Origin: Sphingomonas panacisoli
Lineage (GTDB): Bacteria; Pseudomonadota; Alphaproteobacteria; Sphingomonadales; Sphingomonadaceae
Length of the DNA stretch: 64,000 nucleotides
NCBI RefSeq assembly: GCF_007859635.1
Contig: NZ_CP042306.1
Location: 2,480,001-2,544,000, forward strand
Reading direction: 5' to 3'
Of this stretch, positions 1 through 64,000 are shown piece by piece (position 1 is the stretch's first letter; every line of letters begins with the position of its first letter). The notes below the pieces were generated by a model. The model did not search any database. It was not told the origin of the DNA and worked only from the letters and a program-made list of their open reading frames with translations. The position numbers and the translations under genes are program-made.

Positions 1-1084
1 ACCCGGTCGTAACCGCCCCGTCGAAGTCGGACCCGAGCCCGACGTGATCGATCCCCACCAGATCGCGGACATAGGCGATGGCCTTGGCGACATCGGCGGG
101 CTTGGTCGAACAAACCGCCGCGTCCCAGTATCCGATCCCGATCACCCCGCCGGTCTTCGCGATCCCGCGCACCTCGTCGTCGGTCAAGTTGCGGTTGACC
201 TTGCAGGTCGCCTGCACCCCGCCATGGCTGGACACGAGCGGGCGGCGCGCCATCGCGATGATTTCCGCGACCGCGGCGTGGCTCGAATGCGCGACATCGA
301 CCACCATGCCGAGCTTCTCCATCCGCCGCACCACCGCGACGCCGAGCGGGGTCAGCCCGCCTTTCTTCAGCCCGTGCATCGACCCCGCGACGTCATTGTC
401 GAAGAAATGCGCGAGCCCCGCCATCCGGAACCCGGCGGCGTAGAGCTTGTCGAGATTGGCGATATTGCCCTCAAGGTCCTGCAGTCCCTCGATCGACAGC
501 ATCGCGCCGACCGGCGGCTGACGCGGGGGGCTTGTGACGATGCTTGGCGGCGCGACGGGCCAGCGGCCAGGATCGGCGCGATCGACCATCAGCCGCATCA
601 GGTCCTGCGCACTCGTAATCAGCCGCATCTGCCCGTTCGACCGTGCGGCGAAATCCTTCAGCTTGTCGGCATGATAGAGCGACCGCTGGAGCAGCGACCC
701 CCAGGTCCGTACCGGCTGCAGATCGGCGATCACCAAGGTCGTGATGTTGTCGGTGTCGCCCGAGTTGCCGTCGTAATTCTGCCCCTTCGGCGTCTTGGTC
801 ACCGACGAGAAAATCTGGAGCGCGTAATGCCCTTCCTGCAGCCGCGGCAGATCGACCATCCCGCGCGTCGATCGCGTCAGCAGATCGCGTTTCCACAGCA
901 GCGAATCGGCATGCATGTCGGCGACATCGAGCGTCCTCTGCAACGCAGCCGCACGCGGGCTGACGGCGAAGGCGACCGGCTGCACCTTGTTCTGCTGGTT
1001 CTCGACGATGCCCGGCGCGAACACGAAGAAGGCGACGGCGGCGATCAGGATTAGGCCAAGGCCGCCAAAAATCCACTTACGCAT
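1..1084 (-). CDS. membrane dipeptidase (peptidase M19), C-terminus outside window
   Basis: The minus-strand frame starts at ATG 1084 and stays open to base 1, so about 361 residues are visible. It opens with an N-terminal membrane/signal segment (MRKWIFGGLGLILIAAVAFF). Zinc-dipeptidase hallmarks follow: DMHADS (HxD metal pair, about residue 57), LSIEGLQDL (metal Glu), VDVAHSSH, SSHGGVQ and GSDFDG near the edge. The family hydrolyses dipeptides at the membrane or in the periplasm. Start choice: GGAGG lies 9 bases upstream, at the edge of a two-hairpin repeat. The C-terminus is missing only because the window ends. Confidence 0.88.
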   Translation of the reverse strand, partial: MRKWIFGGLGLILIAAVAFFVFAPGIVENQQNKVQPVAFAVSPRAAALQRTLDVADMHADSLLWKRDLLTRSTRGMVDLPRLQEGHYALQIFSSVTKTPKGQNYDGNSGDTDNITTLVIADLQPVRTWGSLLQRSLYHADKLKDFAARSNGQMRLITSAQDLMRLMVDRADPGRWPVAPPSIVTSPPRQPPVGAMLSIEGLQDLEGNIANLDKLYAAGFRMAGLAHFFDNDVAGSMHGLKKGGLTPLGVAVVRRMEKLGMVVDVAHSSHAAVAEIIAMARRPLVSSHGGVQATCKVNRNLTDDEVRGIAKTGGVIGIGYWDAAVCSTKPADVAKAIAYVRDLVGIDHVGLGSDFDGAVTTG

Positions 1085-1097
1085 CCACCACCCCCTC

Positions 1098-1185
1098 CGT
1101 CATGCCGGGCTCGTCCCGGCATCCGCCTATCCGCCAGCGATGCAGCTTGAGGCACGGCAGGCCCCGGCACAAGGCCGGGGTGACG
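1098..1185. repeat. two-hairpin REP-like element, copy 1
   Basis: The element sits between folA and the dipeptidase. It starts CGTCA and ends TGACG, and contains two perfect hairpins: ATGCCGGG (1102-1109) with CCCGGCAT (1115-1122), and CCCCGGC (1162-1168) with GCCGGGG (1174-1180). It is related, in inverted orientation, to 18152-18247, sharing both hairpins and the inner motif GGCACGGCAG. It abuts the folA stop codon on one side and the dipeptidase Shine-Dalgarno on the other. Confidence 0.85.
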
Positions 1186-1186
1186 A

Positions 1187-1654
1187 TCAGGACTTGGCGA
1201 GCGTCACGAAACTATAGGCGGGCCGATCACCCTCGGCGGCATGATCCTCTCGCGCGTCCTCGCGCCAGCCCGCAAACGCCGGCACGCTGACATCCCCCGC
1301 GGCATCGAGATGCACCTCGGTCAGCTCGACCCGATCAGCGTGTTCGAGGAGCAGTGCGAAGATTTCCGCCCCTCCAATCACCATCGCTTCGTCGCCGGCG
1401 AGCTTCAGCGCCTCATCCACCGACCGCACGACATCCGCGCCCTCCGCCGACCACGCGGGGTCACGCGTCAGCACGATATGCCGCCGCCCGGGCAGCGGCG
1501 ACGGGAAGCTCTCGAAGGTCTTGCGCCCCATGATCATCGGCTTGCCCGTGGTCAGCGCCTTGAAGCGCTTGAGATCGGCGGGGAGATGCCATGGCAAGCC
1601 GCCGTCGCGGCCGATCACGCCATTGTCGGCGCGTGCGAGGATGAGCGTGATCAT
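1187..1654 (-). CDS. folA: dihydrofolate reductase
   Basis: This 155-residue protein has the normal size for a chromosomal DHFR. It reduces dihydrofolate to tetrahydrofolate with NADPH in the cytosol. Visible family features are the N-terminal strand MITLILARADNGVIG, the WHLPADLKRFKALT substrate helix with its acidic residue, and the cofactor motif MGRKTFES. It is third in a minus-strand series thyA, hemerythrin, folA. That pairing makes metabolic sense, because ThyA produces the dihydrofolate that FolA recycles. A two-hairpin repeat follows directly after its stop codon. Confidence 0.95.
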   Translation of the reverse strand: MITLILARADNGVIGRDGGLPWHLPADLKRFKALTTGKPMIMGRKTFESFPSPLPGRRHIVLTRDPAWSAEGADVVRSVDEALKLAGDEAMVIGGAEIFALLLEHADRVELTEVHLDAAGDVSVPAFAGWREDAREDHAAEGDRPAYSFVTLAKS

Positions 1655-1694
1655 GCGCCCGCTCTGCCACGGCGCGCCTGAGAAAACGAGCCGC

Positions 1695-2213
1695 TTAGCT
1701 TTTGGCGTGCTTCTTCACGTAAGCGTCGGGATCCTTGTCCACGACCTTTACCCCGTCGAGGTGCTGTGCCTCGAACGTCGCGAACTGCACGGCCAGATCA
1801 TGACGTTCCTTCAGGCTGGCATGCTTGCGGAAATCGGTGAGGCCCTGTCGCTCTTCCTCCGCCATGTGGTCGCTGTTCGCCTTGTTGCAGGCGCCGACCG
1901 CCTCGAACCACGCCTTCGACCCGACCTTGTGCTTCTGCACGGCTTCGCCGGTGTCGCGGATGTCGTTGTGGTCCTCGATCGCGTCCTCGGTTTCCTCGGC
2001 CGCGGAATCGGCGTCATTCCCGCCCGTCCCAATCTTCATCAAGCGCGGATAGAAAAAGCGCTCTTCGGCCTCCGCGTGCGAGTCGAGCAGGTTCTTCAAC
2101 CTTCCCCAGATCGCCGCCAGGGCCTCGGTGTCCTTCGGGTCGATACTGTCGATCTGCGCGAACATGCTGCGTTGCTGCGCGTGTTCGTCGAGGATGAGTT
2201 GCGTGATGTCCAT
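1695..2213 (-). CDS. hemerythrin HHE-domain protein
   Basis: This 172-residue protein is predicted to be all-helical, with the histidine/carboxylate pattern of HHE di-iron proteins: ILDEHAQQ near the N-terminus, HAEAEERFFYP (HxxxE), EDHNDIRD, and NSDHMAEEE near residue 125. Such proteins bind O2 or NO, or act in iron and stress handling; the ligand cannot be told from sequence. It lies between thyA and folA on the same strand, 34 bases after thyA and 40 before folA, so cotranscription is likely. The C-terminal tail is lysine-rich. Confidence 0.88.
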   Translation of the reverse strand: MDITQLILDEHAQQRSMFAQIDSIDPKDTEALAAIWGRLKNLLDSHAEAEERFFYPRLMKIGTGGNDADSAAEETEDAIEDHNDIRDTGEAVQKHKVGSKAWFEAVGACNKANSDHMAEEERQGLTDFRKHASLKERHDLAVQFATFEAQHLDGVKVVDKDPDAYVKKHAKS

Positions 2214-2247
2214 CCCGCCTCAACCGCGCTGGGCGAACCCGGTTCCG

Positions 2248-3042
2248 TCAGACCGCGACCGGCGCCTTGATGTGCGCCTGCGCCTCGTAGCCGACGAGCT
2301 GGAAGTCCTCATATTCGTAGGCGTCGATCGACGCCGGCTTGCGCAGGATCTCGAGCTTCGGCAGCCGCCCCGTTTCACGCCCAAGCTGCTCGCGCGCTTG
2401 CTCCAGATGGTTCGAATAAAGGTGACAATCGCCACCGGTCCACACGAACTCGCCGACCTCCAACCCCACCTGCTGCGCGAGCATGTGCGTGAGCAGCGCG
2501 TAGCTCGCGATGTTGAACGGCACGCCGAGGAAGATATCGGCCGAACGCTGGTAGAGCTGCAGGCTCAGCTTCCCGTTCGCGACATAGCATTGGAACAGGC
2601 AGTGGCACGGCGCGAGCGCCATGGCGTGGAGTTCGCCGGGGTTCCATGCGCTCACCACCATGCGGCGGCTGGCGGGATTGACCTTCAGCGTCTCGATCAG
2701 TTCGGCGATCTGGTCGACATGTCCGCCGTCCGCGGTCGCCCAGTCGCGCCACTGCTTGCCATAGACCGGGCCGAGATCGCCATTCTCGTCGGCCCACTCG
2801 TCCCAGATGCTGACCTTGCGATCGTGCAGCCACTGGACGTTGGTGTCGCCGCGCAGGAACCACAGCAGTTCGACGATGATCGAGCGCAGATGGAGTTTCT
2901 TGGTGGTCAGGACCGGAAAGCCCTCGCTCAAGTCGAAGCGCATCTGGTGGCCGAACACGCTACGCGTCCCCGTGCCGGTGCGGTCCATTTGCTCGGCCCC
3001 ATGGTCGAGCGCGCGCTGCATCAGGTCGAGATATTGCCGCAT
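2248..3042 (-). CDS. thyA: thymidylate synthase
   Basis: The 264-residue protein matches the usual ThyA length. It methylates dUMP to dTMP using methylene-tetrahydrofolate and releases dihydrofolate. Signatures are the N-terminal [15 protein letters not shown], the arginine-rich phosphate-binding region [11 protein letters not shown], the catalytic cysteine in [11 protein letters not shown] (about residue 147), and [18 protein letters not shown]. It heads the minus-strand set with the hemerythrin protein and folA. The divergent JAMM gene begins only 23 bases away, so the two promoters must be packed into or next to coding sequence. Confidence 0.96.
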
Positions 3043-3065
3043 GTCCCCGATCTAACGGTCTGCGG

Positions 3066-3548
3066 ATGGGTCGCCAAGCCGAACGAAATCATCCGTGGTG
3101 GATAAGTCATGGATTGGTCGCATCGCCTCACCCGCGCACCATCGATCCAGTGCCTGCGTCCCCTCCTCCACCGGAAACCGAGCCGCGCGACCGCGATTGG
3201 GCATGTCGGTTGTTCGCGGGCATCGCGGACGAGCAATCGGAGGTCATGGCATTGGTCTATTTCGATCCGGATTGGAGATACCTCGGCATGCGCCATTGCG
3301 CGTCGGGCGACTCCGGCTGCGTCGCCGTCCCGATCCGCGAGATCGCCCGCGACGTGCTGACCCTCGATGTGCGGCTGGTCCTGATGGCGCACAACCATCC
3401 GGGCGGCGATCATCGGCCCAGCAAGGACGATTTGGCGGTCACGTCACGGCTCTCGCGCACGCTCGACGCGATCGGCGTCAGGCTGGTCGATCATCTGATA
3501 GTGGGGCGCAACGGCTGCACGAGCCTGCGCGACGAAGGTTATCTCTAG
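3066..3548 (+). CDS. JAMM/MPN-domain protein, RadC-like, without helix-hairpin-helix part
   Basis: This 160-residue protein carries a complete JAMM metal motif, HNHPGGD-RPSKDD (HxH-x7-S-x2-D), at about residues 110-123, as in the C-terminal domain of RadC. The N-terminal helix-hairpin-helix half of a full RadC is absent, and the first 45 residues are proline-rich and poorly conserved in appearance. The start is uncertain; TTG 3114 or later codons are possible. The family is linked to mobile DNA and repair, but no reaction is established for RadC. Its stop shares the CTAG tetramer with the convergent methyltransferase. Confidence 0.72.
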   Translation: MGRQAERNHPWWISHGLVASPHPRTIDPVPASPPPPETEPRDRDWACRLFAGIADEQSEVMALVYFDPDWRYLGMRHCASGDSGCVAVPIREIARDVLTLDVRLVLMAHNHPGGDHRPSKDDLAVTSRLSRTLDAIGVRLVDHLIVGRNGCTSLRDEGYL

Positions 3549-4267
3549 CCTGCGATCCTGCAGGCTTTGATGTCCTTGGGCTCGGGCCGAGCGCCGAACG
3601 CCTGGAACCGCGCCATATAACCGCCCGCCGACGGCATGTCGTCGAACGCCACCAATTTATACCCGACCGCGGCGAACTCGCATTGCAGCAGCTTGGGCGG
3701 CGTGCCGTGATCGACCGTCCGGCGATTGGCATCGACCACCACGACTTCGCCGGTGGCCTTCAGCGACGGACGAATGCGCCACAGGAATTCGTAGGGCTGC
3801 TCGATCTCGTGATACATGTGGATCATCAGCACGCGGTCGAAGCTGTTGTCGGGCAGCTTGGGATTGGCCGGATCGCCCAGCCGCACGCTGACATTGTCGA
3901 GCCGGTCGCGGACCACACGCTGCGCCAGCGCGTCGCGGACTTGCGGCACGATATCCTCCGCCACGACGCGGCCGTCCTTGCCGACGCGGCTCGCCAGGCG
4001 GATCGTATAATAGCCTTCGCCCGCGCCGATATCGGCGACGGTCATGCCCTTGGCGACGCCCGATTTGTTCATCACCTCGCCCGCCTCGTTCAGGCGGTCG
4101 CGGGCTTCCTCGGTCGACCAGCGCGCCGAGACGATCCTGGCGACCGGACGGTCAGCGGCCGGAAACGGTCCGACATTGTCGGGCTTGTCGCGCACCACCG
4201 CCGGCCCGCCGTCGCACGCGGCGACGAGCAGGATAGCGGGGATCAGGGCGACGGCGGCGCGGATCAA
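3545..4267 (-). CDS. class I SAM methyltransferase with lipoprotein signal
   Basis: The 240-residue reading uses TTG 4267, which overlaps the prfB stop codon (TTGA). This start gives a clean lipoprotein signal: IRAAVALIPAILLVAAC with the lipobox cysteine at residue 18. A Rossmann methyltransferase follows, with motif I VADIGAGEGYYTIRLA, an acidic VVAED strand and an NSFDRVLMIHMYHE segment. The reading frame also extends upstream inside prfB, but that part looks like shadow sequence. The substrate is unknown. The start codon and signal peptide are my interpretation; a cytosolic enzyme with a false signal is the alternative. Confidence 0.75.
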   Translation of the reverse strand: MIRAAVALIPAILLVAACDGGPAVVRDKPDNVGPFPAADRPVARIVSARWSTEEARDRLNEAGEVMNKSGVAKGMTVADIGAGEGYYTIRLASRVGKDGRVVAEDIVPQVRDALAQRVVRDRLDNVSVRLGDPANPKLPDNSFDRVLMIHMYHEIEQPYEFLWRIRPSLKATGEVVVVDANRRTVDHGTPPKLLQCEFAAVGYKLVAFDDMPSAGGYMARFQAFGARPEPKDIKACRIAG

Positions 4268-5391
4268 TCCACGTCCTCCACCTCGACCGCTTCGCCGGTC
4301 ACGCGTTGCGACAGCGCCGCGGCCATGAACGCTTCGAGATCGCCGTCGAGCACGTCCGACGGGCTGGTCGAGGTCACGCCGGTACGCAGGTCCTTCACCA
4401 GCTGATATGGTTGCAACACGTAGCTGCGGATCTGGTGCCCCCAACCAATATCGGTCTTGGTCGCATTCTCGGCATTGGCGACCGCCTCGCGCTCGGCCAG
4501 TTCGCGCTCGTAGAGCCGCGCGCGGAGCTGATTGTAGGCCTCGGCCTTATTCTTGTGCTGGCTGCGCTGGTTCTGGCACTGCACGACGATCCCGGTTGGG
4601 ATGTGCGTGATGCGAACCGCGGAGTCCGTGGTGTTGATGTGCTGCCCGCCCGCACCCGATGCGCGATAGGTATCGATGCGCAGATCGCTCTCGTTGTAAT
4701 TGACCTCGATATTCTCGTCGACGACCGGATAGACCCAGACGCTCGCGAAGCTGGTGTGCCGCCGCGCGGCGCTGTCGTACGGGCTGATCCGAACGAGGCG
4801 GTGCACACCGCTTTCCGTCTTGGCGTAGCCGTACGCATTCTCGCCCTTGAGCAGCAAGGTCGCTGACTTGATCCCGGCCTGTTCACCCGAATGCTGATCG
4901 ACCAGTTCGACCTTCAGTCCGTGGCGTTCGCCCCAGCGCTGGTACATGCGGCTGAGCATCCCTGCCCAGTCCTGGCTCTCGGTCCCGCCAGCGCCGGCGT
5001 TGATCTCGACATAGGTGTCGTTCGCGTCGGCCTCGCCGGCCAGCAACGCCTGGATCTTGTCGTGGTCGGCGCGCTTGGCGAGTTCGGCCAGCGCCTCGAC
5101 CGCTTGGCCCTCGAGTTCGGCGTCGCCCTCGGCCTCGGCCATTTCGACCAGTTCGACGTTGTCGGTCAGTTCCTGCTCGATCGATCGCGTCGCGTTGATC
5201 GCCTCGTCCAGCCGGCGGCGTTCGCGCATGACTTCCTGCGCGGCCTTGGGATCGTTCCACAGGCTCTGGTCCTCGACCCGTGCGTTGAGCTCGTCGAGCC
5301 GGCGAAGCGCGCGGTCCCAGTCGAGGAATCGCCGCAGCAACGCCAGCGCCTCGTTGATCGTATCGACATGCGATTGCGCTTCGGCGCGCAT
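4264..5391 (-). CDS. prfB: peptide chain release factor 2
   Basis: The 375-residue factor releases nascent chains at UGA and UAA. The catalytic GGQ loop is present (RASGAGGQHINTTDSAVR), as are TESGVHRLVR and SQHKNKAEA. The stop-recognition tripeptide, SPF in E. coli, reads SPY here (RISPYDSAARRHTSF). No in-frame UGA and no programmed +1 frameshift site occur in the first 40 codons, so the gene lacks the autoregulation seen in enterobacteria. It follows mrcA on the same strand, an order also seen in other alphaproteobacteria. Confidence 0.96.
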   Translation of the reverse strand: MRAEAQSHVDTINEALALLRRFLDWDRALRRLDELNARVEDQSLWNDPKAAQEVMRERRRLDEAINATRSIEQELTDNVELVEMAEAEGDAELEGQAVEALAELAKRADHDKIQALLAGEADANDTYVEINAGAGGTESQDWAGMLSRMYQRWGERHGLKVELVDQHSGEQAGIKSATLLLKGENAYGYAKTESGVHRLVRISPYDSAARRHTSFASVWVYPVVDENIEVNYNESDLRIDTYRASGAGGQHINTTDSAVRITHIPTGIVVQCQNQRSQHKNKAEAYNQLRARLYERELAEREAVANAENATKTDIGWGHQIRSYVLQPYQLVKDLRTGVTSTSPSDVLDGDLEAFMAAALSQRVTGEAVEVEDVD

Positions 5392-5461
5392 CGGGAAACT
5401 CCAAAATCAAACGTAACGTGCGCGGTCGAGCGCCGCGCACATACCAATGTAGGAAGCGGAC

Positions 5462-7960
5462 CTAGTAGATACCGCCCTGCCGTTGCAAGAAATCGCCGTC
5501 GTCGTTCGCCTTGGGCGGCGGCGGGGCCTTGGTCGCGATGGGGGTCGGCAAGTCGCGGCGGATCGGGCCACGGCGAAGATCGCTTTCGGGCTTGAACGCT
5601 TCCCAGATTACCGACGCCTTGGGATCGTCGGTCGGCCACGAGCCGTAGACCGGCTTGCCCGACGCGCGATCGATCCGCACCATCTGGATGCCCGGCGGGG
5701 CGCGGAACGGGATCTTGGGCATGCCGTCATACGCCTTGATCGCCCATTCCTTGAAGATCGGCGCGGCAAGGGTACCGCCCTGTGCGTAGCCGCCCAGGTT
5801 CACCGGTGTGTCGTACCCGATATAGACGCCGGCGATCATCTGCGGCGTGCCGCCGATGAACCACACGTCCTTCGGGCCGGAGTTGGTGCCGGTCTTGCCG
5901 AACATCGGCCGATCGAGATCGCGCAGCACGACCGCGGTGCCGCGCTGGATCACGCCTTCGGCGATATGCACCATCTGATACGCGCTCAGCGGCTCGACGA
6001 TCTGCTTCAGCCGGACGACCGGGCGCGGCATTGGCTTGCCGTTCCAATCGGGCGCGTTGCAGCGATCGCACGGACGCCAATTCTCCGGCCAGATCACGTT
6101 GCCGCGCCGGTCCTGGACATAGTCGATCAACGTCGATGGCCGCCCGCGCCCGTTATTCTCCAGGATCGAATACGCGTTGACCATCCGCGACACGGTGGTC
6201 TCGCCCGCACCGAGCGAGAACGATAGATAAGGCGGATATTTGCCGACGCCGATCTGGTCCATCAGCTTGACGACGTTCGACATGCCGGTCTGCGCCGCCG
6301 CACGGACGGTCATCAGGTTGCGCGACTGCTCGACGCCCCAGCGCATCGTGTGCGGTCCCGACCCGCCGCCGCCGCCGAAGTTGCGGAAACATTTCTGGCC
6401 GAGCCGCGCGCCCTGATAAACGCAGAACGGCCCATCGACGATGATCGACGCCGGGGTCAGCCCGGCCTGCAGCGCCGCGGCATAGACGATCGGCTTGATG
6501 GTCGATCCCGGCTGGCGCATCGCCTGGGTCGTCCGGTTGAACGCCTGGACGCGGCTGTCGAACCCGCCCTGCATCGCTAGAATGCGGCCGGTCGCCGGTT
6601 CCTCGACTAGGAAGCCGCCCGAAATCTTCGGGATCGAACGCAACGCATAGCCGCCACCTTCGGGCGCGACCGCCAGGATATCGCCGACCTTGATCGCGTC
6701 GGCCGCGACGCCGCCGCCGCCGCGGATCGGCATCGACGCCGCGCTGCGCGACATCGTTCCGGTCTTGCCGTCGGCAAAGCCCAGCCCGAAACTGCCGCCG
6801 GCATCGGTGACGATTGCCGCCTGCCAATCTTCGTAATCGAGCGCGATATTGCTGCCCAGCAGAGCGCTCTGCCAGCTCGATCCGATCTCGACATGCTTGA
6901 GCGGCCCGGTCCAACCGCGCCCGCGATCGTAGCGGAGCAGGCCGTTTCGCAACGCCTTCTGCGCGAGCGTCTGCTGGGCGGGGTCGAACGACGTCCGTAC
7001 CCACAGCCCGCCGGCATAGACGCTGAACGGATTGCGCCCGCCTTCGGGATTCTCGCCGAACTTCTCGATCAACTGGCGGCGGACTTCTTCCATGAAATAG
7101 CCCGGCACCGATTCGAACGATGCGGTACGCTTGTTGACCGTGCCGAGCGGCGCGTTGACCGCGGCGTCGTGCTGCGCCTGGTTGATATAGCCGTTGGCCA
7201 GCATCTCGTTGAGCACGTAGTTGCGCCGCGCCTTCGCCCGCTCCGTCTGGCGATCGGGATCATACCCGGACGGCGCCTTGGGCAGGATCGCGAGATAGGC
7301 GAATTCGGGGATCGTCAGCTGGCTGACGTCCTTGTCGAAATAAGCATGCGCCGCCGCCTCGACGCCGTAGGCGTTGCGGCCGAGGAAGATCGTGTTGAGG
7401 TAGATTTCGAGAATCTGCTGTTTGGTCAGCACATTCTCGATGCGATAGGCGAGGATCGCCTCCTTCAACTTGCGCGTATAGCTGCGCTCGTTGCCGACCA
7501 GCAGGTTCTTCGCGACCTGCTGCGTGATCGTCGAGGCGCCGCGCGCGCGCCCGCTCGACCGCAGATTGTCGATCAGCGCGGAGACGATGCCCGGATAATC
7601 GACACCGTGGTGCGAAAAGAACGTCTTGTCCTCGGCCGATAGGAACGCGCCGACCAGCAACTTGGGATATTCGTCGAAGCTCAACTGAACGCGGCGTTCG
7701 CGGGCATAGGAGTAAACCGGCATGCCGTTGGTATCGCGCACGTTCGACGGCAGCGGCGGCTCGTACGTTTTGAGCGTATCGACCGACGGCAGGCCCGGCA
7801 TCACGAAGATCAGCAGCGCGGCATAAGCGAGCGCGATCATCAGCGCGATGAACGCCAGCACCTTGACCCACCACCGCCGCCACGCGCGGCGTACGAACCC
7901 CGGACTGCCGGGATCGCGCTTGATCGTGAAGTTAGTGTTCTCGGTAGCGTCGGCGGCCAT
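5462..7960 (-). CDS. mrcA: penicillin-binding protein 1A (bifunctional)
   Basis: The 832-residue class A PBP polymerises and crosslinks peptidoglycan in the periplasm. It has a short cytosolic N-terminus, one membrane segment (about residues 34-54, VKVLAFIALMIALAYAALL), and a glycosyltransferase domain with SAEDKTFFSHHG and TITQQVAKNLL. The transpeptidase domain has SxxK in PGSTIKP (about 485), SRNL (about 547) and KTGT (about 688). A glycine-rich loop (FGGGGGSG) precedes the SRN box. The tail after residue 790 is proline/lysine-rich. The gene lies between amiC and prfB in the conserved wall and translation cluster. Confidence 0.95.
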   Translation of the reverse strand: MAADATENTNFTIKRDPGSPGFVRRAWRRWWVKVLAFIALMIALAYAALLIFVMPGLPSVDTLKTYEPPLPSNVRDTNGMPVYSYARERRVQLSFDEYPKLLVGAFLSAEDKTFFSHHGVDYPGIVSALIDNLRSSGRARGASTITQQVAKNLLVGNERSYTRKLKEAILAYRIENVLTKQQILEIYLNTIFLGRNAYGVEAAAHAYFDKDVSQLTIPEFAYLAILPKAPSGYDPDRQTERAKARRNYVLNEMLANGYINQAQHDAAVNAPLGTVNKRTASFESVPGYFMEEVRRQLIEKFGENPEGGRNPFSVYAGGLWVRTSFDPAQQTLAQKALRNGLLRYDRGRGWTGPLKHVEIGSSWQSALLGSNIALDYEDWQAAIVTDAGGSFGLGFADGKTGTMSRSAASMPIRGGGGVAADAIKVGDILAVAPEGGGYALRSIPKISGGFLVEEPATGRILAMQGGFDSRVQAFNRTTQAMRQPGSTIKPIVYAAALQAGLTPASIIVDGPFCVYQGARLGQKCFRNFGGGGGSGPHTMRWGVEQSRNLMTVRAAAQTGMSNVVKLMDQIGVGKYPPYLSFSLGAGETTVSRMVNAYSILENNGRGRPSTLIDYVQDRRGNVIWPENWRPCDRCNAPDWNGKPMPRPVVRLKQIVEPLSAYQMVHIAEGVIQRGTAVVLRDLDRPMFGKTGTNSGPKDVWFIGGTPQMIAGVYIGYDTPVNLGGYAQGGTLAAPIFKEWAIKAYDGMPKIPFRAPPGIQMVRIDRASGKPVYGSWPTDDPKASVIWEAFKPESDLRRGPIRRDLPTPIATKAPPPPKANDDGDFLQRQGGIY

Positions 7961-8015
7961 AGGTCGCCCGCATTAGCAGGTCCGTTGGCGGTTGCCAGCC
8001 GTGTTCGACGAGCCG

Positions 8016-9332
8016 CTAGTTCGCCGCCATGCGCTTGGCGAAATTGATCTCGACCGCACGCAGCACGCTCGTCGCGATCCGCTTGCGACCCTCGGGCGAA
8101 TCGAGGAACGCCGCGTCGTTGGGGTTGGAGATGTAGCCCGTCTCGAACAGGATCGACGGCATGTCGGGCGCCTTGAGCACCATCAGCGACGCCATTTTGT
8201 GGAAGTTCGTGCGCAACGGCATCAACGGCGCTGCCTCGCGACCGAGCAGACGCGCGAACGCGGCGGAGGCGTTCATCGTCTCGCGTTGCGTCAAGTCGAT
8301 CAGGATCGACGACACGTCGGCATTCTCTCCGCCCAGGTCGATCCCGCCGATGATGTCGGCCTTGTTCTCGCGCGACGCGAGCTTGGCGGCTTCCTTGTCG
8401 GAGGCGATCTCCGAAAGGGTGTAGACTGACGCGCCGGTGGCATCGCCCGTGCCGACGCTGTCGCAATGGATCGAAATGAAGAGGTCGGCCTTGAGCTTGC
8501 GCGCGATCCCGTAACGCTCCTGGAGCACGAGGAAGCGATCGTCCTCCCGCGTCAGTGCTACGCGGACGCGGCCCGATTTGAGCAGTTCGTCGCGGATCGC
8601 CTTGGCGATCTTGAGCGTGACGTCCTTTTCCTTGAGACCGCTGGTCGGCGAGATCGCGCCGGGATCGAACCCGCCATGCCCGGCATCGATCACGACCAAC
8701 GGGCGATCGGCGTCGCCGTCGACGCGCGGCAGCGTGAGCGTCCGGCTCGACCCCGGCACCGGCAGCGATACAGTGTAGCGCGCCGGGATCAGCCCGGTAT
8801 CGGGCATGTTGAACGGCGGCAGGAAGCGCAACTTCCCTTCGCCCGCCGCGCGCGCGAAATCGTCGTCGTCGACGGTCTTTAGCTGGAGGGTCAGGACGCG
8901 ACCGTCCGCGCCGAACTTGCCACCGGTCACGACGGCTGGACGGGTCAGGTCGAACACGACGCGTGCGCCACCGTCACGGACTCCTTCGCGCACGCCGCCG
9001 ACCAAGCCGCCGGTTTTAACCGTGCCGCCGGGTTTCGCACCGGTCACATCAAGCGCAACCCGGTTCGGCGAGGCGAGCAGGAAGCTGGAGGCGTCGGCGA
9101 CACGGCCGTCGAACGTTACGACGACCGAGTCATTTCTGACCTCGACCCGCTGGATCGTGCCGGCCCAGGCCGGTGTCCCGCCGAACCATAGCGCCAGAAG
9201 TGCGAGAATGAACGACACGCGTACGTAATGGCGCGGCGACTTGTCGCCGGTCCAGCGAAAAACCATCCGACGGAGAACCCGCGTTACGCCCCCAAACATG
9301 GCGATGCTTATCGCGTGCGCTCGCTGCCACAT
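8016..9332 (-). CDS. amiC: N-acetylmuramoyl-L-alanine amidase (AmiC type)
   Basis: The protein of up to 438 residues cleaves the amide between muramic acid and the stem peptide at division sites. It reads as a signal region (VSFILALLALWFGGTPAWA), an AMIN-type beta domain for targeting (about residues 58-160), then a zinc Amidase_3 domain with VIDAGHGGFDPG, ADLFISIHCDS and the terminal acidic metal/catalytic site in SILFETGYISN. Starts at 9332, 9299 and 9266 are all possible and none has a good ribosome site; the last leaves a typical signal peptide. It is divergent from rne. Confidence 0.93.
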   Translation of the reverse strand: MWQRAHAISIAMFGGVTRVLRRMVFRWTGDKSPRHYVRVSFILALLALWFGGTPAWAGTIQRVEVRNDSVVVTFDGRVADASSFLLASPNRVALDVTGAKPGGTVKTGGLVGGVREGVRDGGARVVFDLTRPAVVTGGKFGADGRVLTLQLKTVDDDDFARAAGEGKLRFLPPFNMPDTGLIPARYTVSLPVPGSSRTLTLPRVDGDADRPLVVIDAGHGGFDPGAISPTSGLKEKDVTLKIAKAIRDELLKSGRVRVALTREDDRFLVLQERYGIARKLKADLFISIHCDSVGTGDATGASVYTLSEIASDKEAAKLASRENKADIIGGIDLGGENADVSSILIDLTQRETMNASAAFARLLGREAAPLMPLRTNFHKMASLMVLKAPDMPSILFETGYISNPNDAAFLDSPEGRKRIATSVLRAVEINFAKRMAAN

Positions 9333-9735
9333 GGTGAATCGACATGGTTAACCGGTCGTTAGGCTTTTGCGTGCAGGCAAAAACGGCCGAATTCTGCCAG
9401 TTGAAGCGCAGCGTTCGGAATGCTACTTCAGTGGCAACCGGGCTTTCGCGCGTGATTTGCGTGGGTCCGGTATCACGGCCGCCCCGGCGTATTCGGGTCA
9501 GGCGGCTTATCCAGGTTGACGCGCGCAATGATGCATTTCCCCCGATACACGATCCGCCCGGCACTTGCCGGCGGCCGTGCTGACGGGGGTGTCCCGGGCC
9601 AGGCGCTCGGGCGTGCTCTGCGCGCGAAAGACGCACATCCACCCATCCGCAACGCCCGGCGATCCGCCGGCAGCGCGCGATTTATCGGCGCGCCCCCTCC
9701 TCCGTTCGAGGAGCGGCGCGCCCGGAGAACACTAA
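9333..9735 (+). other. 403-base amiC-rne divergent intergenic region / rne leader
   Basis: No convincing gene lies here. The region must hold divergent promoters for amiC and rne. The rne side probably gives a long 5' leader, as known for rne in enterobacteria, where the leader mediates autoregulation; that parallel is inference. The segment near 9340-9420 is less GC-rich than its surroundings, and the last 50 bases form a strong hairpin annotated separately. Confidence 0.6.
9687..9722 (+). promoter_or_regulatory. hairpin just upstream of the rne ribosome-binding site
   Basis: GGCGCGCC (9687-9694) pairs with the same self-complementary octamer at 9715-9722, and CTCCTC (9697-9702) pairs with GAGGAG (9708-9713) around a five-base loop. 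The probable Shine-Dalgarno GGAGA (9724-9728) begins two bases after the stem, before ATG 9736. The placement suits control of rne translation or feedback by RNase E cleavage; function is inferred. Confidence 0.6.
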
Positions 9736-12357
9736 ATGACCATGCGTATGTTGATCGACGCACGCCACCGGGAGGAAACCCGGGTGGCGGTCGTCAAGGG
9801 AAACCGCATCGAGGAATTTGATTTCGAGAGTGCCGAGCGCAAGCAGCTCAAGGGGAACATCTATCTAGCCAAGGTTACGCGGGTCGAGCCGTCGTTGCAG
9901 GCGGCGTTTATCGATTACGGCGGGAACCGACACGGCTTTCTCGCCTTTTCGGAAATTCACCCCGATTATTATCAGATTCCCAAGGAGGATCGCGACGCCC
10001 TGCTTCGTGAAGAGGCCGAGCATGCCGCGGAAGAAGCCGCCCTACGCGCCGAACTCGATGCCGAGGACGACGAGCATGACGACGACGATCACGATCACGA
10101 GCCGAGCGAGGAAGAACTCGAACGGCTCGACGACGACGGTGCGCCCGACGAAGAGGTAGCCGCCGGCAACGAAAGCCGTGGCCGCCGTCCGCGCCGCGGC
10201 GGGTCGGACGACCAGGTCGATGCGCTGCGCGAGCGCCGCATGAACCTGCGTCGACGCTACAAGATCCAGGACGTCATCAAGCGCCGCCAGGTGCTGCTGG
10301 TTCAAGTCGTCAAGGAAGAGCGCGGCAACAAGGGCGCGGCGCTGACCACCTACCTGTCGCTCGCCGGCCGCTATTGCGTGCTGATGCCGAACACGTCGCA
10401 CGGCGGCGGGATTTCGCGCAAGATTTCGAACGCGGGCGACCGCAAGCGCCTCAAGTCGATCATGGCGGACCTCAAGCTCCCGCCGTCGATGGGCTGCATC
10501 GTCCGCACGGCCGGGCTGCAGCGTACGAAGGTCGAGATCAAGCGCGACTTCGATTACCTCGCCCGGTTGTGGGACGGCATTCGCGAAACCACCCTCGCCT
10601 CCGCCGCACCCGCGCTCGTCTATGGCGACAGCGACCTGCTGAAGCGTGCGATCCGCGACATCTACAACAAGGACATCGACGAGGTGATCGTCGAGGGCGA
10701 TGAGGGCTATCGTCAAGCGAAGGAGTTCATGAAGCTCCTGATGCCGAGCCACGCCCGCCGCGTGAAGCATTACAGCGACCCCGTGCCGCTCTTCCAGCGC
10801 GCCGGCGTCGAGGATCAGTTGTCGGCGATGTACAACCCGGTCGTCCAGCTCAAGTCGGGCGGCTATCTGGTCATCAATCCGACCGAAGCGCTCGTCTCGA
10901 TCGACATCAACTCAGGGCGGTCGACCCGCGAGCACAATATCGAGCAAACCGCGACCGCGACCAACCTCGAGGCCGCGCACGAGATCGCCCGTCAGTTGCG
11001 CTTGCGCGACATGGCCGGGCTCGTCGTCATCGACTTCATCGACATGGACAACAATTCCAATGTCCGGAAGGTCGAGAAGGCGATGAAGGAGGCGCTGAAG
11101 AACGACCGCGCCCGCATCCAGGTCGGCCGTATTTCGGGCTTCGGCCTGATGGAGATGAGCCGCCAGCGCCTGCGCACCGGTGTGCTCGAAGCATCGACCC
11201 GCCAGTGTCCGCATTGCGAAGGCACCGGGCTGGTCCGCACCGCGTCGTCGGCCGGACTGTCGGCGCTGCGCCTGATCGAGGACGAGGCCGCCCGCGGCCG
11301 AGGCTCGATCCTGACGCTGCGCGCGAGCCAGGAAGCCGCGATCTACGTGCTCAACAAGAAGCGCGCCGACATCGCGGAGATCGAGGATCGCTACGGCGTC
11401 CAGGTCGTGATCCTGCCCGACGGCGAGACCGAAGGCGCGCGCATGTCGGTCGAAGCGAGCGGCCCGCCGCCCGCCTATCAGCCGAAGTTCGAGCAGGTCG
11501 TCGAGGAAGAGGAAGACGATTTCGTCGAGGACGAGATCGACGAGGAAATCGAGGAAGAGGCTGACGAAGACGATCGTCCGCAGCGTGGTGCGCCGCGCGA
11601 GCGGTCGGGCGAGGACGATGGCGAAGGCGGGCGCAAGCGTCGCCGCCGCCGTCGCGGTCGTCGCGGCCGTGGCCGTCCCGAGGGCGAAGAGGGCGGCGAC
11701 GAAACCGTCACGCAGCAGCCCGAAGGTGAAGCCAACGACGACGAAGCCGAGGATGTGCCCGAGCGTGTGACCGCCGACGAGGATGGCGAACCGCGTCGCG
11801 GTCGTGGCCGCCGTCGTGGCCGTCGCGGTCGTCGCGGTGAAGGTACGGGCGACGTTGCCCCGTCGGCCGACGAAGCCGATGCCGGTGACGCCGGCGCGGT
11901 CGTCGCAACCCACGCCAACCCCGACGTGCCGGTTGCGGTCGAGCCTGATGCCGAGGAAGCGGATGCCGCGCCCAAGCGTTCGCGCCGCCGTCCGCGTGCC
12001 CGCGCCGCCGAGGAAATCGCGGTCGCGCCTGCCGTGACTGAGATCGAGGAGGCGGTGGCCGAAAAGCCCAAGCGCCGCTCGCGTAAGAAGGCCGAGCCGA
12101 CTGTCGAAGCCCCGGCCGAACCCGAGACGATCGCCGTTGCGCCTGCCGTGACCGAGATCGAGGAAGCCGCCGCCGAAAAACCGAAGCGCCGCTCGCGCAA
12201 GAAGGCCGATGCCGAGGCTCCAGCGCCGGCGAACGATGCCGACGAAGCGGCAGCGGCGCCCGACACCGACGGTGCGGCACCCGCCGATGACGCGGCCGGA
12301 ACCGACGAGAACGGCGAGCCGCGCCGCGGCTGGTGGCAGCGCACCTTCGGCGCGTAA
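9736..12357 (+). CDS. rne: ribonuclease E, degradosome scaffold
   Basis: This 873-residue endoribonuclease has an S1 domain (residues 1-200) split by a long acidic insertion, DDEHDDDDHDHEP, then the 5'-sensor and DNase I-like parts. The catalytic aspartates sit in VSIDINSGR (about 390) and VVIDFIDMDN, and the Zn-link is CPHCEGTG (about 491). The tail from about 575 is disordered, with acidic and arginine-rich blocks (RKRRRRRRGRRGRGR) and a duplicated unit VAPAVTEIEEA-AEKPKRRSRKK. It ends RRGWWQRTFGA; in Caulobacter a comparable GWW tail binds PNPase. ATG 9742 and 9748 are alternative starts. Confidence 0.97.
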   Translation: MTMRMLIDARHREETRVAVVKGNRIEEFDFESAERKQLKGNIYLAKVTRVEPSLQAAFIDYGGNRHGFLAFSEIHPDYYQIPKEDRDALLREEAEHAAEEAALRAELDAEDDEHDDDDHDHEPSEEELERLDDDGAPDEEVAAGNESRGRRPRRGGSDDQVDALRERRMNLRRRYKIQDVIKRRQVLLVQVVKEERGNKGAALTTYLSLAGRYCVLMPNTSHGGGISRKISNAGDRKRLKSIMADLKLPPSMGCIVRTAGLQRTKVEIKRDFDYLARLWDGIRETTLASAAPALVYGDSDLLKRAIRDIYNKDIDEVIVEGDEGYRQAKEFMKLLMPSHARRVKHYSDPVPLFQRAGVEDQLSAMYNPVVQLKSGGYLVINPTEALVSIDINSGRSTREHNIEQTATATNLEAAHEIARQLRLRDMAGLVVIDFIDMDNNSNVRKVEKAMKEALKNDRARIQVGRISGFGLMEMSRQRLRTGVLEASTRQCPHCEGTGLVRTASSAGLSALRLIEDEAARGRGSILTLRASQEAAIYVLNKKRADIAEIEDRYGVQVVILPDGETEGARMSVEASGPPPAYQPKFEQVVEEEEDDFVEDEIDEEIEEEADEDDRPQRGAPRERSGEDDGEGGRKRRRRRRGRRGRGRPEGEEGGDETVTQQPEGEANDDEAEDVPERVTADEDGEPRRGRGRRRGRRGRRGEGTGDVAPSADEADAGDAGAVVATHANPDVPVAVEPDAEEADAAPKRSRRRPRARAAEEIAVAPAVTEIEEAVAEKPKRRSRKKAEPTVEAPAEPETIAVAPAVTEIEEAAAEKPKRRSRKKADAEAPAPANDADEAAAAPDTDGAAPADDAAGTDENGEPRRGWWQRTFGA

Positions 12358-12365
12358 TCACGACG

Positions 12366-12409
12366 CGCCCTGCGCTTCATGGCGGGTTCACTCGCCGGGG
12401 CGCAGGGCG
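12366..12409 (+). terminator. strong hairpin after rne, no U-tract
   Basis: CGCCCTGCGC (12366-12375) and GCGCAGGGCG (12400-12409) are perfect 10-base arms, with an inner stem GGCG (12381-12384)/CGCC (12393-12396). It begins eight bases after the rne stop and ends 44 bases before the M48 start. There is no T-run, so it may protect the rne 3' end or give partial or Rho-assisted termination rather than act as a standard intrinsic terminator. Confidence 0.5.
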
Positions 12410-12453
12410 GCGGTCGCATTGATCGTCGGGGCAAACGGGCGGATTATCGGGAT

Positions 12454-13800
12454 ATGAAACGGTACGTCGCGATTCTCGCCGCCATGGTCCTGATCTGGGT
12501 CCAGCCGGCCCGCGCCCAATCCATCCTGCGCGACGCCGAGACCGAGGCGATGTTCAAGGACATGTCGCGGCAGATGATCATCGCCGCCGGCCTGTCGCCC
12601 AACAACGTCAACGTCGTCCTCGTCAACGACGATTCGATCAACGCGTTCGTCGTCGGTGGGCAGACCGTCTACATCCATTCTGGCCTGATCGCCGCCGCCG
12701 ACAATGCCGGCCAGGTGCAGGGCGTGATCGCGCACGAACTCGGCCATATCGCCGACGGTCACGTCGTACTGGCCGATGCCGGTTATAAGCCCGCGCTCGG
12801 CATTTCGTTGCTCAGCATGGTGCTGGGTATCGCCGCCGCCGCTGCCGGAGCCGGAGAGGCCGGCGCGGGCATCTTCGCGGCCGGCCAGCAGGCCGCCTTG
12901 GGCAAGGTGCTCGCCTTCACCCGCGTCCAGGAAGCGACGGCCGACGCCAGCGGCGCGAAATATCTTCGCGTCGCGGGGATCAGCGGCAAGGGCATGCTCC
13001 AATTCTTCAAGAAGCTGGCGAACGAGGAATATAGCTACGGCCTCGCCAACATCGATCCGTACGCGCAGACGCACCCGCTGTCGAACGAGCGCGTCGCGGC
13101 GCTGACCGCCGACCTCAAGGCGTCGCCCGCGTGGAACAACCCGCCCGACCCGGTGCTGGAGGAACGCTTCAAGCGCGTGAAGGCCAAGCTGGCGGGATAC
13201 GTCCAACCCTATGCGCGCACGCTCAACGACTATCCCGAGAGCGATAATTCGATCTACGCCCGCTACGCCCGTGCCTATGCCTGGCATAAGGCCGGCTATC
13301 CCGACAAAGCCGATGCCGAGACGTTGGCGCTGATCGCGGCGCGCCCGCACGATCCCTATTTCCTCGAAATCCGCGGCCAGATCCTGCTCGAGGCCGGGCG
13401 GCCGGTCGATGCGATCGCGCCGTTGAAGGAAGCGAGCGAACTGACTCGGTACGACCCGCTGATCGTCACGACCTATGGCCATGCGCTGATCGCAACCGAG
13501 GACAAGGCCAACTATGCCGAAGCCGAGCGCGTGCTGCGGATCGCGGTCAACAAGGACGACGACAACCCGTTCGCCTGGTACCAACTCGGTACTGTCTACG
13601 AACTGAAGGGCGACACTGCCCGCGCAATGCTCGCGACCGCCGAGCGCGCCAGCATGACCGGCGATATGCGTACCGCGGTGTACAGCGCGCGCGGGGCCAT
13701 GGCCGCGCTCCCGCCGAATACGCCCGACTGGATCCGCGCGCAGGACATCGCGCTGACCGGCCAGAACCAGCTCGACGATCAGAAGCGTAAGAAGAAATGA
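12454..13800 (+). CDS. periplasmic M48 metalloprotease with TPR tail (BepA-like)
   Basis: The 448-residue reading from ATG 12454 gives a signal peptide (KRYVAILAAMVLIWVQPARAQS). Earlier in-frame starts would bury it. The zinc motif HELGHIADGH (HExxH) is at about residue 93, with the third ligand region EATADASGAKYL downstream. Residues about 250-430 carry TPR-like helices. Family members such as BepA/YfgC assist or degrade outer-membrane proteins. The following DsbA-like gene overlaps by four bases (ATGA), so redox and proteolytic envelope quality control are probably coexpressed. Confidence 0.9.
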   Translation: MKRYVAILAAMVLIWVQPARAQSILRDAETEAMFKDMSRQMIIAAGLSPNNVNVVLVNDDSINAFVVGGQTVYIHSGLIAAADNAGQVQGVIAHELGHIADGHVVLADAGYKPALGISLLSMVLGIAAAAAGAGEAGAGIFAAGQQAALGKVLAFTRVQEATADASGAKYLRVAGISGKGMLQFFKKLANEEYSYGLANIDPYAQTHPLSNERVAALTADLKASPAWNNPPDPVLEERFKRVKAKLAGYVQPYARTLNDYPESDNSIYARYARAYAWHKAGYPDKADAETLALIAARPHDPYFLEIRGQILLEAGRPVDAIAPLKEASELTRYDPLIVTTYGHALIATEDKANYAEAERVLRIAVNKDDDNPFAWYQLGTVYELKGDTARAMLATAERASMTGDMRTAVYSARGAMAALPPNTPDWIRAQDIALTGQNQLDDQKRKKK

Positions 13801-14510
13801 CCGATTTCCCGTCGTCGCGCGCCGCGCTTCCTCTGGTCGCGGCGGCAGCCGCCTTACTCGGTGCCGGCGCCACGTGGTTGGTGTCGCATCAGGCCGGCGG
13901 GAATCAGGTCCGCGAGTACCTGCTCGCACATCCGGAAGTCATTCCGGAGGCCATGCAGAAGCTGCAGGAACGTTCGAACGCCAAGGTCATCGCCGCCAAC
14001 CGCGCCGACATCCTGACGCCGGTCGGCAGCGCGTGGGCGGGCAATCCGAACGGCGACGTCACCGTGGTCGAGTATCTCGACTATAACTGCACCTATTGCC
14101 GCGCGAGCTTGCCGATCGTCGACAAGCTGATCGCCGCCGAACCGAACGTGAAGGTCATTTACCGCGAACTCCCCGTGCTCAGCCTGGAGAGCGAAACCGC
14201 GGCGCGTTACGCGATCGTCGCCGGGCGCCAGGGCAAGTATCGCGCGCTCCACGCCGCGCTCTACGCCGGCGGCCCGTTGACCGAGGCGAGCATGGACAAG
14301 GCGCTCGTCACCGCCGGGCTCGATCCGGCCAAGGTCAAGGAAGAGGCGAAGAGCGCCTCGGTAGAAGCGATGATCAAGACCAACCTGTCGCTGATGCGCC
14401 CGCTCGGCATGACCGGCACGCCGACCTGGGTGATCGGCGACCGCGTCGTGTCCAGCGTGATGAGCCTGGAAGACATGCGCGACGCCATCGCCGCGGCGCG
14501 CGCGAAATAG
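13797..14510 (+). CDS. DsbA-family thiol oxidoreductase
   Basis: This 237-residue protein has an N-terminal membrane/signal stretch ([19 protein letters not shown]). A short helical N-domain ([21 protein letters not shown] region) resembles the ScsC/Com1-type extension. The thioredoxin fold has its active site CTYC at about residues 98-101 ([12 protein letters not shown]) and a cis-proline loop in GTPTWVIG. It probably forms or isomerises disulfides in the periplasm. It is coupled to the M48 gene by a four-base overlap. Confidence 0.9.
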
Positions 14511-14569
14511 CTCCTGCGCGGTTGCGCGCCGCTACCCCCTTCCCCATCTTGCGCGTTCAAGGGGACTGC

Positions 14570-15520
14570 ATGACCGATCCGATCCTATCCGTCCGCGGCG
14601 TATCCAAGACTTATGCCTCGGGCGTCCACGCGCTTCACGAAGTCGATCTCGACATCAACAAAGGCGAAATCTTCGCGCTGCTCGGCCCGAACGGCGCGGG
14701 CAAGACGACGCTGATCAGCATCATCTGCGGCATCGTCACGCCATCGACGGGCACGATCACCGTCGGCGGTTGCGACGCGATCAATCAGCCCAAGCGCGCG
14801 CGTCGGCAGATCGGTCTGGTGCCGCAGGAGCTCGCCACCGACATGTTCGAAACGGTCGAGGCGACGTGCCGGTTCAGCCGCGGGCTGTTCGGCTATCCCC
14901 CGCATTCGAGCCATATCGACGAGGTGCTCAAGGACCTGTCGCTCTACGACAAGCGCAAGTCGAAGATCATGGAGCTGTCGGGCGGCATGAAGCGCCGCGT
15001 GTTGATCGCCAAGGCGCTGAGCCACGAGCCCGACATCCTGTTCCTCGACGAACCCACCGCGGGCGTCGACGTCGAACTGCGCCGCGACATGTGGAAACTG
15101 GTCCACAAGCTCCGCGAAAAGGGTACGACGATCATCCTGACCACGCATTACATCGAAGAAGCCGAGGAAATGGCCGACCGCGTCGGGGTGATCTCCGGCG
15201 GCAAGCTGCTGGTGGTCGATGAAAAGGCCGCGCTGATGAAGAAGCTCGGCAAGCGCGAGCTCGACGTGTCGCTCAGCGAGGCGATGCGCGATTTGCCCGC
15301 GGAACTCGGCGAGTGGGATCTGAGCTTGCAGAACGACGGTAAGACACTGCGCTATGTCTTTGATGCGCAGGCCGAACGTACCGGCATCCCGTCGCTGCTG
15401 CGCAAGCTCGCGGAGCTCAATATCGGGTTCAAGGACCTCGAAACATCCAAGTCGAGCCTGGAGGACATCTTCGTCGATCTCGTCCACGATGGCGGCCGGT
15501 CGCAGGAGAAGGCGGCATGA
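14570..15520 (+). CDS. ABC-2 exporter ATP-binding subunit
   Basis: The 316-residue subunit starts at ATG 14570 after an AGGGGA-like ribosome site. It has Walker [10 protein letters not shown] (about residue 38), signature LSGGMKRR and Walker [13 protein letters not shown], with a C-terminal extension of about 80 residues typical of YadG/CcmA-like exporters. It powers the permease encoded next, with which it overlaps by four bases. The substrate is unknown; polysaccharide, lipid or drug efflux are all possible for this subfamily. Confidence 0.93.
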
Positions 15521-16278
15521 ACCTTCACGGCGTCTACGCGATCTACCGCTTCGAAATGGCCCGCGCGCTGCGCACGTTGTGGCAAAGCCTGGTCACGCCA
15601 GTCATCACCACTAGCCTCTATTTCGTGGTCTTCGGCGGCGCGATCGGGTCGCGGATAAATCAAGTCGGTGGCGTGGGTTACGGCAGTTTCATCGTACCTG
15701 GCCTCATCATGCTGTCGCTGCTGACGCAATCGATCAGCAATGCGTCGATCGGCATCTATTTCCCGAAGTTCACCGGGACGATCTTCGAACTGCTGTCGGC
15801 GCCGATCAATTCGATGGAGATGGTGCTGGGCTATGTCGGCGCGGCGGCTACCAAGTCGGTGATCCTCGGCCTGATCATCCTCGCGACCGCGGCGGCGTTC
15901 GTCCCGATCCCGATCGCGCACCCGGTCGCGATGGTCGCGTTCCTGATCCTGACCAGCCTGGCGTTCAGCCTGTTCGGCTTCATCATCGGCGTGTGGGCGA
16001 AAGGGTTCGAACAGCTCAACTTCGTCCCCGCTTTGTTGATCACGCCGCTGACGTTTCTCGGCGGCGCGTTCTACTCGATCGATATGCTGCCCCAGCCCTG
16101 GCGCACGGTCAGCCTGTTCAACCCGGTCGTCTATCTGGTCAGCGGGTTCCGCTGGAGCTTCTTCGATCGAGGCGACGTGCCGGTCGGCATCAGCCTCGCC
16201 GCGACCGCCGCGTTCCTGCTGGTGTGTCTCGGCGTGATCGCGTGGATTTTCCGGACGGGGTACCGGCTCAAAAATTAG
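15517..16278 (+). CDS. ABC-2 type permease (YadH-like)
   Basis: The 253-residue integral membrane protein has about six hydrophobic segments, e.g. [39 protein letters not shown] and [18 protein letters not shown]. The conserved stretch [17 protein letters not shown] is characteristic of the YadH/ABC-2 family. It forms an inner-membrane exporter with the ATPase just upstream (ATGA overlap). The stop codon lies one base from the convergent CocE-like hydrolase stop, leaving no room for a separate terminator. Confidence 0.93.
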
Positions 16279-16279
16279 C

Positions 16280-18139
16280 CTACATTACCGGCAGCACGAT
16301 TTTCGAGCCGCTGCACACTCGCTGCGTCGCCTTCACGAAATCGCTCGCCTTCGCGCGCATGATGTTCGGCACGAAGGTCTGCGGATTGCGGTCGATTACC
16401 GGGAACCAGGTCGACTGCACTTGGACCATGATGCGGTGGCCCTTCTTGAATACGTGGTCGTGGTCGCGCAGCGGCACATCCCACGCGATCACCTTGTCGG
16501 GGACCAGCGCCTGCGGCTTGGTATCGCTCGCCAGGAAACGCCCGCGGCGCACGTCCATCGCGATCGGCCACTGATAGCCGTTGAGCGTCTTGGCATAGTC
16601 GCCGAGACCCCAATTGGTCGTGCTGGTATCGACGTAATTGTCGGGCAGCACGTCGATCAATTTGACCACGAAATCGCTATCGGTGCCGCTGGTCGACGCC
16701 ATCAGCTTTGCGGCGATCGCACCGGTCACCGTCACATCGTTATCGAGCGGCGCAGAAACATAGCTGAGCACATCGGGCCGGTGGTCGACGAACCGCTGGT
16801 CATCGCTCTCCCATAGCCGCCAGTCCGGGGTCGCGTAGGTTCGGCTCATCGGCCGCTTGCGGAACGGTACCGGGTTGGCGGGGTCGCTGACGTAATCGCG
16901 GCAGCCCTCACCCGCGGCGGGCGCGGTGAACGACAGGCTGCCATCGGCGTGGAAATAGAGGTCGGTCGGCTTGGCGCCGGCGGGCGGCCAGGCGGCATAG
17001 GTCTTCCACACGTTCGACCCCGACTGGAACATCCGCGCGGTGAAATCGGGCCGCGCCCCCTTGCCGTGCAGCCAATAGGCGAAGAACGGCGCCTGGACCT
17101 GCGTCTGGAATTCGGTACCGCTTTCGGTGCCGATCGGGATGGCCCCGAGCGTCGATCCCTTCCCCTGCCACCCGCCATGGTTCCACGGCCCGGCGACGAT
17201 CTGCGCTAGATGGTCGGGATCGTTCTTCGTTTGCTGCGCGTAGATCTGCCACGAACCCCAGGGATCTTCCTGATCCCAGAAGCCGGCGACGTTGAGCGTC
17301 GGCACCGTCGTCTTGCCCAGCGACGTCTGCCAGTTCTGATCGGTGTAAAAGGCGTCGTGGTTCGGGTGATCGAGCAGCGAGGTGAACATCGGCGCCGCGC
17401 CCTTGAAGATGGTCTTGTCGATATTCTCGACGGGCCCCATTTTCAGATACCAGTCGTAGGCGTCGGTCATGCCGTCGAGGCTGAGTTCCTTGTTCTGCGT
17501 CTTGTCGACCTGCAGGCTGGACACCCATTCGGTCGCATAGCTCAGCCGCAACGCGCCGTTGCGGTGAAGATCGTCCGACAGCCAATAATCGATCCATGCC
17601 GCCTGCGGGCTGACCGCCTTCAGCGCCGGGTGCGGCTTGGCGAGCGCGACGGCGGCGGCGAAGCCGGGGTACGACACGCCCCACATCCCGACCTTGCCGT
17701 TGTTGTTCGGCACGTTCTTCACCAGCCAGTCGATCGCGTCGTAGGCATCGGTCGCTTCGTTGGGCGTCGTCTTGACGCTGGTCGATAGGGTGAACTTGCC
17801 GTCCGATCCGAACCGCCCGCGCATCGACTGGAACACGAAGATGTAGCCGTCCGCCACCAGCGGCTTCCAGTTCGCCGGGACCTGTGTCGGCAATCCGCCG
17901 GGGACGCCATAGGGCGTGCGCTGGAACAGGATCGGCAGCTTCGTCTTCGCGCCCTTCGGGGCGATGATTACCGTCTCCATCTTCGCGCCGTCGTGCATGG
18001 GGACCATCACGCGCGTGTAGGTGAATTGGTCGGCGACGCTCGGGGCGGCGACGGACGTAGCAGCTTGCGGGCGCGCGGCGACGAAAGACGCCGGAACCAG
18101 CGCCGCAACCGCCGCGAGCAAGACGGTGTGTTTCCGCAT
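16280..18139 (-). CDS. secreted CocE/NonD-family hydrolase
   Basis: The 619-residue alpha/beta hydrolase of the X-Pro dipeptidyl-peptidase / cocaine esterase group starts at ATG 18139, seven bases after an excellent GGAGG Shine-Dalgarno at the edge of a repeat. A GTG six codons upstream is possible but less likely. Signal peptide: RKHTVLLAAVAALVPASFVAARPQA. The nucleophile elbow GVSYPG is near residue 156, after MRGRFGSDGKF; the C-terminal jelly-roll includes VDHRPDVLSYVSAPL. It probably cleaves acyl or peptide bonds outside the cytosol; the substrate is unknown. Confidence 0.92.
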   Translation of the reverse strand: MRKHTVLLAAVAALVPASFVAARPQAATSVAAPSVADQFTYTRVMVPMHDGAKMETVIIAPKGAKTKLPILFQRTPYGVPGGLPTQVPANWKPLVADGYIFVFQSMRGRFGSDGKFTLSTSVKTTPNEATDAYDAIDWLVKNVPNNNGKVGMWGVSYPGFAAAVALAKPHPALKAVSPQAAWIDYWLSDDLHRNGALRLSYATEWVSSLQVDKTQNKELSLDGMTDAYDWYLKMGPVENIDKTIFKGAAPMFTSLLDHPNHDAFYTDQNWQTSLGKTTVPTLNVAGFWDQEDPWGSWQIYAQQTKNDPDHLAQIVAGPWNHGGWQGKGSTLGAIPIGTESGTEFQTQVQAPFFAYWLHGKGARPDFTARMFQSGSNVWKTYAAWPPAGAKPTDLYFHADGSLSFTAPAAGEGCRDYVSDPANPVPFRKRPMSRTYATPDWRLWESDDQRFVDHRPDVLSYVSAPLDNDVTVTGAIAAKLMASTSGTDSDFVVKLIDVLPDNYVDTSTTNWGLGDYAKTLNGYQWPIAMDVRRGRFLASDTKPQALVPDKVIAWDVPLRDHDHVFKKGHRIMVQVQSTWFPVIDRNPQTFVPNIMRAKASDFVKATQRVCSGSKIVLPVM

Positions 18140-18151
18140 CCTAATCTCCTC

Positions 18152-18247
18152 CGTCACCCCGGCCTTGTGCCGGGGTCTGCCGTGCCACGAATCTGGACGC
18201 GCGATGTTTGCGGCACGGCGGATGCCGGGACAAGCCCGGCATGACGA
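18152..18247. repeat. two-hairpin REP-like element, copy 2 (inverted relative to copy 1)
   Basis: It lies between glpX and the CocE-like gene. Hairpins are CCCCGGC (18157-18163)/GCCGGGG (18169-18175) and ATGCCGGG (18222-18229)/CCCGGCAT (18235-18242), with CGTCA and TGACG ends. Hairpin sequences and the inner GGCACGGCAG motif match 1098-1185, while the middle differs. The CocE side reads TGACGGAGG, exactly as beside copy 1, so the repeat edge merges with the ribosome-binding site. Confidence 0.85.
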
Positions 18248-18259
18248 CGGAAGGCGGCG

Positions 18260-19228
18260 TTAGCCGATGCGGTGCTCGCCCTTGACCCAGCGCACCGTAC
18301 CGGAACTGGCGCGCATCACTACCGAATTGGTCGTCATCTTGCCGCCCTGGCGCTTGACGCCATCGAGCAGCGAGCCGTCGGTCACGCCGGTCGCGGCGAA
18401 AATGCAGTCGCCCTTCGCGAGTTCCGACAGATCGTATTGCTTGTCGAGGTCGTCGATTCCCCATTTGCGGGCGCGGGCACGTTCGTCGTCGTTGCGGAAC
18501 AACAGGCGGCCCTTGAACTGCCCCCCGACGCAGCGCAGCGCGGCACAAGCCAACACCCCCTCCGGCGCACCGCCCGATCCCATATACACGTCGATCGTCG
18601 TGTCGGGATTGGTCGTCGCGATCACGCCCGCGACATCACCGTCGCCGATCAGCATCACGCCGCAGCCGATCGCGCGCAGTTCGGCGATCAGCCCTTCGTG
18701 CCGCGGCCGGTCGAGCACGCAGGCGATGACCTCGTTGGGCTTGCACCCCTTAGCCGCGGCGATCGCGGCAACGTTATCGGTCGGCGACTTGTCAAGATCG
18801 ATCACGCCCTCTGGATAGCCCGGCCCGACCGCGATCTTGTCCATGTACACGTCGGGCGCGTTGAGCAAATTGCCCTCTTCGGAAATCGCCAGCACCGCGA
18901 GCGCATTCGGCCCCGCCTTGGCGCAGATAGTGGTGCCCTCGAGGGGATCGAGCGCGATGTCGATCTTCGGGCCGGTGCCGATCGCCGACCCGACCTTTTC
19001 GCCGATGAACAGCATCGGCGCCTCGTCGCGTTCGCCTTCGCCGATCACCACGGTGCCGTCCATCGCGAGTTCGTTGAGCGCGGCACGCATCGCCTCGACC
19101 GCGGCGGCGTCGGCGGCCTTTTCGTCGCCGCGCCCGACCAGGGTCGATGCGCCGATCGCGGCGGCTTCGGTGACGCGCACCATTTCGAGCACGAGCACGC
19201 GGTCGAGCACCTTGCTGGCGGTGGTCAT
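18260..19228 (-). CDS. glpX: fructose-1,6-bisphosphatase class II
   Basis: This 322-residue GlpX-type enzyme dephosphorylates fructose-1,6-bisphosphate in gluconeogenesis; some homologues also act on sedoheptulose bisphosphate. Visible signatures are GEGERDEAPMLFIGE, the metal/substrate motif DIALDPLEGTT (about residue 92) and DVYMGSGGAPEGVLACAAL. Length matches the family. It stands alone on the minus strand, between glutaminyl cyclase and a repeat element. Confidence 0.96.
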   Translation of the reverse strand: MTTASKVLDRVLVLEMVRVTEAAAIGASTLVGRGDEKAADAAAVEAMRAALNELAMDGTVVIGEGERDEAPMLFIGEKVGSAIGTGPKIDIALDPLEGTTICAKAGPNALAVLAISEEGNLLNAPDVYMDKIAVGPGYPEGVIDLDKSPTDNVAAIAAAKGCKPNEVIACVLDRPRHEGLIAELRAIGCGVMLIGDGDVAGVIATTNPDTTIDVYMGSGGAPEGVLACAALRCVGGQFKGRLLFRNDDERARARKWGIDDLDKQYDLSELAKGDCIFAATGVTDGSLLDGVKRQGGKMTTNSVVMRASSGTVRWVKGEHRIG

Positions 19229-19282
19229 GTCGTCGGGAATCCTCTCAATTGGTCTGTTGGCGGCGCGGATAGGCGCGCGACG

Positions 19283-20071
19283 TTACGGAGTCGAGACGGT
19301 GTCGCGCGGCGCCTTGATCTCGAAAATGTACGGCCAGTCCTTGCCCGTCACGAACAGCCGCCGCTTCTTCGCGTCCCAGGCGATGCCGTTGGCGACGTCG
19401 TTCTCCGCGGTCGCGCCCGATTGGCGATGGAGTTCGGCAACGTCGATCCAGCCGATCACGTGCCCATCCTTCGGATCGATCCGCGCGATGCGATCGGTCA
19501 ACCAGACGTTGGCGAGGATCTCGCCGTCGACATATTCAAGCTCGTTGAGGTTGATCAGCGGCTGCCCGTCATGTGTCACGGTCAGCGTGCGGCGGACAGC
19601 GAACGTGGTCGGATCGACGAACCGCAGCACCGGCGTGCCGTCGGACATGATCAGGCTGGTACCGTCGCCGGTCAGCGCCCAACCCTCGCCCGCATATTTG
19701 AACTCGCCGACCTTCTTCAATTTGTCCTTCGACCAGCGGAACCCGATGCCGTTCTTCCACGTGAGGCTCAGAATCTGATTGCCCCAGGGCGCGATGCCCT
19801 CGCCATAGAGCGGCGGATTGACCGCGACGCGCATCAGCACCTTGCCGGTCATCAGATCGACCTTGCGGATGCCGGACTTGCCGACGGTACCGGTCGATTC
19901 CCACAGCTTGCCGTTCTCGTAGAACAGCCCCTCGGTATAGGCCTGCGGATCGTGCGGGTAGGTCGCGATGATCTGCGCGCGGGCTACCGGGACATTGGTC
20001 GGCTCGAGCACCGGAATGTCCTGCGCGACCGCCGGGCCGGCGAGGAGAGCGAGCAGGATCGCGATACGCAT
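19283..20071 (-). CDS. glutaminyl-peptide cyclotransferase
   Basis: The 262-residue secreted protein has signal peptide MRIAILLALLAGPAVAQD and the beta-propeller repeats of the plant/bacterial glutamine cyclotransferase family (YTEGLFYENGKLWESTG, GEGIAPWGNQILSLTWKNG, LNELEYVDGEILANVWLTD, NGIAWDAKKRRLFVTGKDWP). The family cyclises N-terminal glutamine to pyroglutamate. ATG 20071 was chosen because it creates the signal peptide and lies two bases after the dapD stop; the longer frame runs inside dapD. Confidence 0.92.
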   Translation of the reverse strand: MRIAILLALLAGPAVAQDIPVLEPTNVPVARAQIIATYPHDPQAYTEGLFYENGKLWESTGTVGKSGIRKVDLMTGKVLMRVAVNPPLYGEGIAPWGNQILSLTWKNGIGFRWSKDKLKKVGEFKYAGEGWALTGDGTSLIMSDGTPVLRFVDPTTFAVRRTLTVTHDGQPLINLNELEYVDGEILANVWLTDRIARIDPKDGHVIGWIDVAELHRQSGATAENDVANGIAWDAKKRRLFVTGKDWPYIFEIKAPRDTVSTP

Positions 20072-20073
20072 GA

Positions 20074-20895
20074 TCAATCCCTCAGCAGCTCGTTGATGCT
20101 CGTCTTCGCCCGCGTCTGCGCGTCGGCGCGCTTGATGATGACCGCGCAATACAGCCCCGGCTTGCCGTCGCCGCCGCCGATCGAGCCGGGGACGACGACC
20201 GCATAAGGCGGTACTTCGCCAAACATCACTTCGCCGGTCGCGCGGTCGACGATCTTGGTCGATTTGCCGATGAACACGCCCATCGACAGAACCGCGCCTT
20301 CGCCGACGCGGACGCCCTCGACCACTTCGCTGCGCGCACCGATGAAGCAATTGTCGCCGATCACGACCGGATCAGCCTGAAGCGGTTCGAGCACGCCGCC
20401 GATCCCCGCACCGCCCGACAGGTGCACGTTCTTCCCGATCTGCGCGCAGCTGCCCACGGTCGCCCAGGTATCGACCATCGTGCCTTCGCCGACATAGGCG
20501 CCGATATTGACGAAGCTCGGCATCACGATCGCGTTCTTGCCGATGAACGACCCGCGCCGCACCACCGCGCCGGGTACGATGCGGAAGCCCGCGTCGCGGA
20601 AGCGGTTCTCACCCCAGCCGGCGAACTTGGACGGCACCTTGTCGAACGCCGGCGCGCCCGCCGCACCGCCATTGATCACTTCGTTGTCGTTCAGGCGGAA
20701 CGACAGCAAAACCGCCTTCTTCAGCCACTGATTGACCACCCAGCCGTCGCCCGACGGTTCGGCGACGCGCACCTCGCCCGAATCGAGCAGCGCCAACGCC
20801 GCCTCGACCGCGTCGCGCACCGCGCCGGTCGTCCCGGTGGAAACGTTCGCGCGATCCTCCCACGCGGCGTCGATCGTCGCGGCCAGATCGGTCAT
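20074..20895 (-). CDS. dapD: tetrahydrodipicolinate N-succinyltransferase
   Basis: The 273-residue enzyme succinylates tetrahydrodipicolinate in lysine/meso-DAP synthesis. Left-handed beta-helix hexapeptides run through the middle ([53 protein letters not shown]). ATG 20895 is preceded by GGAGGA seven bases away. The start overlaps the stop of the upstream HAD gene (ATGA), so the two are translationally coupled. The frame continues upstream, but that part is shadow of the HAD gene. Confidence 0.96.
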
Positions 20896-21557
20896 GCTTC
20901 CTCCAATATCTCGTGCAGCCAGTGGGTGATGTCGCGGGTCGCGAAATCGATATGATCGCGCTCGGCGCTGTCGGCCTGTTCGGAACCGTTGTCGACCCAC
21001 AAGGTCGTCATGCCGATGTCCTTTGCCGGCTTCAGGTTGCGCGCCATGTCGTCGGCGAAGAGGCATTCGTGCGGATCGAGTCCGAACGTGTCGCAGATGT
21101 GCCGATACGCCCAGGGCTCGGGCTTGGGCCGGTAATTCAGCGCGTGGACGTCGTGGATTGCCTCGAACGTATCGCCCAGCCCCAGCCGGGCCAAAATCTT
21201 CCGCGCGTAAATCTCGTCGGCGTTGGTGAAGACGATCTTGCGCCCCGGCAGCTTGGCGATCGCGGCGGCGAGCGGCGCGTTATTCTCCAGCATGTCCATC
21301 TCGATATCGTGGACGTCGGCGAGATATTGGTGCGGATCGACGCCGTGCTCCGCCATCAGCCCTGCCAGCGTCGTGCCGCGCGTGTGGAAATAGTTCTTCT
21401 GGATGCGGTACGCCTCGTCGCGATTAACCTGGAACAGCCGCGCGATGTAATCGGTGATGCGCCGGTCGACCTGCTCGAACAACCGCGCGCCGTGCGGATA
21501 GAGCGTGTTGTCGAGGTCGAAAATCCAGTTGCGGATCGAGGCCAGACGCGGGAGCAT
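20892..21557 (-). CDS. pyrimidine 5'-nucleotidase-type HAD hydrolase
   Basis: From ATG 21557 the product is 221 residues, with HAD motif [12 protein letters not shown], motif II IVFTNAD, motif III lysine in [11 protein letters not shown] and motif [21 protein letters not shown]. It resembles the SDT1/pyrimidine 5'-nucleotidase group that dephosphorylates UMP/CMP or related phosphates. An upstream start at 21596 adds 13 unlikely residues. It overlaps dapD by four bases, a pairing often seen in sphingomonads. Confidence 0.9.
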
Positions 21558-21674
21558 GCGGAGACAGGCCCTAGGCGGCGTACTGACGTGGAGCAAGGCG
21601 CGCCCGGCCGGAAGATTTTAAGACTCTGTAAACCAAACCTAATCCATGATTGCCGAGAAGGGGTTGGGACAGTG

Positions 21675-24035
21675 ATGACGATCGCGCGCGTACGATTGCT
21701 GCAGTCGGCGGCACTTGCGAGTTTCCTGGTGACCGCCGCGTGCGGCGGTGGCGGCGGCGGCGTTGCCAGCACGCCGACACCTACCCCCGCCCCGACGCCC
21801 ACGCCGACGCCGACCCCGGTTCCTACCCCGACGCCGACCCCTACCCCGACGCCCAGCAGCTTCGACACCAGCGAATATCGCGCGACGGTCGGCGCGGTCT
21901 CGGCCAACGCGCTGACCGCCTATAACAACGGCGACACCGGCCGCGGGATCAAGGTCGGGGTGATCGATTCCGGGCTCGACCTCGCGAGCGACCAATTCAC
22001 CGGCCGCGTCGACGCAGCCTCCGCCAACGTCGCGGGCGGCACGACCTATGACGACCAGGACGGCCATGGCACGGCGGTCGCCTTCACCATCGCGGGGGTG
22101 CGCAACGGCGCCGGTACGCAAGGCATCGCGTTCGACGCGACGGTCATCATCGCGCGCGCCGACACGCCCGGCACGTGCGCGAACACGACCGGCCCCGATT
22201 CGGGCTGCAGCTTCGACGATACGAATATCGCCCGGGGCGTCGATCTGGCCGCCAATAACGGCGCGCGCGTCATCAATATGTCGTTGGGCGGCAGCGCGCC
22301 GTCGTCGGCGCTGATCGCCGCGATCGGCCGCGCGACCGCGAAGGGCATCATCATCGTGATCTCCGCCGGCAATGACGGCGACGATCCGGTCAAGGGCAAG
22401 ACGCCCGATCCGTTCGGCGCCGGCGTCGTCGACAGTTCGGTCGCGCGCAACCTGGTGATCCTCGCCGGGTCGGTCGGTCCGAACAACAATCGGACGGCGG
22501 GCGGCGACGCGATCTCCGACTTCAGCAATCGTGCCGGCACCGGCCCCGAAGCGCAATTCTACCTGGCAGCAGTCGGCGAAAACGTCCGCGCGCCGTGCAA
22601 CGACACGCAGGTTTGCCTGTGGTCGGGCACGTCCTTCTCCGCGCCGCAGATCGCGGGCGCCGCGGCATTGCTGGCGCAGGCCTTTCCCAACCTGACCGGC
22701 GCGCAGATCGTCCAGATCCTGCTGACCAGCGCGCGCGACGCCGGAACGACCGGCACCGACTCCATCTATGGCCGTGGTGTGCTCGATCTGTCCAAAGCGT
22801 TCACCCCGCTCGGCGGCACGCAGACCACCACCGGCGCGCCGATATCGACCAGCATCAACGGCACGCTGTCGGCGCCGATGGGCGACGCACGGACCGGCGC
22901 GCTGGGCGCCGTCATCCTCGACGGCTTCGACCGGGCCTTCGCGCTCGACCTGGCGCGCACGATCAATCGGACAGGGCCGCAGCGCACGCTGGCCGGCGTT
23001 TTGACCGGCAAGACGCAGACCCGCGCGTTCGATCGCGGTGCAACCAGCGTCGCGATGACGATCGCGCCGTTCCGCACCAGCGGCGCGGTGCTGACCGGGC
23101 TCAACCTCAGCAGCGCCGACGCCGAGCAATCTCGCGCGGTCGCGGGCAGCATCGTGCAGCGATTGGGCAGCAAATCGAGCTTCGCGATCGGCTTTGCCGA
23201 GGGCGGCCAGGGCCTGACCGCGCGGCTGAGCGGGCAGAACGCCCCCGCCTTCCTCGTGGCGCGCGACCCGCTGACCAATCTCGGCTTCGACAGCCGCACC
23301 GGCAGCTCGATCGCGATGCGCGAACAGATCGGCCGCTGGGGCATTTCCGGATCGGTCGAAAGCGGCGCGGCGCTGGTGCGCGGCGACCAGGAAGCGCTGC
23401 CGGGCATCGCCTATCGCTATCGCCCGTACAACTACAACCGCATCGGCATGACCGTCGATCGCCGCTTCGGCCCGCTCGGCCTGTGGGTCGGCGCGAGCCG
23501 GCTGGCGGAGAGCGACACGTTGCTCGGCGCGAAGTTCAGCGCCGGCCTGGGCGCGCCGCGCGCGACGAGCTGGTTCGTCGATGCGACCGCGCGGCTCGAC
23601 GCCGGCGGCGGCTGGTCGATCGGCGGCGCCTGGCGTCAGGGCTGGACGATCGCCGACCTGCGGTTCGGGCTTGAGGGCGGCGGCACGGTGAAGACCAACG
23701 CGTTCGACGCCGATGTCACCAAGTTCGGCGTATTCGGCAAGACCGACCGGGCGGGCATCCGCATCGCCCAGCCGCTCCGCGTGTCGGGCGGCGGACTCGA
23801 CCTCAACCTGCCGACCGGCTGGAGCTATGTCGGCACGGTCGGCGTGTCCGAATATACGCGGCAATATTTCAATCTGGCCCCGACCGGCCGCGAGCTCGAC
23901 GTCGAGTTCGCGTACGGCTGGACATTGTTCGGCGGGAACGTCGAATCCAATTTCTTCTACCGTCGCGACCCCGGGAATTTCGCCGCGTTGCCCGACGATT
24001 ATGGCATGGCGTTGCGGTACGGCGTGAAGTTCTGA
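21675..24035 (+). CDS. S8 (subtilisin) serine protease with probable C-terminal beta-barrel
   Basis: The 786-residue reading starts at ATG 21675 (GTG 21672 adjoins). A lipoprotein-like signal ends LVTAAC (Cys23), followed by a glycine run and a Pro-Thr repeat (about residues 32-60). The catalytic triad is visible: Asp in VGVIDSGLD (about 98), His in DGHGTAVA (about 131), Ser in GTSFSAPQ (about 320). From about 400 onward, alternating strands rich in aromatic and glycine residues end YGVKF, the terminal Phe typical of outer-membrane barrels. I infer an autotransporter-like surface protease. Upstream in-frame sequence is shadow of the HAD gene. Confidence 0.88.
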   Translation: MTIARVRLLQSAALASFLVTAACGGGGGGVASTPTPTPAPTPTPTPTPVPTPTPTPTPTPSSFDTSEYRATVGAVSANALTAYNNGDTGRGIKVGVIDSGLDLASDQFTGRVDAASANVAGGTTYDDQDGHGTAVAFTIAGVRNGAGTQGIAFDATVIIARADTPGTCANTTGPDSGCSFDDTNIARGVDLAANNGARVINMSLGGSAPSSALIAAIGRATAKGIIIVISAGNDGDDPVKGKTPDPFGAGVVDSSVARNLVILAGSVGPNNNRTAGGDAISDFSNRAGTGPEAQFYLAAVGENVRAPCNDTQVCLWSGTSFSAPQIAGAAALLAQAFPNLTGAQIVQILLTSARDAGTTGTDSIYGRGVLDLSKAFTPLGGTQTTTGAPISTSINGTLSAPMGDARTGALGAVILDGFDRAFALDLARTINRTGPQRTLAGVLTGKTQTRAFDRGATSVAMTIAPFRTSGAVLTGLNLSSADAEQSRAVAGSIVQRLGSKSSFAIGFAEGGQGLTARLSGQNAPAFLVARDPLTNLGFDSRTGSSIAMREQIGRWGISGSVESGAALVRGDQEALPGIAYRYRPYNYNRIGMTVDRRFGPLGLWVGASRLAESDTLLGAKFSAGLGAPRATSWFVDATARLDAGGGWSIGGAWRQGWTIADLRFGLEGGGTVKTNAFDADVTKFGVFGKTDRAGIRIAQPLRVSGGGLDLNLPTGWSYVGTVGVSEYTRQYFNLAPTGRELDVEFAYGWTLFGGNVESNFFYRRDPGNFAALPDDYGMALRYGVKF

Positions 24036-24048
24036 GCCTTCTATTGCC

Positions 24049-24150
24049 GTCATGCTGAACTTGTTTCAGCATGCATATATTCCCTTCTTCCCGCGCGGTC
24101 GGCCTGCGGCGCGCTGGCCGCATGGATCCTGAAACAAGTTCAGGATGACG
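24049..24150. repeat. two-hairpin REP-like element, family 2
   Basis: Between the S8 protease and the LLM oxidoreductase: ATGCTGAA (24052-24059)/TTCAGCAT (24065-24072) and ATCCTGAA (24126-24133)/TTCAGGAT (24139-24146), bounded by CGTCA and TGACG. It has the same architecture and ends as copies 1 and 2 but different stem sequences, so it looks like a separate family of the same kind of element. Confidence 0.8.
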
Positions 24151-24188
24151 GGGTGGAAGGATTGCCATGCGATCCTATCTCCCAAACC

Positions 24189-25235
24189 ATGACCGCATTT
24201 TCGCTGCTCGATCTCGTCCCCGTCGTCGAAGGCGGCAGCGTCGCCCAGGCGCTTGCCAACGCCGCCGATATGGCGCGCCACGCCGAAGCCGCGGGCTACT
24301 CCCGCTATTGGGTGGCGGAACATCACGGCATGGCGGGGATCGCGAGTTCGGCGACCGCTGTCGTCATCGCGCATGTCGGGGCGGCGACCTCGACGATCCG
24401 TATCGGCGCGGGCGGGATCATGCTGCCCAACCACGCGCCGCTTGTGATCGCCGAACAGTTCGGCACGCTCGACGCGCTGTTCCCGGGTCGGATCGACCTC
24501 GGGCTCGGCCGTGCGCCGGGTAGCGACCAGCGCGTCGCGCAAGCGATCCGCCGGACGCTCGACAGCGACCCCAACGCTTTCCCGCGCGATGTGCTCGAAT
24601 TGCAGAGCTACTTCGCCGACGACGGCCAGACCGGCATTCGCGCGACGCCGGGTGCTGGGGCGAAACCCGATCTATGGATCCTCGGCTCCAGCCTGTTCGG
24701 TGCGCAGCTCGCGGCGATGCTCGGTCTGCCCTATGCCTTCGCCTCGCACTTCGCGCCCGACGCGCTCGACCAGGCGATGGAAATCTACCGCCGCGATTTC
24801 CGCCCTTCGACGGCGCTCGACAAACCCTATGCGATGGCCGGCTTCAACGTGATCGCCGCCGACAACGACGAAGAGGCCGAATTCCTTTCCAGTTCGCAGG
24901 CGCAATCGTTCGTCAGCCTGCGCACCGGCAATCCGCGCCAGCTATCGCCGCCGGTCGCCGGCTATCGCGAAAGCCTGCCCCCGCACCATGCCGCGATCCT
25001 CGACCATGTCCTGCAATGCTCGGCGGTCGGGACGATCGACACCGTCGAGCACGGGCTCGCCGCGTTCGTCGAACGCACCGGCGTCGACGAGGTGATGATC
25101 TCGAGTTCGATCTACGACGTTGCGGCGCGCAAGAAGAGCGTCGCGCTGGCGGCCGAGGCTATGCGGAGCTTGAAAACTCCCCTCCCTGACAGGGAGGGAA
25201 CTACGGGGTCACGACCTTCAACGCGCCCGATCTGA
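24189..25235 (+). CDS. LLM class flavin-dependent oxidoreductase
   Basis: This luciferase-like protein (348 residues) has the MsnO8-type pattern: [78 protein letters not shown]. It is expected to use FMN/FMNH2 for monooxygenation; the substrate is unknown. ATG 24189 fits the conserved N-terminus, and a repeat element fills the upstream space. The last 20 or so residues ([12 protein letters not shown] onward) are read through a hairpin repeat and overlap the convergent lipid-kinase gene by 35 bases. Confidence 0.9.
25180..25198. repeat. short palindromic repeat at a convergent gene junction
   Basis: CCCTCCCT (25180-25187) and AGGGAGGG (25191-25198) form a perfect 8-base stem with a three-base loop GAC. 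It lies inside the end of the LLM reading frame, just before the stop of the convergent lipid kinase. It could act as a bidirectional terminator; similar CCCTCCCTGACAGGGAGGG elements are, to my recollection, common between sphingomonad genes. Confidence 0.6.
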
Positions 25236-26091
25236 TCCGGAATTCGAGCGGCGAATCGATTCGCTGCACCTCGCCGTCCAGCGCGATCTCGATACTGTCA
25301 CCGCTCGACCAAACCTTCAGCGTCTCGCATTCGCCGAGCGTCACGAAATCCATGTCATGACGTGCGCGTCCGAACAGCGCGCGCGCGGCGAACCAGAGCA
25401 GCTTCGCGCGACTGCGGTGCGAGACAGCGTAGACCGACAGCTTGCCGTCCGTCAGCGACGCTCGCTGGCCGAGCGCGCCGGCGTCGAGCGAATAGATGTT
25501 GTTGCCGACGAACAGCAGCGGCGTGACGATCGCGCGTTCGCCCTTCCCCAGATCGACGCGCAGCCGGTGATGCGGGAAACGCTCGAGCGCGGCATAGGCG
25601 GCGGGGATCGTCGACAGCCATTTGGGCCAGCCCTTGTCGTCCTGCAGCCCTTCGCGCTCGCGCACCATCAGCGGGTACAACCCGATCGATGCATTGTTGA
25701 CGAAGACCTTGCCGTTGACCTCCGCGACGTCGATCGCGGTCGCCTTGCCCGTCGCCGCTACCTTGGCCGCCTCCTTCAGGTCGGTCGGCAGGCCGAGATC
25801 GCGGGCGAGGTGATTGAGCGTGCCGAGCGGCAGCAGCCCGAGTTCTGCGTCGCTCCCCGCCAGTTCCTGCGCGGCGCACGACACCGTGCCGTCGCCGCCC
25901 GCGACGACGACGCGGCCCTTCTTCGCGGCCGCCTTTATCGCCTTGGGGATTTGCTTGCCGTCGAGCGGTTCGATCGCCGCGTTCGCGCGCGCCGCGTCGA
26001 ACGCCTCGGTCAGCGTCGAGACGAGCTTGTCGCCCATCTTCGCCGCCGTGCCGCCATTCCTGTTGACGATGATCGGTAGCTTGGCCGCCAA
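25201..26091 (-). CDS. diacylglycerol/lipid kinase family protein
   Basis: This 296-residue member of the DAGK catalytic/LCB5/YegS superfamily has [11 protein letters not shown] near the N-terminus, the nucleotide motif [10 protein letters not shown] (about residue 63), and [19 protein letters not shown]. It phosphorylates a diacylglycerol or other lipid alcohol with ATP. It is the last gene of a minus-strand series with the histidine kinase (gap of two bases), response regulator and PepSY gene, so it is probably cotranscribed with the two-component system. Confidence 0.9.
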
Positions 26092-26093
26092 AA

Positions 26094-27503
26094 TCAGGTC
26101 GCCGCCGGCAGTCGCAACCGGACGAGCAGCCCGCCGAGGTCTTCGCTCTCTTCGAGGCTGACGGTGCCTTCGTAAATCTCCGCCACGTCGCGCACGATCG
26201 CCAGACCCAGGCCCGTCCCCGGCTTGCCCGTATCGAGCCGCACGCCGCGGTCGAAGATGCGCACGCGTTCCTCCTCGGGGATGCCCATGCCGTCATCCTC
26301 GACCTGGAATTCGATGAACCCGGCCTGCGCGCCGACCGTCACGAACACGCTGCCGCCGCCGTACTTCGCGGCATTTTCGATGAGATTGCCGAGCATTTCG
26401 TCGAGGTCTTGGCGCTCGACATGAACCTGCAGATCCTTCGGCCCGTCGGCGTCGATGCGGACGTTCGGGTAGAGTCGCGACACCGCGCGCTCGACCGATT
26501 CGAGGCTGGGCCAGACGTCGGCGCGGCTATGCGCCGACCCGCGCCGCCCCACCGCACGGGCGCGCGCCAGATGGTGATCCACCTGGCGCCGCATCGTGCG
26601 CGCCTCACGGACCACGGTCTCCGCCAGATCGTCCGACTTGGCGGTCGCCGAGTTCATGATCACCGTCAGCGGCGTCTTGAGCGCGTGCGCGAGATTGCCC
26701 GCGTGACGGCGCGCTTCCTCGGCCTGGCGATCGTTATGTTCGATCAGCGCGTTCAGTTCCTCGACCATCGGCGCGACTTCGGCCGGCATCGAGCCCTCGA
26801 TCCGCCGCGACAGCCCGCCGCGCAGCCGTGCGATATCCGCGCGCAACCGCCGCAGAGGGCGCAGGCCGTACCAGGTCTGCAGTCCCGCGAGCACGATCAG
26901 CCCGAGCGCGAGCAACAGGAAGCTGCGCACCAATGTCCTGCGTAGCACGTTGATATTGGCGTCGAGCCCGTCGCGGCTCTGCGCGACCTGGAACCGCCAG
27001 CGGATCCGCGATCCCGGCAGACGCACGTCACGTTCGAGCACGCGCAGCTTCTCGTCCTTGAACTGGCTACTGTCGTAGACATGGACTTCGAGGTCCGTAT
27101 GCGCGGTGCCGTAGGCGAGCCGCCGGTCCCAGAGCGACCGCGAGGGAAACGCTTCCTTACCCGGCGCCGAGACTTGCCAATACAGCCCCGAATACGGCTC
27201 GAGGAACCGCTGGTCCGCGGGTTCGCGGCTGAAGATGACCTCCCCATCGGGACCGATCTCTGCCGAGGTGAACAGCGAGGTCAGCACGTAATCGAGCTGA
27301 TCGTCGAAATTGCGCGTTACGGCGCTGGTCAGCACGCGATCGAGCGCGAAGCCGCCGCCGGCGAGCAGGATGATGATCCATAACGCGGCGATGGCGATCA
27401 TGCGCCGGCCGAGCGACCCGGTGATCCGCGTCGTCGGCATCGGCCGCGGCGCGTCGGCCGCGACGGCGGGAGTCATCGACGCGGCGGGATCCTGCTCGGC
27501 CAC
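26094..27503 (-). CDS. sensor histidine kinase (PhoQ/EnvZ type)
   Basis: The 469-residue membrane kinase has TM1 at about residues 33-53 (AIAALWIIILLAGGGFALD), a periplasmic sensor of about 130 residues, TM2 (VRSFLLLALGLIVLAGLQTW), a HAMP linker, H-box AHALKTPLTVI, N-box NLIENAAKYGGG, G1 DDGMGIPEEE and G2 GTGLGLAIV. It phosphorylates the response regulator encoded seven bases upstream. The periplasmic signal is not evident; the PhoQ-like layout and neighbouring PepSY protein hint at envelope sensing (inference). Confidence 0.94.
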   Translation of the reverse strand: MAEQDPAASMTPAVAADAPRPMPTTRITGSLGRRMIAIAALWIIILLAGGGFALDRVLTSAVTRNFDDQLDYVLTSLFTSAEIGPDGEVIFSREPADQRFLEPYSGLYWQVSAPGKEAFPSRSLWDRRLAYGTAHTDLEVHVYDSSQFKDEKLRVLERDVRLPGSRIRWRFQVAQSRDGLDANINVLRRTLVRSFLLLALGLIVLAGLQTWYGLRPLRRLRADIARLRGGLSRRIEGSMPAEVAPMVEELNALIEHNDRQAEEARRHAGNLAHALKTPLTVIMNSATAKSDDLAETVVREARTMRRQVDHHLARARAVGRRGSAHSRADVWPSLESVERAVSRLYPNVRIDADGPKDLQVHVERQDLDEMLGNLIENAAKYGGGSVFVTVGAQAGFIEFQVEDDGMGIPEEERVRIFDRGVRLDTGKPGTGLGLAIVRDVAEIYEGTVSLEESEDLGGLLVRLRLPAAT

Positions 27504-27510
27504 CGGTCGC

Positions 27511-28194
27511 TTATTCGGTCGCGCGCGGCGGGCCGTCGGGGTCGTCGAGGCTGTAGCCCAGACCGCGGATCGTGGTGATCACGTCCTGCCCCAGTTTCTT
27601 GCGGATGCGCGTCACGAACACTTCGATCGTGTTCGAATCGCGGTCGAAATCCTGATCGTAGATATGCTCGATCAATTCGGTGCGGCTGACGATCTTGCCC
27701 TTGTGGTGCAGCAGGTACGACAGCAGCTTGTACTCCTGCGCGGTCAGCTTCACCGGATCACCGGCCAGCGTCACCTTGCCGCTGCGCGTATCGAGCCGGA
27801 CGTCGCCCGCGATCAGTTCGCTCGACGCATTGCCCGACGCGCGGCGGATCAGCGCGCGCAGCCGCGCGATCAGTTCCTCGGTCTGAAACGGCTTGGCGAC
27901 ATAGTCGTCGGCACCGGCATCGAGCCCAGCGACCTTGTCCGACCAGCTGTCCCGCGCGGTCAGCACCAGCACCGGCGTCGTCTTGCCCTGCTTGCGCCAG
28001 CGATCGAGCACGGTCAGCCCGTCGATCTCCGGCAGGCCGAGGTCGAGCACAATCGCGTCATACGCCTCGGTCTCGCCGAGGAAGAGCCCTTCCTCGCCGT
28101 CGGTCGCCAGGTCGATGGCGTAGCCCGCGCCCTCCAGCGTATTCTTGAGCTGCTGGCCCAGATTGGGTTCGTCCTCGACGATCAGAACGCGCAT
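27511..28194 (-). CDS. OmpR/PhoP-family response regulator
   Basis: The 227-residue regulator has a receiver domain (residues 1-120) with acidic pocket VEDEPN, phospho-acceptor Asp in IVLDLGLPEIDG (about 51), T/K switch residues in LVLTARDSW and VAKPFQTEEL. The winged-helix DNA-binding domain includes LTAQEYKLLSYLLHHKG, SRTELIEHIYD and DRDSNTIEVFVTRIRKKL. It is cotranscribed with the downstream kinase. Its own targets cannot be read from the window. Confidence 0.95.
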   Translation of the reverse strand: MRVLIVEDEPNLGQQLKNTLEGAGYAIDLATDGEEGLFLGETEAYDAIVLDLGLPEIDGLTVLDRWRKQGKTTPVLVLTARDSWSDKVAGLDAGADDYVAKPFQTEELIARLRALIRRASGNASSELIAGDVRLDTRSGKVTLAGDPVKLTAQEYKLLSYLLHHKGKIVSRTELIEHIYDQDFDRDSNTIEVFVTRIRKKLGQDVITTIRGLGYSLDDPDGPPRATE

Positions 28195-28227
28195 GATGAT
28201 CCCCTTCGCGTGGAGCGGTCGAACCGC

Positions 28228-28542
28228 TCAGTAACCGGTGTGGCCGATGACTTGCCCCGACCGGCCGTCGACCCGCACCCAGATGACCGTTCCATTGCGC
28301 AGGAACTTGAGCGTGTAAACGCCGGTGTCGAAATCGACCTCCGGCCCGAGATACTGCGCACCCGCCATGGTCGGGATCACGCGGCGCTCGATTTCGGGAA
28401 GCGGCAGGATGCGGCCCTGCTTGCGCGCTTCGAACGCGCGGTCCTGGTCGCGCCGTTTCTGGCACGGCATCGCATCCGCCGGAATCACCGACGGCGACAG
28501 GGTCAAAGCAAGCAACGCAAACATGAACATCGGGGATTGCAT
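28228..28542 (-). CDS. small periplasmic PepSY-like protein
   Basis: This 104-residue protein has an N-terminal signal (MFMFALLALTLSPSVIPADA), then a charged helix RDQDRAFEARKQGRILPLPEIE and the two-strand pattern GVYTLKFLRNGTVIWVRVDGRSGQVIGH, which matches PepSY folds. Starts at Met1, Met5 and Met7 are possible. It lies 33 bases upstream of the response regulator on the same strand. Small PepSY proteins often accompany PhoPQ-like systems and may modulate the sensor; that role is inferred. Confidence 0.8.
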   Translation of the reverse strand: MQSPMFMFALLALTLSPSVIPADAMPCQKRRDQDRAFEARKQGRILPLPEIERRVIPTMAGAQYLGPEVDFDTGVYTLKFLRNGTVIWVRVDGRSGQVIGHTGY

Positions 28543-28630
28543 AAGGTTCTGGGCTTGAACAGCCTGTGAACGTCGCCGTCAGCCGCCAACAAGGTTGCGC
28601 TGTGGTGCTCAGCCCCTAGATAGCCCGCCC

Positions 28631-30406
28631 ATGGCGGCTCCCGTATTAGCGTATGAAGATCTCGGCCTCGTGCAGGGCGCGGGTTGGCTGTTCCGCCACC
28701 TCGACCTCTATATCGGCGAGCGTGACAGGCTCGCGCTGATCGGACGGAACGGCGCGGGCAAGACCACGCTGATGAAGCTGATCGCCGGTGCGATCGACGC
28801 CGACGAGGGGCGGCGGACGATCGTCCCCGGCACCAACGTCGTGCTGCTCGAACAGGATCCGAAGGTCGACGGGTTCGCGACGCTCGCCGATTTCGTGCTC
28901 GGCGGCGCCAATCCGCCCTTGCCCCACGAAGCCGACGCGATCGCCGACCAGCTCGGCATCGACCTGTTGCGCGACGCCAAATCCGCCTCGGGCGGCGAAC
29001 GCCGCCGCGCCGCGATCGTCCGCGCGCTCGCACAGAACCCCGACGTGCTATTGCTCGACGAGCCGACCAACCATCTCGACATCGCCGCGATCGAATGGCT
29101 GGAGGAGTGGCTCAACCGGTTCAAGGGCGCGTTCGTCGTGATCAGCCACGACCGCACGTTCCTGACACGGCTGACGAAGCAGACCTTGTGGCTGGACCGC
29201 GGCACGATCCGCCGCGCCGAGGTCGGCTATGGCGGGTTCGAGGCGTGGACCGAACAAGTCTATGCCGAGGAAGAGCGCAATGCGCAGCGGCTCGACGCCA
29301 AGCTCAAGCTCGAGGAACATTGGTTGCAACGCGGCGTCACTGGACGGCGGCGGCGCAACCAGGGGCGGCTCGCGAAGTTGAAGGAAATGCGCGCCGAACG
29401 CGCCGCGATGCTCGGCCCGCAAGGCGCCGCAAACCTAGCGACCGCCAGCGACGACACCAAGACCAAGGTCGTGATCGACGCCAAGCACGCGAGCAAGTCG
29501 TTCGACAGCCGCACGATCATCCGCGACCTTACGCTGCGCATCACGCGCGGCGACCGGATCGGCGTCGTCGGCCCCAACGGCGCGGGCAAGACCACTCTAC
29601 TAAAGCTGCTGACCGGCGAATATGCCCCCGACAGCGGAGAGGTGAAGCTCGCCAAGACGCTCGACGGCGTCGTGATCGACCAACAGCGCAAGCTGATGGC
29701 GCCGGAAAAGACCGTGCGCGAGGTCGTGGCCGATGGCGGCGACTGGATCGACGTGCTCGGCACCAAGAAGCACATTCACGGCTATCTGAAGGACTTTCTA
29801 TTCGATCCCAACATGGTCGAAGCGAAGGTCGGCACCTTGTCGGGCGGCGAGCGCTCCCGCCTGTTGCTGGCGCGCGAATTCGCCCGCGCGTCGAACCTGC
29901 TGGTGCTCGACGAGCCGACCAACGACCTCGACCTCGAAACGCTCGACCTGCTGCAGGAAGTGATCGCCGACTATGACGGCACCGTGCTGATCGTCAGCCA
30001 CGACCGCGACTTCCTCGACCGCACCGTGACCCTGACGCTCGGGCTCGACGGATCGGGCACGGTCGATATCGTCGCCGGCGGCTATGCCGATTGGGAAGCG
30101 CGGCGACGACCAACGGCGGAGAAGAAGGCGGCGGCGAAGCCCGCGTCGGCCGCGCCCGCGCGTCCCAAGACGGCTAAGCTCAGTTACAAAGACCAGCGCG
30201 ACTACGACCTGCTCCCGCAACGGATCGAGGCGATCGAAGCGGCCATCGCCCGCGACGAGGAAGCGCTCCACGACCCGTCGCTCTACACGCGCGACCCCGC
30301 GAAATTCGCCGCGCTGACCGACGCGATCGAACGCGCTCGCGAGGATAAGGACGCTGCGGAGTTGCGCTGGCTCGAACTGGCCGCGCAAGTCGAAGCACTG
30401 GGGTGA
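28631..30406 (+). CDS. ABC-F family ATPase (Uup-like)
   Basis: The 591-residue soluble twin-ATPase uses ATG 28631; upstream in-frame codons lack conservation. The first ABC domain has [23 protein letters not shown] and LLLDEPTNHLD; the linker carries GVTGRRRRNQGRLAKLKEMR. The second has [23 protein letters not shown] and LVLDEPTNDLD. A lysine/alanine-rich stretch leads to a C-terminal coiled coil (about residues 525-590), as in Uup, which binds DNA or ribosomes. No membrane segments. It ends ten bases before the island's left attachment site. Confidence 0.94.
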   Translation: MAAPVLAYEDLGLVQGAGWLFRHLDLYIGERDRLALIGRNGAGKTTLMKLIAGAIDADEGRRTIVPGTNVVLLEQDPKVDGFATLADFVLGGANPPLPHEADAIADQLGIDLLRDAKSASGGERRRAAIVRALAQNPDVLLLDEPTNHLDIAAIEWLEEWLNRFKGAFVVISHDRTFLTRLTKQTLWLDRGTIRRAEVGYGGFEAWTEQVYAEEERNAQRLDAKLKLEEHWLQRGVTGRRRRNQGRLAKLKEMRAERAAMLGPQGAANLATASDDTKTKVVIDAKHASKSFDSRTIIRDLTLRITRGDRIGVVGPNGAGKTTLLKLLTGEYAPDSGEVKLAKTLDGVVIDQQRKLMAPEKTVREVVADGGDWIDVLGTKKHIHGYLKDFLFDPNMVEAKVGTLSGGERSRLLLAREFARASNLLVLDEPTNDLDLETLDLLQEVIADYDGTVLIVSHDRDFLDRTVTLTLGLDGSGTVDIVAGGYADWEARRRPTAEKKAAAKPASAAPARPKTAKLSYKDQRDYDLLPQRIEAIEAAIARDEEALHDPSLYTRDPAKFAALTDAIERAREDKDAAELRWLELAAQVEALG

Positions 30407-30416
30407 AGGAAGAAAA

Positions 30417-30438
30417 TGGTGCGCCTACAGGACTCGAA
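30417..30438. other. left attachment site, duplicated tRNA-Thr 3' end
   Basis: Read on the minus strand this is the T-loop, T-stem and acceptor end of the tRNA-Thr at 50921-50996, including the encoded CCA, with one G of the acceptor stem missing. It is not part of a complete tRNA here. It lies ten bases after the ABC-F stop. A CGGGGGTAT box (rc of 30492-30500) nearby resembles the repeated boxes at the integrase end. Confidence 0.85.
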
Positions 30439-30548
30439 TTGGTACGCTATGTGACTATTTTATCAGAATAATTTCTGTCAATCTCGATCAGATACCCCCG
30501 ATCGCGCCCCCAACTTAAGCTTATTTGTCCCAAGCCCTTTCATCACGG

Positions 30549-31253
30549 TCACATCATCCACCTTTCAAGTCGCGCTTTACGATCGCGCCAATCTGGCATT
30601 CGTGCGCCGAGCAACGCCTCGAAGGCGGGTCCGTGATGATGATACGTCAGATGACAAAGCTCGTGGACGATGACGAAGTCAATCGCATCGACGTCAGCCT
30701 CAACCAGCCTGCGATTGAGTATGAGAGAGCGCCCGCTTGCCGACAAACTACCCCATCTCTTCTCCATAGGCCGCACGATTAGGCGTGGACGTAGGCCCGA
30801 GCCGTGCTTGGCCCAGCACGCATCAAAGCGCACTTCCATGATGCGGCGCGCTTCGCGTTGATACCAGTTGATCAGTCGATTCCTGATGCGGCTTGTTTCG
30901 TCAGTAGAGATACCGCCAACCTCAATGTGATCGCGCGTCAGCACAACCCCGCGTGCGGCATTAGGACTTACCAGCAGGCGATACTGACGGCCTAGATAGC
31001 GATGAGACTCACCTGCAACGTAATGCCGCTCGGGGGTCCGAGGCCGGAAACGGTCGAAGTCTCGAATGGACTTGAGTATCCAGGCGCCCCGCCTTTTGAG
31101 ACGTTCTTCGATTACGGCGAGGGAAGTGCCTCTTGGAGCAGCAACAGTAAGCGCACCGCTCGGCTGCACAGAGATCCCGAGAGTGCGCCTTCCACTATAG
31201 GAGACCGTATAGGGGATGTCGGTCGCACCGAGCAGAACAACCCCGTTGATCAT
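30549..31253 (-). CDS. YgjP-type metallopeptidase (DUF45/M48-like)
   Basis: The 234-residue reading starts at ATG 31253, overlapping the hsdR stop by four bases. The zinc motif is HELCHLTYHHHGPAFEALL (HExxH plus a third histidine) near residue 196, preceded by the family motif KRWGSLSASGRSLILNRRL and RRIMEVRFDACWAKHG. This matches the YgjP/WSS-like group whose activity is largely uncharacterised. It is the last gene of the restriction operon; close coupling to hsdR suggests a role in controlling or processing the restriction complex (inference). Confidence 0.88.
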   Translation of the reverse strand: MINGVVLLGATDIPYTVSYSGRRTLGISVQPSGALTVAAPRGTSLAVIEERLKRRGAWILKSIRDFDRFRPRTPERHYVAGESHRYLGRQYRLLVSPNAARGVVLTRDHIEVGGISTDETSRIRNRLINWYQREARRIMEVRFDACWAKHGSGLRPRLIVRPMEKRWGSLSASGRSLILNRRLVEADVDAIDFVIVHELCHLTYHHHGPAFEALLGARMPDWRDRKARLERWMM

Positions 31254-34200
31254 CTCGGGAGCTGTCTGCGGGCAACAGCAATGATGCGATCGGCAATCTC
31301 GTCCATCGCCGCAGCATCCAAGCCCCAAATCCCACGGCGATCACGAACGCGATCGTAGAGAATATCGTCTATGCCGGCGCGCATCGCGTTCTGCGGGCCA
31401 ATGTCGTCTTGCCAACCGACCCGGCACTCCGCTCGCACCGCGGCAGTGATCGAAGACGTTACGTCGGTGGCGATGTGGTCAACGTCATCGCCCGCCAATG
31501 GCAAGAGTGCCTCTCGTAGGATTCTCCACACGGCGCCGGCAAAATCGTCGCCACGCACTGCCTCGGGCAAATCCTCCGATGCCTTTACGCCGACGATCTC
31601 ATCCCTGACCGCCGTCACGCGGGCAAGATAGTCTGCTTCGCTGAGACGGCCAGCGCGAAACTCCTCGATTGCTTCAGCGACAATCGCGGAGAAGCGCTTG
31701 TAGCGAATGGGATCCTCACCCATCCGCTCGTTGATTGTGCGCGCCGTCGCACTTGCGATGGCATCGGCAACCGAGGCCGAGCCGCCAGTCGCCTCTTCCA
31801 CTGCCTGCTTGAATACCGTCTCATCAAAAATGTCGACGGGCGGCACCAGCTCGATCATCCCGGCCGTCGTGATATGCTGGTCAAGCAGCTTTCGAATGCG
31901 AGCTTGATATTCTCGAGCGTCGTAATCGTCCGTATCGTCCGCATAACGGCGCGCCACGGCGCGGCGAAGAGACTCGAACCGCTTGAGATCGTCTTTATAG
32001 CCCCGGATCGTGCGCTCTGGGGTGCGATCGACCCAGTCTTGCGACGTGAAAGCCGACTGCAGGGCGCTGGCGAACGCCCGAAGGCGTTCATAAAAGTCGC
32101 GCCGGATCAGGTCTTCCGCGAGTAGCAGTTCGTAGGCTTCTTGGTCAGCCGCGTTCTCGATGCCCTTGAACAGGTCGAGCAACGCGGCGTGCGTGTCTGG
32201 CAGTCTCTCGGTTTCTTCGCGGATTGAAACCAGCGCTTGGGCAACATCGCCTTCGTCATAGTCAGCGAACGCCTGATAGCTCGTGAGCGCCTTGTCGAGT
32301 TCCCCGAGCACGCCTGCATAATCGACGATGTGGCCGTGCGTCTTCTCCGCTTCGTCGTCCTGATAAAGCCGGTTCACGCGCGCGATCGCCTGGAGCAGAC
32401 CATGCTCCTTCAGCGACTTGGCGAGATAGAGGACGCGATTGCGTGGCGCATCGAAGCCGGTCAGCAGCTTGTCGACCACGATTAGGATGTCGGGGCCCTT
32501 GCCAGCCTTGAAGCCCTGAATAACGAAACGTTCGAAGGTCTTCAGATCGCCATGCAGCGCTTTAGCCTGCCTGATGTGCGCACGAACGATGTCGTCATCC
32601 TCGTCGGCCACCTCGTCGTGACCCTCGCGATCGTCGATGTCGGAGATGATGACCTCGGCCGTGACATCCCCGAAACCCTTGATCAGCTGTTTCAGCAGGA
32701 CCGCCTCGCGCTTGCCCCGCGCCACCAACTGCCCGCGAAAGGGCGTTCCCTGCCAGTTGCGCGCGAAATCTTCGGATACATCGAAAGCGACCTCCCTCAG
32801 CCAAGGGGTCGCACCCAGAACTTCGTTCGCGCGACCCATGCGGTGCTTGAGATCGGTTTTCTGATCGTCGGTCAAAGCCTTGGTGACGCGCTCGAACCAG
32901 CGATCGAGGCCGTCTTGCTCGACGTCCATATCGACGTGCCGGCCCTCATAGAGCAACGGCACTACGGCTTTGTCGCGAACCGCCTCGTCGATTTTGTAGC
33001 TGTGGATCAAACCGCCGAAGGTCGTGAAGGTCGAACGCTCGCGCTTCAACAGCGGCGTGCCGGTGAAGCCGATATAGCAGGCCCGCGGAAAGATTGCGCG
33101 CATCTGCCGATGCATGCTCTCGTCGTCGGTAACCGTCTGGCTGCGATGGCTTTCGTCGACCAGCAGGAAAACATCGGGGTCCTCGTCGCGTAACCCGCCG
33201 CGCTCGACGAGACTGCGGAATTTGTGGATCAGCGTCGTGATGATGTCCGTCCGGGCGCGGATCAAACGCCCGAGATCTGCGCCGCTGTCCGCCTGGACCA
33301 CTTCTTTGCCGGTGTCCTTGAACGTGTCGCGGATCTGAATGTCGAGATCGGTGCGGTCGGTGACAAGCACGATCCGGGCGTTGGGCACGGCGCGAATGAT
33401 CTCGCCGGCCAGCATCACCATCGTCAGCGACTTACCCGATCCCTGCGTGTGCCAGATCACGCCGCCGCGGCGCCGATCAGCTTCGTCCCGCGTCTTGAGG
33501 CGGTCGATCGCTCGGCGGACGCCGAAATACTGTTGGTAGCGGGGGACTTTCTTGTCGCCAGCATCGAACAGCGTGTAGCCCCGCGCAATGTCGAGGAGGC
33601 GGGTAGGCCCGCAAAGCGAGACGAGCAACCTATCCAGCGGTGTCGGCTGACGACCGCCGCCATGCTCCATCAGCTTTTCGTGCCGGCGCCGGTGGATCGA
33701 GAAGTCGGCGAAGATCGCGGACGATGTCTCGATCGCGAGACCGGCATTGACGGTGCCGTGAATTACAGCCTCGATGATCTCATGTTCGCGCCACAATGCC
33801 CAGAACTGTGCCGCCGTGCCCGTCGTGGCGAAGCGCGGGTCCGACGGGTTAGCGGCGATGAGCAACTGTGCACTGGCGAACAGCCGCGGGATTTCGGTTG
33901 GGCCCTGATTGCGCAGCTGCTGGCTGATGCCCTGCTCGGTGCCGACAACTGAAGATTTGACTTCGATCACGGCGAAAGGGATGCCGTTGACGAACAGCAC
34001 GATGTCCGGCCGCCGCGTATCCGCCGCGCCCTCGCGCTGGACCGGGAACTCGGCGGTCATGTGGAAGAGGTTGGCGGCGGGATCGTCCCAGTCGACGAAG
34101 CGAAGCTGACGCCCGCGCGCGATTGCTTCGCCGCGCTCGTTCGCCAGCGTCACGTCGACCGAGGTGCCGAGCCGGAGCAGGTCGGTCACCGCCGCGTTGG

Positions 34201-34489
34201 CGCCGAGCAGCCCCTTGCCCTGATCGGCGATGGCGAGCGACAACCGCCGGATCGCTACCTGCGCGGCGGCACCGGGCAGCGCGTGGCGGGCATTGCCCTG
34301 GCGGAGCGGATTGAGCGCGTGGAGGCGCTCGGCGAGCACATCCTCGAGCAATGTCTCGGCCAGCCGCCCCCGCCGCTGCGCCTCGCCCTCGGCGCGCGTG
34401 AGATAGCGCCAGCCGAGACCGGCGAGCGTGTGCAGCGCCTGAAGCTGGACCCCGCCGGCCTCGGAGGTGGCGAAGTCCGGCGAAGTCAT
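31250..34489 (-). CDS. hsdR: type I restriction endonuclease R subunit
   Basis: The 1079-residue motor-nuclease subunit has an N-terminal PD-(D/E)XK nuclease (RRPDIVLFVNGIPFAVIEVKSS, about residues 175-195). Superfamily 2 translocase motifs follow: Walker A WHTQGSGKSLTM, DESH box LLVDESHRSQ, motif III GFTGTPL, and helicase C-terminal motifs VDKLLTGFDAPRNR and QAIARVNRLYQ. A helical C-terminal part docks onto the methylase. ATG 34489 overlaps the hsdS stop by four bases; the frame upstream of it is shadow. All key motifs are intact. Confidence 0.96.
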   Translation of the reverse strand: MTSPDFATSEAGGVQLQALHTLAGLGWRYLTRAEGEAQRRGRLAETLLEDVLAERLHALNPLRQGNARHALPGAAAQVAIRRLSLAIADQGKGLLGANAAVTDLLRLGTSVDVTLANERGEAIARGRQLRFVDWDDPAANLFHMTAEFPVQREGAADTRRPDIVLFVNGIPFAVIEVKSSVVGTEQGISQQLRNQGPTEIPRLFASAQLLIAANPSDPRFATTGTAAQFWALWREHEIIEAVIHGTVNAGLAIETSSAIFADFSIHRRRHEKLMEHGGGRQPTPLDRLLVSLCGPTRLLDIARGYTLFDAGDKKVPRYQQYFGVRRAIDRLKTRDEADRRRGGVIWHTQGSGKSLTMVMLAGEIIRAVPNARIVLVTDRTDLDIQIRDTFKDTGKEVVQADSGADLGRLIRARTDIITTLIHKFRSLVERGGLRDEDPDVFLLVDESHRSQTVTDDESMHRQMRAIFPRACYIGFTGTPLLKRERSTFTTFGGLIHSYKIDEAVRDKAVVPLLYEGRHVDMDVEQDGLDRWFERVTKALTDDQKTDLKHRMGRANEVLGATPWLREVAFDVSEDFARNWQGTPFRGQLVARGKREAVLLKQLIKGFGDVTAEVIISDIDDREGHDEVADEDDDIVRAHIRQAKALHGDLKTFERFVIQGFKAGKGPDILIVVDKLLTGFDAPRNRVLYLAKSLKEHGLLQAIARVNRLYQDDEAEKTHGHIVDYAGVLGELDKALTSYQAFADYDEGDVAQALVSIREETERLPDTHAALLDLFKGIENAADQEAYELLLAEDLIRRDFYERLRAFASALQSAFTSQDWVDRTPERTIRGYKDDLKRFESLRRAVARRYADDTDDYDAREYQARIRKLLDQHITTAGMIELVPPVDIFDETVFKQAVEEATGGSASVADAIASATARTINERMGEDPIRYKRFSAIVAEAIEEFRAGRLSEADYLARVTAVRDEIVGVKASEDLPEAVRGDDFAGAVWRILREALLPLAGDDVDHIATDVTSSITAAVRAECRVGWQDDIGPQNAMRAGIDDILYDRVRDRRGIWGLDAAAMDEIADRIIAVARRQLPR

Positions 34490-35673
34490 TCGGCGGTCTC
34501 CGCGAGGCGGTCGGCGGCGGGGCCGCCGGGGGCGAAGGAGTCGCCGCCCGCGGGGATGCGCCATTCGCCGGTGAGGAGCTTGTGCATCAGGCCATGCTTT
34601 TGTCGGCGGAGGAGAGTGATTTGACTTTCTGCCGTCCGCGCCTCGGACAGGCAAGTCTCTACAAGTGACGCGAGCATTGCCGTCTCTGCGCTGTCCGACG
34701 GCAATATGACCCTTCCTTGAAGGAACTGGGTATTTGTGACCGCGATCGTGTTCTTGGCGCCTTTCTGCACAAGTGGCGTCAGATAGCGGAGCGTAGCATC
34801 TGGACTCGCGAAGTAAGCATCAAGAAGAATGCCAAGCTCGCGAGAGGCGGGCGTGAACACGCCGTAGAGTGGCGAAACGATCACGGCTCGTTCGACCTTG
34901 CTCTGTTTGATGATGCCGAGGGGGAAGTCTCCTGTCGGGCTCTTCGTGTAAACAATATCGCCCGGTCGCACGAGGTTGTAATGCTCAGTGCTCGCTGCTG
35001 CGAACGAGCGGCCAAGGTGCTCGACCTGGTCGATAAGCCCGCGATGGACGGAGACTGAGAATACCGACTCGGCGCCTGTGCTTGTTGTGCGGTGCTCATG
35101 TAGTACTCGCGAGAGTGGGGTGGCCGCCCAAGCTTGAGCGCAGCCGAGTAGGCGTACGCGTCCGGTCAAGACCGCGCTTTGCACCCAAACAAAGCGATCT
35201 TGTCGCGTGGCTACCAGCCTCTCGGCGACGGCCACGGCGTCATCCCATGCTTCGAGCACCGCCGCAACTCGCGCCTGCTCTGCGATCATGGGCGTATACG
35301 GAACTCTCGCTTCCCTCAACTCTTTGAAATGACGGGCATAGCCGAGACTGCTGATTCGGCCCGCCGCGTATTCGATGAGCGCGGAGAGATAACGCGGGTT
35401 CTGATCGCCGGCTGGTTCCAGGACTTTCGTTCCGTCTGCGCCGACGACGAACGGGAAGGTGATGAACTTAACTTCGCGCGTGTGATCGCCGAAAACCGTT
35501 ACTGGGAGGCGGCAAGGGAGAGTTGGAGCATCGCAATACCCGCAGATCAGCTTCTTGCCCTGATCGACAATGGGATGTGCTCCTTCGGCGCGATACTGAT
35601 CCGTGGTGACCTGATAGCCGCGCACATTCACGCTGTTCACAAGCGATCCTAGTTCCGGGAGATCAGCAAACAA
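34486..35673 (-). CDS. hsdS: type I restriction specificity subunit, full length
   Basis: The 395-residue S subunit has two target-recognition domains, each followed by a helical spacer: MIAEQARVAAVLEAWDDAVAVAERLVATRQ (about 130-160) and AMLASLVETCLSEARTAESQITLLRRQKHGLMHKLLTGEWRI (near the C-terminus). It sets the bipartite DNA site of the methylase and nuclease. The likely start is TTG 35673, overlapping hsdM by 11 bases. Recognition-domain sequence looks less GC-biased than its neighbours, as is common for recombining hsdS genes. Confidence 0.92.
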   Translation of the reverse strand: MFADLPELGSLVNSVNVRGYQVTTDQYRAEGAHPIVDQGKKLICGYCDAPTLPCRLPVTVFGDHTREVKFITFPFVVGADGTKVLEPAGDQNPRYLSALIEYAAGRISSLGYARHFKELREARVPYTPMIAEQARVAAVLEAWDDAVAVAERLVATRQDRFVWVQSAVLTGRVRLLGCAQAWAATPLSRVLHEHRTTSTGAESVFSVSVHRGLIDQVEHLGRSFAAASTEHYNLVRPGDIVYTKSPTGDFPLGIIKQSKVERAVIVSPLYGVFTPASRELGILLDAYFASPDATLRYLTPLVQKGAKNTIAVTNTQFLQGRVILPSDSAETAMLASLVETCLSEARTAESQITLLRRQKHGLMHKLLTGEWRIPAGGDSFAPGGPAADRLAETAE

Positions 35674-37216
35674 CGCCCAGCTCCCGCAGATACGCCTTCA
35701 TCTTCACCCGCGTCTCCGCGAGCTGCGCCTCAAGCGCCTCGATCTCGGCCTGCACCGCGGCCACGTCGATCTCCTTCTCTGCCTCGAACGTGTCGACATA
35801 GCGCGGGATGTTGAGGTTGTAGCCGTTTCCCTTGATCTGCGCGCGCTCCACCACCGCAGCGTAGCGTTCGACCTCCCCGCGCGCACGCCAAGCGCTAACG
35901 ATGCGATCAAGTTGCTCGGGGCCCAACTGGTTCTGCTTTTTGCCCGGAATAAAGTCGCGGCTTGCGTCGATGAACAGTACATCATCTACGCCCTCGCGCG
36001 CGCCACCCTTCTCCCGCGCGCGGTCGAAGATTAGCATGACGACTGGAATGCCCGTCGAAGGGAACAGCTGCGCCGGCAGACCGACGATGCCGTCGAGTAG
36101 GTTCTCCTCGATCAGCTTCTCGCGAATACGCCCCTCTGCGCCGCCGCGGAACAGCACGCCGTGCGGCGCGATCACCGCCACCCTGCCCTCACGCGGCTTC
36201 GCCGCCTCGATCATGTGGCTGATGAACGCATAGTCGCCGCGCCCTTTGGGCGGGACGCCGCGGTGGAAGCGGCGCCAGCGATCGTTCTCGGCATTCTCCG
36301 CACCCCATTTGTCGAGGCTGAACGGCGGGTTGGCGACGACGAGGTCGAAGCGCATCAGCGCATCACCGTCGATCAGTTTGGGGTTGTTGAGCGTGTCGCC
36401 CCATTCGATCTTCGCGTCGTCCAGCCCGTGGAGGAACATGTTCATCCGCGCGAGGCCTTGCGTCTGCCGGGTCGCCTCCTGCCCGAACAGTTTGACGTCC
36501 GCGCGTGCGGTCTCAACACCTTGGATGTGCGCGACATACTCGGCAGCGCGGATCAGCAGCGTCGACGAGCCGCACGCGGGATCGCAGATCTTGCTACCGG
36601 GCTGCGGGTCAGCGAGCCGCACGAGCAGCTCCGAGACTTTGCGCGGCGTGAAGAACTCGCCGGCTTTCTTGCCCGCGTCCGACGCGAACTGGCTGATCAG
36701 GTAGATATAGGTCTCGCCGATGGCATCCTCTGCCTTATGCTCGCCCTCGAACCGCGACGGGCTGAAGTCGAGTTCTGGCTTGGCAAAATCGACGAACAGA
36801 TTCTTCAGTCGCCGGTTTCGATCGGCCGTCTCGCCCAGATTGTTGGTCGAGTTGAAATCGATGTTGGTAAGCACCCCGGCGAGCTTGGCGCGGTTGGCCT
36901 CCTCGATCGCTTGAAGCGCGATGTTGATGAGCTCGCCCAGATTGTCGGCGTTGCGTTGCGCGTAAACCGCCTGGAAGGTGGTCTCTTTGGTCAGATTGAA
37001 CCGCTCAAACCGCAGCTTGCGGGCGACCCGCTCCGCATCGCCGCCGAACTCGCGCTCGTAAGCCTTCTTGTGGTCCAGCCACAGGTCCGAGACGTACTTC
37101 CAGAACAGGAAGATGAGGATGTAATCCTTGTATTGTGCGGGATCGACAACGCCTCGGAAGGTGTCGCAGGCCTTCCACGCTGCATCGTTGAGGGCCTTTT
37201 GTTCTACAGCGTGCAT
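35663..37216 (-). CDS. hsdM: type I restriction DNA methyltransferase M subunit
   Basis: The 517-residue adenine methylase starts at ATG 37216 after GGAGGT. It has an N-terminal helical domain (WKACDTFRGVVDPAQYKDYIL), SAM motif I CDPACGSSTLLIRAAE and catalytic motif IV VVANPPFS, with a C-terminal coiled coil (IEALEAQLAETRVKMKAYLREL) that meets HsdS. Motif I reads GSS where I would expect GSG, a possible weakening of SAM binding. It overlaps the half-S gene before it (13 bases) and hsdS after it (11 bases). Confidence 0.95.
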   Translation of the reverse strand: MHAVEQKALNDAAWKACDTFRGVVDPAQYKDYILIFLFWKYVSDLWLDHKKAYEREFGGDAERVARKLRFERFNLTKETTFQAVYAQRNADNLGELINIALQAIEEANRAKLAGVLTNIDFNSTNNLGETADRNRRLKNLFVDFAKPELDFSPSRFEGEHKAEDAIGETYIYLISQFASDAGKKAGEFFTPRKVSELLVRLADPQPGSKICDPACGSSTLLIRAAEYVAHIQGVETARADVKLFGQEATRQTQGLARMNMFLHGLDDAKIEWGDTLNNPKLIDGDALMRFDLVVANPPFSLDKWGAENAENDRWRRFHRGVPPKGRGDYAFISHMIEAAKPREGRVAVIAPHGVLFRGGAEGRIREKLIEENLLDGIVGLPAQLFPSTGIPVVMLIFDRAREKGGAREGVDDVLFIDASRDFIPGKKQNQLGPEQLDRIVSAWRARGEVERYAAVVERAQIKGNGYNLNIPRYVDTFEAEKEIDVAAVQAEIEALEAQLAETRVKMKAYLRELGVVC

Positions 37217-37779
37217 ATTCTTGCACCTCCGGTTGAATGTCGATGGACGATGGCGATCAGTTTGGCTTGGAGCGATGTCACTCTGAGCGTTGCAAGACGT
37301 GACGACAGCTGCGCTTCTTCGACCGCGAGCGTCGCCAGCGCTCCGATCCGCCTTTGCGTGGACAGCGGAGGGATGCGGATGGGTAGCGACCGCAAAGCCG
37401 GAAGCGGCAAGCGAGCCACGGCTCCGCCCGTGCGGTCTCCAGCCAGTGCGACTTGGCTCTCTGGAAGATTGATGAACCACGCGAGATAGCCCGGATCCAA
37501 CAGGTCGGAGGGTCGAAGCACTGCAAGTTCCAGCGTCGCGAATAAGGGCTTGGAGAACGTCGTCGAAACCGCCACCGCGGCGTTCACCGGGCCTCGCATA
37601 GTCACCAAGACATCGCCGACCCGAACTTCCGCATCTGTACCGGACCGTGTCGGCGCCATTCCCGCTTCAAGCGCCGAATCGGACAGGAATCCCCTCGACA
37701 CCGATCGCGGCGTGGCAAACAATGCGTCGTCGCCAGGCCGCTTAACTGAACCACTTCTGATCTGAACCAGCTCGCCCAT
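37204..37779 (-). CDS. half-size type I specificity-like protein (single recognition domain)
   Basis: The 191-residue product has one HsdS-type unit: a recognition domain with VRVGDVLVTMRGPVNAAVA and LDPGYLAWFINLPESQ, then the conserved LPLPALRSLPIRIPPLSTQRRIGALATLAVEEAQL leading to a helical spacer. That is half of a normal S subunit. ATG 37779 lies only about three bases after a predicted transcription start, so the mRNA may be leaderless. It is first in the operon and overlaps hsdM by 13 bases. It could dimerise to form a second specificity or belong to the divergent SNF2 system. Confidence 0.82.
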   Translation of the reverse strand: MGELVQIRSGSVKRPGDDALFATPRSVSRGFLSDSALEAGMAPTRSGTDAEVRVGDVLVTMRGPVNAAVAVSTTFSKPLFATLELAVLRPSDLLDPGYLAWFINLPESQVALAGDRTGGAVARLPLPALRSLPIRIPPLSTQRRIGALATLAVEEAQLSSRLATLRVTSLQAKLIAIVHRHSTGGARICTL

Positions 37780-37788
37780 AAGCCAGAA

Positions 37789-37815
37789 ACTATAGAACAC
37801 ACTTCTATAAGTCAA
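37789..37815 (-). promoter_or_regulatory. promoter with palindromic operator for the restriction operon
   Basis: On the minus strand TTGACT (37815-37810) and TATAGT (37794-37789) make a near-consensus promoter with a 15-base spacer, ten bases before the half-S start. A perfect inverted repeat TATAGAA-CACAC-TTCTATA (37791-37809) covers the spacer and -10 box, a classic repressor position. The likely regulator is unknown; the island's XRE protein is one candidate. The divergent SNF2 gene starts 158 bases away. Confidence 0.6.
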
Positions 37816-37966
37816 TCGAACTCTCGCGTTTCCCCGTTGCCGAGCCGCTCCGGCCAAAATGAACTAGTATTCCGCTGCCGACACTTGACGCCTGGCAAAC
37901 GAGCCGGAAGCATATGATCGGGCGGGAAAACGAAGGAAATCTCGCGCCGCGGATGAGAGAGAAACG

Positions 37967-40900
37967 ATGTTCGCGCCGGGCACGATTGTAAGGCTTCGCA
38001 ATGACCCTGCTTGCGCGGGACACATAACGGGTGTTTCGACCGAGCGGAGCGGCCGCCGCTATCACGAGGTGCAACTTGCGGATGGGAGCGGGAAACAAAC
38101 ATTTCCAGAAAGTCAGCTAGTTGCGGCCAGCGGCCCCGCCGATCCTCTCAGTGACCTCGAAGCGCAACGCTTCGCTGATCCAAATCTGTTGCGGCGAATG
38201 CTGCTCCATAAACGGCTGACTGGTCGCCTGCGCGACGTCATCTACAGCATGGACGTCACGGACACCGAATTTCACGCTTATCAGTTCAAACCCGTCGTAA
38301 AGCTGCTCGCGTCCCCGGCGCAGGGTCTGCTGATCGCCGACGAGGTCGGCTTGGGCAAAACGATCGAAGCCGGCCTCATCTGGACCGAACTCGTCGCGCG
38401 GTTCGATTGCCACCGCTTGCTCGTCGTCTGTCCGAAATCGCTCACGGAAAAATGGCGGCTCGAACTCTGGCAGAAGTTCTCAGTCGACGCGAAGGTCGTC
38501 GATGCGTCGGAGCTTCTCAACTATCTCAAGCGGGACGGCGAACAGTCCGACGGGTTTGCGCTGATTGTGTCGCTGTCCTCCGTGCGTCCCCCTCGGGGAT
38601 GGCAAGACGAAGGAGACAGCGCCCGCGCCAAGCTCAGCCGTTTCCTCGCGGACCAACAAGGCCAGGATCCGCTATTCGACTGCATCATTTTCGACGAAGC
38701 CCATCATCTGCGCAACGCTGAGACAATGAACCACGCCTTTGCCAGCGCGGCGATGGATGTAGCGGACTATAAGCTGCTGTTGAGCGCGACGCCCATCAAT
38801 TTGCGCAGTGAGGACTTGCGCAACCTGCTGGCCCTGCTCGATCCTGATACGTTCGGTAACGCTTATACATTCGAGCTTCTCGCCGAGGAAAACAGGCCCT
38901 TGGTCGCCGCGCGCGAGCTCGCACTCCGCCCGCGCACACCGTTCTCAGAATTGAAGCAGGCATTGGACGACATGCCGCGCGGGTCACTGCTGAAAATCGA
39001 CCGGCAGCTTGAAAACCTGCAACGCGAACTGGCCGATCCCGATCTCGTCGACAATAGCACGGTCAGAACCCGCATCGCCGCGCAACTCGAAGAGATGTCC
39101 CTGCTGGGTTCGGTGGTCAATCGCACGCGCCGTCGCGACGTGAACGAGTTGCAGGTCAAGCGAGAGGTCGACCTTCTGCGCTGGCACATGAGTGATGAAG
39201 AGCGAACCTTCTACGACGACGCATCGGATGTGGTGCGCGCGCATGCTTGGTCGATACCGGCCGCCGAACGCTTCTTGCTCGCGACGCCCCAGCGGTTGAT
39301 TGCCTCTTCGCTCGCGGCAGCCTGTCGACACTGGGCACGTCGGGCGGCGGATTTGTCAATGGACGACCCAGATGATGCTGTGGACGCGGCGGGCCCGCTC
39401 GTGGCCAAGTTGGGAGTCCTTTGCAATGATCCGGCGCGTTTGGCTGCGCTGGAGGCCAGCGACACGAAATTCGAACGTCTGGTTAAGGCAATCAGCGATC
39501 AAAGAGCCGCTGGCGACTCGAAGCTTATCATCTTCTCGAGCTTCCGCGTGACGCTCGACTATCTGGCAGACAGGTTGCGCGAAAGCGGTTCAGCCTTTGA
39601 GCTGATGCACGGCGGCGTAGTCGAAGATCGTACGGAAATACTGGCACGCTTTGCCGCACGGGAGGACGCATGCGTCCTGTTGACGTCCGAAGTTGGTGGC
39701 GAAGGTCTCGACATGCAGTTTTGTCGCGCGCTGATCAATTACGACCTCCCTTGGAACCCGATGAAGGTCGAGCAGCGCATCGGTCGTATCGACCGCATTG
39801 GCCAAGGTGCTGCGAAGATAACGATCCTGTCCTTGATTGCCGCCGACACGATCGAGGAGCAAGTCTACCAACGTCTATACAGGCGGCTCCTCGTGATCGA
39901 GCAAACGCTGGGTGCATTCGAATCGATACTGGGCAACGAGATACAGACCCTAGAGCAGCGTTTGCTTGACCCTGAATTGACGCCGTCGCAGCGGGAGGAG
40001 GAGGTGTCTCGTCGGGCGATGGCAATCGAGGAGCGTCATCGTCAGACAATGGCGCTCGAAGAGGAAGCGCCTGGGCTAATCGCCCACGGCGACATGATTT
40101 TAGCGCAGATCGCCGAGAGTCATCGCCCCGAGAGGAGAGTCGGTGCTGAGGAACTGGCCGACTATGTTCACGAGGCGATAGCCGGCCGCTTCCCCGGCAG
40201 CGAGATCGTGGATGCTCCCGACATGCCGGGCCTTTACGACGTGAGATTAAGCGACGCGGCGCATTTGGCGCTCAAGCGCATCTTAATTCGCGGGGGAAGA
40301 TTCCGCACCCGGCTCACGCGCGAGACACGTATACGTGCCGCTTTCGAACGCAAGCCGGGGCTGCCCAAATCGATCGAACTTGTAACCACGGTGCACGCTC
40401 TGGTTAGGCTTGCGGCGACCTTGCGAAAGGAAGCTGCACAAGGCGTTGCTTCAGTCCCCGTCGTAAACGTCACACTACCGTCGGATACGATGGACGTCCC
40501 GGATGGGGTGTATGTCGTTTGTGTGGAGCATTGGATGGTCGACGGAGCCGTGCGGGTCGATCGCATCGCCTATGGTGCGCGAATGGTGGGTGGGTCTGCT
40601 CTCGACGCCATCGTCGCCGAACAGATGTTGCAAGTCGCCTTGGCAACAGGGCGACCCGGCATCAACGTATCGCCCGATTTGCTTACTGACGTGGACAAAT
40701 TGCGGGACGATCTGAAGGCAGCGTTTGAAGCTTTTGTGGATGACGAGGAAGCTCGTCACCTTGACCGAGCAGAAACCGGCATTGCTCGACTTGAGCGGCA
40801 ACATGAAAAGCGGGTGCGCGATTCAGAGGCCAAGCTGTGGAATTGGAAGTTGAGCGGAGACTCAAAGAAGCTTCGCCTCATCCCCGCAGAACAAGGCAAG

Positions 40901-41014
40901 CTGAATAAGCTGCTTGCACGCCTAGATCATCGGCGAGATGAGCTGGTAGCCGTTCGCGACCGCTTTTCGTTTCAACCGGACTTGGTCGGAATAGCGATTG
41001 TAGCGATCGGATAG
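37967..41014 (+). CDS. SNF2-family helicase/translocase (RapA- or DrmD-like)
   Basis: This 1015-residue protein begins with a small beta domain (MFAPGTIVRLRNDPACAGHI), then a complete SNF2 ATPase: Walker A ADEVGLGKTIEAGLIW (about 127), DEAH box IIFDEAHHLRNAE (about 243), LLLSATPINLRSEDL, and C-terminal helicase motifs LLTSEVGGEGLDMQFC and VEQRIGRIDRIGQ (about 603). The last 350 residues are a helical domain unique to this type. SNF2 translocases move along duplex DNA and remodel complexes. It is followed seven bases later by an ASKHA ATPase, so the two form a probable system. Confidence 0.9.
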   Translation: MFAPGTIVRLRNDPACAGHITGVSTERSGRRYHEVQLADGSGKQTFPESQLVAASGPADPLSDLEAQRFADPNLLRRMLLHKRLTGRLRDVIYSMDVTDTEFHAYQFKPVVKLLASPAQGLLIADEVGLGKTIEAGLIWTELVARFDCHRLLVVCPKSLTEKWRLELWQKFSVDAKVVDASELLNYLKRDGEQSDGFALIVSLSSVRPPRGWQDEGDSARAKLSRFLADQQGQDPLFDCIIFDEAHHLRNAETMNHAFASAAMDVADYKLLLSATPINLRSEDLRNLLALLDPDTFGNAYTFELLAEENRPLVAARELALRPRTPFSELKQALDDMPRGSLLKIDRQLENLQRELADPDLVDNSTVRTRIAAQLEEMSLLGSVVNRTRRRDVNELQVKREVDLLRWHMSDEERTFYDDASDVVRAHAWSIPAAERFLLATPQRLIASSLAAACRHWARRAADLSMDDPDDAVDAAGPLVAKLGVLCNDPARLAALEASDTKFERLVKAISDQRAAGDSKLIIFSSFRVTLDYLADRLRESGSAFELMHGGVVEDRTEILARFAAREDACVLLTSEVGGEGLDMQFCRALINYDLPWNPMKVEQRIGRIDRIGQGAAKITILSLIAADTIEEQVYQRLYRRLLVIEQTLGAFESILGNEIQTLEQRLLDPELTPSQREEEVSRRAMAIEERHRQTMALEEEAPGLIAHGDMILAQIAESHRPERRVGAEELADYVHEAIAGRFPGSEIVDAPDMPGLYDVRLSDAAHLALKRILIRGGRFRTRLTRETRIRAAFERKPGLPKSIELVTTVHALVRLAATLRKEAAQGVASVPVVNVTLPSDTMDVPDGVYVVCVEHWMVDGAVRVDRIAYGARMVGGSALDAIVAEQMLQVALATGRPGINVSPDLLTDVDKLRDDLKAAFEAFVDDEEARHLDRAETGIARLERQHEKRVRDSEAKLWNWKLSGDSKKLRLIPAEQGKLNKLLARLDHRRDELVAVRDRFSFQPDLVGIAIVAIG

Positions 41015-41021
41015 GGCGAAC

Positions 41022-42665
41022 ATGCCGAAAAATCGTGGCAGGGCAACGTTAGGGGACGGAAAGGCAGGCAATATGCTTGCCCAGCTTTTGAAGAATATGA
41101 CCTCGCCGGAGACTCCTACGCCATCAAGTTCCGGCAGCACTGCAAAGGCCGCGCCTTCTGCAGTGTCCGACGATCTCGGCGCAGCGATGACGCATGCTGC
41201 GCGTGTTGTTCCTCCGCCTGCGAGGCAGGCAAGGGCGGCAATAAGCAATGCTAAGGCTAGGAAGAAAGAGATAGTCAGACTTCCGCGGCATATCTCCGAG
41301 CAGATCCAACGGGAAACAGCCTTGCCGGTCCGCACGGATGGCACCACGATAGAGCCGGCATCGGTCAGCGATTTGGGCGCCGCCGCCTATAGGCGAATTT
41401 CTAACTTGCGCTCTTCACTCTCGTCACTCATCTCGGACACGCGCGCGCCTAAGACGGTGGATGCGGAAACGCGCGAAACGATAGTGCAATGCATCGCACT
41501 CGGCGCTGCCGTCAACGTGGCAATCTGTGATCCTGACGCAGACGGATATGTCGGACACGACTTTGGCACCAGCACGACGAAGGCTATCGTTCGCTGGCCT
41601 TACGACCGATCTGCGGGAGCCTTTGCAGTTCCCGTTCCCGCTGGCTGGTGCAGCGGCAACGTTCCGCACCTATGGCCAACGGTGGTCTACTTCGATCCGG
41701 CTTCGCGTGCCTTTGCTCCACTTCCAGGAGAGGGGCTGGTTGCTCTGACCGGATTCAAATCGGCGTTGATCGAGGGGCAAGGCCATCGGATGTGCTGCGG
41801 CAGCGTCGTTTCAATGGCCGATGCGGCGACCGCGTTTATCACGCTGCATTTGGCCTACGTGCTGGGGGCAATTGCACAAACTCGCCCGGACGCCGGGATA
41901 AGTGTGATCAACGTCGGTGTTCCGGTGGCAGCTCTTGCGGACCAAAAGATCTCCTCAATGTTCGGCAATGTTACTCGAGCTGCGGCAGTGCTCCTGGGCG
42001 TGGCTCCGGCGCTGACGCTTGACGATGTTCACGCAGCCCTTGCGACATCAGATCAAGGTTCGATCCAGTTCGAGCTGCACACCGAGCTTAGCGGTGCAAT
42101 CGCCGGCTACTGTGCCGGCCCGCGGCCTTACCAAGGAGCGCACGTTATCGTCGATTGCGGGTCCGCTACCTTAGACATCGCAAGTTTTCACCTAGGAAAT
42201 GGGCCTTGGCCGATCGGCATTTATGCGGCCGAGGTTGGGCCTCTTGGGGCGGATGCGTGCGTTGCTTATCAAGCTGCCGGTGCTGGAGAAGACGACTGCC
42301 GAGGTGCCGTTCGATTTCAAGAGCATCGCGTCTATGCAGACACATTGGAGTTTGCACGAAGCGGATTTAGCCAAGACGATGATCGGCGTTACGCTTATCA
42401 GGTGATCATGGTCGGCGGCGGAATTGATGGGCCGATCCACCGATCGTTGTTCGATGACATGGCTGCTTCATTTCAACGCCCATTCTTTCGGCCTGAGCTT
42501 GATCGCGGGTTGCTGCGCGATGCCGGGGCGAGCGAAGGTCGGCTGGTCCTAGCTGATGGATTAGCCCGCTCGCCGATCGAACTACGGGAAGTTGCCATGC
42601 CCGGCGATCGTCCGCCGCCACAGCCTCACAGCGGGCCTGAGATGATCTCTAAAGACCAAGTTTAA
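41022..42665 (+). CDS. Hsp70/actin-fold (ASKHA) ATPase of unknown role
   Basis: The 547-residue protein has a low-complexity N-terminus of about 120 residues (Ser/Pro/Ala-rich), then an actin/Hsp70-type ATPase core: phosphate-1 loop GHDFGTSTTKAIVRWP (about 178), phosphate-2 loop VIVDCGSATLDIASF (about 375) and adenosine motif VMVGGGIDGP-like segment IMVGGGIDGPIH (about 464). No peptide-binding domain of DnaK is recognisable. Its pairing with the SNF2 gene (gap of seven bases) suggests it senses or loads something for that motor. I do not recognise a named family. Confidence 0.78.
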   Translation: MPKNRGRATLGDGKAGNMLAQLLKNMTSPETPTPSSSGSTAKAAPSAVSDDLGAAMTHAARVVPPPARQARAAISNAKARKKEIVRLPRHISEQIQRETALPVRTDGTTIEPASVSDLGAAAYRRISNLRSSLSSLISDTRAPKTVDAETRETIVQCIALGAAVNVAICDPDADGYVGHDFGTSTTKAIVRWPYDRSAGAFAVPVPAGWCSGNVPHLWPTVVYFDPASRAFAPLPGEGLVALTGFKSALIEGQGHRMCCGSVVSMADAATAFITLHLAYVLGAIAQTRPDAGISVINVGVPVAALADQKISSMFGNVTRAAAVLLGVAPALTLDDVHAALATSDQGSIQFELHTELSGAIAGYCAGPRPYQGAHVIVDCGSATLDIASFHLGNGPWPIGIYAAEVGPLGADACVAYQAAGAGEDDCRGAVRFQEHRVYADTLEFARSGFSQDDDRRYAYQVIMVGGGIDGPIHRSLFDDMAASFQRPFFRPELDRGLLRDAGASEGRLVLADGLARSPIELREVAMPGDRPPPQPHSGPEMISKDQV

Positions 42666-43082
42666 TCTATCTCATCCGCATGTCGGTGGTTGACCGAAGG
42701 CGGAGGATGGCTCGAAGCGATCGAGCCCCGCCGTTTAGGCACGACCCGGATAACCGAGTTCGGCAAAAGTGTAGGACTTCGTTCTTCTGTCCGGTCACGG
42801 ACCTAGCCTTTTCAAAATCCTCGGCGACACCGGCACGATCGTATCGACAGTTGACGACGGGCCCGACCCGCTAGATGCTTGAGTCCATGATCGTGCGCGC
42901 GACCAGATCGACCTTCTCTCACTGCTTCCCGCAAGCACCGATGTCGTGCGCTTTTTATTTGCGCATCGCCGCCAATCACCCTCGCGCCCAGGCTGCGCCA
43001 TAGTCGGACCCCCGCTCCACCCGACCATGCCCCGCAGCCCCGTCGAGCCCTCGATGGGGCTTTTTCATACCCGGAACCGACC
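42666..43082 (+). other. 417-base gap between ASKHA gene and hen1; possible leader RNA
   Basis: No reading frame here looks like a gene. It has a perfect stem GGCTCGA (42709-42715)/TCGAGCC (42721-42727) soon after the ASKHA stop, several smaller hairpins (TGCTT/AAGCA; GTCGG/CCGAC) between about 42920 and 43030, and a strong intrinsic terminator at 43036-43065. The hen1 promoter is probably inside, which would make the last 150 or so bases a transcribed leader or a short RNA. Confidence 0.5.
43036..43065 (+). terminator. intrinsic terminator immediately before hen1
   Basis: AGCCCC (43036-43041) pairs with GGGGCT (43056-43061) and TCGA (43043-43046) with TCGA (43051-43054), with a G-T pair between and a four-base loop, followed by TTTTT (43061-43065). 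The hen1 ATG is at 43083. It either ends a transcript from the left or attenuates the RNA-repair operon. Confidence 0.75.
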
Positions 43083-44493
43083 ATGCTCCTGACCATCACG
43101 ACCACGCACCGGCCCGCGACCGACCTCGGGTTTCTGTTAATGAAGAACCCCGCGAACGTGCATTCGGTCGAACTCCCGTTCGGCAACGCGACCCTGTTCT
43201 ACCCTGAGGCGAACGAGGAGCGCTGCACCGCAGCCGTCACGCTCGAGATCGACCCGGTGCAGCTCGTGCGCGGCAAGGCGGGGCTGGAGGATCAGTATGT
43301 CAACGACCGCCCCTATGCGGCGTCGTCCTTGTTGTCGGTAGCTCTGGGGCGACTGGTAAACACCGCGATGGGCGGGCGGTCGAAGGATCGTCAGGAACTT
43401 GCCGATACAGCGATCCCGCTCGAAGCTGTCGTCACCCCGCTGCCTGCCCGTGGCGGACCCGATCTGATCGAACGACTGTTCGGGCCGCTCGGCTATGCCG
43501 TAGAGGCAACACCGATTGCGCTCGATCCAGTGCACCCCGACTGGGGCAACAGCCCGTATTTGGCACTACGCCTGACCGGCACCGTGCGGCTCGCCGCCCT
43601 GCTCACCCACCTTTTCGTGCTGATCCCGGTGCTTGACAATCAGAAGCACTATTACATCGGGGAGGCCGAGGTGGAGAAGCTGCTGCGCAAGGGGGGAGGG
43701 CTGGCTCGAGACGCACCCTGACCGCGAACTGATCGTGCGTCGCTACTTGCGCTTCCGCGGGCTGATGAACCGCGCCAACGCCGCGCTGGAGGACAAGGTC
43801 GAGGCCGAAGCGCCCGAGGAGGCATCGGCGCGCGATGCGGCCGAGGATGCGATCGAGAAGCCGATACGGCTCAACGACCAGCGGATGGATCTTGTTGTCG
43901 GGCTGCTCAAGGAACTTGGCGCGGCGAGCGTGCTCGATCTCGGCTGCGGCGAAGGACGCCTGCTGCGCGAACTGCTCAAAGTGCCCGGCATTCGCAAGAT
44001 CACCGGGGTCGAGGTGGCGCCGCGCGTGCTTGCGGCGGCGGGCGATCGGCTGCGGCTCGAAAGCATGCCCGACATCAAGCGCCAGCGGATCGAGTTACTG
44101 CAAGGCTCGCTCGTCTATAGTGACGATCGGCTCAAGGGATACGACGCGGCGGCGGTGGTTGAGGTGATCGAGCACATGGACGCGGAACGCCTGCCCGCGT
44201 TCGAGGCGGCACTGTTCGGCCATGCCAAGCCCGGCGCAGTGATCGTGACTACGCCGAACAGCGAATACAACGCACTTTTCGAGACGCTGCCCGCAGGCAG
44301 GTTTCGTCACAATGATCACCGTTTCGAATGGACGCGCGCCGAGTTCCGCCACTGGGCGGAAAGCGTCGCGCTGGCGCATGGCTATGCCGTGCGGTTCAAA
44401 GGCATCGGCACCGAAGACCCGACGCACGGCACGCCCACCCAGGCGGCGGTGTTCACGCGCGCCGAAGCCAGCGCGACAAGGATCGCGGCATGA
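43083..44493 (+). pseudogene. hen1: 3'-terminal RNA ribose 2'-O-methyltransferase Hen1, frameshifted in a G-run
   Basis: Two overlapping frames together give one full Hen1 of about 470 residues. The first (43083-43721) is the Hen1-N domain (MLLTITTTHRPATDLGFLL, LDNQKHYYIGEAEVEKLLRKG). The second, continuous through 44493, starts within the same codons as EGWLETHPDREL and holds the methyltransferase: DLGCGEGRLLREL, metal-binding EVIEHMD (ExxEH) and FRHNDHRFEWTR. The break is GGGGGG at 43692-43697; five Gs would restore the frame. Hen1 methylates the 2'-OH of a cleaved RNA 3' end before Pnkp seals it. It overlaps pnkp by four bases. Sequencing error or true mutation are both possible. Confidence 0.85.
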
Positions 44494-47033
44494 AAATCGA
44501 AATTCCCGAGTTCGCGCTCGTCCTGCTCGTTGGCGCTTCAGGCACCGGCAAGTCGAGCTTTGCCGCGAAGCACTTCCTGCCGACCGAGACCGTGTCGTCG
44601 GACCGGATGCGTGGCTGGGTCGCCGACGACGAAACCGATCAGGGCGCGACCAAGGATGCGTTCGAGGTGCTGCACTTCCTCGTCGAAAAGCGGCTCAAGG
44701 CACGGCGCTTCACCGTGATCGACGCGACCAACGTCCAGCCGGACGCACGCAAGGGGCTGATTGCGCTCGCGCGCAAGTGGCACGCGCTGGCGGTGGCGAT
44801 CGTGTTCGACCTGCCCGAAGCGCTCGCTGTCGCGCGCAATGCAGAGCGGCCCGACCGACAGTTCGGCGCGGGGCCGGTGCGGCGCCAGATGCTGAACCTC
44901 AAGAAGTCGATGCGCGGGATGCAGCGCGAAGGACTGCGCTACGTCCACGTCCTGCGTTCGGTCGACCAGATCGATGCGGTCGAGATCACACGCACGCGGT
45001 TGTGGAACGATCGCCGCGAGGAAACCGGCCCGTTCGACATCATCGGCGACGTTCACGGCTGCGCCGATGAACTTGAGACGCTTCTCGGCGACCTTGGCTA
45101 TACGGTCAGCTGGTCCGGCAGGGATGTCACAGTCACCCCGCCGGAGGGCCGCCGTGCGATCTTTGTCGGCGACCTGGTCGATCGCGGGCCGCGCTCGCCC
45201 GATGTGCTGAGGATCGCCCGCCACATGGTCGAGGCTGGGACAGGGCTCGCAGTGGTCGGCAACCACGACGACAAGCTCAAGCGCCATCTCGCCGGCAAGA
45301 GCGTCAAGGTCAGCCACGGCCTCGCTGAGACGATCGAGCAGCTCGCCGCCGAGCCGCCCGAGTTCGCGACGGGCGTGCGCGACTGGCTCGATGGACTGAT
45401 CAGCCATTACGTGCTTGACGGCGGTAATCTCGTCGTCGCGCACGCCGGCTTGAAAGAGGACATGCAGGGCCGAGCATCGGGCGCAGTGCGCAGCTTCTGC
45501 ATGTATGGCGAGACTACCGGCGAGATCGACGAGTTCGGCCTACCGGTGCGCTGGGACTGGGCGGCCGACTATAAGGGCAAGGCCAAGGTCGTGCACGGCC
45601 ATACCCCGGTCGTGGAAGCGAACTGGGTCAACGGCACTTTGTGCATCGACACCGGCTGCGTGTTCGGCGGCAAGCTGACTGCGTTGCGCTATCCCGAGAT
45701 GGACCTCGTCTCGGTGCCGGCGCTGCGCACCTATTACGAGCCGATCCGGCCGCTCGGCGAGCCGTCGCCCGCGACGGGCGAAAGCCAACCGCACCAGCTC
45801 GACCTGGCCGATGTGCTCGGCAAGCAGGCCATCGATACCCGCCTCTACGGCATCGTCACGGTGCGCGAGGACAATGCGGCCGCGGCGCTCGAAGTGATGA
45901 GCCGCTATGCGGTCGATCCGCGCTGGCTCATCCATCTGCCGCCGACGATGTCGCCGGCCGAAACCAGCGCGGCCGACGGCTGGCTGGAACGGCCCGAGGA
46001 AGCGTTCGCCTTTTACGGGTCGAAGGGCGTGCACGACGTCGTCGTCGAGGAAAAGCACATGGGGTCGCGTGCACTGATCGTGCTCGCGCGCAACCAGGAT
46101 GTCGCGGCGCGCCGGTTCGGCGTGGCCGATGGCGGCCGCGGCGTGATCGTCACGCGCACCGGACGCCGGTTCTTCCATGATGCCGAGCTCGAAGCCACGG
46201 CGCTCCATCGCATCGATACCGCGATGGAGACGTCCGGGCTGTGGGCCGATCTCGATACCGATTGGGTGCTGTGGGACACCGAGATTTTGCCGTGGACCAT
46301 GAAGGCAGGTTCGCTGATCCGCGATCAATATGCCGCGGTCGGTGCCGCCGCGATCACCGGGCTCGATGCGGCCTCCGCTGCGCTCGAGGCCGCGCGGGCG
46401 CGCGGTGTCGATGTCGGCACGCTGGCGGATGCGACGTCCAAGCGGCTCGAGAATGCCTTGCTCTACCGCACTGCCTATAATCGCTACGTCGCACCGTTCG
46501 CCGGCATCGACGACCTGCGTATCGCACCTTTTCATCTGCTCGCGAGCGAGAGCTCGGTGCATGACGACAAGAACCACGTCTGGCACATGGAGCGCGCGCA
46601 TCTTCTAGCAAGCGCGGACCCGGCACTGATCGTTGCGACCGAACATCGACAGATTGATCTGAACGATCCGGCTCAAGTTGCGGATGCGATCGTTTGGTGG
46701 GAAGCGCTAACCGCGGCGGGCGGCGAAGGCATGGTGGTCAAACCGCTAGACTTCGTGGCACGCGGTGGGCGCGGTCTGCTCCAGCCGGCAATCAAGTGCC
46801 GCGGTCGGGAATATCTGCGCATTATCTATGGGCCGGACTACGACCAGCCGGATAATCTGAAGCGGCTCAAGAAGCGCGGCCTCGGCCAGAAGCGTTCGAT
46901 GGCCCTGCGCGAGTTCGCGCTGGGGCTGGAAGCGCTGCATCGATTCGTTGATCACTCGCCGCTGACGCGGGTGCATCAGTGCGTATTCGGCGTACTGGCG
47001 ATGGAGAGCGAGCCGGTCGATCCGCGGCTTTAG
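44490..47033 (+). CDS. pnkp: polynucleotide kinase-phosphatase-ligase (RNA repair)
   Basis: The 847-residue three-domain enzyme starts at ATG 44490. It has an N-terminal 5'-kinase with P-loop VGASGTGKSSFA (about 12-23) and SSDRMRGWVADDE; a calcineurin-like 2',3'-phosphatase with IIGDVHGCADELE (about 186), GDLVDRGP and VVGNHDDK; and a C-terminal ligase-type domain with nucleotidyl lysine in VEEKHMGSRALI (about 522) and GEGMVVKP. With Hen1 it heals and seals RNAs cut by ribotoxins, notably tRNA. All catalytic motifs are present and the length matches the family, so this half of the system looks functional. Confidence 0.94.
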   Translation: MKIEIPEFALVLLVGASGTGKSSFAAKHFLPTETVSSDRMRGWVADDETDQGATKDAFEVLHFLVEKRLKARRFTVIDATNVQPDARKGLIALARKWHALAVAIVFDLPEALAVARNAERPDRQFGAGPVRRQMLNLKKSMRGMQREGLRYVHVLRSVDQIDAVEITRTRLWNDRREETGPFDIIGDVHGCADELETLLGDLGYTVSWSGRDVTVTPPEGRRAIFVGDLVDRGPRSPDVLRIARHMVEAGTGLAVVGNHDDKLKRHLAGKSVKVSHGLAETIEQLAAEPPEFATGVRDWLDGLISHYVLDGGNLVVAHAGLKEDMQGRASGAVRSFCMYGETTGEIDEFGLPVRWDWAADYKGKAKVVHGHTPVVEANWVNGTLCIDTGCVFGGKLTALRYPEMDLVSVPALRTYYEPIRPLGEPSPATGESQPHQLDLADVLGKQAIDTRLYGIVTVREDNAAAALEVMSRYAVDPRWLIHLPPTMSPAETSAADGWLERPEEAFAFYGSKGVHDVVVEEKHMGSRALIVLARNQDVAARRFGVADGGRGVIVTRTGRRFFHDAELEATALHRIDTAMETSGLWADLDTDWVLWDTEILPWTMKAGSLIRDQYAAVGAAAITGLDAASAALEAARARGVDVGTLADATSKRLENALLYRTAYNRYVAPFAGIDDLRIAPFHLLASESSVHDDKNHVWHMERAHLLASADPALIVATEHRQIDLNDPAQVADAIVWWEALTAAGGEGMVVKPLDFVARGGRGLLQPAIKCRGREYLRIIYGPDYDQPDNLKRLKKRGLGQKRSMALREFALGLEALHRFVDHSPLTRVHQCVFGVLAMESEPVDPRL

Positions 47034-47080
47034 GTTGCGTGACGCAACTAGGGCCGCAGCCTCACCAGGTGCTCACTGCC

Positions 47081-47101
47081 GCAGAACTCCACGGGTTCTG
47101 C
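47081..47101 (+). terminator. hairpin downstream of pnkp
   Basis: GCAGAAC (47081-47087) pairs with GTTCTGC (47095-47101). A second palindrome, GTTGCGT-G-ACGCAAC (47034-47048), starts at the base after the pnkp stop codon. Neither is followed by a T-run. Together they probably mark the end of the RNA-repair operon. Confidence 0.4.
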
Positions 47102-47164
47102 TAAGCGCCGGAGAATGGCTTGGGCGTGCCGAGATGGCATTCATACCGGCACGCCCGCGTTGAA

Positions 47165-47500
47165 TTACCCCATCGTCAGGTTGTCGCCCAGTCGCTCGCA
47201 ATCGATCCGCTGCCACCCGACTTCGTTATCGAAATACAGGCAGCTCTCGCGCTTCTCACCGAGGAGCGAGAAGGTCGATGCGCTGGCGAGCTTGGAATGC
47301 GTCATCCATTGCTGCGTCACGTTCCAGACGATGAACATTTCACCGTGCTCGAGCCGATCGTCCGGTCGAACGATAAGCTCAAGCGCACGAGCAAAGCTGT
47401 GAGCGACGACCGTATACGGATATTGAGAGCAAGGCAGGTCGATCTGATAGATCTGAAACCGCGCGTGCGAACGCTCTACTTCACTGGGAAAAGGCATATT
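47165..47500 (-). CDS. small protein of unknown function
   Basis: The 111-residue reading starts at ATG 47500, with GGAGA four bases upstream; the frame extends further but the extra residues look non-coding. It has a mixed alpha/beta look (FQIYQIDLPCSQYPYTVVAH, ALELIVRPDDRLEHGEMFIVW, SLLGEKRESCLYFDNEVGW) with no signal peptide or membrane segment. It is convergent with pnkp. I do not recognise it. Codon choice is better than in the opposite frame at the same place, which favours this strand. Confidence 0.5.
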   Translation of the reverse strand, partial: NMPFPSEVERSHARFQIYQIDLPCSQYPYTVVAHSFARALELIVRPDDRLEHGEMFIVWNVTQQWMTHSKLASASTFSLLGEKRESCLYFDNEVGWQRIDCERLGDNLTMG

Positions 47501-48462
47501 GTCTCCATGTCTGACCTTCATTGGTCGAGACATGCGATCGCACGTCCCACAGTGGCATGCGGGTGGCTTCTTGATGGCAATTTCTGGTTGCAGAAAACGC
47601 TGAAAAACACGCAACTTTTTGACAACTAAACGCAACCTGGCAGGCGACGTCAGGCTACCATCTACTCACCTGCAGACATAGCTCATCGGTCCGCGCGAGC
47701 CTGGAGGGTTAGCACCATCGGTTTGATGCCCGCCCCGCCGGGATCACTAGTCGTCTCGGACTGACATGGCCCGCTACGACGGCAGAGGATGCGCTACTCG
47801 CCCATCTCCTTGAGGTGACTGATTAGCAATTTGCCGCGGTGCCGCTGCCATCAGAGCGACGCGGAAAGCGTATTTGACCCGCACTGGCTTTGGTTTCCTC
47901 TACGGCCGCAAGGAATGGGATATCTCGCATGCGAAGCGTTGCACACAAATTTCGCTGCAAGCGATGTGGATCGGGTGCTTTCGTATTTTGGTCGTGGGAA
48001 CGGCCCTCTCATTTTTTTTGCTCGTGCCGGATGAGCGGACGCGGAAAAAGCCGACTAGTCGATTGCGGTGAACGGCTTGGCCGAGTGCAGTCGACAATAT
48101 CCCTACCCGCTGCGAAAACATACTCTGAATTGCCCGTAGAAGCTCGCAGGACGCGATTTTGGGGTGAAGGCAACCCTACCTAGCCTGACCATCAGAAAGC
48201 CCTCCACTGGCGCTTGAAATCGAAATCGCGTGCCGAACAACACACAGACCGAATAATCTGCGCTGTGCGCAATCACCGGGGAATTGTCGAACACCACTCG
48301 CGCGCGCATACGCACGCGGCGCTAGGCGCTGGCATGTGCGCGCACGCGCGTAAGAGAGATTCCTAGAATCTAAGATTCCTCTAAGTTTATTATACTCACT
48401 ACGTTCGTATAATGATGACGAGGTCATTTTTTGTTCATTTAGGACAGACATGCTTACCTATC
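47501..48462. other. nearly 1 kb without a convincing gene
   Basis: This island stretch has short, uneven frames only. One plus-strand fragment near 47935-48000 encodes a CxxC-type patch (AHKFRCKRCGSGAF) and may be the remnant of a zinc-ribbon gene. A minus-strand frame at 48103-48315 is equally unproven. A GC-alternating tract (about 48300-48350) precedes the AT-rich inverted-repeat cluster. The region looks like decayed DNA plus regulatory sequence. Confidence 0.5.
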
Positions 48463-48468
48463 CTAAAT
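48357..48468. repeat. AT-rich cluster of direct and inverted repeats
   Basis: Within 112 bases there are a direct repeat AGATTCCT (48357-48364 and 48373-48380), a palindrome GAATCT-A-AGATTC (48366-48378), inverted repeats ATTATAC/GTATAAT (48389-48395, 48407-48413) and ATTTAGGA/TCCTAAAT (48437-48444, 48461-48468), and ATGAC/GTCAT followed by TTTTTT. The low GC content stands out strongly. Possible roles are a transfer or replication origin, or a regulator-binding region. Confidence 0.6.
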
Positions 48469-48624
48469 CGTAGGTCTGAAAATGGCATAGCCCGCGGTAG
48501 TCGCACAGAATGTGCGTAACGATCGCTTGCGGCGAGTCACGATCTTGTCCTCGCGAACAAAGCCATGCGCGGCGAGATGCCGCAGCCGGCGGCCGAGAGT
48601 GACCCCCCTTTCAATCGCCTCCAA
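48463..48624 (-). CDS. small winged-helix-like reading frame or gene remnant
   Basis: A 53-codon frame from TTG 48624 to TAG 48463 reads RRLRHLAAHGFVRED, then RRKRSLRTFCATTAGYAI, the look of a winged-helix C-terminal part. It begins inside the end of the XRE gene in another frame and has no clear ribosome site. It may be a small coupled protein, or the tail of a former regulator joined here by rearrangement. It is too short to name. Confidence 0.3.
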   Translation of the reverse strand: MEAIERGVTLGRRLRHLAAHGFVREDKIVTRRKRSLRTFCATTAGYAIFRPTI

Positions 48625-49192
48625 TCAGCGCCTTTTCGATGGCCCTGGCATCTTCCGTCGACACGCCATGAACGCCAAATAACGGACGCAAGCGACGCAA
48701 TTTCTCAACGAGGGAAACCTCGTGAACGGTTAGCCAACGCCGCCTAGGCCTAGCTTCAGCGGCTACCTCACGGAGCACAGAGATCTGTTCGGGTGAGAGC
48801 TTGTCAAGCGGCTGGCCGGCGACCGCTTCAAGCTCGACGACGACCTCGTTACTATGCGGCGCCGCCAATCTCTCGCGCCAGTTTGTATCGGCATGTCGCT
48901 GCTCCAACACTGCAAACAGGAAATCCGACTTGTCCAGCGACAGTGCGTCCGCAAGCTGCTCTGCTCGATCGAGCGGTATCGGCATCCGTCCGTTCGCCAT
49001 GTGGCTGAGCACCGCTGCCTGCTTCAGGGCGAGCATCTTCGCGAGCTGACGTAAACTCGTTCCGGTCTCCTCCGACAGACGACGCAGCCCGTCGGCTAGC
49101 GACTGTGCCGCGTGCGTGTCGCGGTAGGGGAATGGATTGTGATCATCGGTCAGCAAAAATTGATCCCCATCCGTCTCGGCTTGAGAGGACAT
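48611..49192 (-). CDS. XRE-family helix-turn-helix regulator
   Basis: The 193-residue product from ATG 49192 has a helix-turn-helix domain at about residues 30-95 (LADGLRRLSEETGTSLRQLAKMLALKQAAVLSHMANG, then RAEQLADALSLDKSDFLFAVLEQ). The C-terminal helical half includes LSPEQISVLREVAAEARPRRRWLTVHEVSLVEKLRRLRPLFG. It is divergent from the excisionase gene across a short region with a partial palindrome. It probably represses excision or integration genes and could act on the restriction promoter. Confidence 0.8.
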   Translation of the reverse strand: MSSQAETDGDQFLLTDDHNPFPYRDTHAAQSLADGLRRLSEETGTSLRQLAKMLALKQAAVLSHMANGRMPIPLDRAEQLADALSLDKSDFLFAVLEQRHADTNWRERLAAPHSNEVVVELEAVAGQPLDKLSPEQISVLREVAAEARPRRRWLTVHEVSLVEKLRRLRPLFGVHGVSTEDARAIEKALIGGD

Positions 49193-49222
49193 AATTTGCC
49201 ACTTCCCCCTTCGTGATGTGTG

Positions 49223-49235
49223 GTGTATACAACAC
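49223..49235. promoter_or_regulatory. possible operator between XRE and excisionase genes
   Basis: The sequence GTGTATACAACAC is partly palindromic (GTGT/ACAC ends around TATAC), in the 90-base space between divergent XRE (start 49192) and excisionase (start 49282) genes. Its position fits autoregulation by the XRE protein; no experimental basis. Confidence 0.35.
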
Positions 49236-49281
49236 AACAGCAGCGACCACTGACGGTCGCGCAATAGACACGGAGACGCAA

Positions 49282-49458
49282 GTGGTCGAGAAGGTGCTGT
49301 ATACGATTAGGGATACGATTACTGCCTACGGGATCGGTCGAACGAAGCTCTATGAACTGATTGGCGCTCGAGAACTCACGCCAGTGAAGATTGGCACGCG
49401 CACGTTGCTCCGTCGCGCGGACATCGACGCGCTAGTGGCGCGATCGGCGGTAGCGTGA
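49282..49458 (+). CDS. AlpA/excisionase-type DNA-binding protein
   Basis: The 58-residue reading starts at GTG 49282, with GGAGA five bases upstream; longer starts at 49213/49216 would put the palindrome inside the gene. Sequence: LYTIRDTITAYGIGRTKLYELIGARELTPVKIGTRTLLRRADIDALVAR (a helix-turn-helix of the MerR-like AlpA/HTH_17 group, with the IGTRTLLRRADIDAL wing). Such proteins steer the neighbouring integrase towards excision or activate it. The integrase begins seven bases downstream. Confidence 0.82.
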   Translation: MVEKVLYTIRDTITAYGIGRTKLYELIGARELTPVKIGTRTLLRRADIDALVARSAVA

Positions 49459-49464
49459 TCGCTG

Positions 49465-50687
49465 GTGGCCCTAACAGTTACCTCGATCAACAACGCCAAG
49501 CCCCGCGCAAAGCCTTACAAGTTAGCGGACGAACGAGGATTGTTCCTGCTCGTCACACCTTCAGGCGGCCGCCTTTGGCGAATGAAATATCGCGCCCATG
49601 GCGCCGACGCCGCAGGTCAGCCCAAGCTGGTTGAGAAGTCACTGTCGCTAGGGGCCTTCCCTGATGTCGGCCTCAAGGAAGCACGACAGCTCCGGGACGA
49701 AGCTCGCCGACAACGCGCGGCTGGGACTGATCCGGCCGAAAAAAGCAGCGTGACCGTCAGGCTGCGAGGTTTCGTGCGGTCAACTCTTTCAACGCAGTAG
49801 GTCTGAAATACATCGAGAAGATCGCGGCCGAAGGTCTGGCGGAAGCAACGGTGCGCAAGCGCCGCTGGTTGCTAAAGCTGGTTGAGCGGCCTTTGGGGAA
49901 GCGGCCGATCGCCGAGATCGAGGCATTCGAAATTCTCCAGGCGCTACGTCCTCTGGAGGCCGACGGAAGACTGGAAGCAGCGAGGCGTGCGAAGGAATTT
50001 ATCGGCCAGGTATTCCGGTATGCAGTAGCGCTTCAGCTCGCCCACCGAGATCCGACACCTGACCTTAAGGGCGCGTTACGGAAGCCGACCCCGAAGCACC
50101 TTGCCGCGATCCTCGAGCCCCGGCGCGTAAGCGAACTCTTGCGCGCCATCGACAGCTACGAAGGACAGCCGGCTACGCAAATCGCGCTAAAGCTCTCGCC
50201 ACACGTGTTCGTGCGGCCCGGCGAACTGCGCCGTGCCGAATGGAGCGAAATCGATTTTGAGGAAAGGGTCTGGCGGATCGGCGCACGTAAGATGAAGAGC
50301 CGCAAGGCTCACACCGTGCCCTTGTCGCGGCAGACGCTAGAAATGTTCGCGGCGGCTCGTGAACTCACCGGCGATGGCAGATTTGTGTTCCCATCGCTCC
50401 GTACGCCTGCCCGGCCGATGTCCGAGAACACCGTCAATGGAGCGCTACGTCGTCTGGGTTTCAGCGGTGACGAGATGACCGCGCACGGCTTTCGCGCGAC
50501 GGCGAGCACCCTGCTCAATGAATCAGGCAAATGGCAACCCGACGCCATCGAGCGCGCCCTCGCGCACCAGGATCGTGACCCCGTCCGCGCCGCCTATAAC
50601 CGCGGTGCGCATTGGGAGGAGCGTGTCAGGATGGCGCAGTGGTGGAGCGACTATCTAGATGGGCTGCGCGACGGAGACTTGGTTTAA
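49465..50687 (+). pseudogene. tyrosine integrase (P4-like, DUF4102), frameshifted in an A-run
   Basis: The N-terminal frame from GTG 49465 has the arm-binding DUF4102 domain (ALTVTSINNAKPRAKPYKLADERGLFLLV, LGAFPDVGLKEARQLRDEARR). It breaks at AAAAAA (49739-49744, after GATCCGGCCG). The -1 frame then continues KQRDRQAARFRAVNSFNAVGL to the end, and carries all catalytic residues: Arg in VFVRPGELRRAEW, Lys in KMKSRKAH, HGFRATAS (HxxR), and His/Tyr in AHQDRDPVRAAYNRG. Restored length is about 407 residues, normal for P4-type integrases. It could be a sequencing error, inactivation, or slippage on the A-run. Confidence 0.85.
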
Positions 50688-50723
50688 GATATTGGCCGAC
50701 AGATCAAGCGGATACGTCAAATC

Positions 50724-50808
50724 TGGGGGTATTTCAGATTTTCTTGATCTGCAAAATGTGGGGGTATTGCCAATCGGCGAATCGAAATACTCCCACGACA
50801 TACCCCCA
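50724..50808. repeat. repeated TGGGGGTATT boxes, candidate integrase arm sites
   Basis: Direct copies lie at 50724-50733 and 50759-50768. Inverted copies lie at 50786-50795 (one mismatch) and 50800-50808 (nine of ten bases). All are between the integrase stop and the tRNA. A further inverted box, CGGGGGTAT, is at 30492-30500 beside the left end. Spacing and location match arm-type sites of P4-like integrases; binding is inferred. Confidence 0.6.
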
Positions 50809-50920
50809 ACGCGATCCGATTGCGCGCGAACGCCGCCAAACGGCTGCGTACCTTTTCAGGCGCAAACCCACGGAAATCTGGGATTTTCTGGATAGCTGCG
50901 AATGCCGACGATAAGGGTTA

Positions 50921-50996
50921 TGGTGCCGCCTACAGGACTCGAACCTGTGACCCCCGCATTACGAATGCGATGCTCTACCAGCTGAGCTAAGGCGGC
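50921..50996 (-). tRNA. tRNA-Thr (anticodon CGT)
   Basis: On the minus strand a complete 76-base cloverleaf can be folded: acceptor GCCGCCT/AGGCGGC, D-arm GCTCAGCTGGTAGAGC, anticodon loop TTCGTAA with CGT, T-arm ACAGGTTCGAGTCCTGT, encoded ACCA end. It reads codon ACG. Its 3' 23 bases are the island's attachment site, and the gene remains intact after integration. Confidence 0.96.
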
Positions 50997-51182
50997 CCAT
51001 GCGCCCGTGGTGGGCGATGAGGCGGCGCGCTTAACAGTCCTTCGCGGGACTGACAAGGCCGCTCGACGTGCTTAGTGCGCTTGCGGTTTACAAGGCGTTA
51101 TCGATTACGCCGGAGGCGTCGCGGCGCTTCGTCCGATCGCGCTTGCGCGGAGGCACGACTCCCGGTATCCGGCCTGCCGCAC

Positions 51183-51256
51183 GCGGGTATGGTGAAATGG
51201 TATCACAGGAGCTTCCCAAGCTTCTAGCGCGGGTTCGATTCCCGCTACCCGCTCCA
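51183..51256 (+). tRNA. tRNA-Gly (anticodon CCC)
   Basis: A 74-base cloverleaf is visible: acceptor GCGGGTA/TACCCGC, D-arm GGTGAAATGGTATCACA, anticodon stem-loop GAGCTTCCCAAGCTTC with CCC, T-arm GCGGGTTCGATTCCCGC, and an encoded T-CCA end. It reads GGG. It lies outside the island, 187 bases from tRNA-Thr. Confidence 0.95.
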
Positions 51257-51404
51257 GCTTTTGCAGCGATTTAGCTGCGCTAAATCGCGATCAGCGAAAG
51301 CCGGGCGGACATAGCGCAGCTACGGTCGACGACGCGGCTTTGCCGCGGCGCGCTCCGAACATCCTTCACGCCTTCCTTACCATTCCGCGCTTAGACCTGC
51401 GCGC

Positions 51405-52703
51405 ATGTATCACGACCCTGCCCTCGCGAGCGCCGCCAAGGCTGATCCGCGTCCCGCTTCGGCGGTTTCCACCGCCACCGGGCTGGTCGGGCTCGCCGGT
51501 CTCCTGGTCTGGATCGGCATCGCGCGGTGGTTCGGGATGGACGGGCCGTATGCCGCATTGGTCAACGTCGCCGCCGCCGGCCTGCCGATGGTGCTGTGGT
51601 CGCTGCTGGTCGAAAAGGTGCACCGCAATCCCTCGACTGGGATCGACTGGGCGAACCCGAAGCCATGGCGCGAGACGCTCGACATTTCGATCACCAAGCT
51701 CGCCGGTCTGTGGCTAACCTGGGGCGGAATCGCAGCCACCTATGCGATCGGGCGCTTCTATTGGGAGGGCGGTTTCCGCTTCTCGATGTGGTGCTTCATG
51801 TGGGCGGCGCCAGTGATGTTCGTCGCGTCGATCCCCTACACGCTATGGCTCGACCGCCGCATGACCGAGCCCAAGGACGGGTGTTACCATCTCGGCGCGT
51901 GGCTGATGGGGTTGCAGGAGCCGCGCAACACCGACGCGATCCACAATCATCTGCGCAGTTGGGGCGTGAAGGCGTTCTTCACCGCGTTCATGCTGGCGAT
52001 CGTGCCGCCGGGGTTCGGTGATTTCGTGCGCGGCGACACCAGCCAGGTGCTGAGCAATCCGGTGACGCTGGCCAACTGGCTGATCACGTTCATGTTTGTG
52101 GTCGACGTAGCGTTCGCGACGGCGGGCTATCTGCTCGCGCTGCGCCCCCTCGATTCGCACATCCGCACCGCCAATCCGTTCGCGGCCGGGTGGATGGCAG
52201 CGCTGATCTGCTACCCGCCGTTCGTGCTGATGGGCGATGGCGGACCGCTCGATTACCATCCCGGCACGCGCGGCGAGGCGAGCTGGTCGTTATGGTTCGC
52301 CGATCAGCCGGTGCTGCTGGCGGTGATCGGAACGGTGCTGGTCGCGCTGACCGCGATCTACGCCTGGGCGACGGTCACGTTCGGCATCCGCTTCTCCAAC
52401 CTGACGCACCGCGGCATCCTGACCAACGGCCCGTATGCGTTCAGCCGCCACCCGGCGTATCTGTCGAAGAATCTGTTCTGGATGATCTCGACCGTGCCGT
52501 TCCTGACAACGGGCAGCTGGGTCGATGCGGTCCGTGCGACCGCGCTGATGGGGATAGTCGCGGGGGTCTATTACTGGCGCGCCAAGACCGAGGAACGCCA
52601 CTTGGGCACGGACCCTGCGTATCAGGGATATAGCGCGTGGATGGAGCGCAACGGTCTGGTGCCGCGCTTCTTCCAGTGGCTGAAGGGCAAGCCCGAAGCC
52701 TAG
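51405..52703 (+). CDS. ICMT/PEMT-like integral membrane methyltransferase
   Basis: The 432-residue protein has about eight hydrophobic segments and ends with the isoprenylcysteine/phospholipid methyltransferase signature: GILTNGPYAFSRHPAYLSKN (about 342-361) and AKTEERHLGTDPAYQGYSAWM. In this family the C-terminal part binds SAM and methylates a lipid-embedded substrate. The long N-terminal membrane region is larger than in the smallest ICMT proteins. The substrate is unknown. The stop shares a CTAG with the convergent gshA. Confidence 0.85.
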   Translation: MYHDPALASAAKADPRPASAVSTATGLVGLAGLLVWIGIARWFGMDGPYAALVNVAAAGLPMVLWSLLVEKVHRNPSTGIDWANPKPWRETLDISITKLAGLWLTWGGIAATYAIGRFYWEGGFRFSMWCFMWAAPVMFVASIPYTLWLDRRMTEPKDGCYHLGAWLMGLQEPRNTDAIHNHLRSWGVKAFFTAFMLAIVPPGFGDFVRGDTSQVLSNPVTLANWLITFMFVVDVAFATAGYLLALRPLDSHIRTANPFAAGWMAALICYPPFVLMGDGGPLDYHPGTRGEASWSLWFADQPVLLAVIGTVLVALTAIYAWATVTFGIRFSNLTHRGILTNGPYAFSRHPAYLSKNLFWMISTVPFLTTGSWVDAVRATALMGIVAGVYYWRAKTEERHLGTDPAYQGYSAWMERNGLVPRFFQWLKGKPEA

Positions 52704-54073
52704 AAGCTCATCTCGCCGTAGACGCGGCTGATGTCCCCGCCCCATTCGCCGTTGTAGCGGTCGAGCAGCATCTGCGCCGGGACCTTGCCGGTGCGCACGA
52801 CTTCGCGGAGCGGCTCGAGGAAGCCGGTTTCGTTGCTCCCGCCTGCATCCATCCGCCCACGTGCGGTCAGGCCTGCGCTGGCGATGTCGAGCACCTCTCC
52901 GGCAATGTCACGCAGCTTGCCCCCACCCGGCAACGGCGCATCGAGTGCGAGCTCAGGCACCGCGTTCCGCAGTGCCTCGCGGTCGGCCATCGACCAACCC
53001 TTGACCAGGTCCCACGCCGCATCGAGCGCGCCCTGATCGTAGAGCAATCCGACCCAGAATGCCGGCAATGCGCAGATCCGCCCCCACGGTCCACCATCGG
53101 CGCCGCGCATTTCGAGGAAGGTTTTGAGGCGCACCTCGGGGAACGCGGTCGACAGATGATCGGAGAAGTCCTCGATCGTCGGCTTCTCGCCCGGCAGGAT
53201 CGACAGCTCGCCCTTCAGGAAATCGCGGAAGCTCAACCCCGACGCGTCGAGATACTGGCCGTCGCGATAGACGAAGTACATCGGCACATCGAGCGCATAG
53301 TCGGCATAGCGCTCGTACCCGAACCCGTCCTCGAACACGAACGGCAGCATCCCGGTGCGATGCGGATCGGTGTCCGACCAGATATGGCTGCGATACGACA
53401 GCATGCCGTTGGGCTTGCTTTCGGTGAACGGCGAGTTCGCGAAGAGCGCGGTCGCGAGCGGCTGCAGCGCCAGCCCGACGCGGAACTTCTGCACCATGTC
53501 GGCTTCGGAGGCATAGTCGAGATTGACCTGGATCGTGCAGGTCCGCAGCATCATGTCGAGCCCGAGACTGCCGACGCGCGGCATGTGCCGCAGCATGATC
53601 GCATAGCGCCCCTTGGGCATGATCGGCAGTTCGGCGCGGGCCTTGTCGGGCCACATGCCGAGGCCGAGGAAGCCGAGGCCCAATTTGTCGCCGACCGCCT
53701 TGACTTGTTCCAGGTGCCGCCCGGTCTCGGCGCACGTCAAATGGAGGTTCTCGAGCGGCGCGCCCGACAATTCGAACTGGCCGGCGGGCTCGAGGCTGAT
53801 CGAGCCGTCCGCGCCCGACATGGCGATGACCTTGCCATTCTCCTCCACGGGCTTCCACCCGTACTCGGTTAGGCCGTTGAGCAAATCACGGATGCCGCCG
53901 GGCTCGTCCCACGCCGGCGCGCGGTGATCTGCGGTTCGATACACGAACTTCTCGTGCTCGGTCCCGATCCGCCAGCGCTCGGCGGGCTTTTCGCCGCCGG
54001 CGAAGAAATCGATGAGCTGCTGACGGTCCTCGATGACCGCTGATTGCTTGTCCGTAACGGTCTTCGTCGTCAT
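52700..54073 (-). CDS. gshA: glutamate--cysteine ligase
   Basis: The 457-residue enzyme of the plant/alphaproteobacterial GCS2-like group makes gamma-glutamylcysteine, the first step to glutathione. Hallmarks: RWRIGTEHEKFVYR (ATP/Glu site, about residues 34-47), SISLEPAGQFELSGAPLENLH, GLGMWPDKAR, MPKGRYAIMLRHMPRVG and RTCTIQVNLDY, with FLEMRGADGGPWGR later. No signal peptide, so cytosolic. It follows rsmE on the same strand with a 43-base gap. Confidence 0.95.
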   Translation of the reverse strand: MTTKTVTDKQSAVIEDRQQLIDFFAGGEKPAERWRIGTEHEKFVYRTADHRAPAWDEPGGIRDLLNGLTEYGWKPVEENGKVIAMSGADGSISLEPAGQFELSGAPLENLHLTCAETGRHLEQVKAVGDKLGLGFLGLGMWPDKARAELPIMPKGRYAIMLRHMPRVGSLGLDMMLRTCTIQVNLDYASEADMVQKFRVGLALQPLATALFANSPFTESKPNGMLSYRSHIWSDTDPHRTGMLPFVFEDGFGYERYADYALDVPMYFVYRDGQYLDASGLSFRDFLKGELSILPGEKPTIEDFSDHLSTAFPEVRLKTFLEMRGADGGPWGRICALPAFWVGLLYDQGALDAAWDLVKGWSMADREALRNAVPELALDAPLPGGGKLRDIAGEVLDIASAGLTARGRMDAGGSNETGFLEPLREVVRTGKVPAQMLLDRYNGEWGGDISRVYGEMSF

Positions 54074-54116
54074 CGCCGCGATTTAGGGGGCGCAACGCAC
54101 GCGCGCTAGGGGATTC

Positions 54117-54860
54117 TCACCAATCTCCCGCAACGCTCATCCAGATCGAGACGGCGGCGGCGGCGGCGGTCTCGGCGCGAAGGATGCGGGGGCCGAGGCC
54201 GATGCCCACGGCCTGTGGCAGCGCGCGAATCGCGTCGCGCTCGGCATCGTCGAAGCCACCCTCGGGTCCGATCAGGATCGCGGCGGGTCCCTTGTGTGCC
54301 GCCATGGCGTCGGTGGCGGGCGTGCCGCCGGTCTCGTCAGCGAAGAACAGCGTTCGCTCCGCCGACCAATCACGGAGCAGCGCATCGAGCTTCGCCGGCT
54401 CGGCCAATTCGGGCAGCGCGGTGCGGTCGCACTGCTCCGCCGCCTCGATCATGTGGCTGCGCAATCGCTCGCCGTTGAGCCGATCGACCACCGTCCGCCG
54501 CGTCAGCACCGGCACCAGCCGCGCGACGCCGAGCTCGCAGGCTTTCTCCGCGACCCAGTCGATCCGCCCCTTCTTGATCGGCGCGGCGCATAGCCAGAGG
54601 TCGGGCGGCGCCTCGCGATCACGCAAGTGTGTCGTCACGTCGAGGATCAGGTCGCGCTTGCCGATCGCGCTCGCGATGCCGAGCCATTCGCCCGTCGCGT
54701 CGTCGAACAATTTGACCGGATCGCCCGCCTTCAGCCGCAGCACCGACAGCAGATAATGCGCCTGCCCTCCTTCGACGCGCACTTGGCCGTCCTCGGCCAG
54801 CGGCATTTCGACGAACAGCCTTGGAGTCGAACGTGGCGGCCAAGCGGGTGTAGCGGGCAT
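54117..54860 (-). CDS. rsmE: 16S rRNA (uracil-1498-N3)-methyltransferase
   Basis: The 247-residue SPOUT-class enzyme has an N-terminal PUA-like domain (RLFVEMPLAEDGQVRVEGGQAHYLLSVLRLKAGD region) and a C-terminal trefoil-knot: AAPIKKGRIDWVAEKACELGV, AILIGPEGGFDDAERDAI and GIGLGPRILRAETAAAAAV. It methylates U1498 of 16S rRNA using SAM. It is encoded just before gshA, with ubiA divergent nearby, an arrangement common in sphingomonads. Confidence 0.95.
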   Translation of the reverse strand: MPATPAWPPRSTPRLFVEMPLAEDGQVRVEGGQAHYLLSVLRLKAGDPVKLFDDATGEWLGIASAIGKRDLILDVTTHLRDREAPPDLWLCAAPIKKGRIDWVAEKACELGVARLVPVLTRRTVVDRLNGERLRSHMIEAAEQCDRTALPELAEPAKLDALLRDWSAERTLFFADETGGTPATDAMAAHKGPAAILIGPEGGFDDAERDAIRALPQAVGIGLGPRILRAETAAAAAVSIWMSVAGDW

Positions 54861-54868
54861 GAGTCCCT

Positions 54869-55015
54869 TTAGCGCCGCCGTCGCACCGAACGCCAGCCGA
54901 TCACCAATGCCGCGATCGCGAAGGCGCCGCCGATCAGCGCCAGCCCCGCCGCCTCGGCGATGCCCCAGAACAACGTCTCGGCGAATCTCGCGATGGCGAC
55001 GGAGAGGTGGACCAT
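54869..55015 (-). CDS. small single-pass membrane protein
   Basis: A 48-codon frame from ATG 55015 to TAA 54869 reads MVHLSVAIARFAETLFWGIA, then EAAGLALIGGAFAIAALVIG, and ends WRSVRRRR. The amphipathic start, one strong hydrophobic helix and a positive C-terminal tail look like a genuine small inner-membrane protein. No clear ribosome site is seen. It fills the rsmE/DUF2147 gap. Function unknown. Confidence 0.5.
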   Translation of the reverse strand: MVHLSVAIARFAETLFWGIAEAAGLALIGGAFAIAALVIGWRSVRRRR

Positions 55016-55041
55016 GTTCTGGCCCTAACGGTTGAAACCGC

Positions 55042-55476
55042 TCAGGATATCCGCGTCCAGTGCCGCGTCTGGCAGATCACCGCCAAAAAGCAGCCGACCG
55101 CCTTCAACGTGTTGCGGTCGAGCAACGTGATCGTCCCCGACACGTTCATATCGCGATCGGGCACGTATACCGTCCCCTTCCAATTGCTCGGATCGGTCTG
55201 GCGGAAATCGCGCAGCAATTGCATGCCGATGATGTTTGCGCCCCGCGAGGCCACCGTCGCCTTGGTCTTGTCATCCGCCCACACCACGGTCGCGCACATG
55301 TTCGACCCACACGGCGCGGCCTTGATGTGCACCGTGTTGTTGGTGTTGCGCCACACGCCCGTCCAGGACGGCACGATCGCGCGCGACGGGTCGGCGCTGG
55401 CGGGCGCGGCAAGCACCACCGGCGTTAGCGCCAATGCGATACAGGCAAGCAATCGGGACACGGTCGTTCGCATCAT
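55042..55476 (-). CDS. secreted DUF2147 domain protein
   Basis: The 144-residue protein has a signal peptide ending APASA-D (RTTVSRLLACIALALTPVVLAAPASA). It carries the DUF2147 pattern: WTGVWRNTNNTVHIKAAPCGSNMCATVVWADDKTK, the short strand IIGMQLLRDFRQ, and KGTVYVPDRDMNVSGTITLLDRNTLKAVGC. The mature part is a small beta-rich periplasmic domain with four cysteines that may pair. The biochemical role of the family is not established. Confidence 0.88.
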   Translation of the reverse strand: MMRTTVSRLLACIALALTPVVLAAPASADPSRAIVPSWTGVWRNTNNTVHIKAAPCGSNMCATVVWADDKTKATVASRGANIIGMQLLRDFRQTDPSNWKGTVYVPDRDMNVSGTITLLDRNTLKAVGCFLAVICQTRHWTRIS

Positions 55477-55576
55477 CTACTCCAAACCAGCTGTGCCCCC
55501 TGCCGCCGTAGCGTGACGACAGTGAGGCAAAGCGTGGCGCTGGTGCGGCAATTGCCGGACCGCTAGTGAACGGACG

Positions 55577-56506
55577 ATGACTGTCGAACCAGAGATCGTC
55601 CCGGACACGCAATATAGAGGCCTGGTGGGCGCATTGCCCCCCTATCCGCGCGCGCTGGCTTCGCTCGCGCGGTTCGACCGGCCGATCGGGTGGCAATTGC
55701 TGTTCTGGCCGGGGGCGTGGGGCGTCGCGTTGGCGAAGGGTGCGATCGACCGCTGGGATCTGATCCTGTGGCTGGCGCTGGGCAGCATCGCGATGCGTGG
55801 CGCGGGATGCGTGTACAACGACATCATCGATCGCGACCTCGACCGGCAGGTCGCGCGTACGCGGAGCCGGCCGCTGGCGTCGGGGGCGGTGAGCCTGAAC
55901 GCCGCGTGGATATGGCTCGCGGCGTTGTGCCTGATCGGGCTGGTCGTCCTACTCCAACTCCACCCCTACGCCGCGATCGTAGCATTGGTCAGCCTCGCGC
56001 CCGTCGCCGCCTACCCATTCATGAAGCGCATCACCTGGTGGCCGCAGGCGTGGCTCGGCATCGTCTTCTCCTGGGCAGCCCTGGTCGGGTGGAGCGAGAT
56101 TACAGGGTCACTCGCTCCGCCCGACGGCCTGTCGGGGCTGTTGCTCTACGCCGGGTCGATCTGCTGGGTGATCGGCTACGACACGATCTACGCGTTGCAG
56201 GATGTCGAGGACGATGCCTTGGTCGGCGTCCGCTCGTCGGCGCGCGCGCTTGGCAAGGCAGTGCGACCCGGCGTGGCAGGTTTCTACGCGCTGGCGATCG
56301 CGTTGTGGGGCACCGCATTCTGGCACCTCCGGCCCGACCCGCTCGCGCTCGCCGCCTTGCTACCCGCCGCGCTGCATTTCGTCTGGCAAGTCGCGACGCT
56401 CACGCCCGCCGACGGCGCCAACGCGCTGCATCGTTTCCGCTCGAACCGCTATGCCGGCTTGCTGATTTTCCTCGCCTGCCTGGTCGTCGGCCAAACCAGC
56501 TTTTGA
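55577..56506 (+). CDS. ubiA: 4-hydroxybenzoate polyprenyltransferase
   Basis: The 309-residue membrane protein of ubiquinone synthesis joins a polyprenyl chain to 4-hydroxybenzoate. First aspartate motif NDIIDRDLDRQVARTRSRPL (about residue 80), second motif GYDTIYALQDVEDDALVGVRS (about 205), and about eight membrane helices are seen. Length matches UbiA. It is divergent from the DUF2147 gene and 31 bases before the TldD/PmbA-like gene. Confidence 0.95.
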   Translation: MTVEPEIVPDTQYRGLVGALPPYPRALASLARFDRPIGWQLLFWPGAWGVALAKGAIDRWDLILWLALGSIAMRGAGCVYNDIIDRDLDRQVARTRSRPLASGAVSLNAAWIWLAALCLIGLVVLLQLHPYAAIVALVSLAPVAAYPFMKRITWWPQAWLGIVFSWAALVGWSEITGSLAPPDGLSGLLLYAGSICWVIGYDTIYALQDVEDDALVGVRSSARALGKAVRPGVAGFYALAIALWGTAFWHLRPDPLALAALLPAALHFVWQVATLTPADGANALHRFRSNRYAGLLIFLACLVVGQTSF

Positions 56507-56537
56507 CGTTCGGGCCGCGGCTACCTAAGTCCGCCCG

Positions 56538-57887
56538 ATGCTGACCCCCGACATGGCGCGCGAGCGCGCTCACGATATCGTTTCCCGCGCCCGCGCCGCC
56601 GGAGCCGACGCCGCCGATGCCGTGTTGGGCGCATCGGGCAGCGTCGAAGTGTCGGTGCGGCTCGGCGCACTCGAGGATGTCGGGCGGTCCGAGGAGGAAG
56701 AACTCGGTCTGCGGGTATTCGTCGGGCGGCGATCGGCGTCGGTCTCGACCAGCGACCTGTCGTCCGAAGCGATGGACGTCCTGGTCGAGCGCGCGGTCGC
56801 CATGGCGCGTGAGGCGCCCGAAGACAAATGGGCCGGGCTCGCGCCGGAGGACCGGCTGCTCACGGGCAACATCCCGCACCTCGACCTGCACGACGGCGAC
56901 GAACCCTCCCCCGCCTCGCTCAAGGAGGCCGCATTGGCCGCCGAAGATGCTGCGCGTGCGGTCCCCGGCGTGACCAATAGCGAAGGCGGCGGTGCATCGG
57001 CGTCGCGCATGGCCTGGGCGCTCGCCACCAGCCACGGGTTCGCCGGCGCATACCAGACCACCAGCCACGGCATCCAGGCCAGCGTCCTGGCAGGCGGCGG
57101 CGATGCGGCGATGGTGCGCGACTATGCCTATCACGCCGCGCGTCACATCGCCGACCTCGACGCGCCCGACGCGATCGGCCGCATGGCCGGCGAGCGCGCG
57201 GTCGCTCGCGTCGATCCGGCGAAGGTCGCGAGCGGCCCCATGCCGGTGATCTTCGACCCGCGCGTCGGATCGTCGCTGATTGGTCATTTGATCGGCGCGA
57301 TCGCCGGCGCCGCCATCGCGCGCGGCACCAGTTTCCTGCTCGGCAAGCTCGGCGAGCAGATCTTCGCCGACGGCATCACCATCACCGACGACCCGCACCG
57401 CCCGCGCGGACTGCGGTCGCGCCCATTCGACGGCGAAGGCCTCAGCGTGTCGCCGACCGACATCGTCCGCGACGGCGTGCTGCAGACGTGGTTGCTCGAA
57501 TCGGCATCGGCGCGGCAATTGGGTCTGGAGCCGACCGGGCATGCGGTGCGCGGGGGATCGGGCGCGCCAGGGGTCGGCACCAGCAATACGTATCTCGCGC
57601 CGGGCAAGGCGAGCCGCGACGACCTGTTCGCGGGCGTTATGCGCGGTGTGTATGTTACCGAGCTGATCGGCATGGGCGTCAACGGCGTGACCGGCGATTA
57701 CAGCCGAGGTGCCGCGGGCTTTCTGATCGAGAATGGCGAACTGACGCGCCCGGTCGATGAATTCACCATCGCCGGCAATCTGACCGAGATGTTCCTCAAT
57801 TTGACCGCAGCGGACGACCTCGCATTCCGCTACGCGACCAACGTGCCGACGCTGCGGATCGACGGGATGACAGTCGCGGGTGGCTGA
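56538..57887 (+). CDS. pmbA: TldE/PmbA-like peptidase-family protein
   Basis: The 449-residue cytosolic protein of the TldD/PmbA (U62) family has VEVSVRLGALEDVGRSEEEELGLRVFVGRRSA near the N-terminus, the central PVIFDPRVGSSLIGHLIGAIAGAAIARGTSFL, and C-terminal GMGVNGVTGDYSRGAAGFLIENGEL. There is no HExxH zinc motif, as expected for the TldE/PmbA member, which pairs with TldD to degrade or mature peptides. TldD is not in this window. It follows ubiA. Confidence 0.93.
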   Translation: MLTPDMARERAHDIVSRARAAGADAADAVLGASGSVEVSVRLGALEDVGRSEEEELGLRVFVGRRSASVSTSDLSSEAMDVLVERAVAMAREAPEDKWAGLAPEDRLLTGNIPHLDLHDGDEPSPASLKEAALAAEDAARAVPGVTNSEGGGASASRMAWALATSHGFAGAYQTTSHGIQASVLAGGGDAAMVRDYAYHAARHIADLDAPDAIGRMAGERAVARVDPAKVASGPMPVIFDPRVGSSLIGHLIGAIAGAAIARGTSFLLGKLGEQIFADGITITDDPHRPRGLRSRPFDGEGLSVSPTDIVRDGVLQTWLLESASARQLGLEPTGHAVRGGSGAPGVGTSNTYLAPGKASRDDLFAGVMRGVYVTELIGMGVNGVTGDYSRGAAGFLIENGELTRPVDEFTIAGNLTEMFLNLTAADDLAFRYATNVPTLRIDGMTVAGG

Positions 57888-57912
57888 TTTGGACTGCACT
57901 CATCCAGTATAC

Positions 57913-57985
57913 TGTGCTCCGGCGAAGGCCGGAGTGTTGGCAATTTCAGTATCCGCTTCCAAAGCTCCGGCCTGCGCCGGAGCAC
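57913..57985. repeat. two-hairpin REP-like element, family 3
   Basis: CTCCGGC (57917-57923)/GCCGGAG (57928-57934) and GCTCCGGC (57964-57971)/GCCGGAGC (57976-57983) form two stems separated by about 29 bases. It lies between pmbA and the CysQ-like gene and ends about ten bases before the latter's start. Confidence 0.75.
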
Positions 57986-57995
57986 GAGCGAGTTG

Positions 57996-58778
57996 ATGGC
58001 TCATCTCGCCGACGACGTCGCCGCCATCGCCGCGGAAGCGAGCGCCTATGCGCTCGGGCTGTGGCGCACCGATTTCAAGCGCTGGGAAAAGGCGCCGGGC
58101 AACCCGGTGTGCGAAGTCGATCTGGCGGTCAACAATATGCTGCGCGAGCGGCTGAGCGCGCTGCTGCCCGACGCCGGCTGGCTGTCGGAGGAGACCGCCG
58201 ACGACGCCGTCCGGCTCAACCACCGCCGCGTCTGGGTGGTCGATCCGATCGACGGCACGCGCGACTATATCCGCGACCGCGACGGCTGGGCGGTGTCGAT
58301 CGCTTTGGTCGATGGCGAGCAGCCGGTGATCGGCGTGCTCGACGCGCCGGTGCGGAAAGAGGTGTGGCGCGCCGAGGCGGGCAAGGGCGCGACGCTCAAT
58401 GGCCGGCCGATCACGCATAGCGGCCGCAAGACCTTCACCGGCTCGCGCACGCCGACCGATACGCTGCCCACGGTCGATGTCGACTTGGTCGCGGTGGCCA
58501 AGCCCAATTCGATCGCTTTGCGCATCGCGATGGTCGCGGCGGGCGAGGCCGATCTGCTCGCGACGATCCGCTGGGGCCACGAATGGGACGTCGCCGCCGC
58601 CGTCCTGATCGCGCGCGAGGCGGGGTGCGAAGTGACCGACGCGTTGGGGCGGAAACTGCGGTTCAACACGCCGCGCGCGGAAGCGTTTGGGGTGCTGGCG
58701 GTGGCCCCGGCGATCCAGCTCGCGGCGCTGGCGCGGTTGCACGACCGCGCGGTGGAGGCGTTGGGGAAGCCTAGATAA
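57996..58778 (+). CDS. cysQ: CysQ-like 3'(2'),5'-bisphosphate nucleotidase / inositol monophosphatase family
   Basis: The 260-residue enzyme of the lithium-sensitive phosphatase family has metal-binding motifs LSEETADD (about residue 66), VVDPIDGTRDYI (about 84) and GHEWDVAAAVLIAREAGCEVT near the C-terminus. CysQ members remove the 3' phosphate of PAP formed in sulfate assimilation; a general inositol or sugar phosphatase is the alternative. ATG 57996 is taken; TTG one codon earlier is also possible. No membrane parts. Confidence 0.85.
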   Translation: MAHLADDVAAIAAEASAYALGLWRTDFKRWEKAPGNPVCEVDLAVNNMLRERLSALLPDAGWLSEETADDAVRLNHRRVWVVDPIDGTRDYIRDRDGWAVSIALVDGEQPVIGVLDAPVRKEVWRAEAGKGATLNGRPITHSGRKTFTGSRTPTDTLPTVDVDLVAVAKPNSIALRIAMVAAGEADLLATIRWGHEWDVAAAVLIAREAGCEVTDALGRKLRFNTPRAEAFGVLAVAPAIQLAALARLHDRAVEALGKPR

Positions 58779-58818
58779 ATACGGTGCACGAGATCGTGTG
58801 ACCGGATAACGTGCGGCT

Positions 58819-59106
58819 ATGACTTGGCAATTTGATCAAGCGCCGAACGTCGCATGCATTACGTGCCGATCGGTAATCGATGGGCATCCGGTTCTAAGTG
58901 TCACGCACTATGAAGACGATGATTCTTGGGCATTCCTAGATGGTCAGCCGGCGTTGGCGGCGAACGCACTGGTTGTTGCCATGTCCGAAGTTGTCGGCCA
59001 CCATGCCGATTTAGATGAAATTGCCGACCTGCCGCCTGGATGGTCGGCTACGCGAACTGCCGTCGGCCAACCTTGGTCAAAAACGAAAGATGATTGGGAG
59101 GAATAG
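58819..59106 (+). CDS. conserved small hypothetical protein
   Basis: The 95-residue acidic protein reads FDQAPNVACITCRSVIDG, HPVLSVTHYEDDDSWAFLDG, ALVVAMSEVVGHHADLDEIADLPPGWSATR. The EDD-W-F-G core and the IADLPPGW-A-R ending are a pattern I recall from widespread uncharacterised small proteins, some near immunity-type genes. No signal peptide. It sits alone between the CysQ-like gene and a convergent membrane-protein gene. Base composition is slightly less GC-rich than neighbours. Function unknown. Confidence 0.75.
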   Translation: MTWQFDQAPNVACITCRSVIDGHPVLSVTHYEDDDSWAFLDGQPALAANALVVAMSEVVGHHADLDEIADLPPGWSATRTAVGQPWSKTKDDWEE

Positions 59107-59109
59107 GAA

Positions 59110-59814
59110 TCAAACCCCCGCCGTATCCCCCTGATACTTGATCTCCAGATACCGCCCGCGCGTCGACAGCGCGTCGAGGTCGCCCTGCGCCAACTGTCCG
59201 GCCATTTCGTCGATCTGGCCGCCGATCACCTTCAGGCCGTCGATCAGTTGCTGGTCGGGCGTCTTGCCGTTGCGCTCGACGCCGCGCAGCGCGCTCGGCA
59301 CGCGTTCGTAGCCCTTGATGAATTCGGGGAGTTGCTCCCCCACAAGCTTGCGGATTTCCGCCGCCGCCGGGGCGTCGTCGTCCAGCGTCGCGAGTTGCGG
59401 CTCCAGCGCGTTCAGTTTCACGCCGATCGCATCGACCACGCTGATCGCCGGTGCGGGCAGCATCGGACGTTGCGCGTCGAGCCAGCGCCCGGTCTGTGAC
59501 GGCAACGCCTTGAGGTCGGTCCGCTGCAGCCGCTCGTACGTCACCGGCCGGCTGGTCGGCGTCGCGAGCAGTACCGCGGTCGCGATCAGCATCGCGACGA
59601 TCATCAGGAAGAACCCCATGATCCCGATCGGCCCGAACACCAGCCCGATCGAAAACGCCGCACCGATGATCGCCAAGTCGGCGATCGCCGCGCGCGTCAG
59701 TCGCTTCCCAACATCGCTCTCGCGCGCCTGACGTCGCGGGCCGACGGCATAGTTCATCGAGGTGCGGTCGAGTACTTCTCGGGCCTTGGCGATCGCATCG
59801 TCAGTGCTGGACAT
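59110..59814 (-). CDS. membrane protein partner of TelA (possibly XpaC-like)
   Basis: The 234-residue product from ATG 59814 (AAGG about nine bases upstream) has two adjacent membrane helices at about residues 43-85 (IADLAIIGAAFSIGLVFGPIGIMGFFLMIVAMLIATAVLL). A helical cytosolic region of about 140 residues follows (VVDAIGVKLNALEPQLATLDDD, RKLVGEQLPEFIKGYERVP). It lies downstream of the TelA-like gene on the same strand. In other bacteria TelA/YaaN is paired with XpaC proteins; assignment to that family is tentative. Confidence 0.7.
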   Translation of the reverse strand: MSSTDDAIAKAREVLDRTSMNYAVGPRRQARESDVGKRLTRAAIADLAIIGAAFSIGLVFGPIGIMGFFLMIVAMLIATAVLLATPTSRPVTYERLQRTDLKALPSQTGRWLDAQRPMLPAPAISVVDAIGVKLNALEPQLATLDDDAPAAAEIRKLVGEQLPEFIKGYERVPSALRGVERNGKTPDQQLIDGLKVIGGQIDEMAGQLAQGDLDALSTRGRYLEIKYQGDTAGV

Positions 59815-59828
59815 GGGCAAACCTTCCC

Positions 59829-59906
59829 GTGCTCCTGCGAAAGCAGGAGCCTAGGGTTACGGGCGACGTCGCTTGTGGCTCCGGGCTCCTGCTTTCGCAG
59901 GAGCAC
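59829..59906. repeat. two-hairpin REP-like element, family 4
   Basis: GCTCCTGC (59831-59838)/GCAGGAGC (59843-59850) and GCTCCTGC (59885-59892)/GCAGGAGC (59897-59904), with outer GTGCTCC and GGAGCAC ends. It separates the TelA-like gene from its membrane partner. The layout is the same as the other four elements, with different stems. Confidence 0.8.
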
Positions 59907-59932
59907 AGGAGTAGTGCTGGCGCACGCATCGC

Positions 59933-61150
59933 CTAGCCAACCGCCTCCAGCTTGAACGTATCCGCCTGCGGGCCTTCGAGCGACGCCTGGGCCTGGCCCT
60001 CGGCGCGGGCGATATAGCCCTTCGACTTCTCGACCTCGTTCGACAGCGTCGTGACCGTGGTCTTCATGCTATCGAGCGCCTTCAGCTTGAACACGTCGAT
60101 CGCGTCCATCGTGTCGTAGATATTCTGGAACGCGCGCTGGAGCACCTCGACCGGGATCGTCGACGCCGCCGCCTGCTCGTGGATCTGCGCGGTCTGCGAC
60201 TTCAGCAGCTTGCCGGTCGAATCGATGATGTTCGCCGTCGTCGTGTTGAGTTGCGTGATCTGTTCGAGCACCAGTTTCTGGTTGGTCAGCGCCTGCGCGA
60301 CCGTCACCGCGGTGCGCAACGCGGCGACCGTGGTGGTCGATGCGCGATCGACGCCCTTTACCAGCTCGACATTGTTCTTCTTGACCAGATCGAGCGCCAG
60401 ATAGCCCTGCACCGTCACCGCCATTTGCGTCAGCAGGTCCTGCGTGCGCTGGCGGGCGTAGAACAACGCGGTTTCGCGGAGCGCCTTCGCCTTGGCGGGA
60501 TCGGTCGCGTCGAGGTCGTTGGCCTTGTCCTCCAGCTTCTGGTCCATGACCTTCGACAGGTGGATCATCTGTTCCAGCCGGCCCATCGACGTCCACAGAT
60601 TGGACCGCTCGGTATCGATCGCGGCGTTGTCCATCAGGAGCTCGTCCTTGCCCGAGGCGAGGCTCTTGAGGATCGCGGAGATGTGGTTCTGCGACGATTT
60701 GTACTGGTCGAAATAGCCGGTAATCTTGGTCCCGAAGATCGCGTCGAGGAACCCGCGCCCGCCGCCGAAGAACTTGCCGTTGTTCGCGGGATCGAGCTTC
60801 TCGATCGTCAGGCGCAGCTGGACGAGATCGGCGCCGACGCCCTGATCCTTGTCCATCGCGCGCACCGGGCGGTCGAGGAAGCGATTGGACTGGCCCGCCG
60901 CCTCTCGGATTTCCTTCTGGCCCATGCTGGTGATCGCATCGACGCGCTTGCCGAATTCGGGGCTGTCGACGTCCTGCGCGACCAGATCGTCGATGAACGC
61001 ATCGACCCGCGCTTCCAGTTCGGTCTTTTTGCTGTCGTCGACCGGCACCAAGCCCGCCGCCTTTGTCGTGGCCACCACGGGCACGGGATCGGGCGGGGTC
61101 AGCACCAGATCGGGTTCGGCAGTGATCGTCTCGGTCGGCGTCGTCGCCAT
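59933..61150 (-). CDS. toxic anion resistance (TelA/YaaN/KlaA) family protein
   Basis: The 405-residue, mostly helical protein starts at ATG 61150. It has an N-terminal Pro/Val-rich linker, then long coiled helices with family sequences SMGQKEIREAAGQSNRFLDRPVRAMDKD, LRETALFYARQRTQDLLTQMAVTVQGYLALDLVKKNNVELVKGVDRASTTTVAALRTAV and FQNIYDTMDAIDVFKLKALDSMKTTV. TelA-like proteins are linked to tellurite and envelope stress, but the mechanism is unclear. It probably acts with the membrane protein encoded downstream, past a repeat element. Confidence 0.9.
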   Translation of the reverse strand: MATTPTETITAEPDLVLTPPDPVPVVATTKAAGLVPVDDSKKTELEARVDAFIDDLVAQDVDSPEFGKRVDAITSMGQKEIREAAGQSNRFLDRPVRAMDKDQGVGADLVQLRLTIEKLDPANNGKFFGGGRGFLDAIFGTKITGYFDQYKSSQNHISAILKSLASGKDELLMDNAAIDTERSNLWTSMGRLEQMIHLSKVMDQKLEDKANDLDATDPAKAKALRETALFYARQRTQDLLTQMAVTVQGYLALDLVKKNNVELVKGVDRASTTTVAALRTAVTVAQALTNQKLVLEQITQLNTTTANIIDSTGKLLKSQTAQIHEQAAASTIPVEVLQRAFQNIYDTMDAIDVFKLKALDSMKTTVTTLSNEVEKSKGYIARAEGQAQASLEGPQADTFKLEAVG

Positions 61151-61252
61151 CGCTCTAGTCCCTCTTCGCTGGGTCGTCCGCGACTCTGGCCACGAACGCC
61201 CGCGCATTCAAGTGTGTTGCTTACATAACACGCTTAGCCGTAATGGCAAGAA

Positions 61253-61822
61253 TTACGCGTTTCGCGCCGCACGGAGCGCTCTGCCCCACCAGTCAAGTTC
61301 GTCGAACAGCTTGGCCAACCGCCGGTTCTCGTCGTCGCCAGCCTTGAAGCGATCACCCTCGCGCAGCTTGTGGGCGCCCTGCAGGTGGACCGCGCCGCTG
61401 AGCGGCGCCATCGCGAGCGCCGCGGTCACTTCGCGCAGTTGCTCGACCGACCGCGCGCCGCCGAACCCGCCATGGGCGACGAACGCGACCGGCTTCCGCG
61501 CCCACTCCGCCGCAACGGTGTCGAGCGCGTTCTTCAGCACCGCGCTCATCCCGTGATTATATTCGGGCGCGACCAGGATGAAGCCGTCCATCGGGCCGAT
61601 CGTCGCCGCCCATGCCCGCTGCTTCTCGCCAGTATATTTGCCGGTCGCGGGCGGGTTCGGCTCGGCGAACATCGGCAATTGCCAGTCGAGCAAGTCGAGC
61701 AGATCGGCATCGAACTCGGGCCGCGGGTCGATCTGCTGCTTCACCCAGTTTGCGATCGGCAGCGATATCCGCCTCTCGCGTACGCTGCCGACGATGATTC
61801 CGATGTTGAGCGGCTCGGTCAT
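61253..61822 (-). CDS. NADPH-dependent FMN reductase
   Basis: The 189-residue flavodoxin-fold protein has N-terminal IGIIVGSVRERRIS (FMN phosphate loop) and FILVAPEYNHGMSAVLKNALDTV (flavin ring binding, about residues 83-105), typical of the NAD(P)H:FMN reductase family. A conserved GGFGGARSVEQLR follows. It would supply reduced flavin or reduce quinones and azo compounds. It stands alone, with no partner monooxygenase adjacent, although an LLM oxidoreductase occurs elsewhere in the window. Confidence 0.9.
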   Translation of the reverse strand: MTEPLNIGIIVGSVRERRISLPIANWVKQQIDPRPEFDADLLDLLDWQLPMFAEPNPPATGKYTGEKQRAWAATIGPMDGFILVAPEYNHGMSAVLKNALDTVAAEWARKPVAFVAHGGFGGARSVEQLREVTAALAMAPLSGAVHLQGAHKLREGDRFKAGDDENRRLAKLFDELDWWGRALRAARNA

Positions 61823-61916
61823 GATATTCCTTTCGCGCCTCAGGAATGCATGAAGCGCAGGTCGGGGTGCAAGGATCGCGGTTTCAATCCGCCCGGCATG
61901 GGCCTATCGGCTGGCC

Positions 61917-63317
61917 ATGTCGCCATCCGAGACCGCCCTGATCCTCGCCCGCGCGCAATTCGCCTTCACCATCTCGTTCCATTTCATCTTCCCGGCCTTC
62001 TCGATCGGGCTCGCCAGCTATCTCGCGGTGTTGGAGGGGTTGTGGCTGTGGACCGGGCGCCAGGCGTTCCTCGACCTTTTCCGCTATTGGGTTAAGATCT
62101 TCGCGATCGCCTTCGCGATGGGCGTCGTGTCGGGCATCGTCATGTCGTATCAGTTCGGCACCAACTGGTCGGTCTTTTCCGACAAGGCCGGGCCGGTGAT
62201 CGGGCCGTTGATGGCGTATGAAGTGCTGACCGCGTTCTTCCTCGAAGCCGGGTTTCTGGGCGTGATGCTGTTCGGGACCAACAAGGTCGGTAAGGGCCTG
62301 CATTTCGTCGCGACGTTGATGGTCGCGACCGGCACGTTGATCTCGGCGACCTGGATCATCTCGGTCAACAGCTGGATGCAGACGCCGGGCGGCTGGGCGA
62401 TGAACGCACAGGGCCAGTTCGTGCCCGCCGATTGGTGGGCGATCGTGTTCAACGCGAGCTTCCCCTATCGCCTCGTCCACACGGTAATCGCGGCGTATTT
62501 GACGACCGCGCTGGTCGTCGGCGGGGTCAGCGCGTGGCACATCATCAAGCGCCACGACACGCCGCAAGTGCGGATCGCGTTTTCGATGGCGATGTGGATG
62601 GCGACGCTGGTCGCGCCGATCCAGTTGCTCGCGGGCGACCAGCACGGGCTCAACACGCTGGAGCATCAGCCGATCAAGGTGCTGGCGATGGAGGGCGATT
62701 TCGAGCCGAGCCCGAACGGCGCGCCGCTGGTGCTGTTCGGTATCCCGTCGAACGCGGACGGCCGCGTGAACTACAAGATCGAGATTCCGAAAGCCGGGTC
62801 GCTGATTCTCAAACACGACCCGAACGCGCCACTCAAGGGGCTGAAGGACTATCCCCGCGACCAATGGCCGCCGGTGGTGATCGTGTTCTGGTCGTTCCGC
62901 GTCATGGTCGGGCTAGGGATGCTAATGATCGCGCTCGGCGCGTTCAGCCTGGTCCAACGGCTGCGCGGCAAGCTCTACGATCGCGGCCTGCTCCACCGCT
63001 TCGCGCTCGTCATGGGGCCGGCGGGGTTCGTCGCGGTGATCGCCGGCTGGGTGACGACCGAGGTCGGACGCCAGCCCTGGGTAATCTACGGCCTGCTCCG
63101 CACCGCCGACGCGGTTTCCCCGATCGCGACGCCCGGCGTTACGGGCTCGCTGATCGCGTTCGTTATCGTGTATTTCTCGGTCTATGCGGCGGGGACACTC
63201 TACCTACTGCGCCTGATGGCCAAGCCGCCGCACGACAATGAGAGTGACCCCAGCGAAGGACCGATCCGATCGGCGGGCATCACCCCGGCGCCGGCGAAAC
63301 TGGGCGGCGAGGCATGA
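61917..63317 (+). CDS. cydA: cytochrome bd-type ubiquinol oxidase subunit I (CioA-like)
   Basis: The 466-residue subunit has haem ligands at positions expected for CydA: His22 (SFHFIFPAF), a His near 187 (YRLVHTVIAA) and a Met near 330. It has GDQHGLNTLEHQP and GWVTTEVGRQPW. The quinol-binding Q-loop is short, the cyanide-insensitive CIO type, which explains the length below that of E. coli CydA. It reduces oxygen at the inner membrane without proton pumping. It is coupled to cydB by a four-base overlap. Confidence 0.95.
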   Translation: MSPSETALILARAQFAFTISFHFIFPAFSIGLASYLAVLEGLWLWTGRQAFLDLFRYWVKIFAIAFAMGVVSGIVMSYQFGTNWSVFSDKAGPVIGPLMAYEVLTAFFLEAGFLGVMLFGTNKVGKGLHFVATLMVATGTLISATWIISVNSWMQTPGGWAMNAQGQFVPADWWAIVFNASFPYRLVHTVIAAYLTTALVVGGVSAWHIIKRHDTPQVRIAFSMAMWMATLVAPIQLLAGDQHGLNTLEHQPIKVLAMEGDFEPSPNGAPLVLFGIPSNADGRVNYKIEIPKAGSLILKHDPNAPLKGLKDYPRDQWPPVVIVFWSFRVMVGLGMLMIALGAFSLVQRLRGKLYDRGLLHRFALVMGPAGFVAVIAGWVTTEVGRQPWVIYGLLRTADAVSPIATPGVTGSLIAFVIVYFSVYAAGTLYLLRLMAKPPHDNESDPSEGPIRSAGITPAPAKLGGEA

Positions 63318-64000
63318 ACGTCAGCTTCGACCTGACCGTCGTCTGGGCGGCGATCATCAGCCTCGCGGTGGCGCTCTACGTCGTGATGGACGGGTTCGAC
63401 CTCGGCATCGGCATCCTGTTCGGGCGATTCAAGGTTGGCGGCGAGCGCGACACGGCGATGAACGCGATCGCGCCGGTATGGGACGGCAACGAGACGTGGC
63501 TGGTGATGGGCGGCGGCGGGCTGATGGCGGCGTTTCCGCTGGCGTACGCGATCATCCTGCCCGCGCTCTACACCCCGCTGATCGCGATGCTGCTCGGCCT
63601 CGTGTTCCGCGGCGTCGCGTTCGAATTCCGCTGGCGTGACCCCGCGCATCGCGGGTTCTGGGACTTCGCGTTCAGCGCCGGGTCGGTGCTGGCGACGCTC
63701 GCGCAGGGCATCACGCTCGGCGCGTTGCTCCAGGGCATCCATGTCGAAGGCCGCAGCTATGCGGGCGGCTGGTGGGACTGGCTGACCCCGTTCAGCCTGC
63801 TCTGCGGCGTCGCGCTGATGATCGGCTATGCGTTGCTCGGGAGCTGCTGGCTGATCTGGCGCAGCGACGGCCCGCTCCACGACGACGCCCGCAAGTTCGC
63901 CAAGTGGCTGACCCCCGCCATGCTCGCCGCGATCGGCGCGGTCAGCCTGGCGACGCCGTTCCTCGAAGGCAAATATTACGAGCGCTGGTTCGCCTGGCCC
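63314..64000 (+). CDS. cydB: cytochrome bd-type oxidase subunit II, C-terminus outside window
   Basis: From ATG 63314 the frame stays open to the right edge (229 codons visible). The N-terminus fits CydB/CioB: TVVWAAIISLAVALYVVMDG, FDLGIGILFGRF, PVWDGNETWLVMGGGGLMAAFP, then RGVAFEFRWRD and several membrane helices. It overlaps cydA by four bases. Only the first 60% or so of a normal CydB is present because the window ends. Confidence 0.94.
   Translation, partial: MNVSFDLTVVWAAIISLAVALYVVMDGFDLGIGILFGRFKVGGERDTAMNAIAPVWDGNETWLVMGGGGLMAAFPLAYAIILPALYTPLIAMLLGLVFRGVAFEFRWRDPAHRGFWDFAFSAGSVLATLAQGITLGALLQGIHVEGRSYAGGWWDWLTPFSLLCGVALMIGYALLGSCWLIWRSDGPLHDDARKFAKWLTPAMLAAIGAVSLATPFLEGKYYERWFAWP

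Follow-up and report, generated by a model that had tools for sequence, protein, structure and literature searches.

A RapA-like SNF2 motor gene and an adjacent Hsp70-fold ATPase gene on a tRNA-Thr island: a candidate undescribed conflict module

Genes of the locus and the island

The window, which is the whole stretch of 64,000 nucleotides of Sphingomonas panacisoli DNA analysed here, carried two consecutive genes encoding a RapA-like SNF2 motor and an ATPase with a predicted Hsp70 fold (Table 1). A sequence-only reading had described the motor gene followed by the ATPase gene at these coordinates, and both open reading frames (ORFs) were confirmed, with 7 bases between them. The same reading had put the pair inside an island. 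It is borne out by a 17-bp repeat of the tRNA-Thr 3' end and adjacent integrase pieces, which delimit an island of 20.5 kb at tRNA-Thr, and by a relative (G1127, L059) in which the aligned island flanks are only ~230 bp apart. The restriction operon divergent from the pair was likewise found, and is of type I (31250-37480, minus strand).

The RNA repair genes hen1 and pnkp are also island neighbours outside the pair, together spanning 43083..47033 on the plus strand. Among the proteins scanned around the pair, the only methyltransferases were HsdM and a hen1 piece. The hairpin separating the pair from hen1 is terminator-like by consensus match only; the whole stretch has five such hairpins, and shuffled sequence gave a mean of 5.2.

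Table 1. Features of the island and of the motor-ATPase pair (positions in the window)
Feature	Position	Strand	Remarks
17-bp direct repeat	30422..30438	+	Island left end; copy of tRNA-Thr 3' end
HsdR, type I restriction	31250..34654	-	Island neighbour
HsdS-like specificity subunit	34486..35673	-	Island neighbour
HsdM, type I methyltransferase	35663..37480	-	Divergent from motor gene
RapA-like SNF2 motor, 1015 aa	37967..41014	+	ATG start; ORF call, library matches, model
Hsp70-fold (ASKHA) ATPase, 547 aa	41022..42665	+	ATG start; ORF call, model, motifs
Terminator-like hairpin	43036..43061	+	Between pair and hen1
hen1 (RNA repair), two ORFs	43083-43721, 43735-44493	+	Outside the pair
pnkp (RNA repair) ORF	44328-47033	+	Family match from ~44490; outside the pair
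Tyrosine integrase, arm-DNA-binding part	49465..49797	+	Separate ORF; PF13356
Tyrosine integrase, core and catalytic part	49851..50687	+	Separate ORF; PF22022, PF00589
tRNA-Thr (CGT)	50921..50996	-	Island right end; second repeat copy at 50927-50943

The motor and its separation from DISARM

The motor had intact motifs GLGKT (residue 128), DEAH (243), SATP (273) and QRIGRIDR (603), and its helicase core corresponded to PF00176/PF00271 of Pfam. Foldseek search with its model gave RapA at all of ranks 1-5, over ~1000-1080 aligned columns. Core motifs and whole-length similarity to RapA together place it among the RapA-like SNF2 proteins, and the claimed length of 1015 aa and RapA likeness both hold. 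The model, of moderate confidence (pLDDT 78), showed a beta-rich N-terminal domain (~1-55), the core (~90-710) and a C-terminal alpha/beta region with a long helical hairpin (residues 905-998). By analogy with RapA, the N-terminal domain may be SH3/Tudor-like. No separate nuclease domain appeared in the library matches, which all lay over the helicase core. When the core of the model was compared, INO80 and SRCAP motors ranked near the top, as many SNF2 motors do.

DISARM comprises a methyltransferase, DrmA, DrmB and DrmC, and its class 1 motor DrmD resembles the window motor as a RapA-like SNF2 protein of similar length. The HMM searches that had been suggested as a check were run on both proteins. 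The ATPase obtained nothing, and the motor matched over its full length, with 705 bits, the PADLOC model PDLC02623, which bears the name of DrmD. This match could mean that the pair belongs to a divergent or degraded DISARM with the rest of the operon lost or elsewhere, and in one genome (G206) DrmA- and DrmB-like genes do lie ~5-10 kb from the pair. However, against the NCBIfam DISARM DrmD model the motor scored 383 bits, under the cut-off of 610; eight other motors scored 300-441 bits, and three DrmD proteins over the cut-off scored 939-1326 bits. In the tree, the Hsp70-paired motors (99/99) and DrmD (100/100) formed separate clades, with the window motor outside the DrmD clade of three. The MZB domain (PF09369), the marker of DrmA/DrmB (MZB/DUF1998 proteins), had no match in the whole window genome (G000) and was absent from 10 of 14 tested genomes with motors of this clade; it was present in 3/3 genomes with true DrmD. 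The motor was the sole protein with a DISARM best match among the ten neighbouring proteins scanned, which agrees with the absence of other DISARM genes remarked on earlier, and its partner is a chaperone-type ATPase and not the DISARM gene set. Therefore the pair was rejected as a DISARM fragment by score, clade and the lack of the MZB domain; the motor lineage is separate from DISARM, and a degraded DISARM is highly improbable.

The Hsp70-fold ATPase

The 547-aa ATPase had been described with intact phosphate-1, phosphate-2 and adenosine motifs, and these are present as GHDFGTSTTK (residue 178), DCGSATLD (378) and VGGGI (464). In two alignments, each of 19 family members sharing as little as 19% identity with the window protein, D180, T183, K187, K246, E355, D378, T383 and G465-467 were invariant (19/19). 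The predicted structure has the fold of the Hsp70 nucleotide-binding domain (NBD) at residues ~170-530. Mean pLDDT was 42-77 in the first 11 ten-residue blocks versus ~90 or more across most of the core, in agreement with the disordered N-terminus noticed before; in the model, the low-confidence region (1-~115) is partly helical. Both tails carry conserved segments, SKDQV at the C-terminus ([S/T]KDQV in the family) and an LGDxKGG-like segment at the N-terminus.

Predicted fold and motifs place the ATPase in the Hsp70 superfamily (ASKHA). It is not a chaperone proper, as no substrate-binding domain follows the NBD and the chain ends ~17 residues past the NBD match (to ~530 of 547). No match was obtained in Pfam (at E 0.1), NCBIfam, PADLOC or PHROG. 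Because a PDB search with the profile of the divergent ATPases failed to recover Hsp70 (best sugar kinase, E 0.046; ParM, E 0.18), the Hsp70 assignment is founded on predicted structure and motifs.

Successive rounds of the ATPase profile took in its own hits, so that later scores of included members are not independent; the ATPase of L043 stayed outside the first rebuild and still reached 187.5 bits, which is a fair hold-out. Three profile matches (G203, G464, G655) were rejected as relatives, with 19-22 bits over an N-terminal stretch only. BLAST with the window motor found no motor in their fetched stretches, and their length and position suggest sugar kinases. With the divergent alignment as query, 74 proteins were retrieved, almost all of them known already; since divergent members known beforehand were missed, this search is no measure of the breadth of the family.

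Recurrence and descent of the pair

A chaperone-type ATPase stood beside the motor in 26/26 evaluable loci of the motor clade, window included, and these loci were found without using the partner as query. Near-duplicates (L045/L046 and L035/L042) reduce them to ~24 independent loci. The partner was Hsp70-type in 17 and sacsin/Hsp90-type in nine; the latter belong to a related motor branch and match sacsin models, a point missing from the sequence-only reading. In the order of the window, both genes occurred in 9 of 396 genomes and were adjacent in 9/9, at a genome-search cut-off of E 1e-100 chosen by us. The pair thus recurs in other genomes, contrary to what would have refuted the sequence-only reading, and chance juxtaposition is disfavoured. 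Hsp70-type pairs were found in Alphaproteobacteria, in another class of the window's phylum and in Cyanobacteriota, on plasmids as well as on the island of the window. Distances among motors track those among their partners (r = 0.95), and the two show parallel descent; such a correlation of trees is expected from adjacency and common descent and is no proof of contact.

A query with an archaeal motor gave 15 records, of which eight were known already, two were from Rhizobium (counted) and five were more distant plasmid motors left out of the 26 (H29-H33; 25-27% identity, E 2e-52 to 4e-43). The three of these five that were fetched (L056-L058) had no chaperone-type neighbour and instead lay beside DUF499/DUF1156 genes or other genes; counting them would make 26/29. 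They group with DrmD outside the motor clade, and the branch excluding them has 90/94 support, under the star of the tool. The accessible part of PMC3710099 mentions operons that combine SNF2 helicases with DUF499 proteins, which resembles these loci; the accessible parts of this paper and of PMC7824862 have no bearing on the motor-ATPase pair. Also excluded from the counts were two phage records that end within the motor ORF (L073, L075) and six IMG/VR contigs. Two scans of viral contigs, each with one or two short patterns, gave no ATPase relative. One scan that used a distant motor as query yielded six weak relatives, with identities of 24-29% and no chaperone-type ORF in their fetched stretches.

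Neighbouring genes

The neighbour comparison covered 25 loci, including three found via the ATPase (L002-L004) and omitting L046, L065, L072 and L074; the ATPase of L016, missed by the simple gene caller, was placed by other searches. By clustering, McrBC was beside the pair in 4/25 loci and the TM0106 nuclease-helicase in 6/25, both as raw counts over these loci. Restriction, Hachiman and Dpd-like genes were found at some loci, and the nuclease neighbours vary from locus to locus. Eight of the 25 (L002, L019, L038-L040, L042-L044) had no recognised defence gene, where a minority of neighbours was scanned.

Four loci (L004, L022, L037, L041) contained same-strand clusters of motor, Hsp70-fold ATPase, McrB, McrC and TM0106, in four gene orders. 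From these clusters the pair might be taken as half of a five-gene restriction system, with other loci incomplete or using substitutes. This is quite unlikely in view of the low counts of McrBC and TM0106, even with a further weak TM0106 relative in L036, and McrB, McrC and TM0106 were all missing among the ten neighbouring proteins scanned in the window.

On two near-identical Sphingobium plasmids the pair adjoins ParA/ParB partition and mobilisation genes, so that plasmid upkeep or counter-defence would fit there equally well. As a module of this kind, motor and switch would act on the DNA of the mobile element itself or on its transcription complexes, protecting or remodelling them, and not attack phages. 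The island and plasmid locations agree with it, as does the closest whole-length solved structure, RapA, which is a recycling factor of RNA polymerase. We consider it unlikely, for the same-strand clusters with McrBC and TM0106 in four loci and the several defence families beside the pair in genome contigs fit defence better.

Comparison with known systems

No description of the Hsp70-type pair was found in the literature searched, and the comparisons given here follow the accessible parts of the cited papers. Prokaryotic MORC/paraMORC operons, which are restriction-like, contain a GHKL-type ATPase gene adjoining one for a superfamily II helicase, which in one group is SWI2/SNF2 (Iyer and others 2008, PMC2292703). 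They are most like the sacsin-paired branch, the only one here with a GHKL (Bergerat-fold) partner, whereas the window partner has the unrelated Hsp70/actin fold; the word 'Hsp70' is absent from the main text of PMC2292703. CoCoNuT systems, of McrB/McrC type, have an Hsp70-like unit in CnuD and in Hsp70-McrB fusions, with NBD, substrate-binding domain and a degenerate Walker A-like motif (PMC11090510). They share with the pair an Hsp70-like ATPase in a restriction-related setting, as where McrBC is near. However, the window ATPase is an NBD only, with invariant motif residues, and is tied to an SNF2 motor. A CoCoNuT-type unit was rejected, there being no McrB/McrC among the ten scanned neighbours. 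The GTPase-centred GAP1-N2 systems are predicted conflict systems that likewise include an Hsp70 without peptide-binding domain (Kaur and others 2020, PMC7159879), but they are linked to GTPases, full Hsp70 and GrpE and not to an SNF2 motor.

RapA, the BrxHII/BREX-related helicases (PMC12839542) and ArmA of ARMADA (PMC12458937) have the same architecture as the motor, with TUDOR, SNF2 core and C-terminal alpha/beta domains. In the BREX-related and ARMADA systems the helicase is accompanied by methyltransferases, BREX components or YprA proteins, unlike in the window. The words 'chaperone' and 'DnaK' are absent from the accessible text of PMC12839542, and 'Hsp70' and 'sacsin' from that of PMC12458937. 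The YprA-family helicase with MZB domain that marks ARMADA is not present, as the genome had no PF09369 match.

The sequence-only reading knew of no named defence system with just this pair, and this stands, with the ATPase matching no library and the motor below the NCBIfam DrmD cut-off. The proposal of a candidate undescribed system is upheld as far as recurrence and the lack of library placement go; its defence role is suggested by neighbours and mobility.

Proposed function

RapA-like motors recur in defence, as DrmD (DISARM), BrxHII (BREX), DpdE and ArmA (ARMADA), and to our knowledge their drive and restraint are poorly known. We propose, as a real but still tentative possibility, that the pair is an undescribed conflict module, probably anti-phage, acting as one functional unit in which the Hsp70-fold subunit gates the DNA motor; the defence part is drawn from neighbours and mobility. 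The motor would translocate on DNA, and the Hsp70-fold subunit is most likely an ATP-dependent switch or clamp on it and not a general chaperone, docking perhaps through its conserved C-terminal and N-terminal tails. The assembly may travel on foreign DNA that is entering or replicating, where it would remove or stall bound protein complexes. Alternatively, because no nuclease domain was matched in motor or ATPase, foreign DNA might be handed to nucleases encoded nearby, such as McrBC, the TM0106 nuclease-helicase or type I restriction. Since neither protein has a recognised nuclease or toxin domain, another component would have to supply a killing step.

The Hsp70 NBD fold and the constant pairing could also suit a dedicated chaperone for folding or assembly of the large motor that takes no part in how the motor works. 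Hsp70 cannot fold clients without a substrate-binding domain, which this ATPase lacks, and no Hsp70-type or sacsin-type ORF was found for the related motor DrmD at three loci (L052-L054, of which L053 spans just 7.8 kb); we regard such a chaperone as very unlikely.

The putative sacsin/Hsp90-type switch subunit in the related branch speaks for a general design of SNF2 motor plus chaperone-type ATPase. Eukaryotic SWI/SNF, INO80 and SWR1 remodellers carry actin and Arp subunits, and like the pair they join an SNF2 motor with a dedicated subunit of actin/Hsp70 fold, although this shared fold is the sole link of Arps to the window ATPase. It is a speculative and rather doubtful idea that the pair is a prokaryotic 'remodeller' for genome conflict, in which a dedicated regulator of actin/Hsp70 fold, an independent counterpart of the actin/Arp subunits in SWI/SNF and INO80, runs an SNF2 DNA motor, and that a single motor lineage recruited Hsp70- and Hsp90-type ATPases, whose folds are unrelated, as nucleotide switches that can replace each other.

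For annotators, none of the four libraries queried with the window protein holds an entry for this ATPase family, and PDLC02623 ('DrmD') scores these non-DISARM motors highly, so that calls resting on it alone could mislead. As a minimal system of two genes with one putative ATPase switch, the pair could be dissected biochemically, and the occurrence of either an Hsp70- or an Hsp90-type partner within a single motor lineage points to a general rule, which can be tested by census.

Recurrence of the pair

Of the 396 genomes sampled from the order, a profile of the close ATPase family matched 10, one of which (G203) was rejected as a spurious short match. The nine real carriers were the window genome G000, G035, G080, G158, G160, G169, G206, G244 and G011, the last being a partial match at first that the iterated profile confirmed. 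The motor search in the same 396 genomes (E 1e-100) gave also ten genomes: the nine ATPase carriers, which have both genes, and G266, where the motor adjoins a sacsin-type ATPase. In the phylum, 8 of 398 genomes had the motor (five with Hsp70-type and three with sacsin-type partner), and none of 14 control genomes had it. Among 72,556 plasmids, the motor of locus L023 as query found eight motors. Six had the Hsp70-type partner (Aminobacter, Shinella, Leptolyngbya, Cyanobacterium and two near-identical Sphingobium) and two the sacsin-type (Ensifer and the archaeon Methanomethylovorans, whose partner is annotated 'molecular chaperone of HSP90 family' in the record). The archaeal motor as query added two Rhizobium plasmids, both sacsin-type. 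Three phage records carried the motor, including one more sacsin-type pair (L072) and two that stop inside the motor ORF. Further named pairs were those of Sphingobium fuliginis, Novosphingobium taihuense and Croceibacterium mercuriale. Judged from the equal lengths of contigs carrying each, both proteins are probably present on many metagenome contigs.

A chaperone-type ATPase was the neighbour of the motor in all 26 different evaluable loci of the motor clade, window included (17 Hsp70-type, nine sacsin-type). This count leaves out five more distant plasmid motors found with the archaeal query; three of them were fetched, had no chaperone-type neighbour and fell outside the clade. With a cyanobacterial ATPase as query, six of seven plasmid matches (itself included) adjoin a motor; the one exception is a short fragment close to a transposase. 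The motor precedes the ATPase except in Leptolyngbya, where the order is reversed with a 98-bp gap. The spacing in the window and in six plasmid loci with annotated genes is 0–13 bp or a 4-bp overlap. The two genes proposed as a system from the sequence alone therefore do recur together in other genomes.

The sacsin-type pairs are those of L038, L039, L040, L047, L048, L055, L065, L072 and L074; one lies on a plasmid of an archaeon and one on a phage contig from faeces, and the sacsin ORF of L040 has just 325 aa. They form a parallel pair for which no name was found.

Descent of the motor and relation to DISARM

In an IQ-TREE analysis of 34 motors, the 19 Hsp70-paired motors formed one clade (support 99/99), the six sacsin-paired motors in the tree another (81/87), and both together one group (90/94). 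The two clades are likely, though not certainly, sisters, since the tree is midpoint-rooted and has long branches, with a warning for L048 and the outer rows. Motor and ATPase distances of the 19 Hsp70-type pairs were correlated (r = 0.95, Mantel p 0.0001) and the two trees shared 11 of 16 splits, with faster evolution in the ATPase (mean distance 0.72 vs 0.57 for the motor). The simplest account is that each partner type was acquired once, or that one exchange happened between sister lineages.

PADLOC labelled the window motor as DrmD, the SNF2 motor of DISARM (705 bits). The NCBI DISARM DrmD model has its cut-off at 610 bits; the window motor reached 383 and eight other motors 300–441. Three DrmD proteins, all that a set of 249 phylum genomes yielded, scored 939–1326 bits and were separate in the motor tree (100/100). 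The MZB domain, the marker of DrmA and DrmB, was absent from the whole window genome, so there is neither DrmA nor DrmB, in agreement with the sequence-only reading that the other DISARM genes are missing. The score under the cut-off, the separate clade and the genome without MZB make DISARM membership of the window motor very unlikely. All three genomes with true DrmD had MZB, two within about 12 kb of DrmD and one on a different contig, and the DrmD loci L052–L054 showed no ORF of the Hsp70 or sacsin type (L053 spans just 7.8 kb).

MZB also occurred in 4 of 14 tested genomes with the pair's motor clade, each within other gene clusters: a Dpd/Druantia-like one (G160), one beside a type IIG enzyme (G035), one on another contig (G899), and DrmA-DrmB without DrmD about 5–10 kb from the pair (G206). 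In the last cluster (L061) no methyltransferase was identified.

Island and neighbouring genes

As had been read from the sequence, the pair lies inside an island. It is 20.5 kb long, bounded by two copies of a 17-bp repeat, with integrase pieces beside tRNA-Thr. With its integrase split, the island may have lost the ability to move on its own. The GC content of the pair is 59%, compared with 65–67% outside the island. In relative G1127 (93% identity at Uup) about 230 bp separate the two aligned flanks, and G360 has about 17 kb of different DNA in the same gap. Neither has tRNA-Thr at the site and the adjacent tRNA-Gly is inverted, which means that the site history includes rearrangement. Other cargo comprises type I restriction genes, Hen1 and Pnkp; the two-ORF state of hen1 may be a frameshift, a sequencing error or a true split.

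Coordinates of features in the window and in other fetched loci
Sequence	Position	Feature	Remark
Window	30422	17-bp repeat	island boundary
Window	37967–41014 (+)	RapA-like SNF2 motor	1015 aa
Window	41022–42665 (+)	Hsp70-fold ATPase	547 aa
Window	43083–44493	hen1, two ORFs	212-aa Hen1_L part, 252-aa methyltransferase part; upstream of full-length pnkp
Window	49465–50687	tyrosine integrase, two ORFs	arm-binding; catalytic
Window	50921–50996	tRNA-Thr gene	holds second repeat copy
Window	50921–51256	rearranged site	compared with G1127, G360 (L059, L060)
L036	6505–7938	distant ATPase	
L037	11006–12397	distant ATPase	
L043	5374–7605	Leptolyngbya ATPase	
L061 (G206)	8717–17791	unusual DISARM-like cluster	DrmA-/DrmB-like genes, NERD-UvrD protein, 736-aa protein

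Neighbours were compared in 25 loci by clustering with annotated members, as raw counts. TM0106 nuclease-helicase was near the pair in six loci, McrBC in four (same strand in all), a WYL regulator in four, DUF2779 in three and the PADLOC candidate PDC-S68 in three. Hachiman (L041), Dpd-like genes (G160) and ABC-three-component genes (L055) appeared in single loci. Defence genes were recognised beside the pair in many loci; in eight (L002, L019, L038–L040 and L042–L044) none was recognised, with a minority of the neighbours scanned.

L004, L022, L037 and L041 each carry the pair, McrB, McrC and the TM0106 RecB-like nuclease-helicase on the same strand, in four different gene orders. PLD-like proteins are near the motors in L036 and L045.

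ATPase active site

Alignment of 19 ATPases with every branch sampled gave 23 invariant positions, including D180, T183, K187, K246, E355, D378, T383 and G465–467. By position and motif they should match the Hsp70 phosphate-1 aspartate, catalytic lysine and glutamate, phosphate-2 and adenosine loop; DnaK K70, E171 and so on are what we take to be their counterparts. The motifs which had been called intact in the window protein have their residues invariant in 19 of 19 ATPases, so the Hsp70-type partner family is probably an active ATPase.

Several members differ in architecture. Distant ATPases of L036 and L037 have cysteine-rich CxxCxG-like tails, recalling by eye the DnaJ zinc region. In P0072 (853 aa) the ATPase is fused at its C-terminal side to roughly 300 aa that match no Pfam model, and the end of this stretch resembles HsdR-N-like domains (by eye only). 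The Leptolyngbya protein, with reversed gene order, is extended at its N-terminus by a long region that weakly matches an SMC coiled coil.

Possible role of the pair

RapA-like motors translocate on double-stranded DNA, displacing bound material. A bare Hsp70 nucleotide-binding domain lacks the usual holding of client peptides, and ATP-driven opening and closing is still possible; Hsp110 and actin-related proteins open and close with ATP when acting on a partner. Given the constant pairing, the parallel descent and the conserved tails of the ATPase, an ATP-switched motor is the most economical reading: the Hsp70-fold ATPase would contact and gate the SNF2 motor on DNA. In the related branch, the sacsin-type partner is likewise an ATP-driven conformational switch, which suggests that switching is needed rather than one particular fold. 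Judging from the context, the target would be foreign DNA; neighbours may provide a nuclease, or there may be none.

No description of an SNF2 motor paired with an Hsp70-type ATPase, and no named system with this pair, was found in the open PMC literature, a search lying mostly outside subscription journals; the sequence-only reading had known of none. Closest in the open literature are restriction-like operons that combine MORC/paraMORC with superfamily II helicases, SNF2 among them (PMC2292703), GTPase-centred conflict systems in which Hsp70 lacks the peptide-binding domain (PMC7159879), CoCoNuTs (PMC11090510), BREX-related RapA-like helicases (PMC12839542) and ARMADA (PMC12458937). The Walker A-like motif of CoCoNuT CnuD proteins is described as degenerate (PMC11090510), whereas the motif residues of the probably active window family are invariant. 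The pair is a real, recurrent module without a name found, and its context makes a defence function likely; we regard it as a probable conflict system of the RapA-like-helicase kind with a new type of partner.
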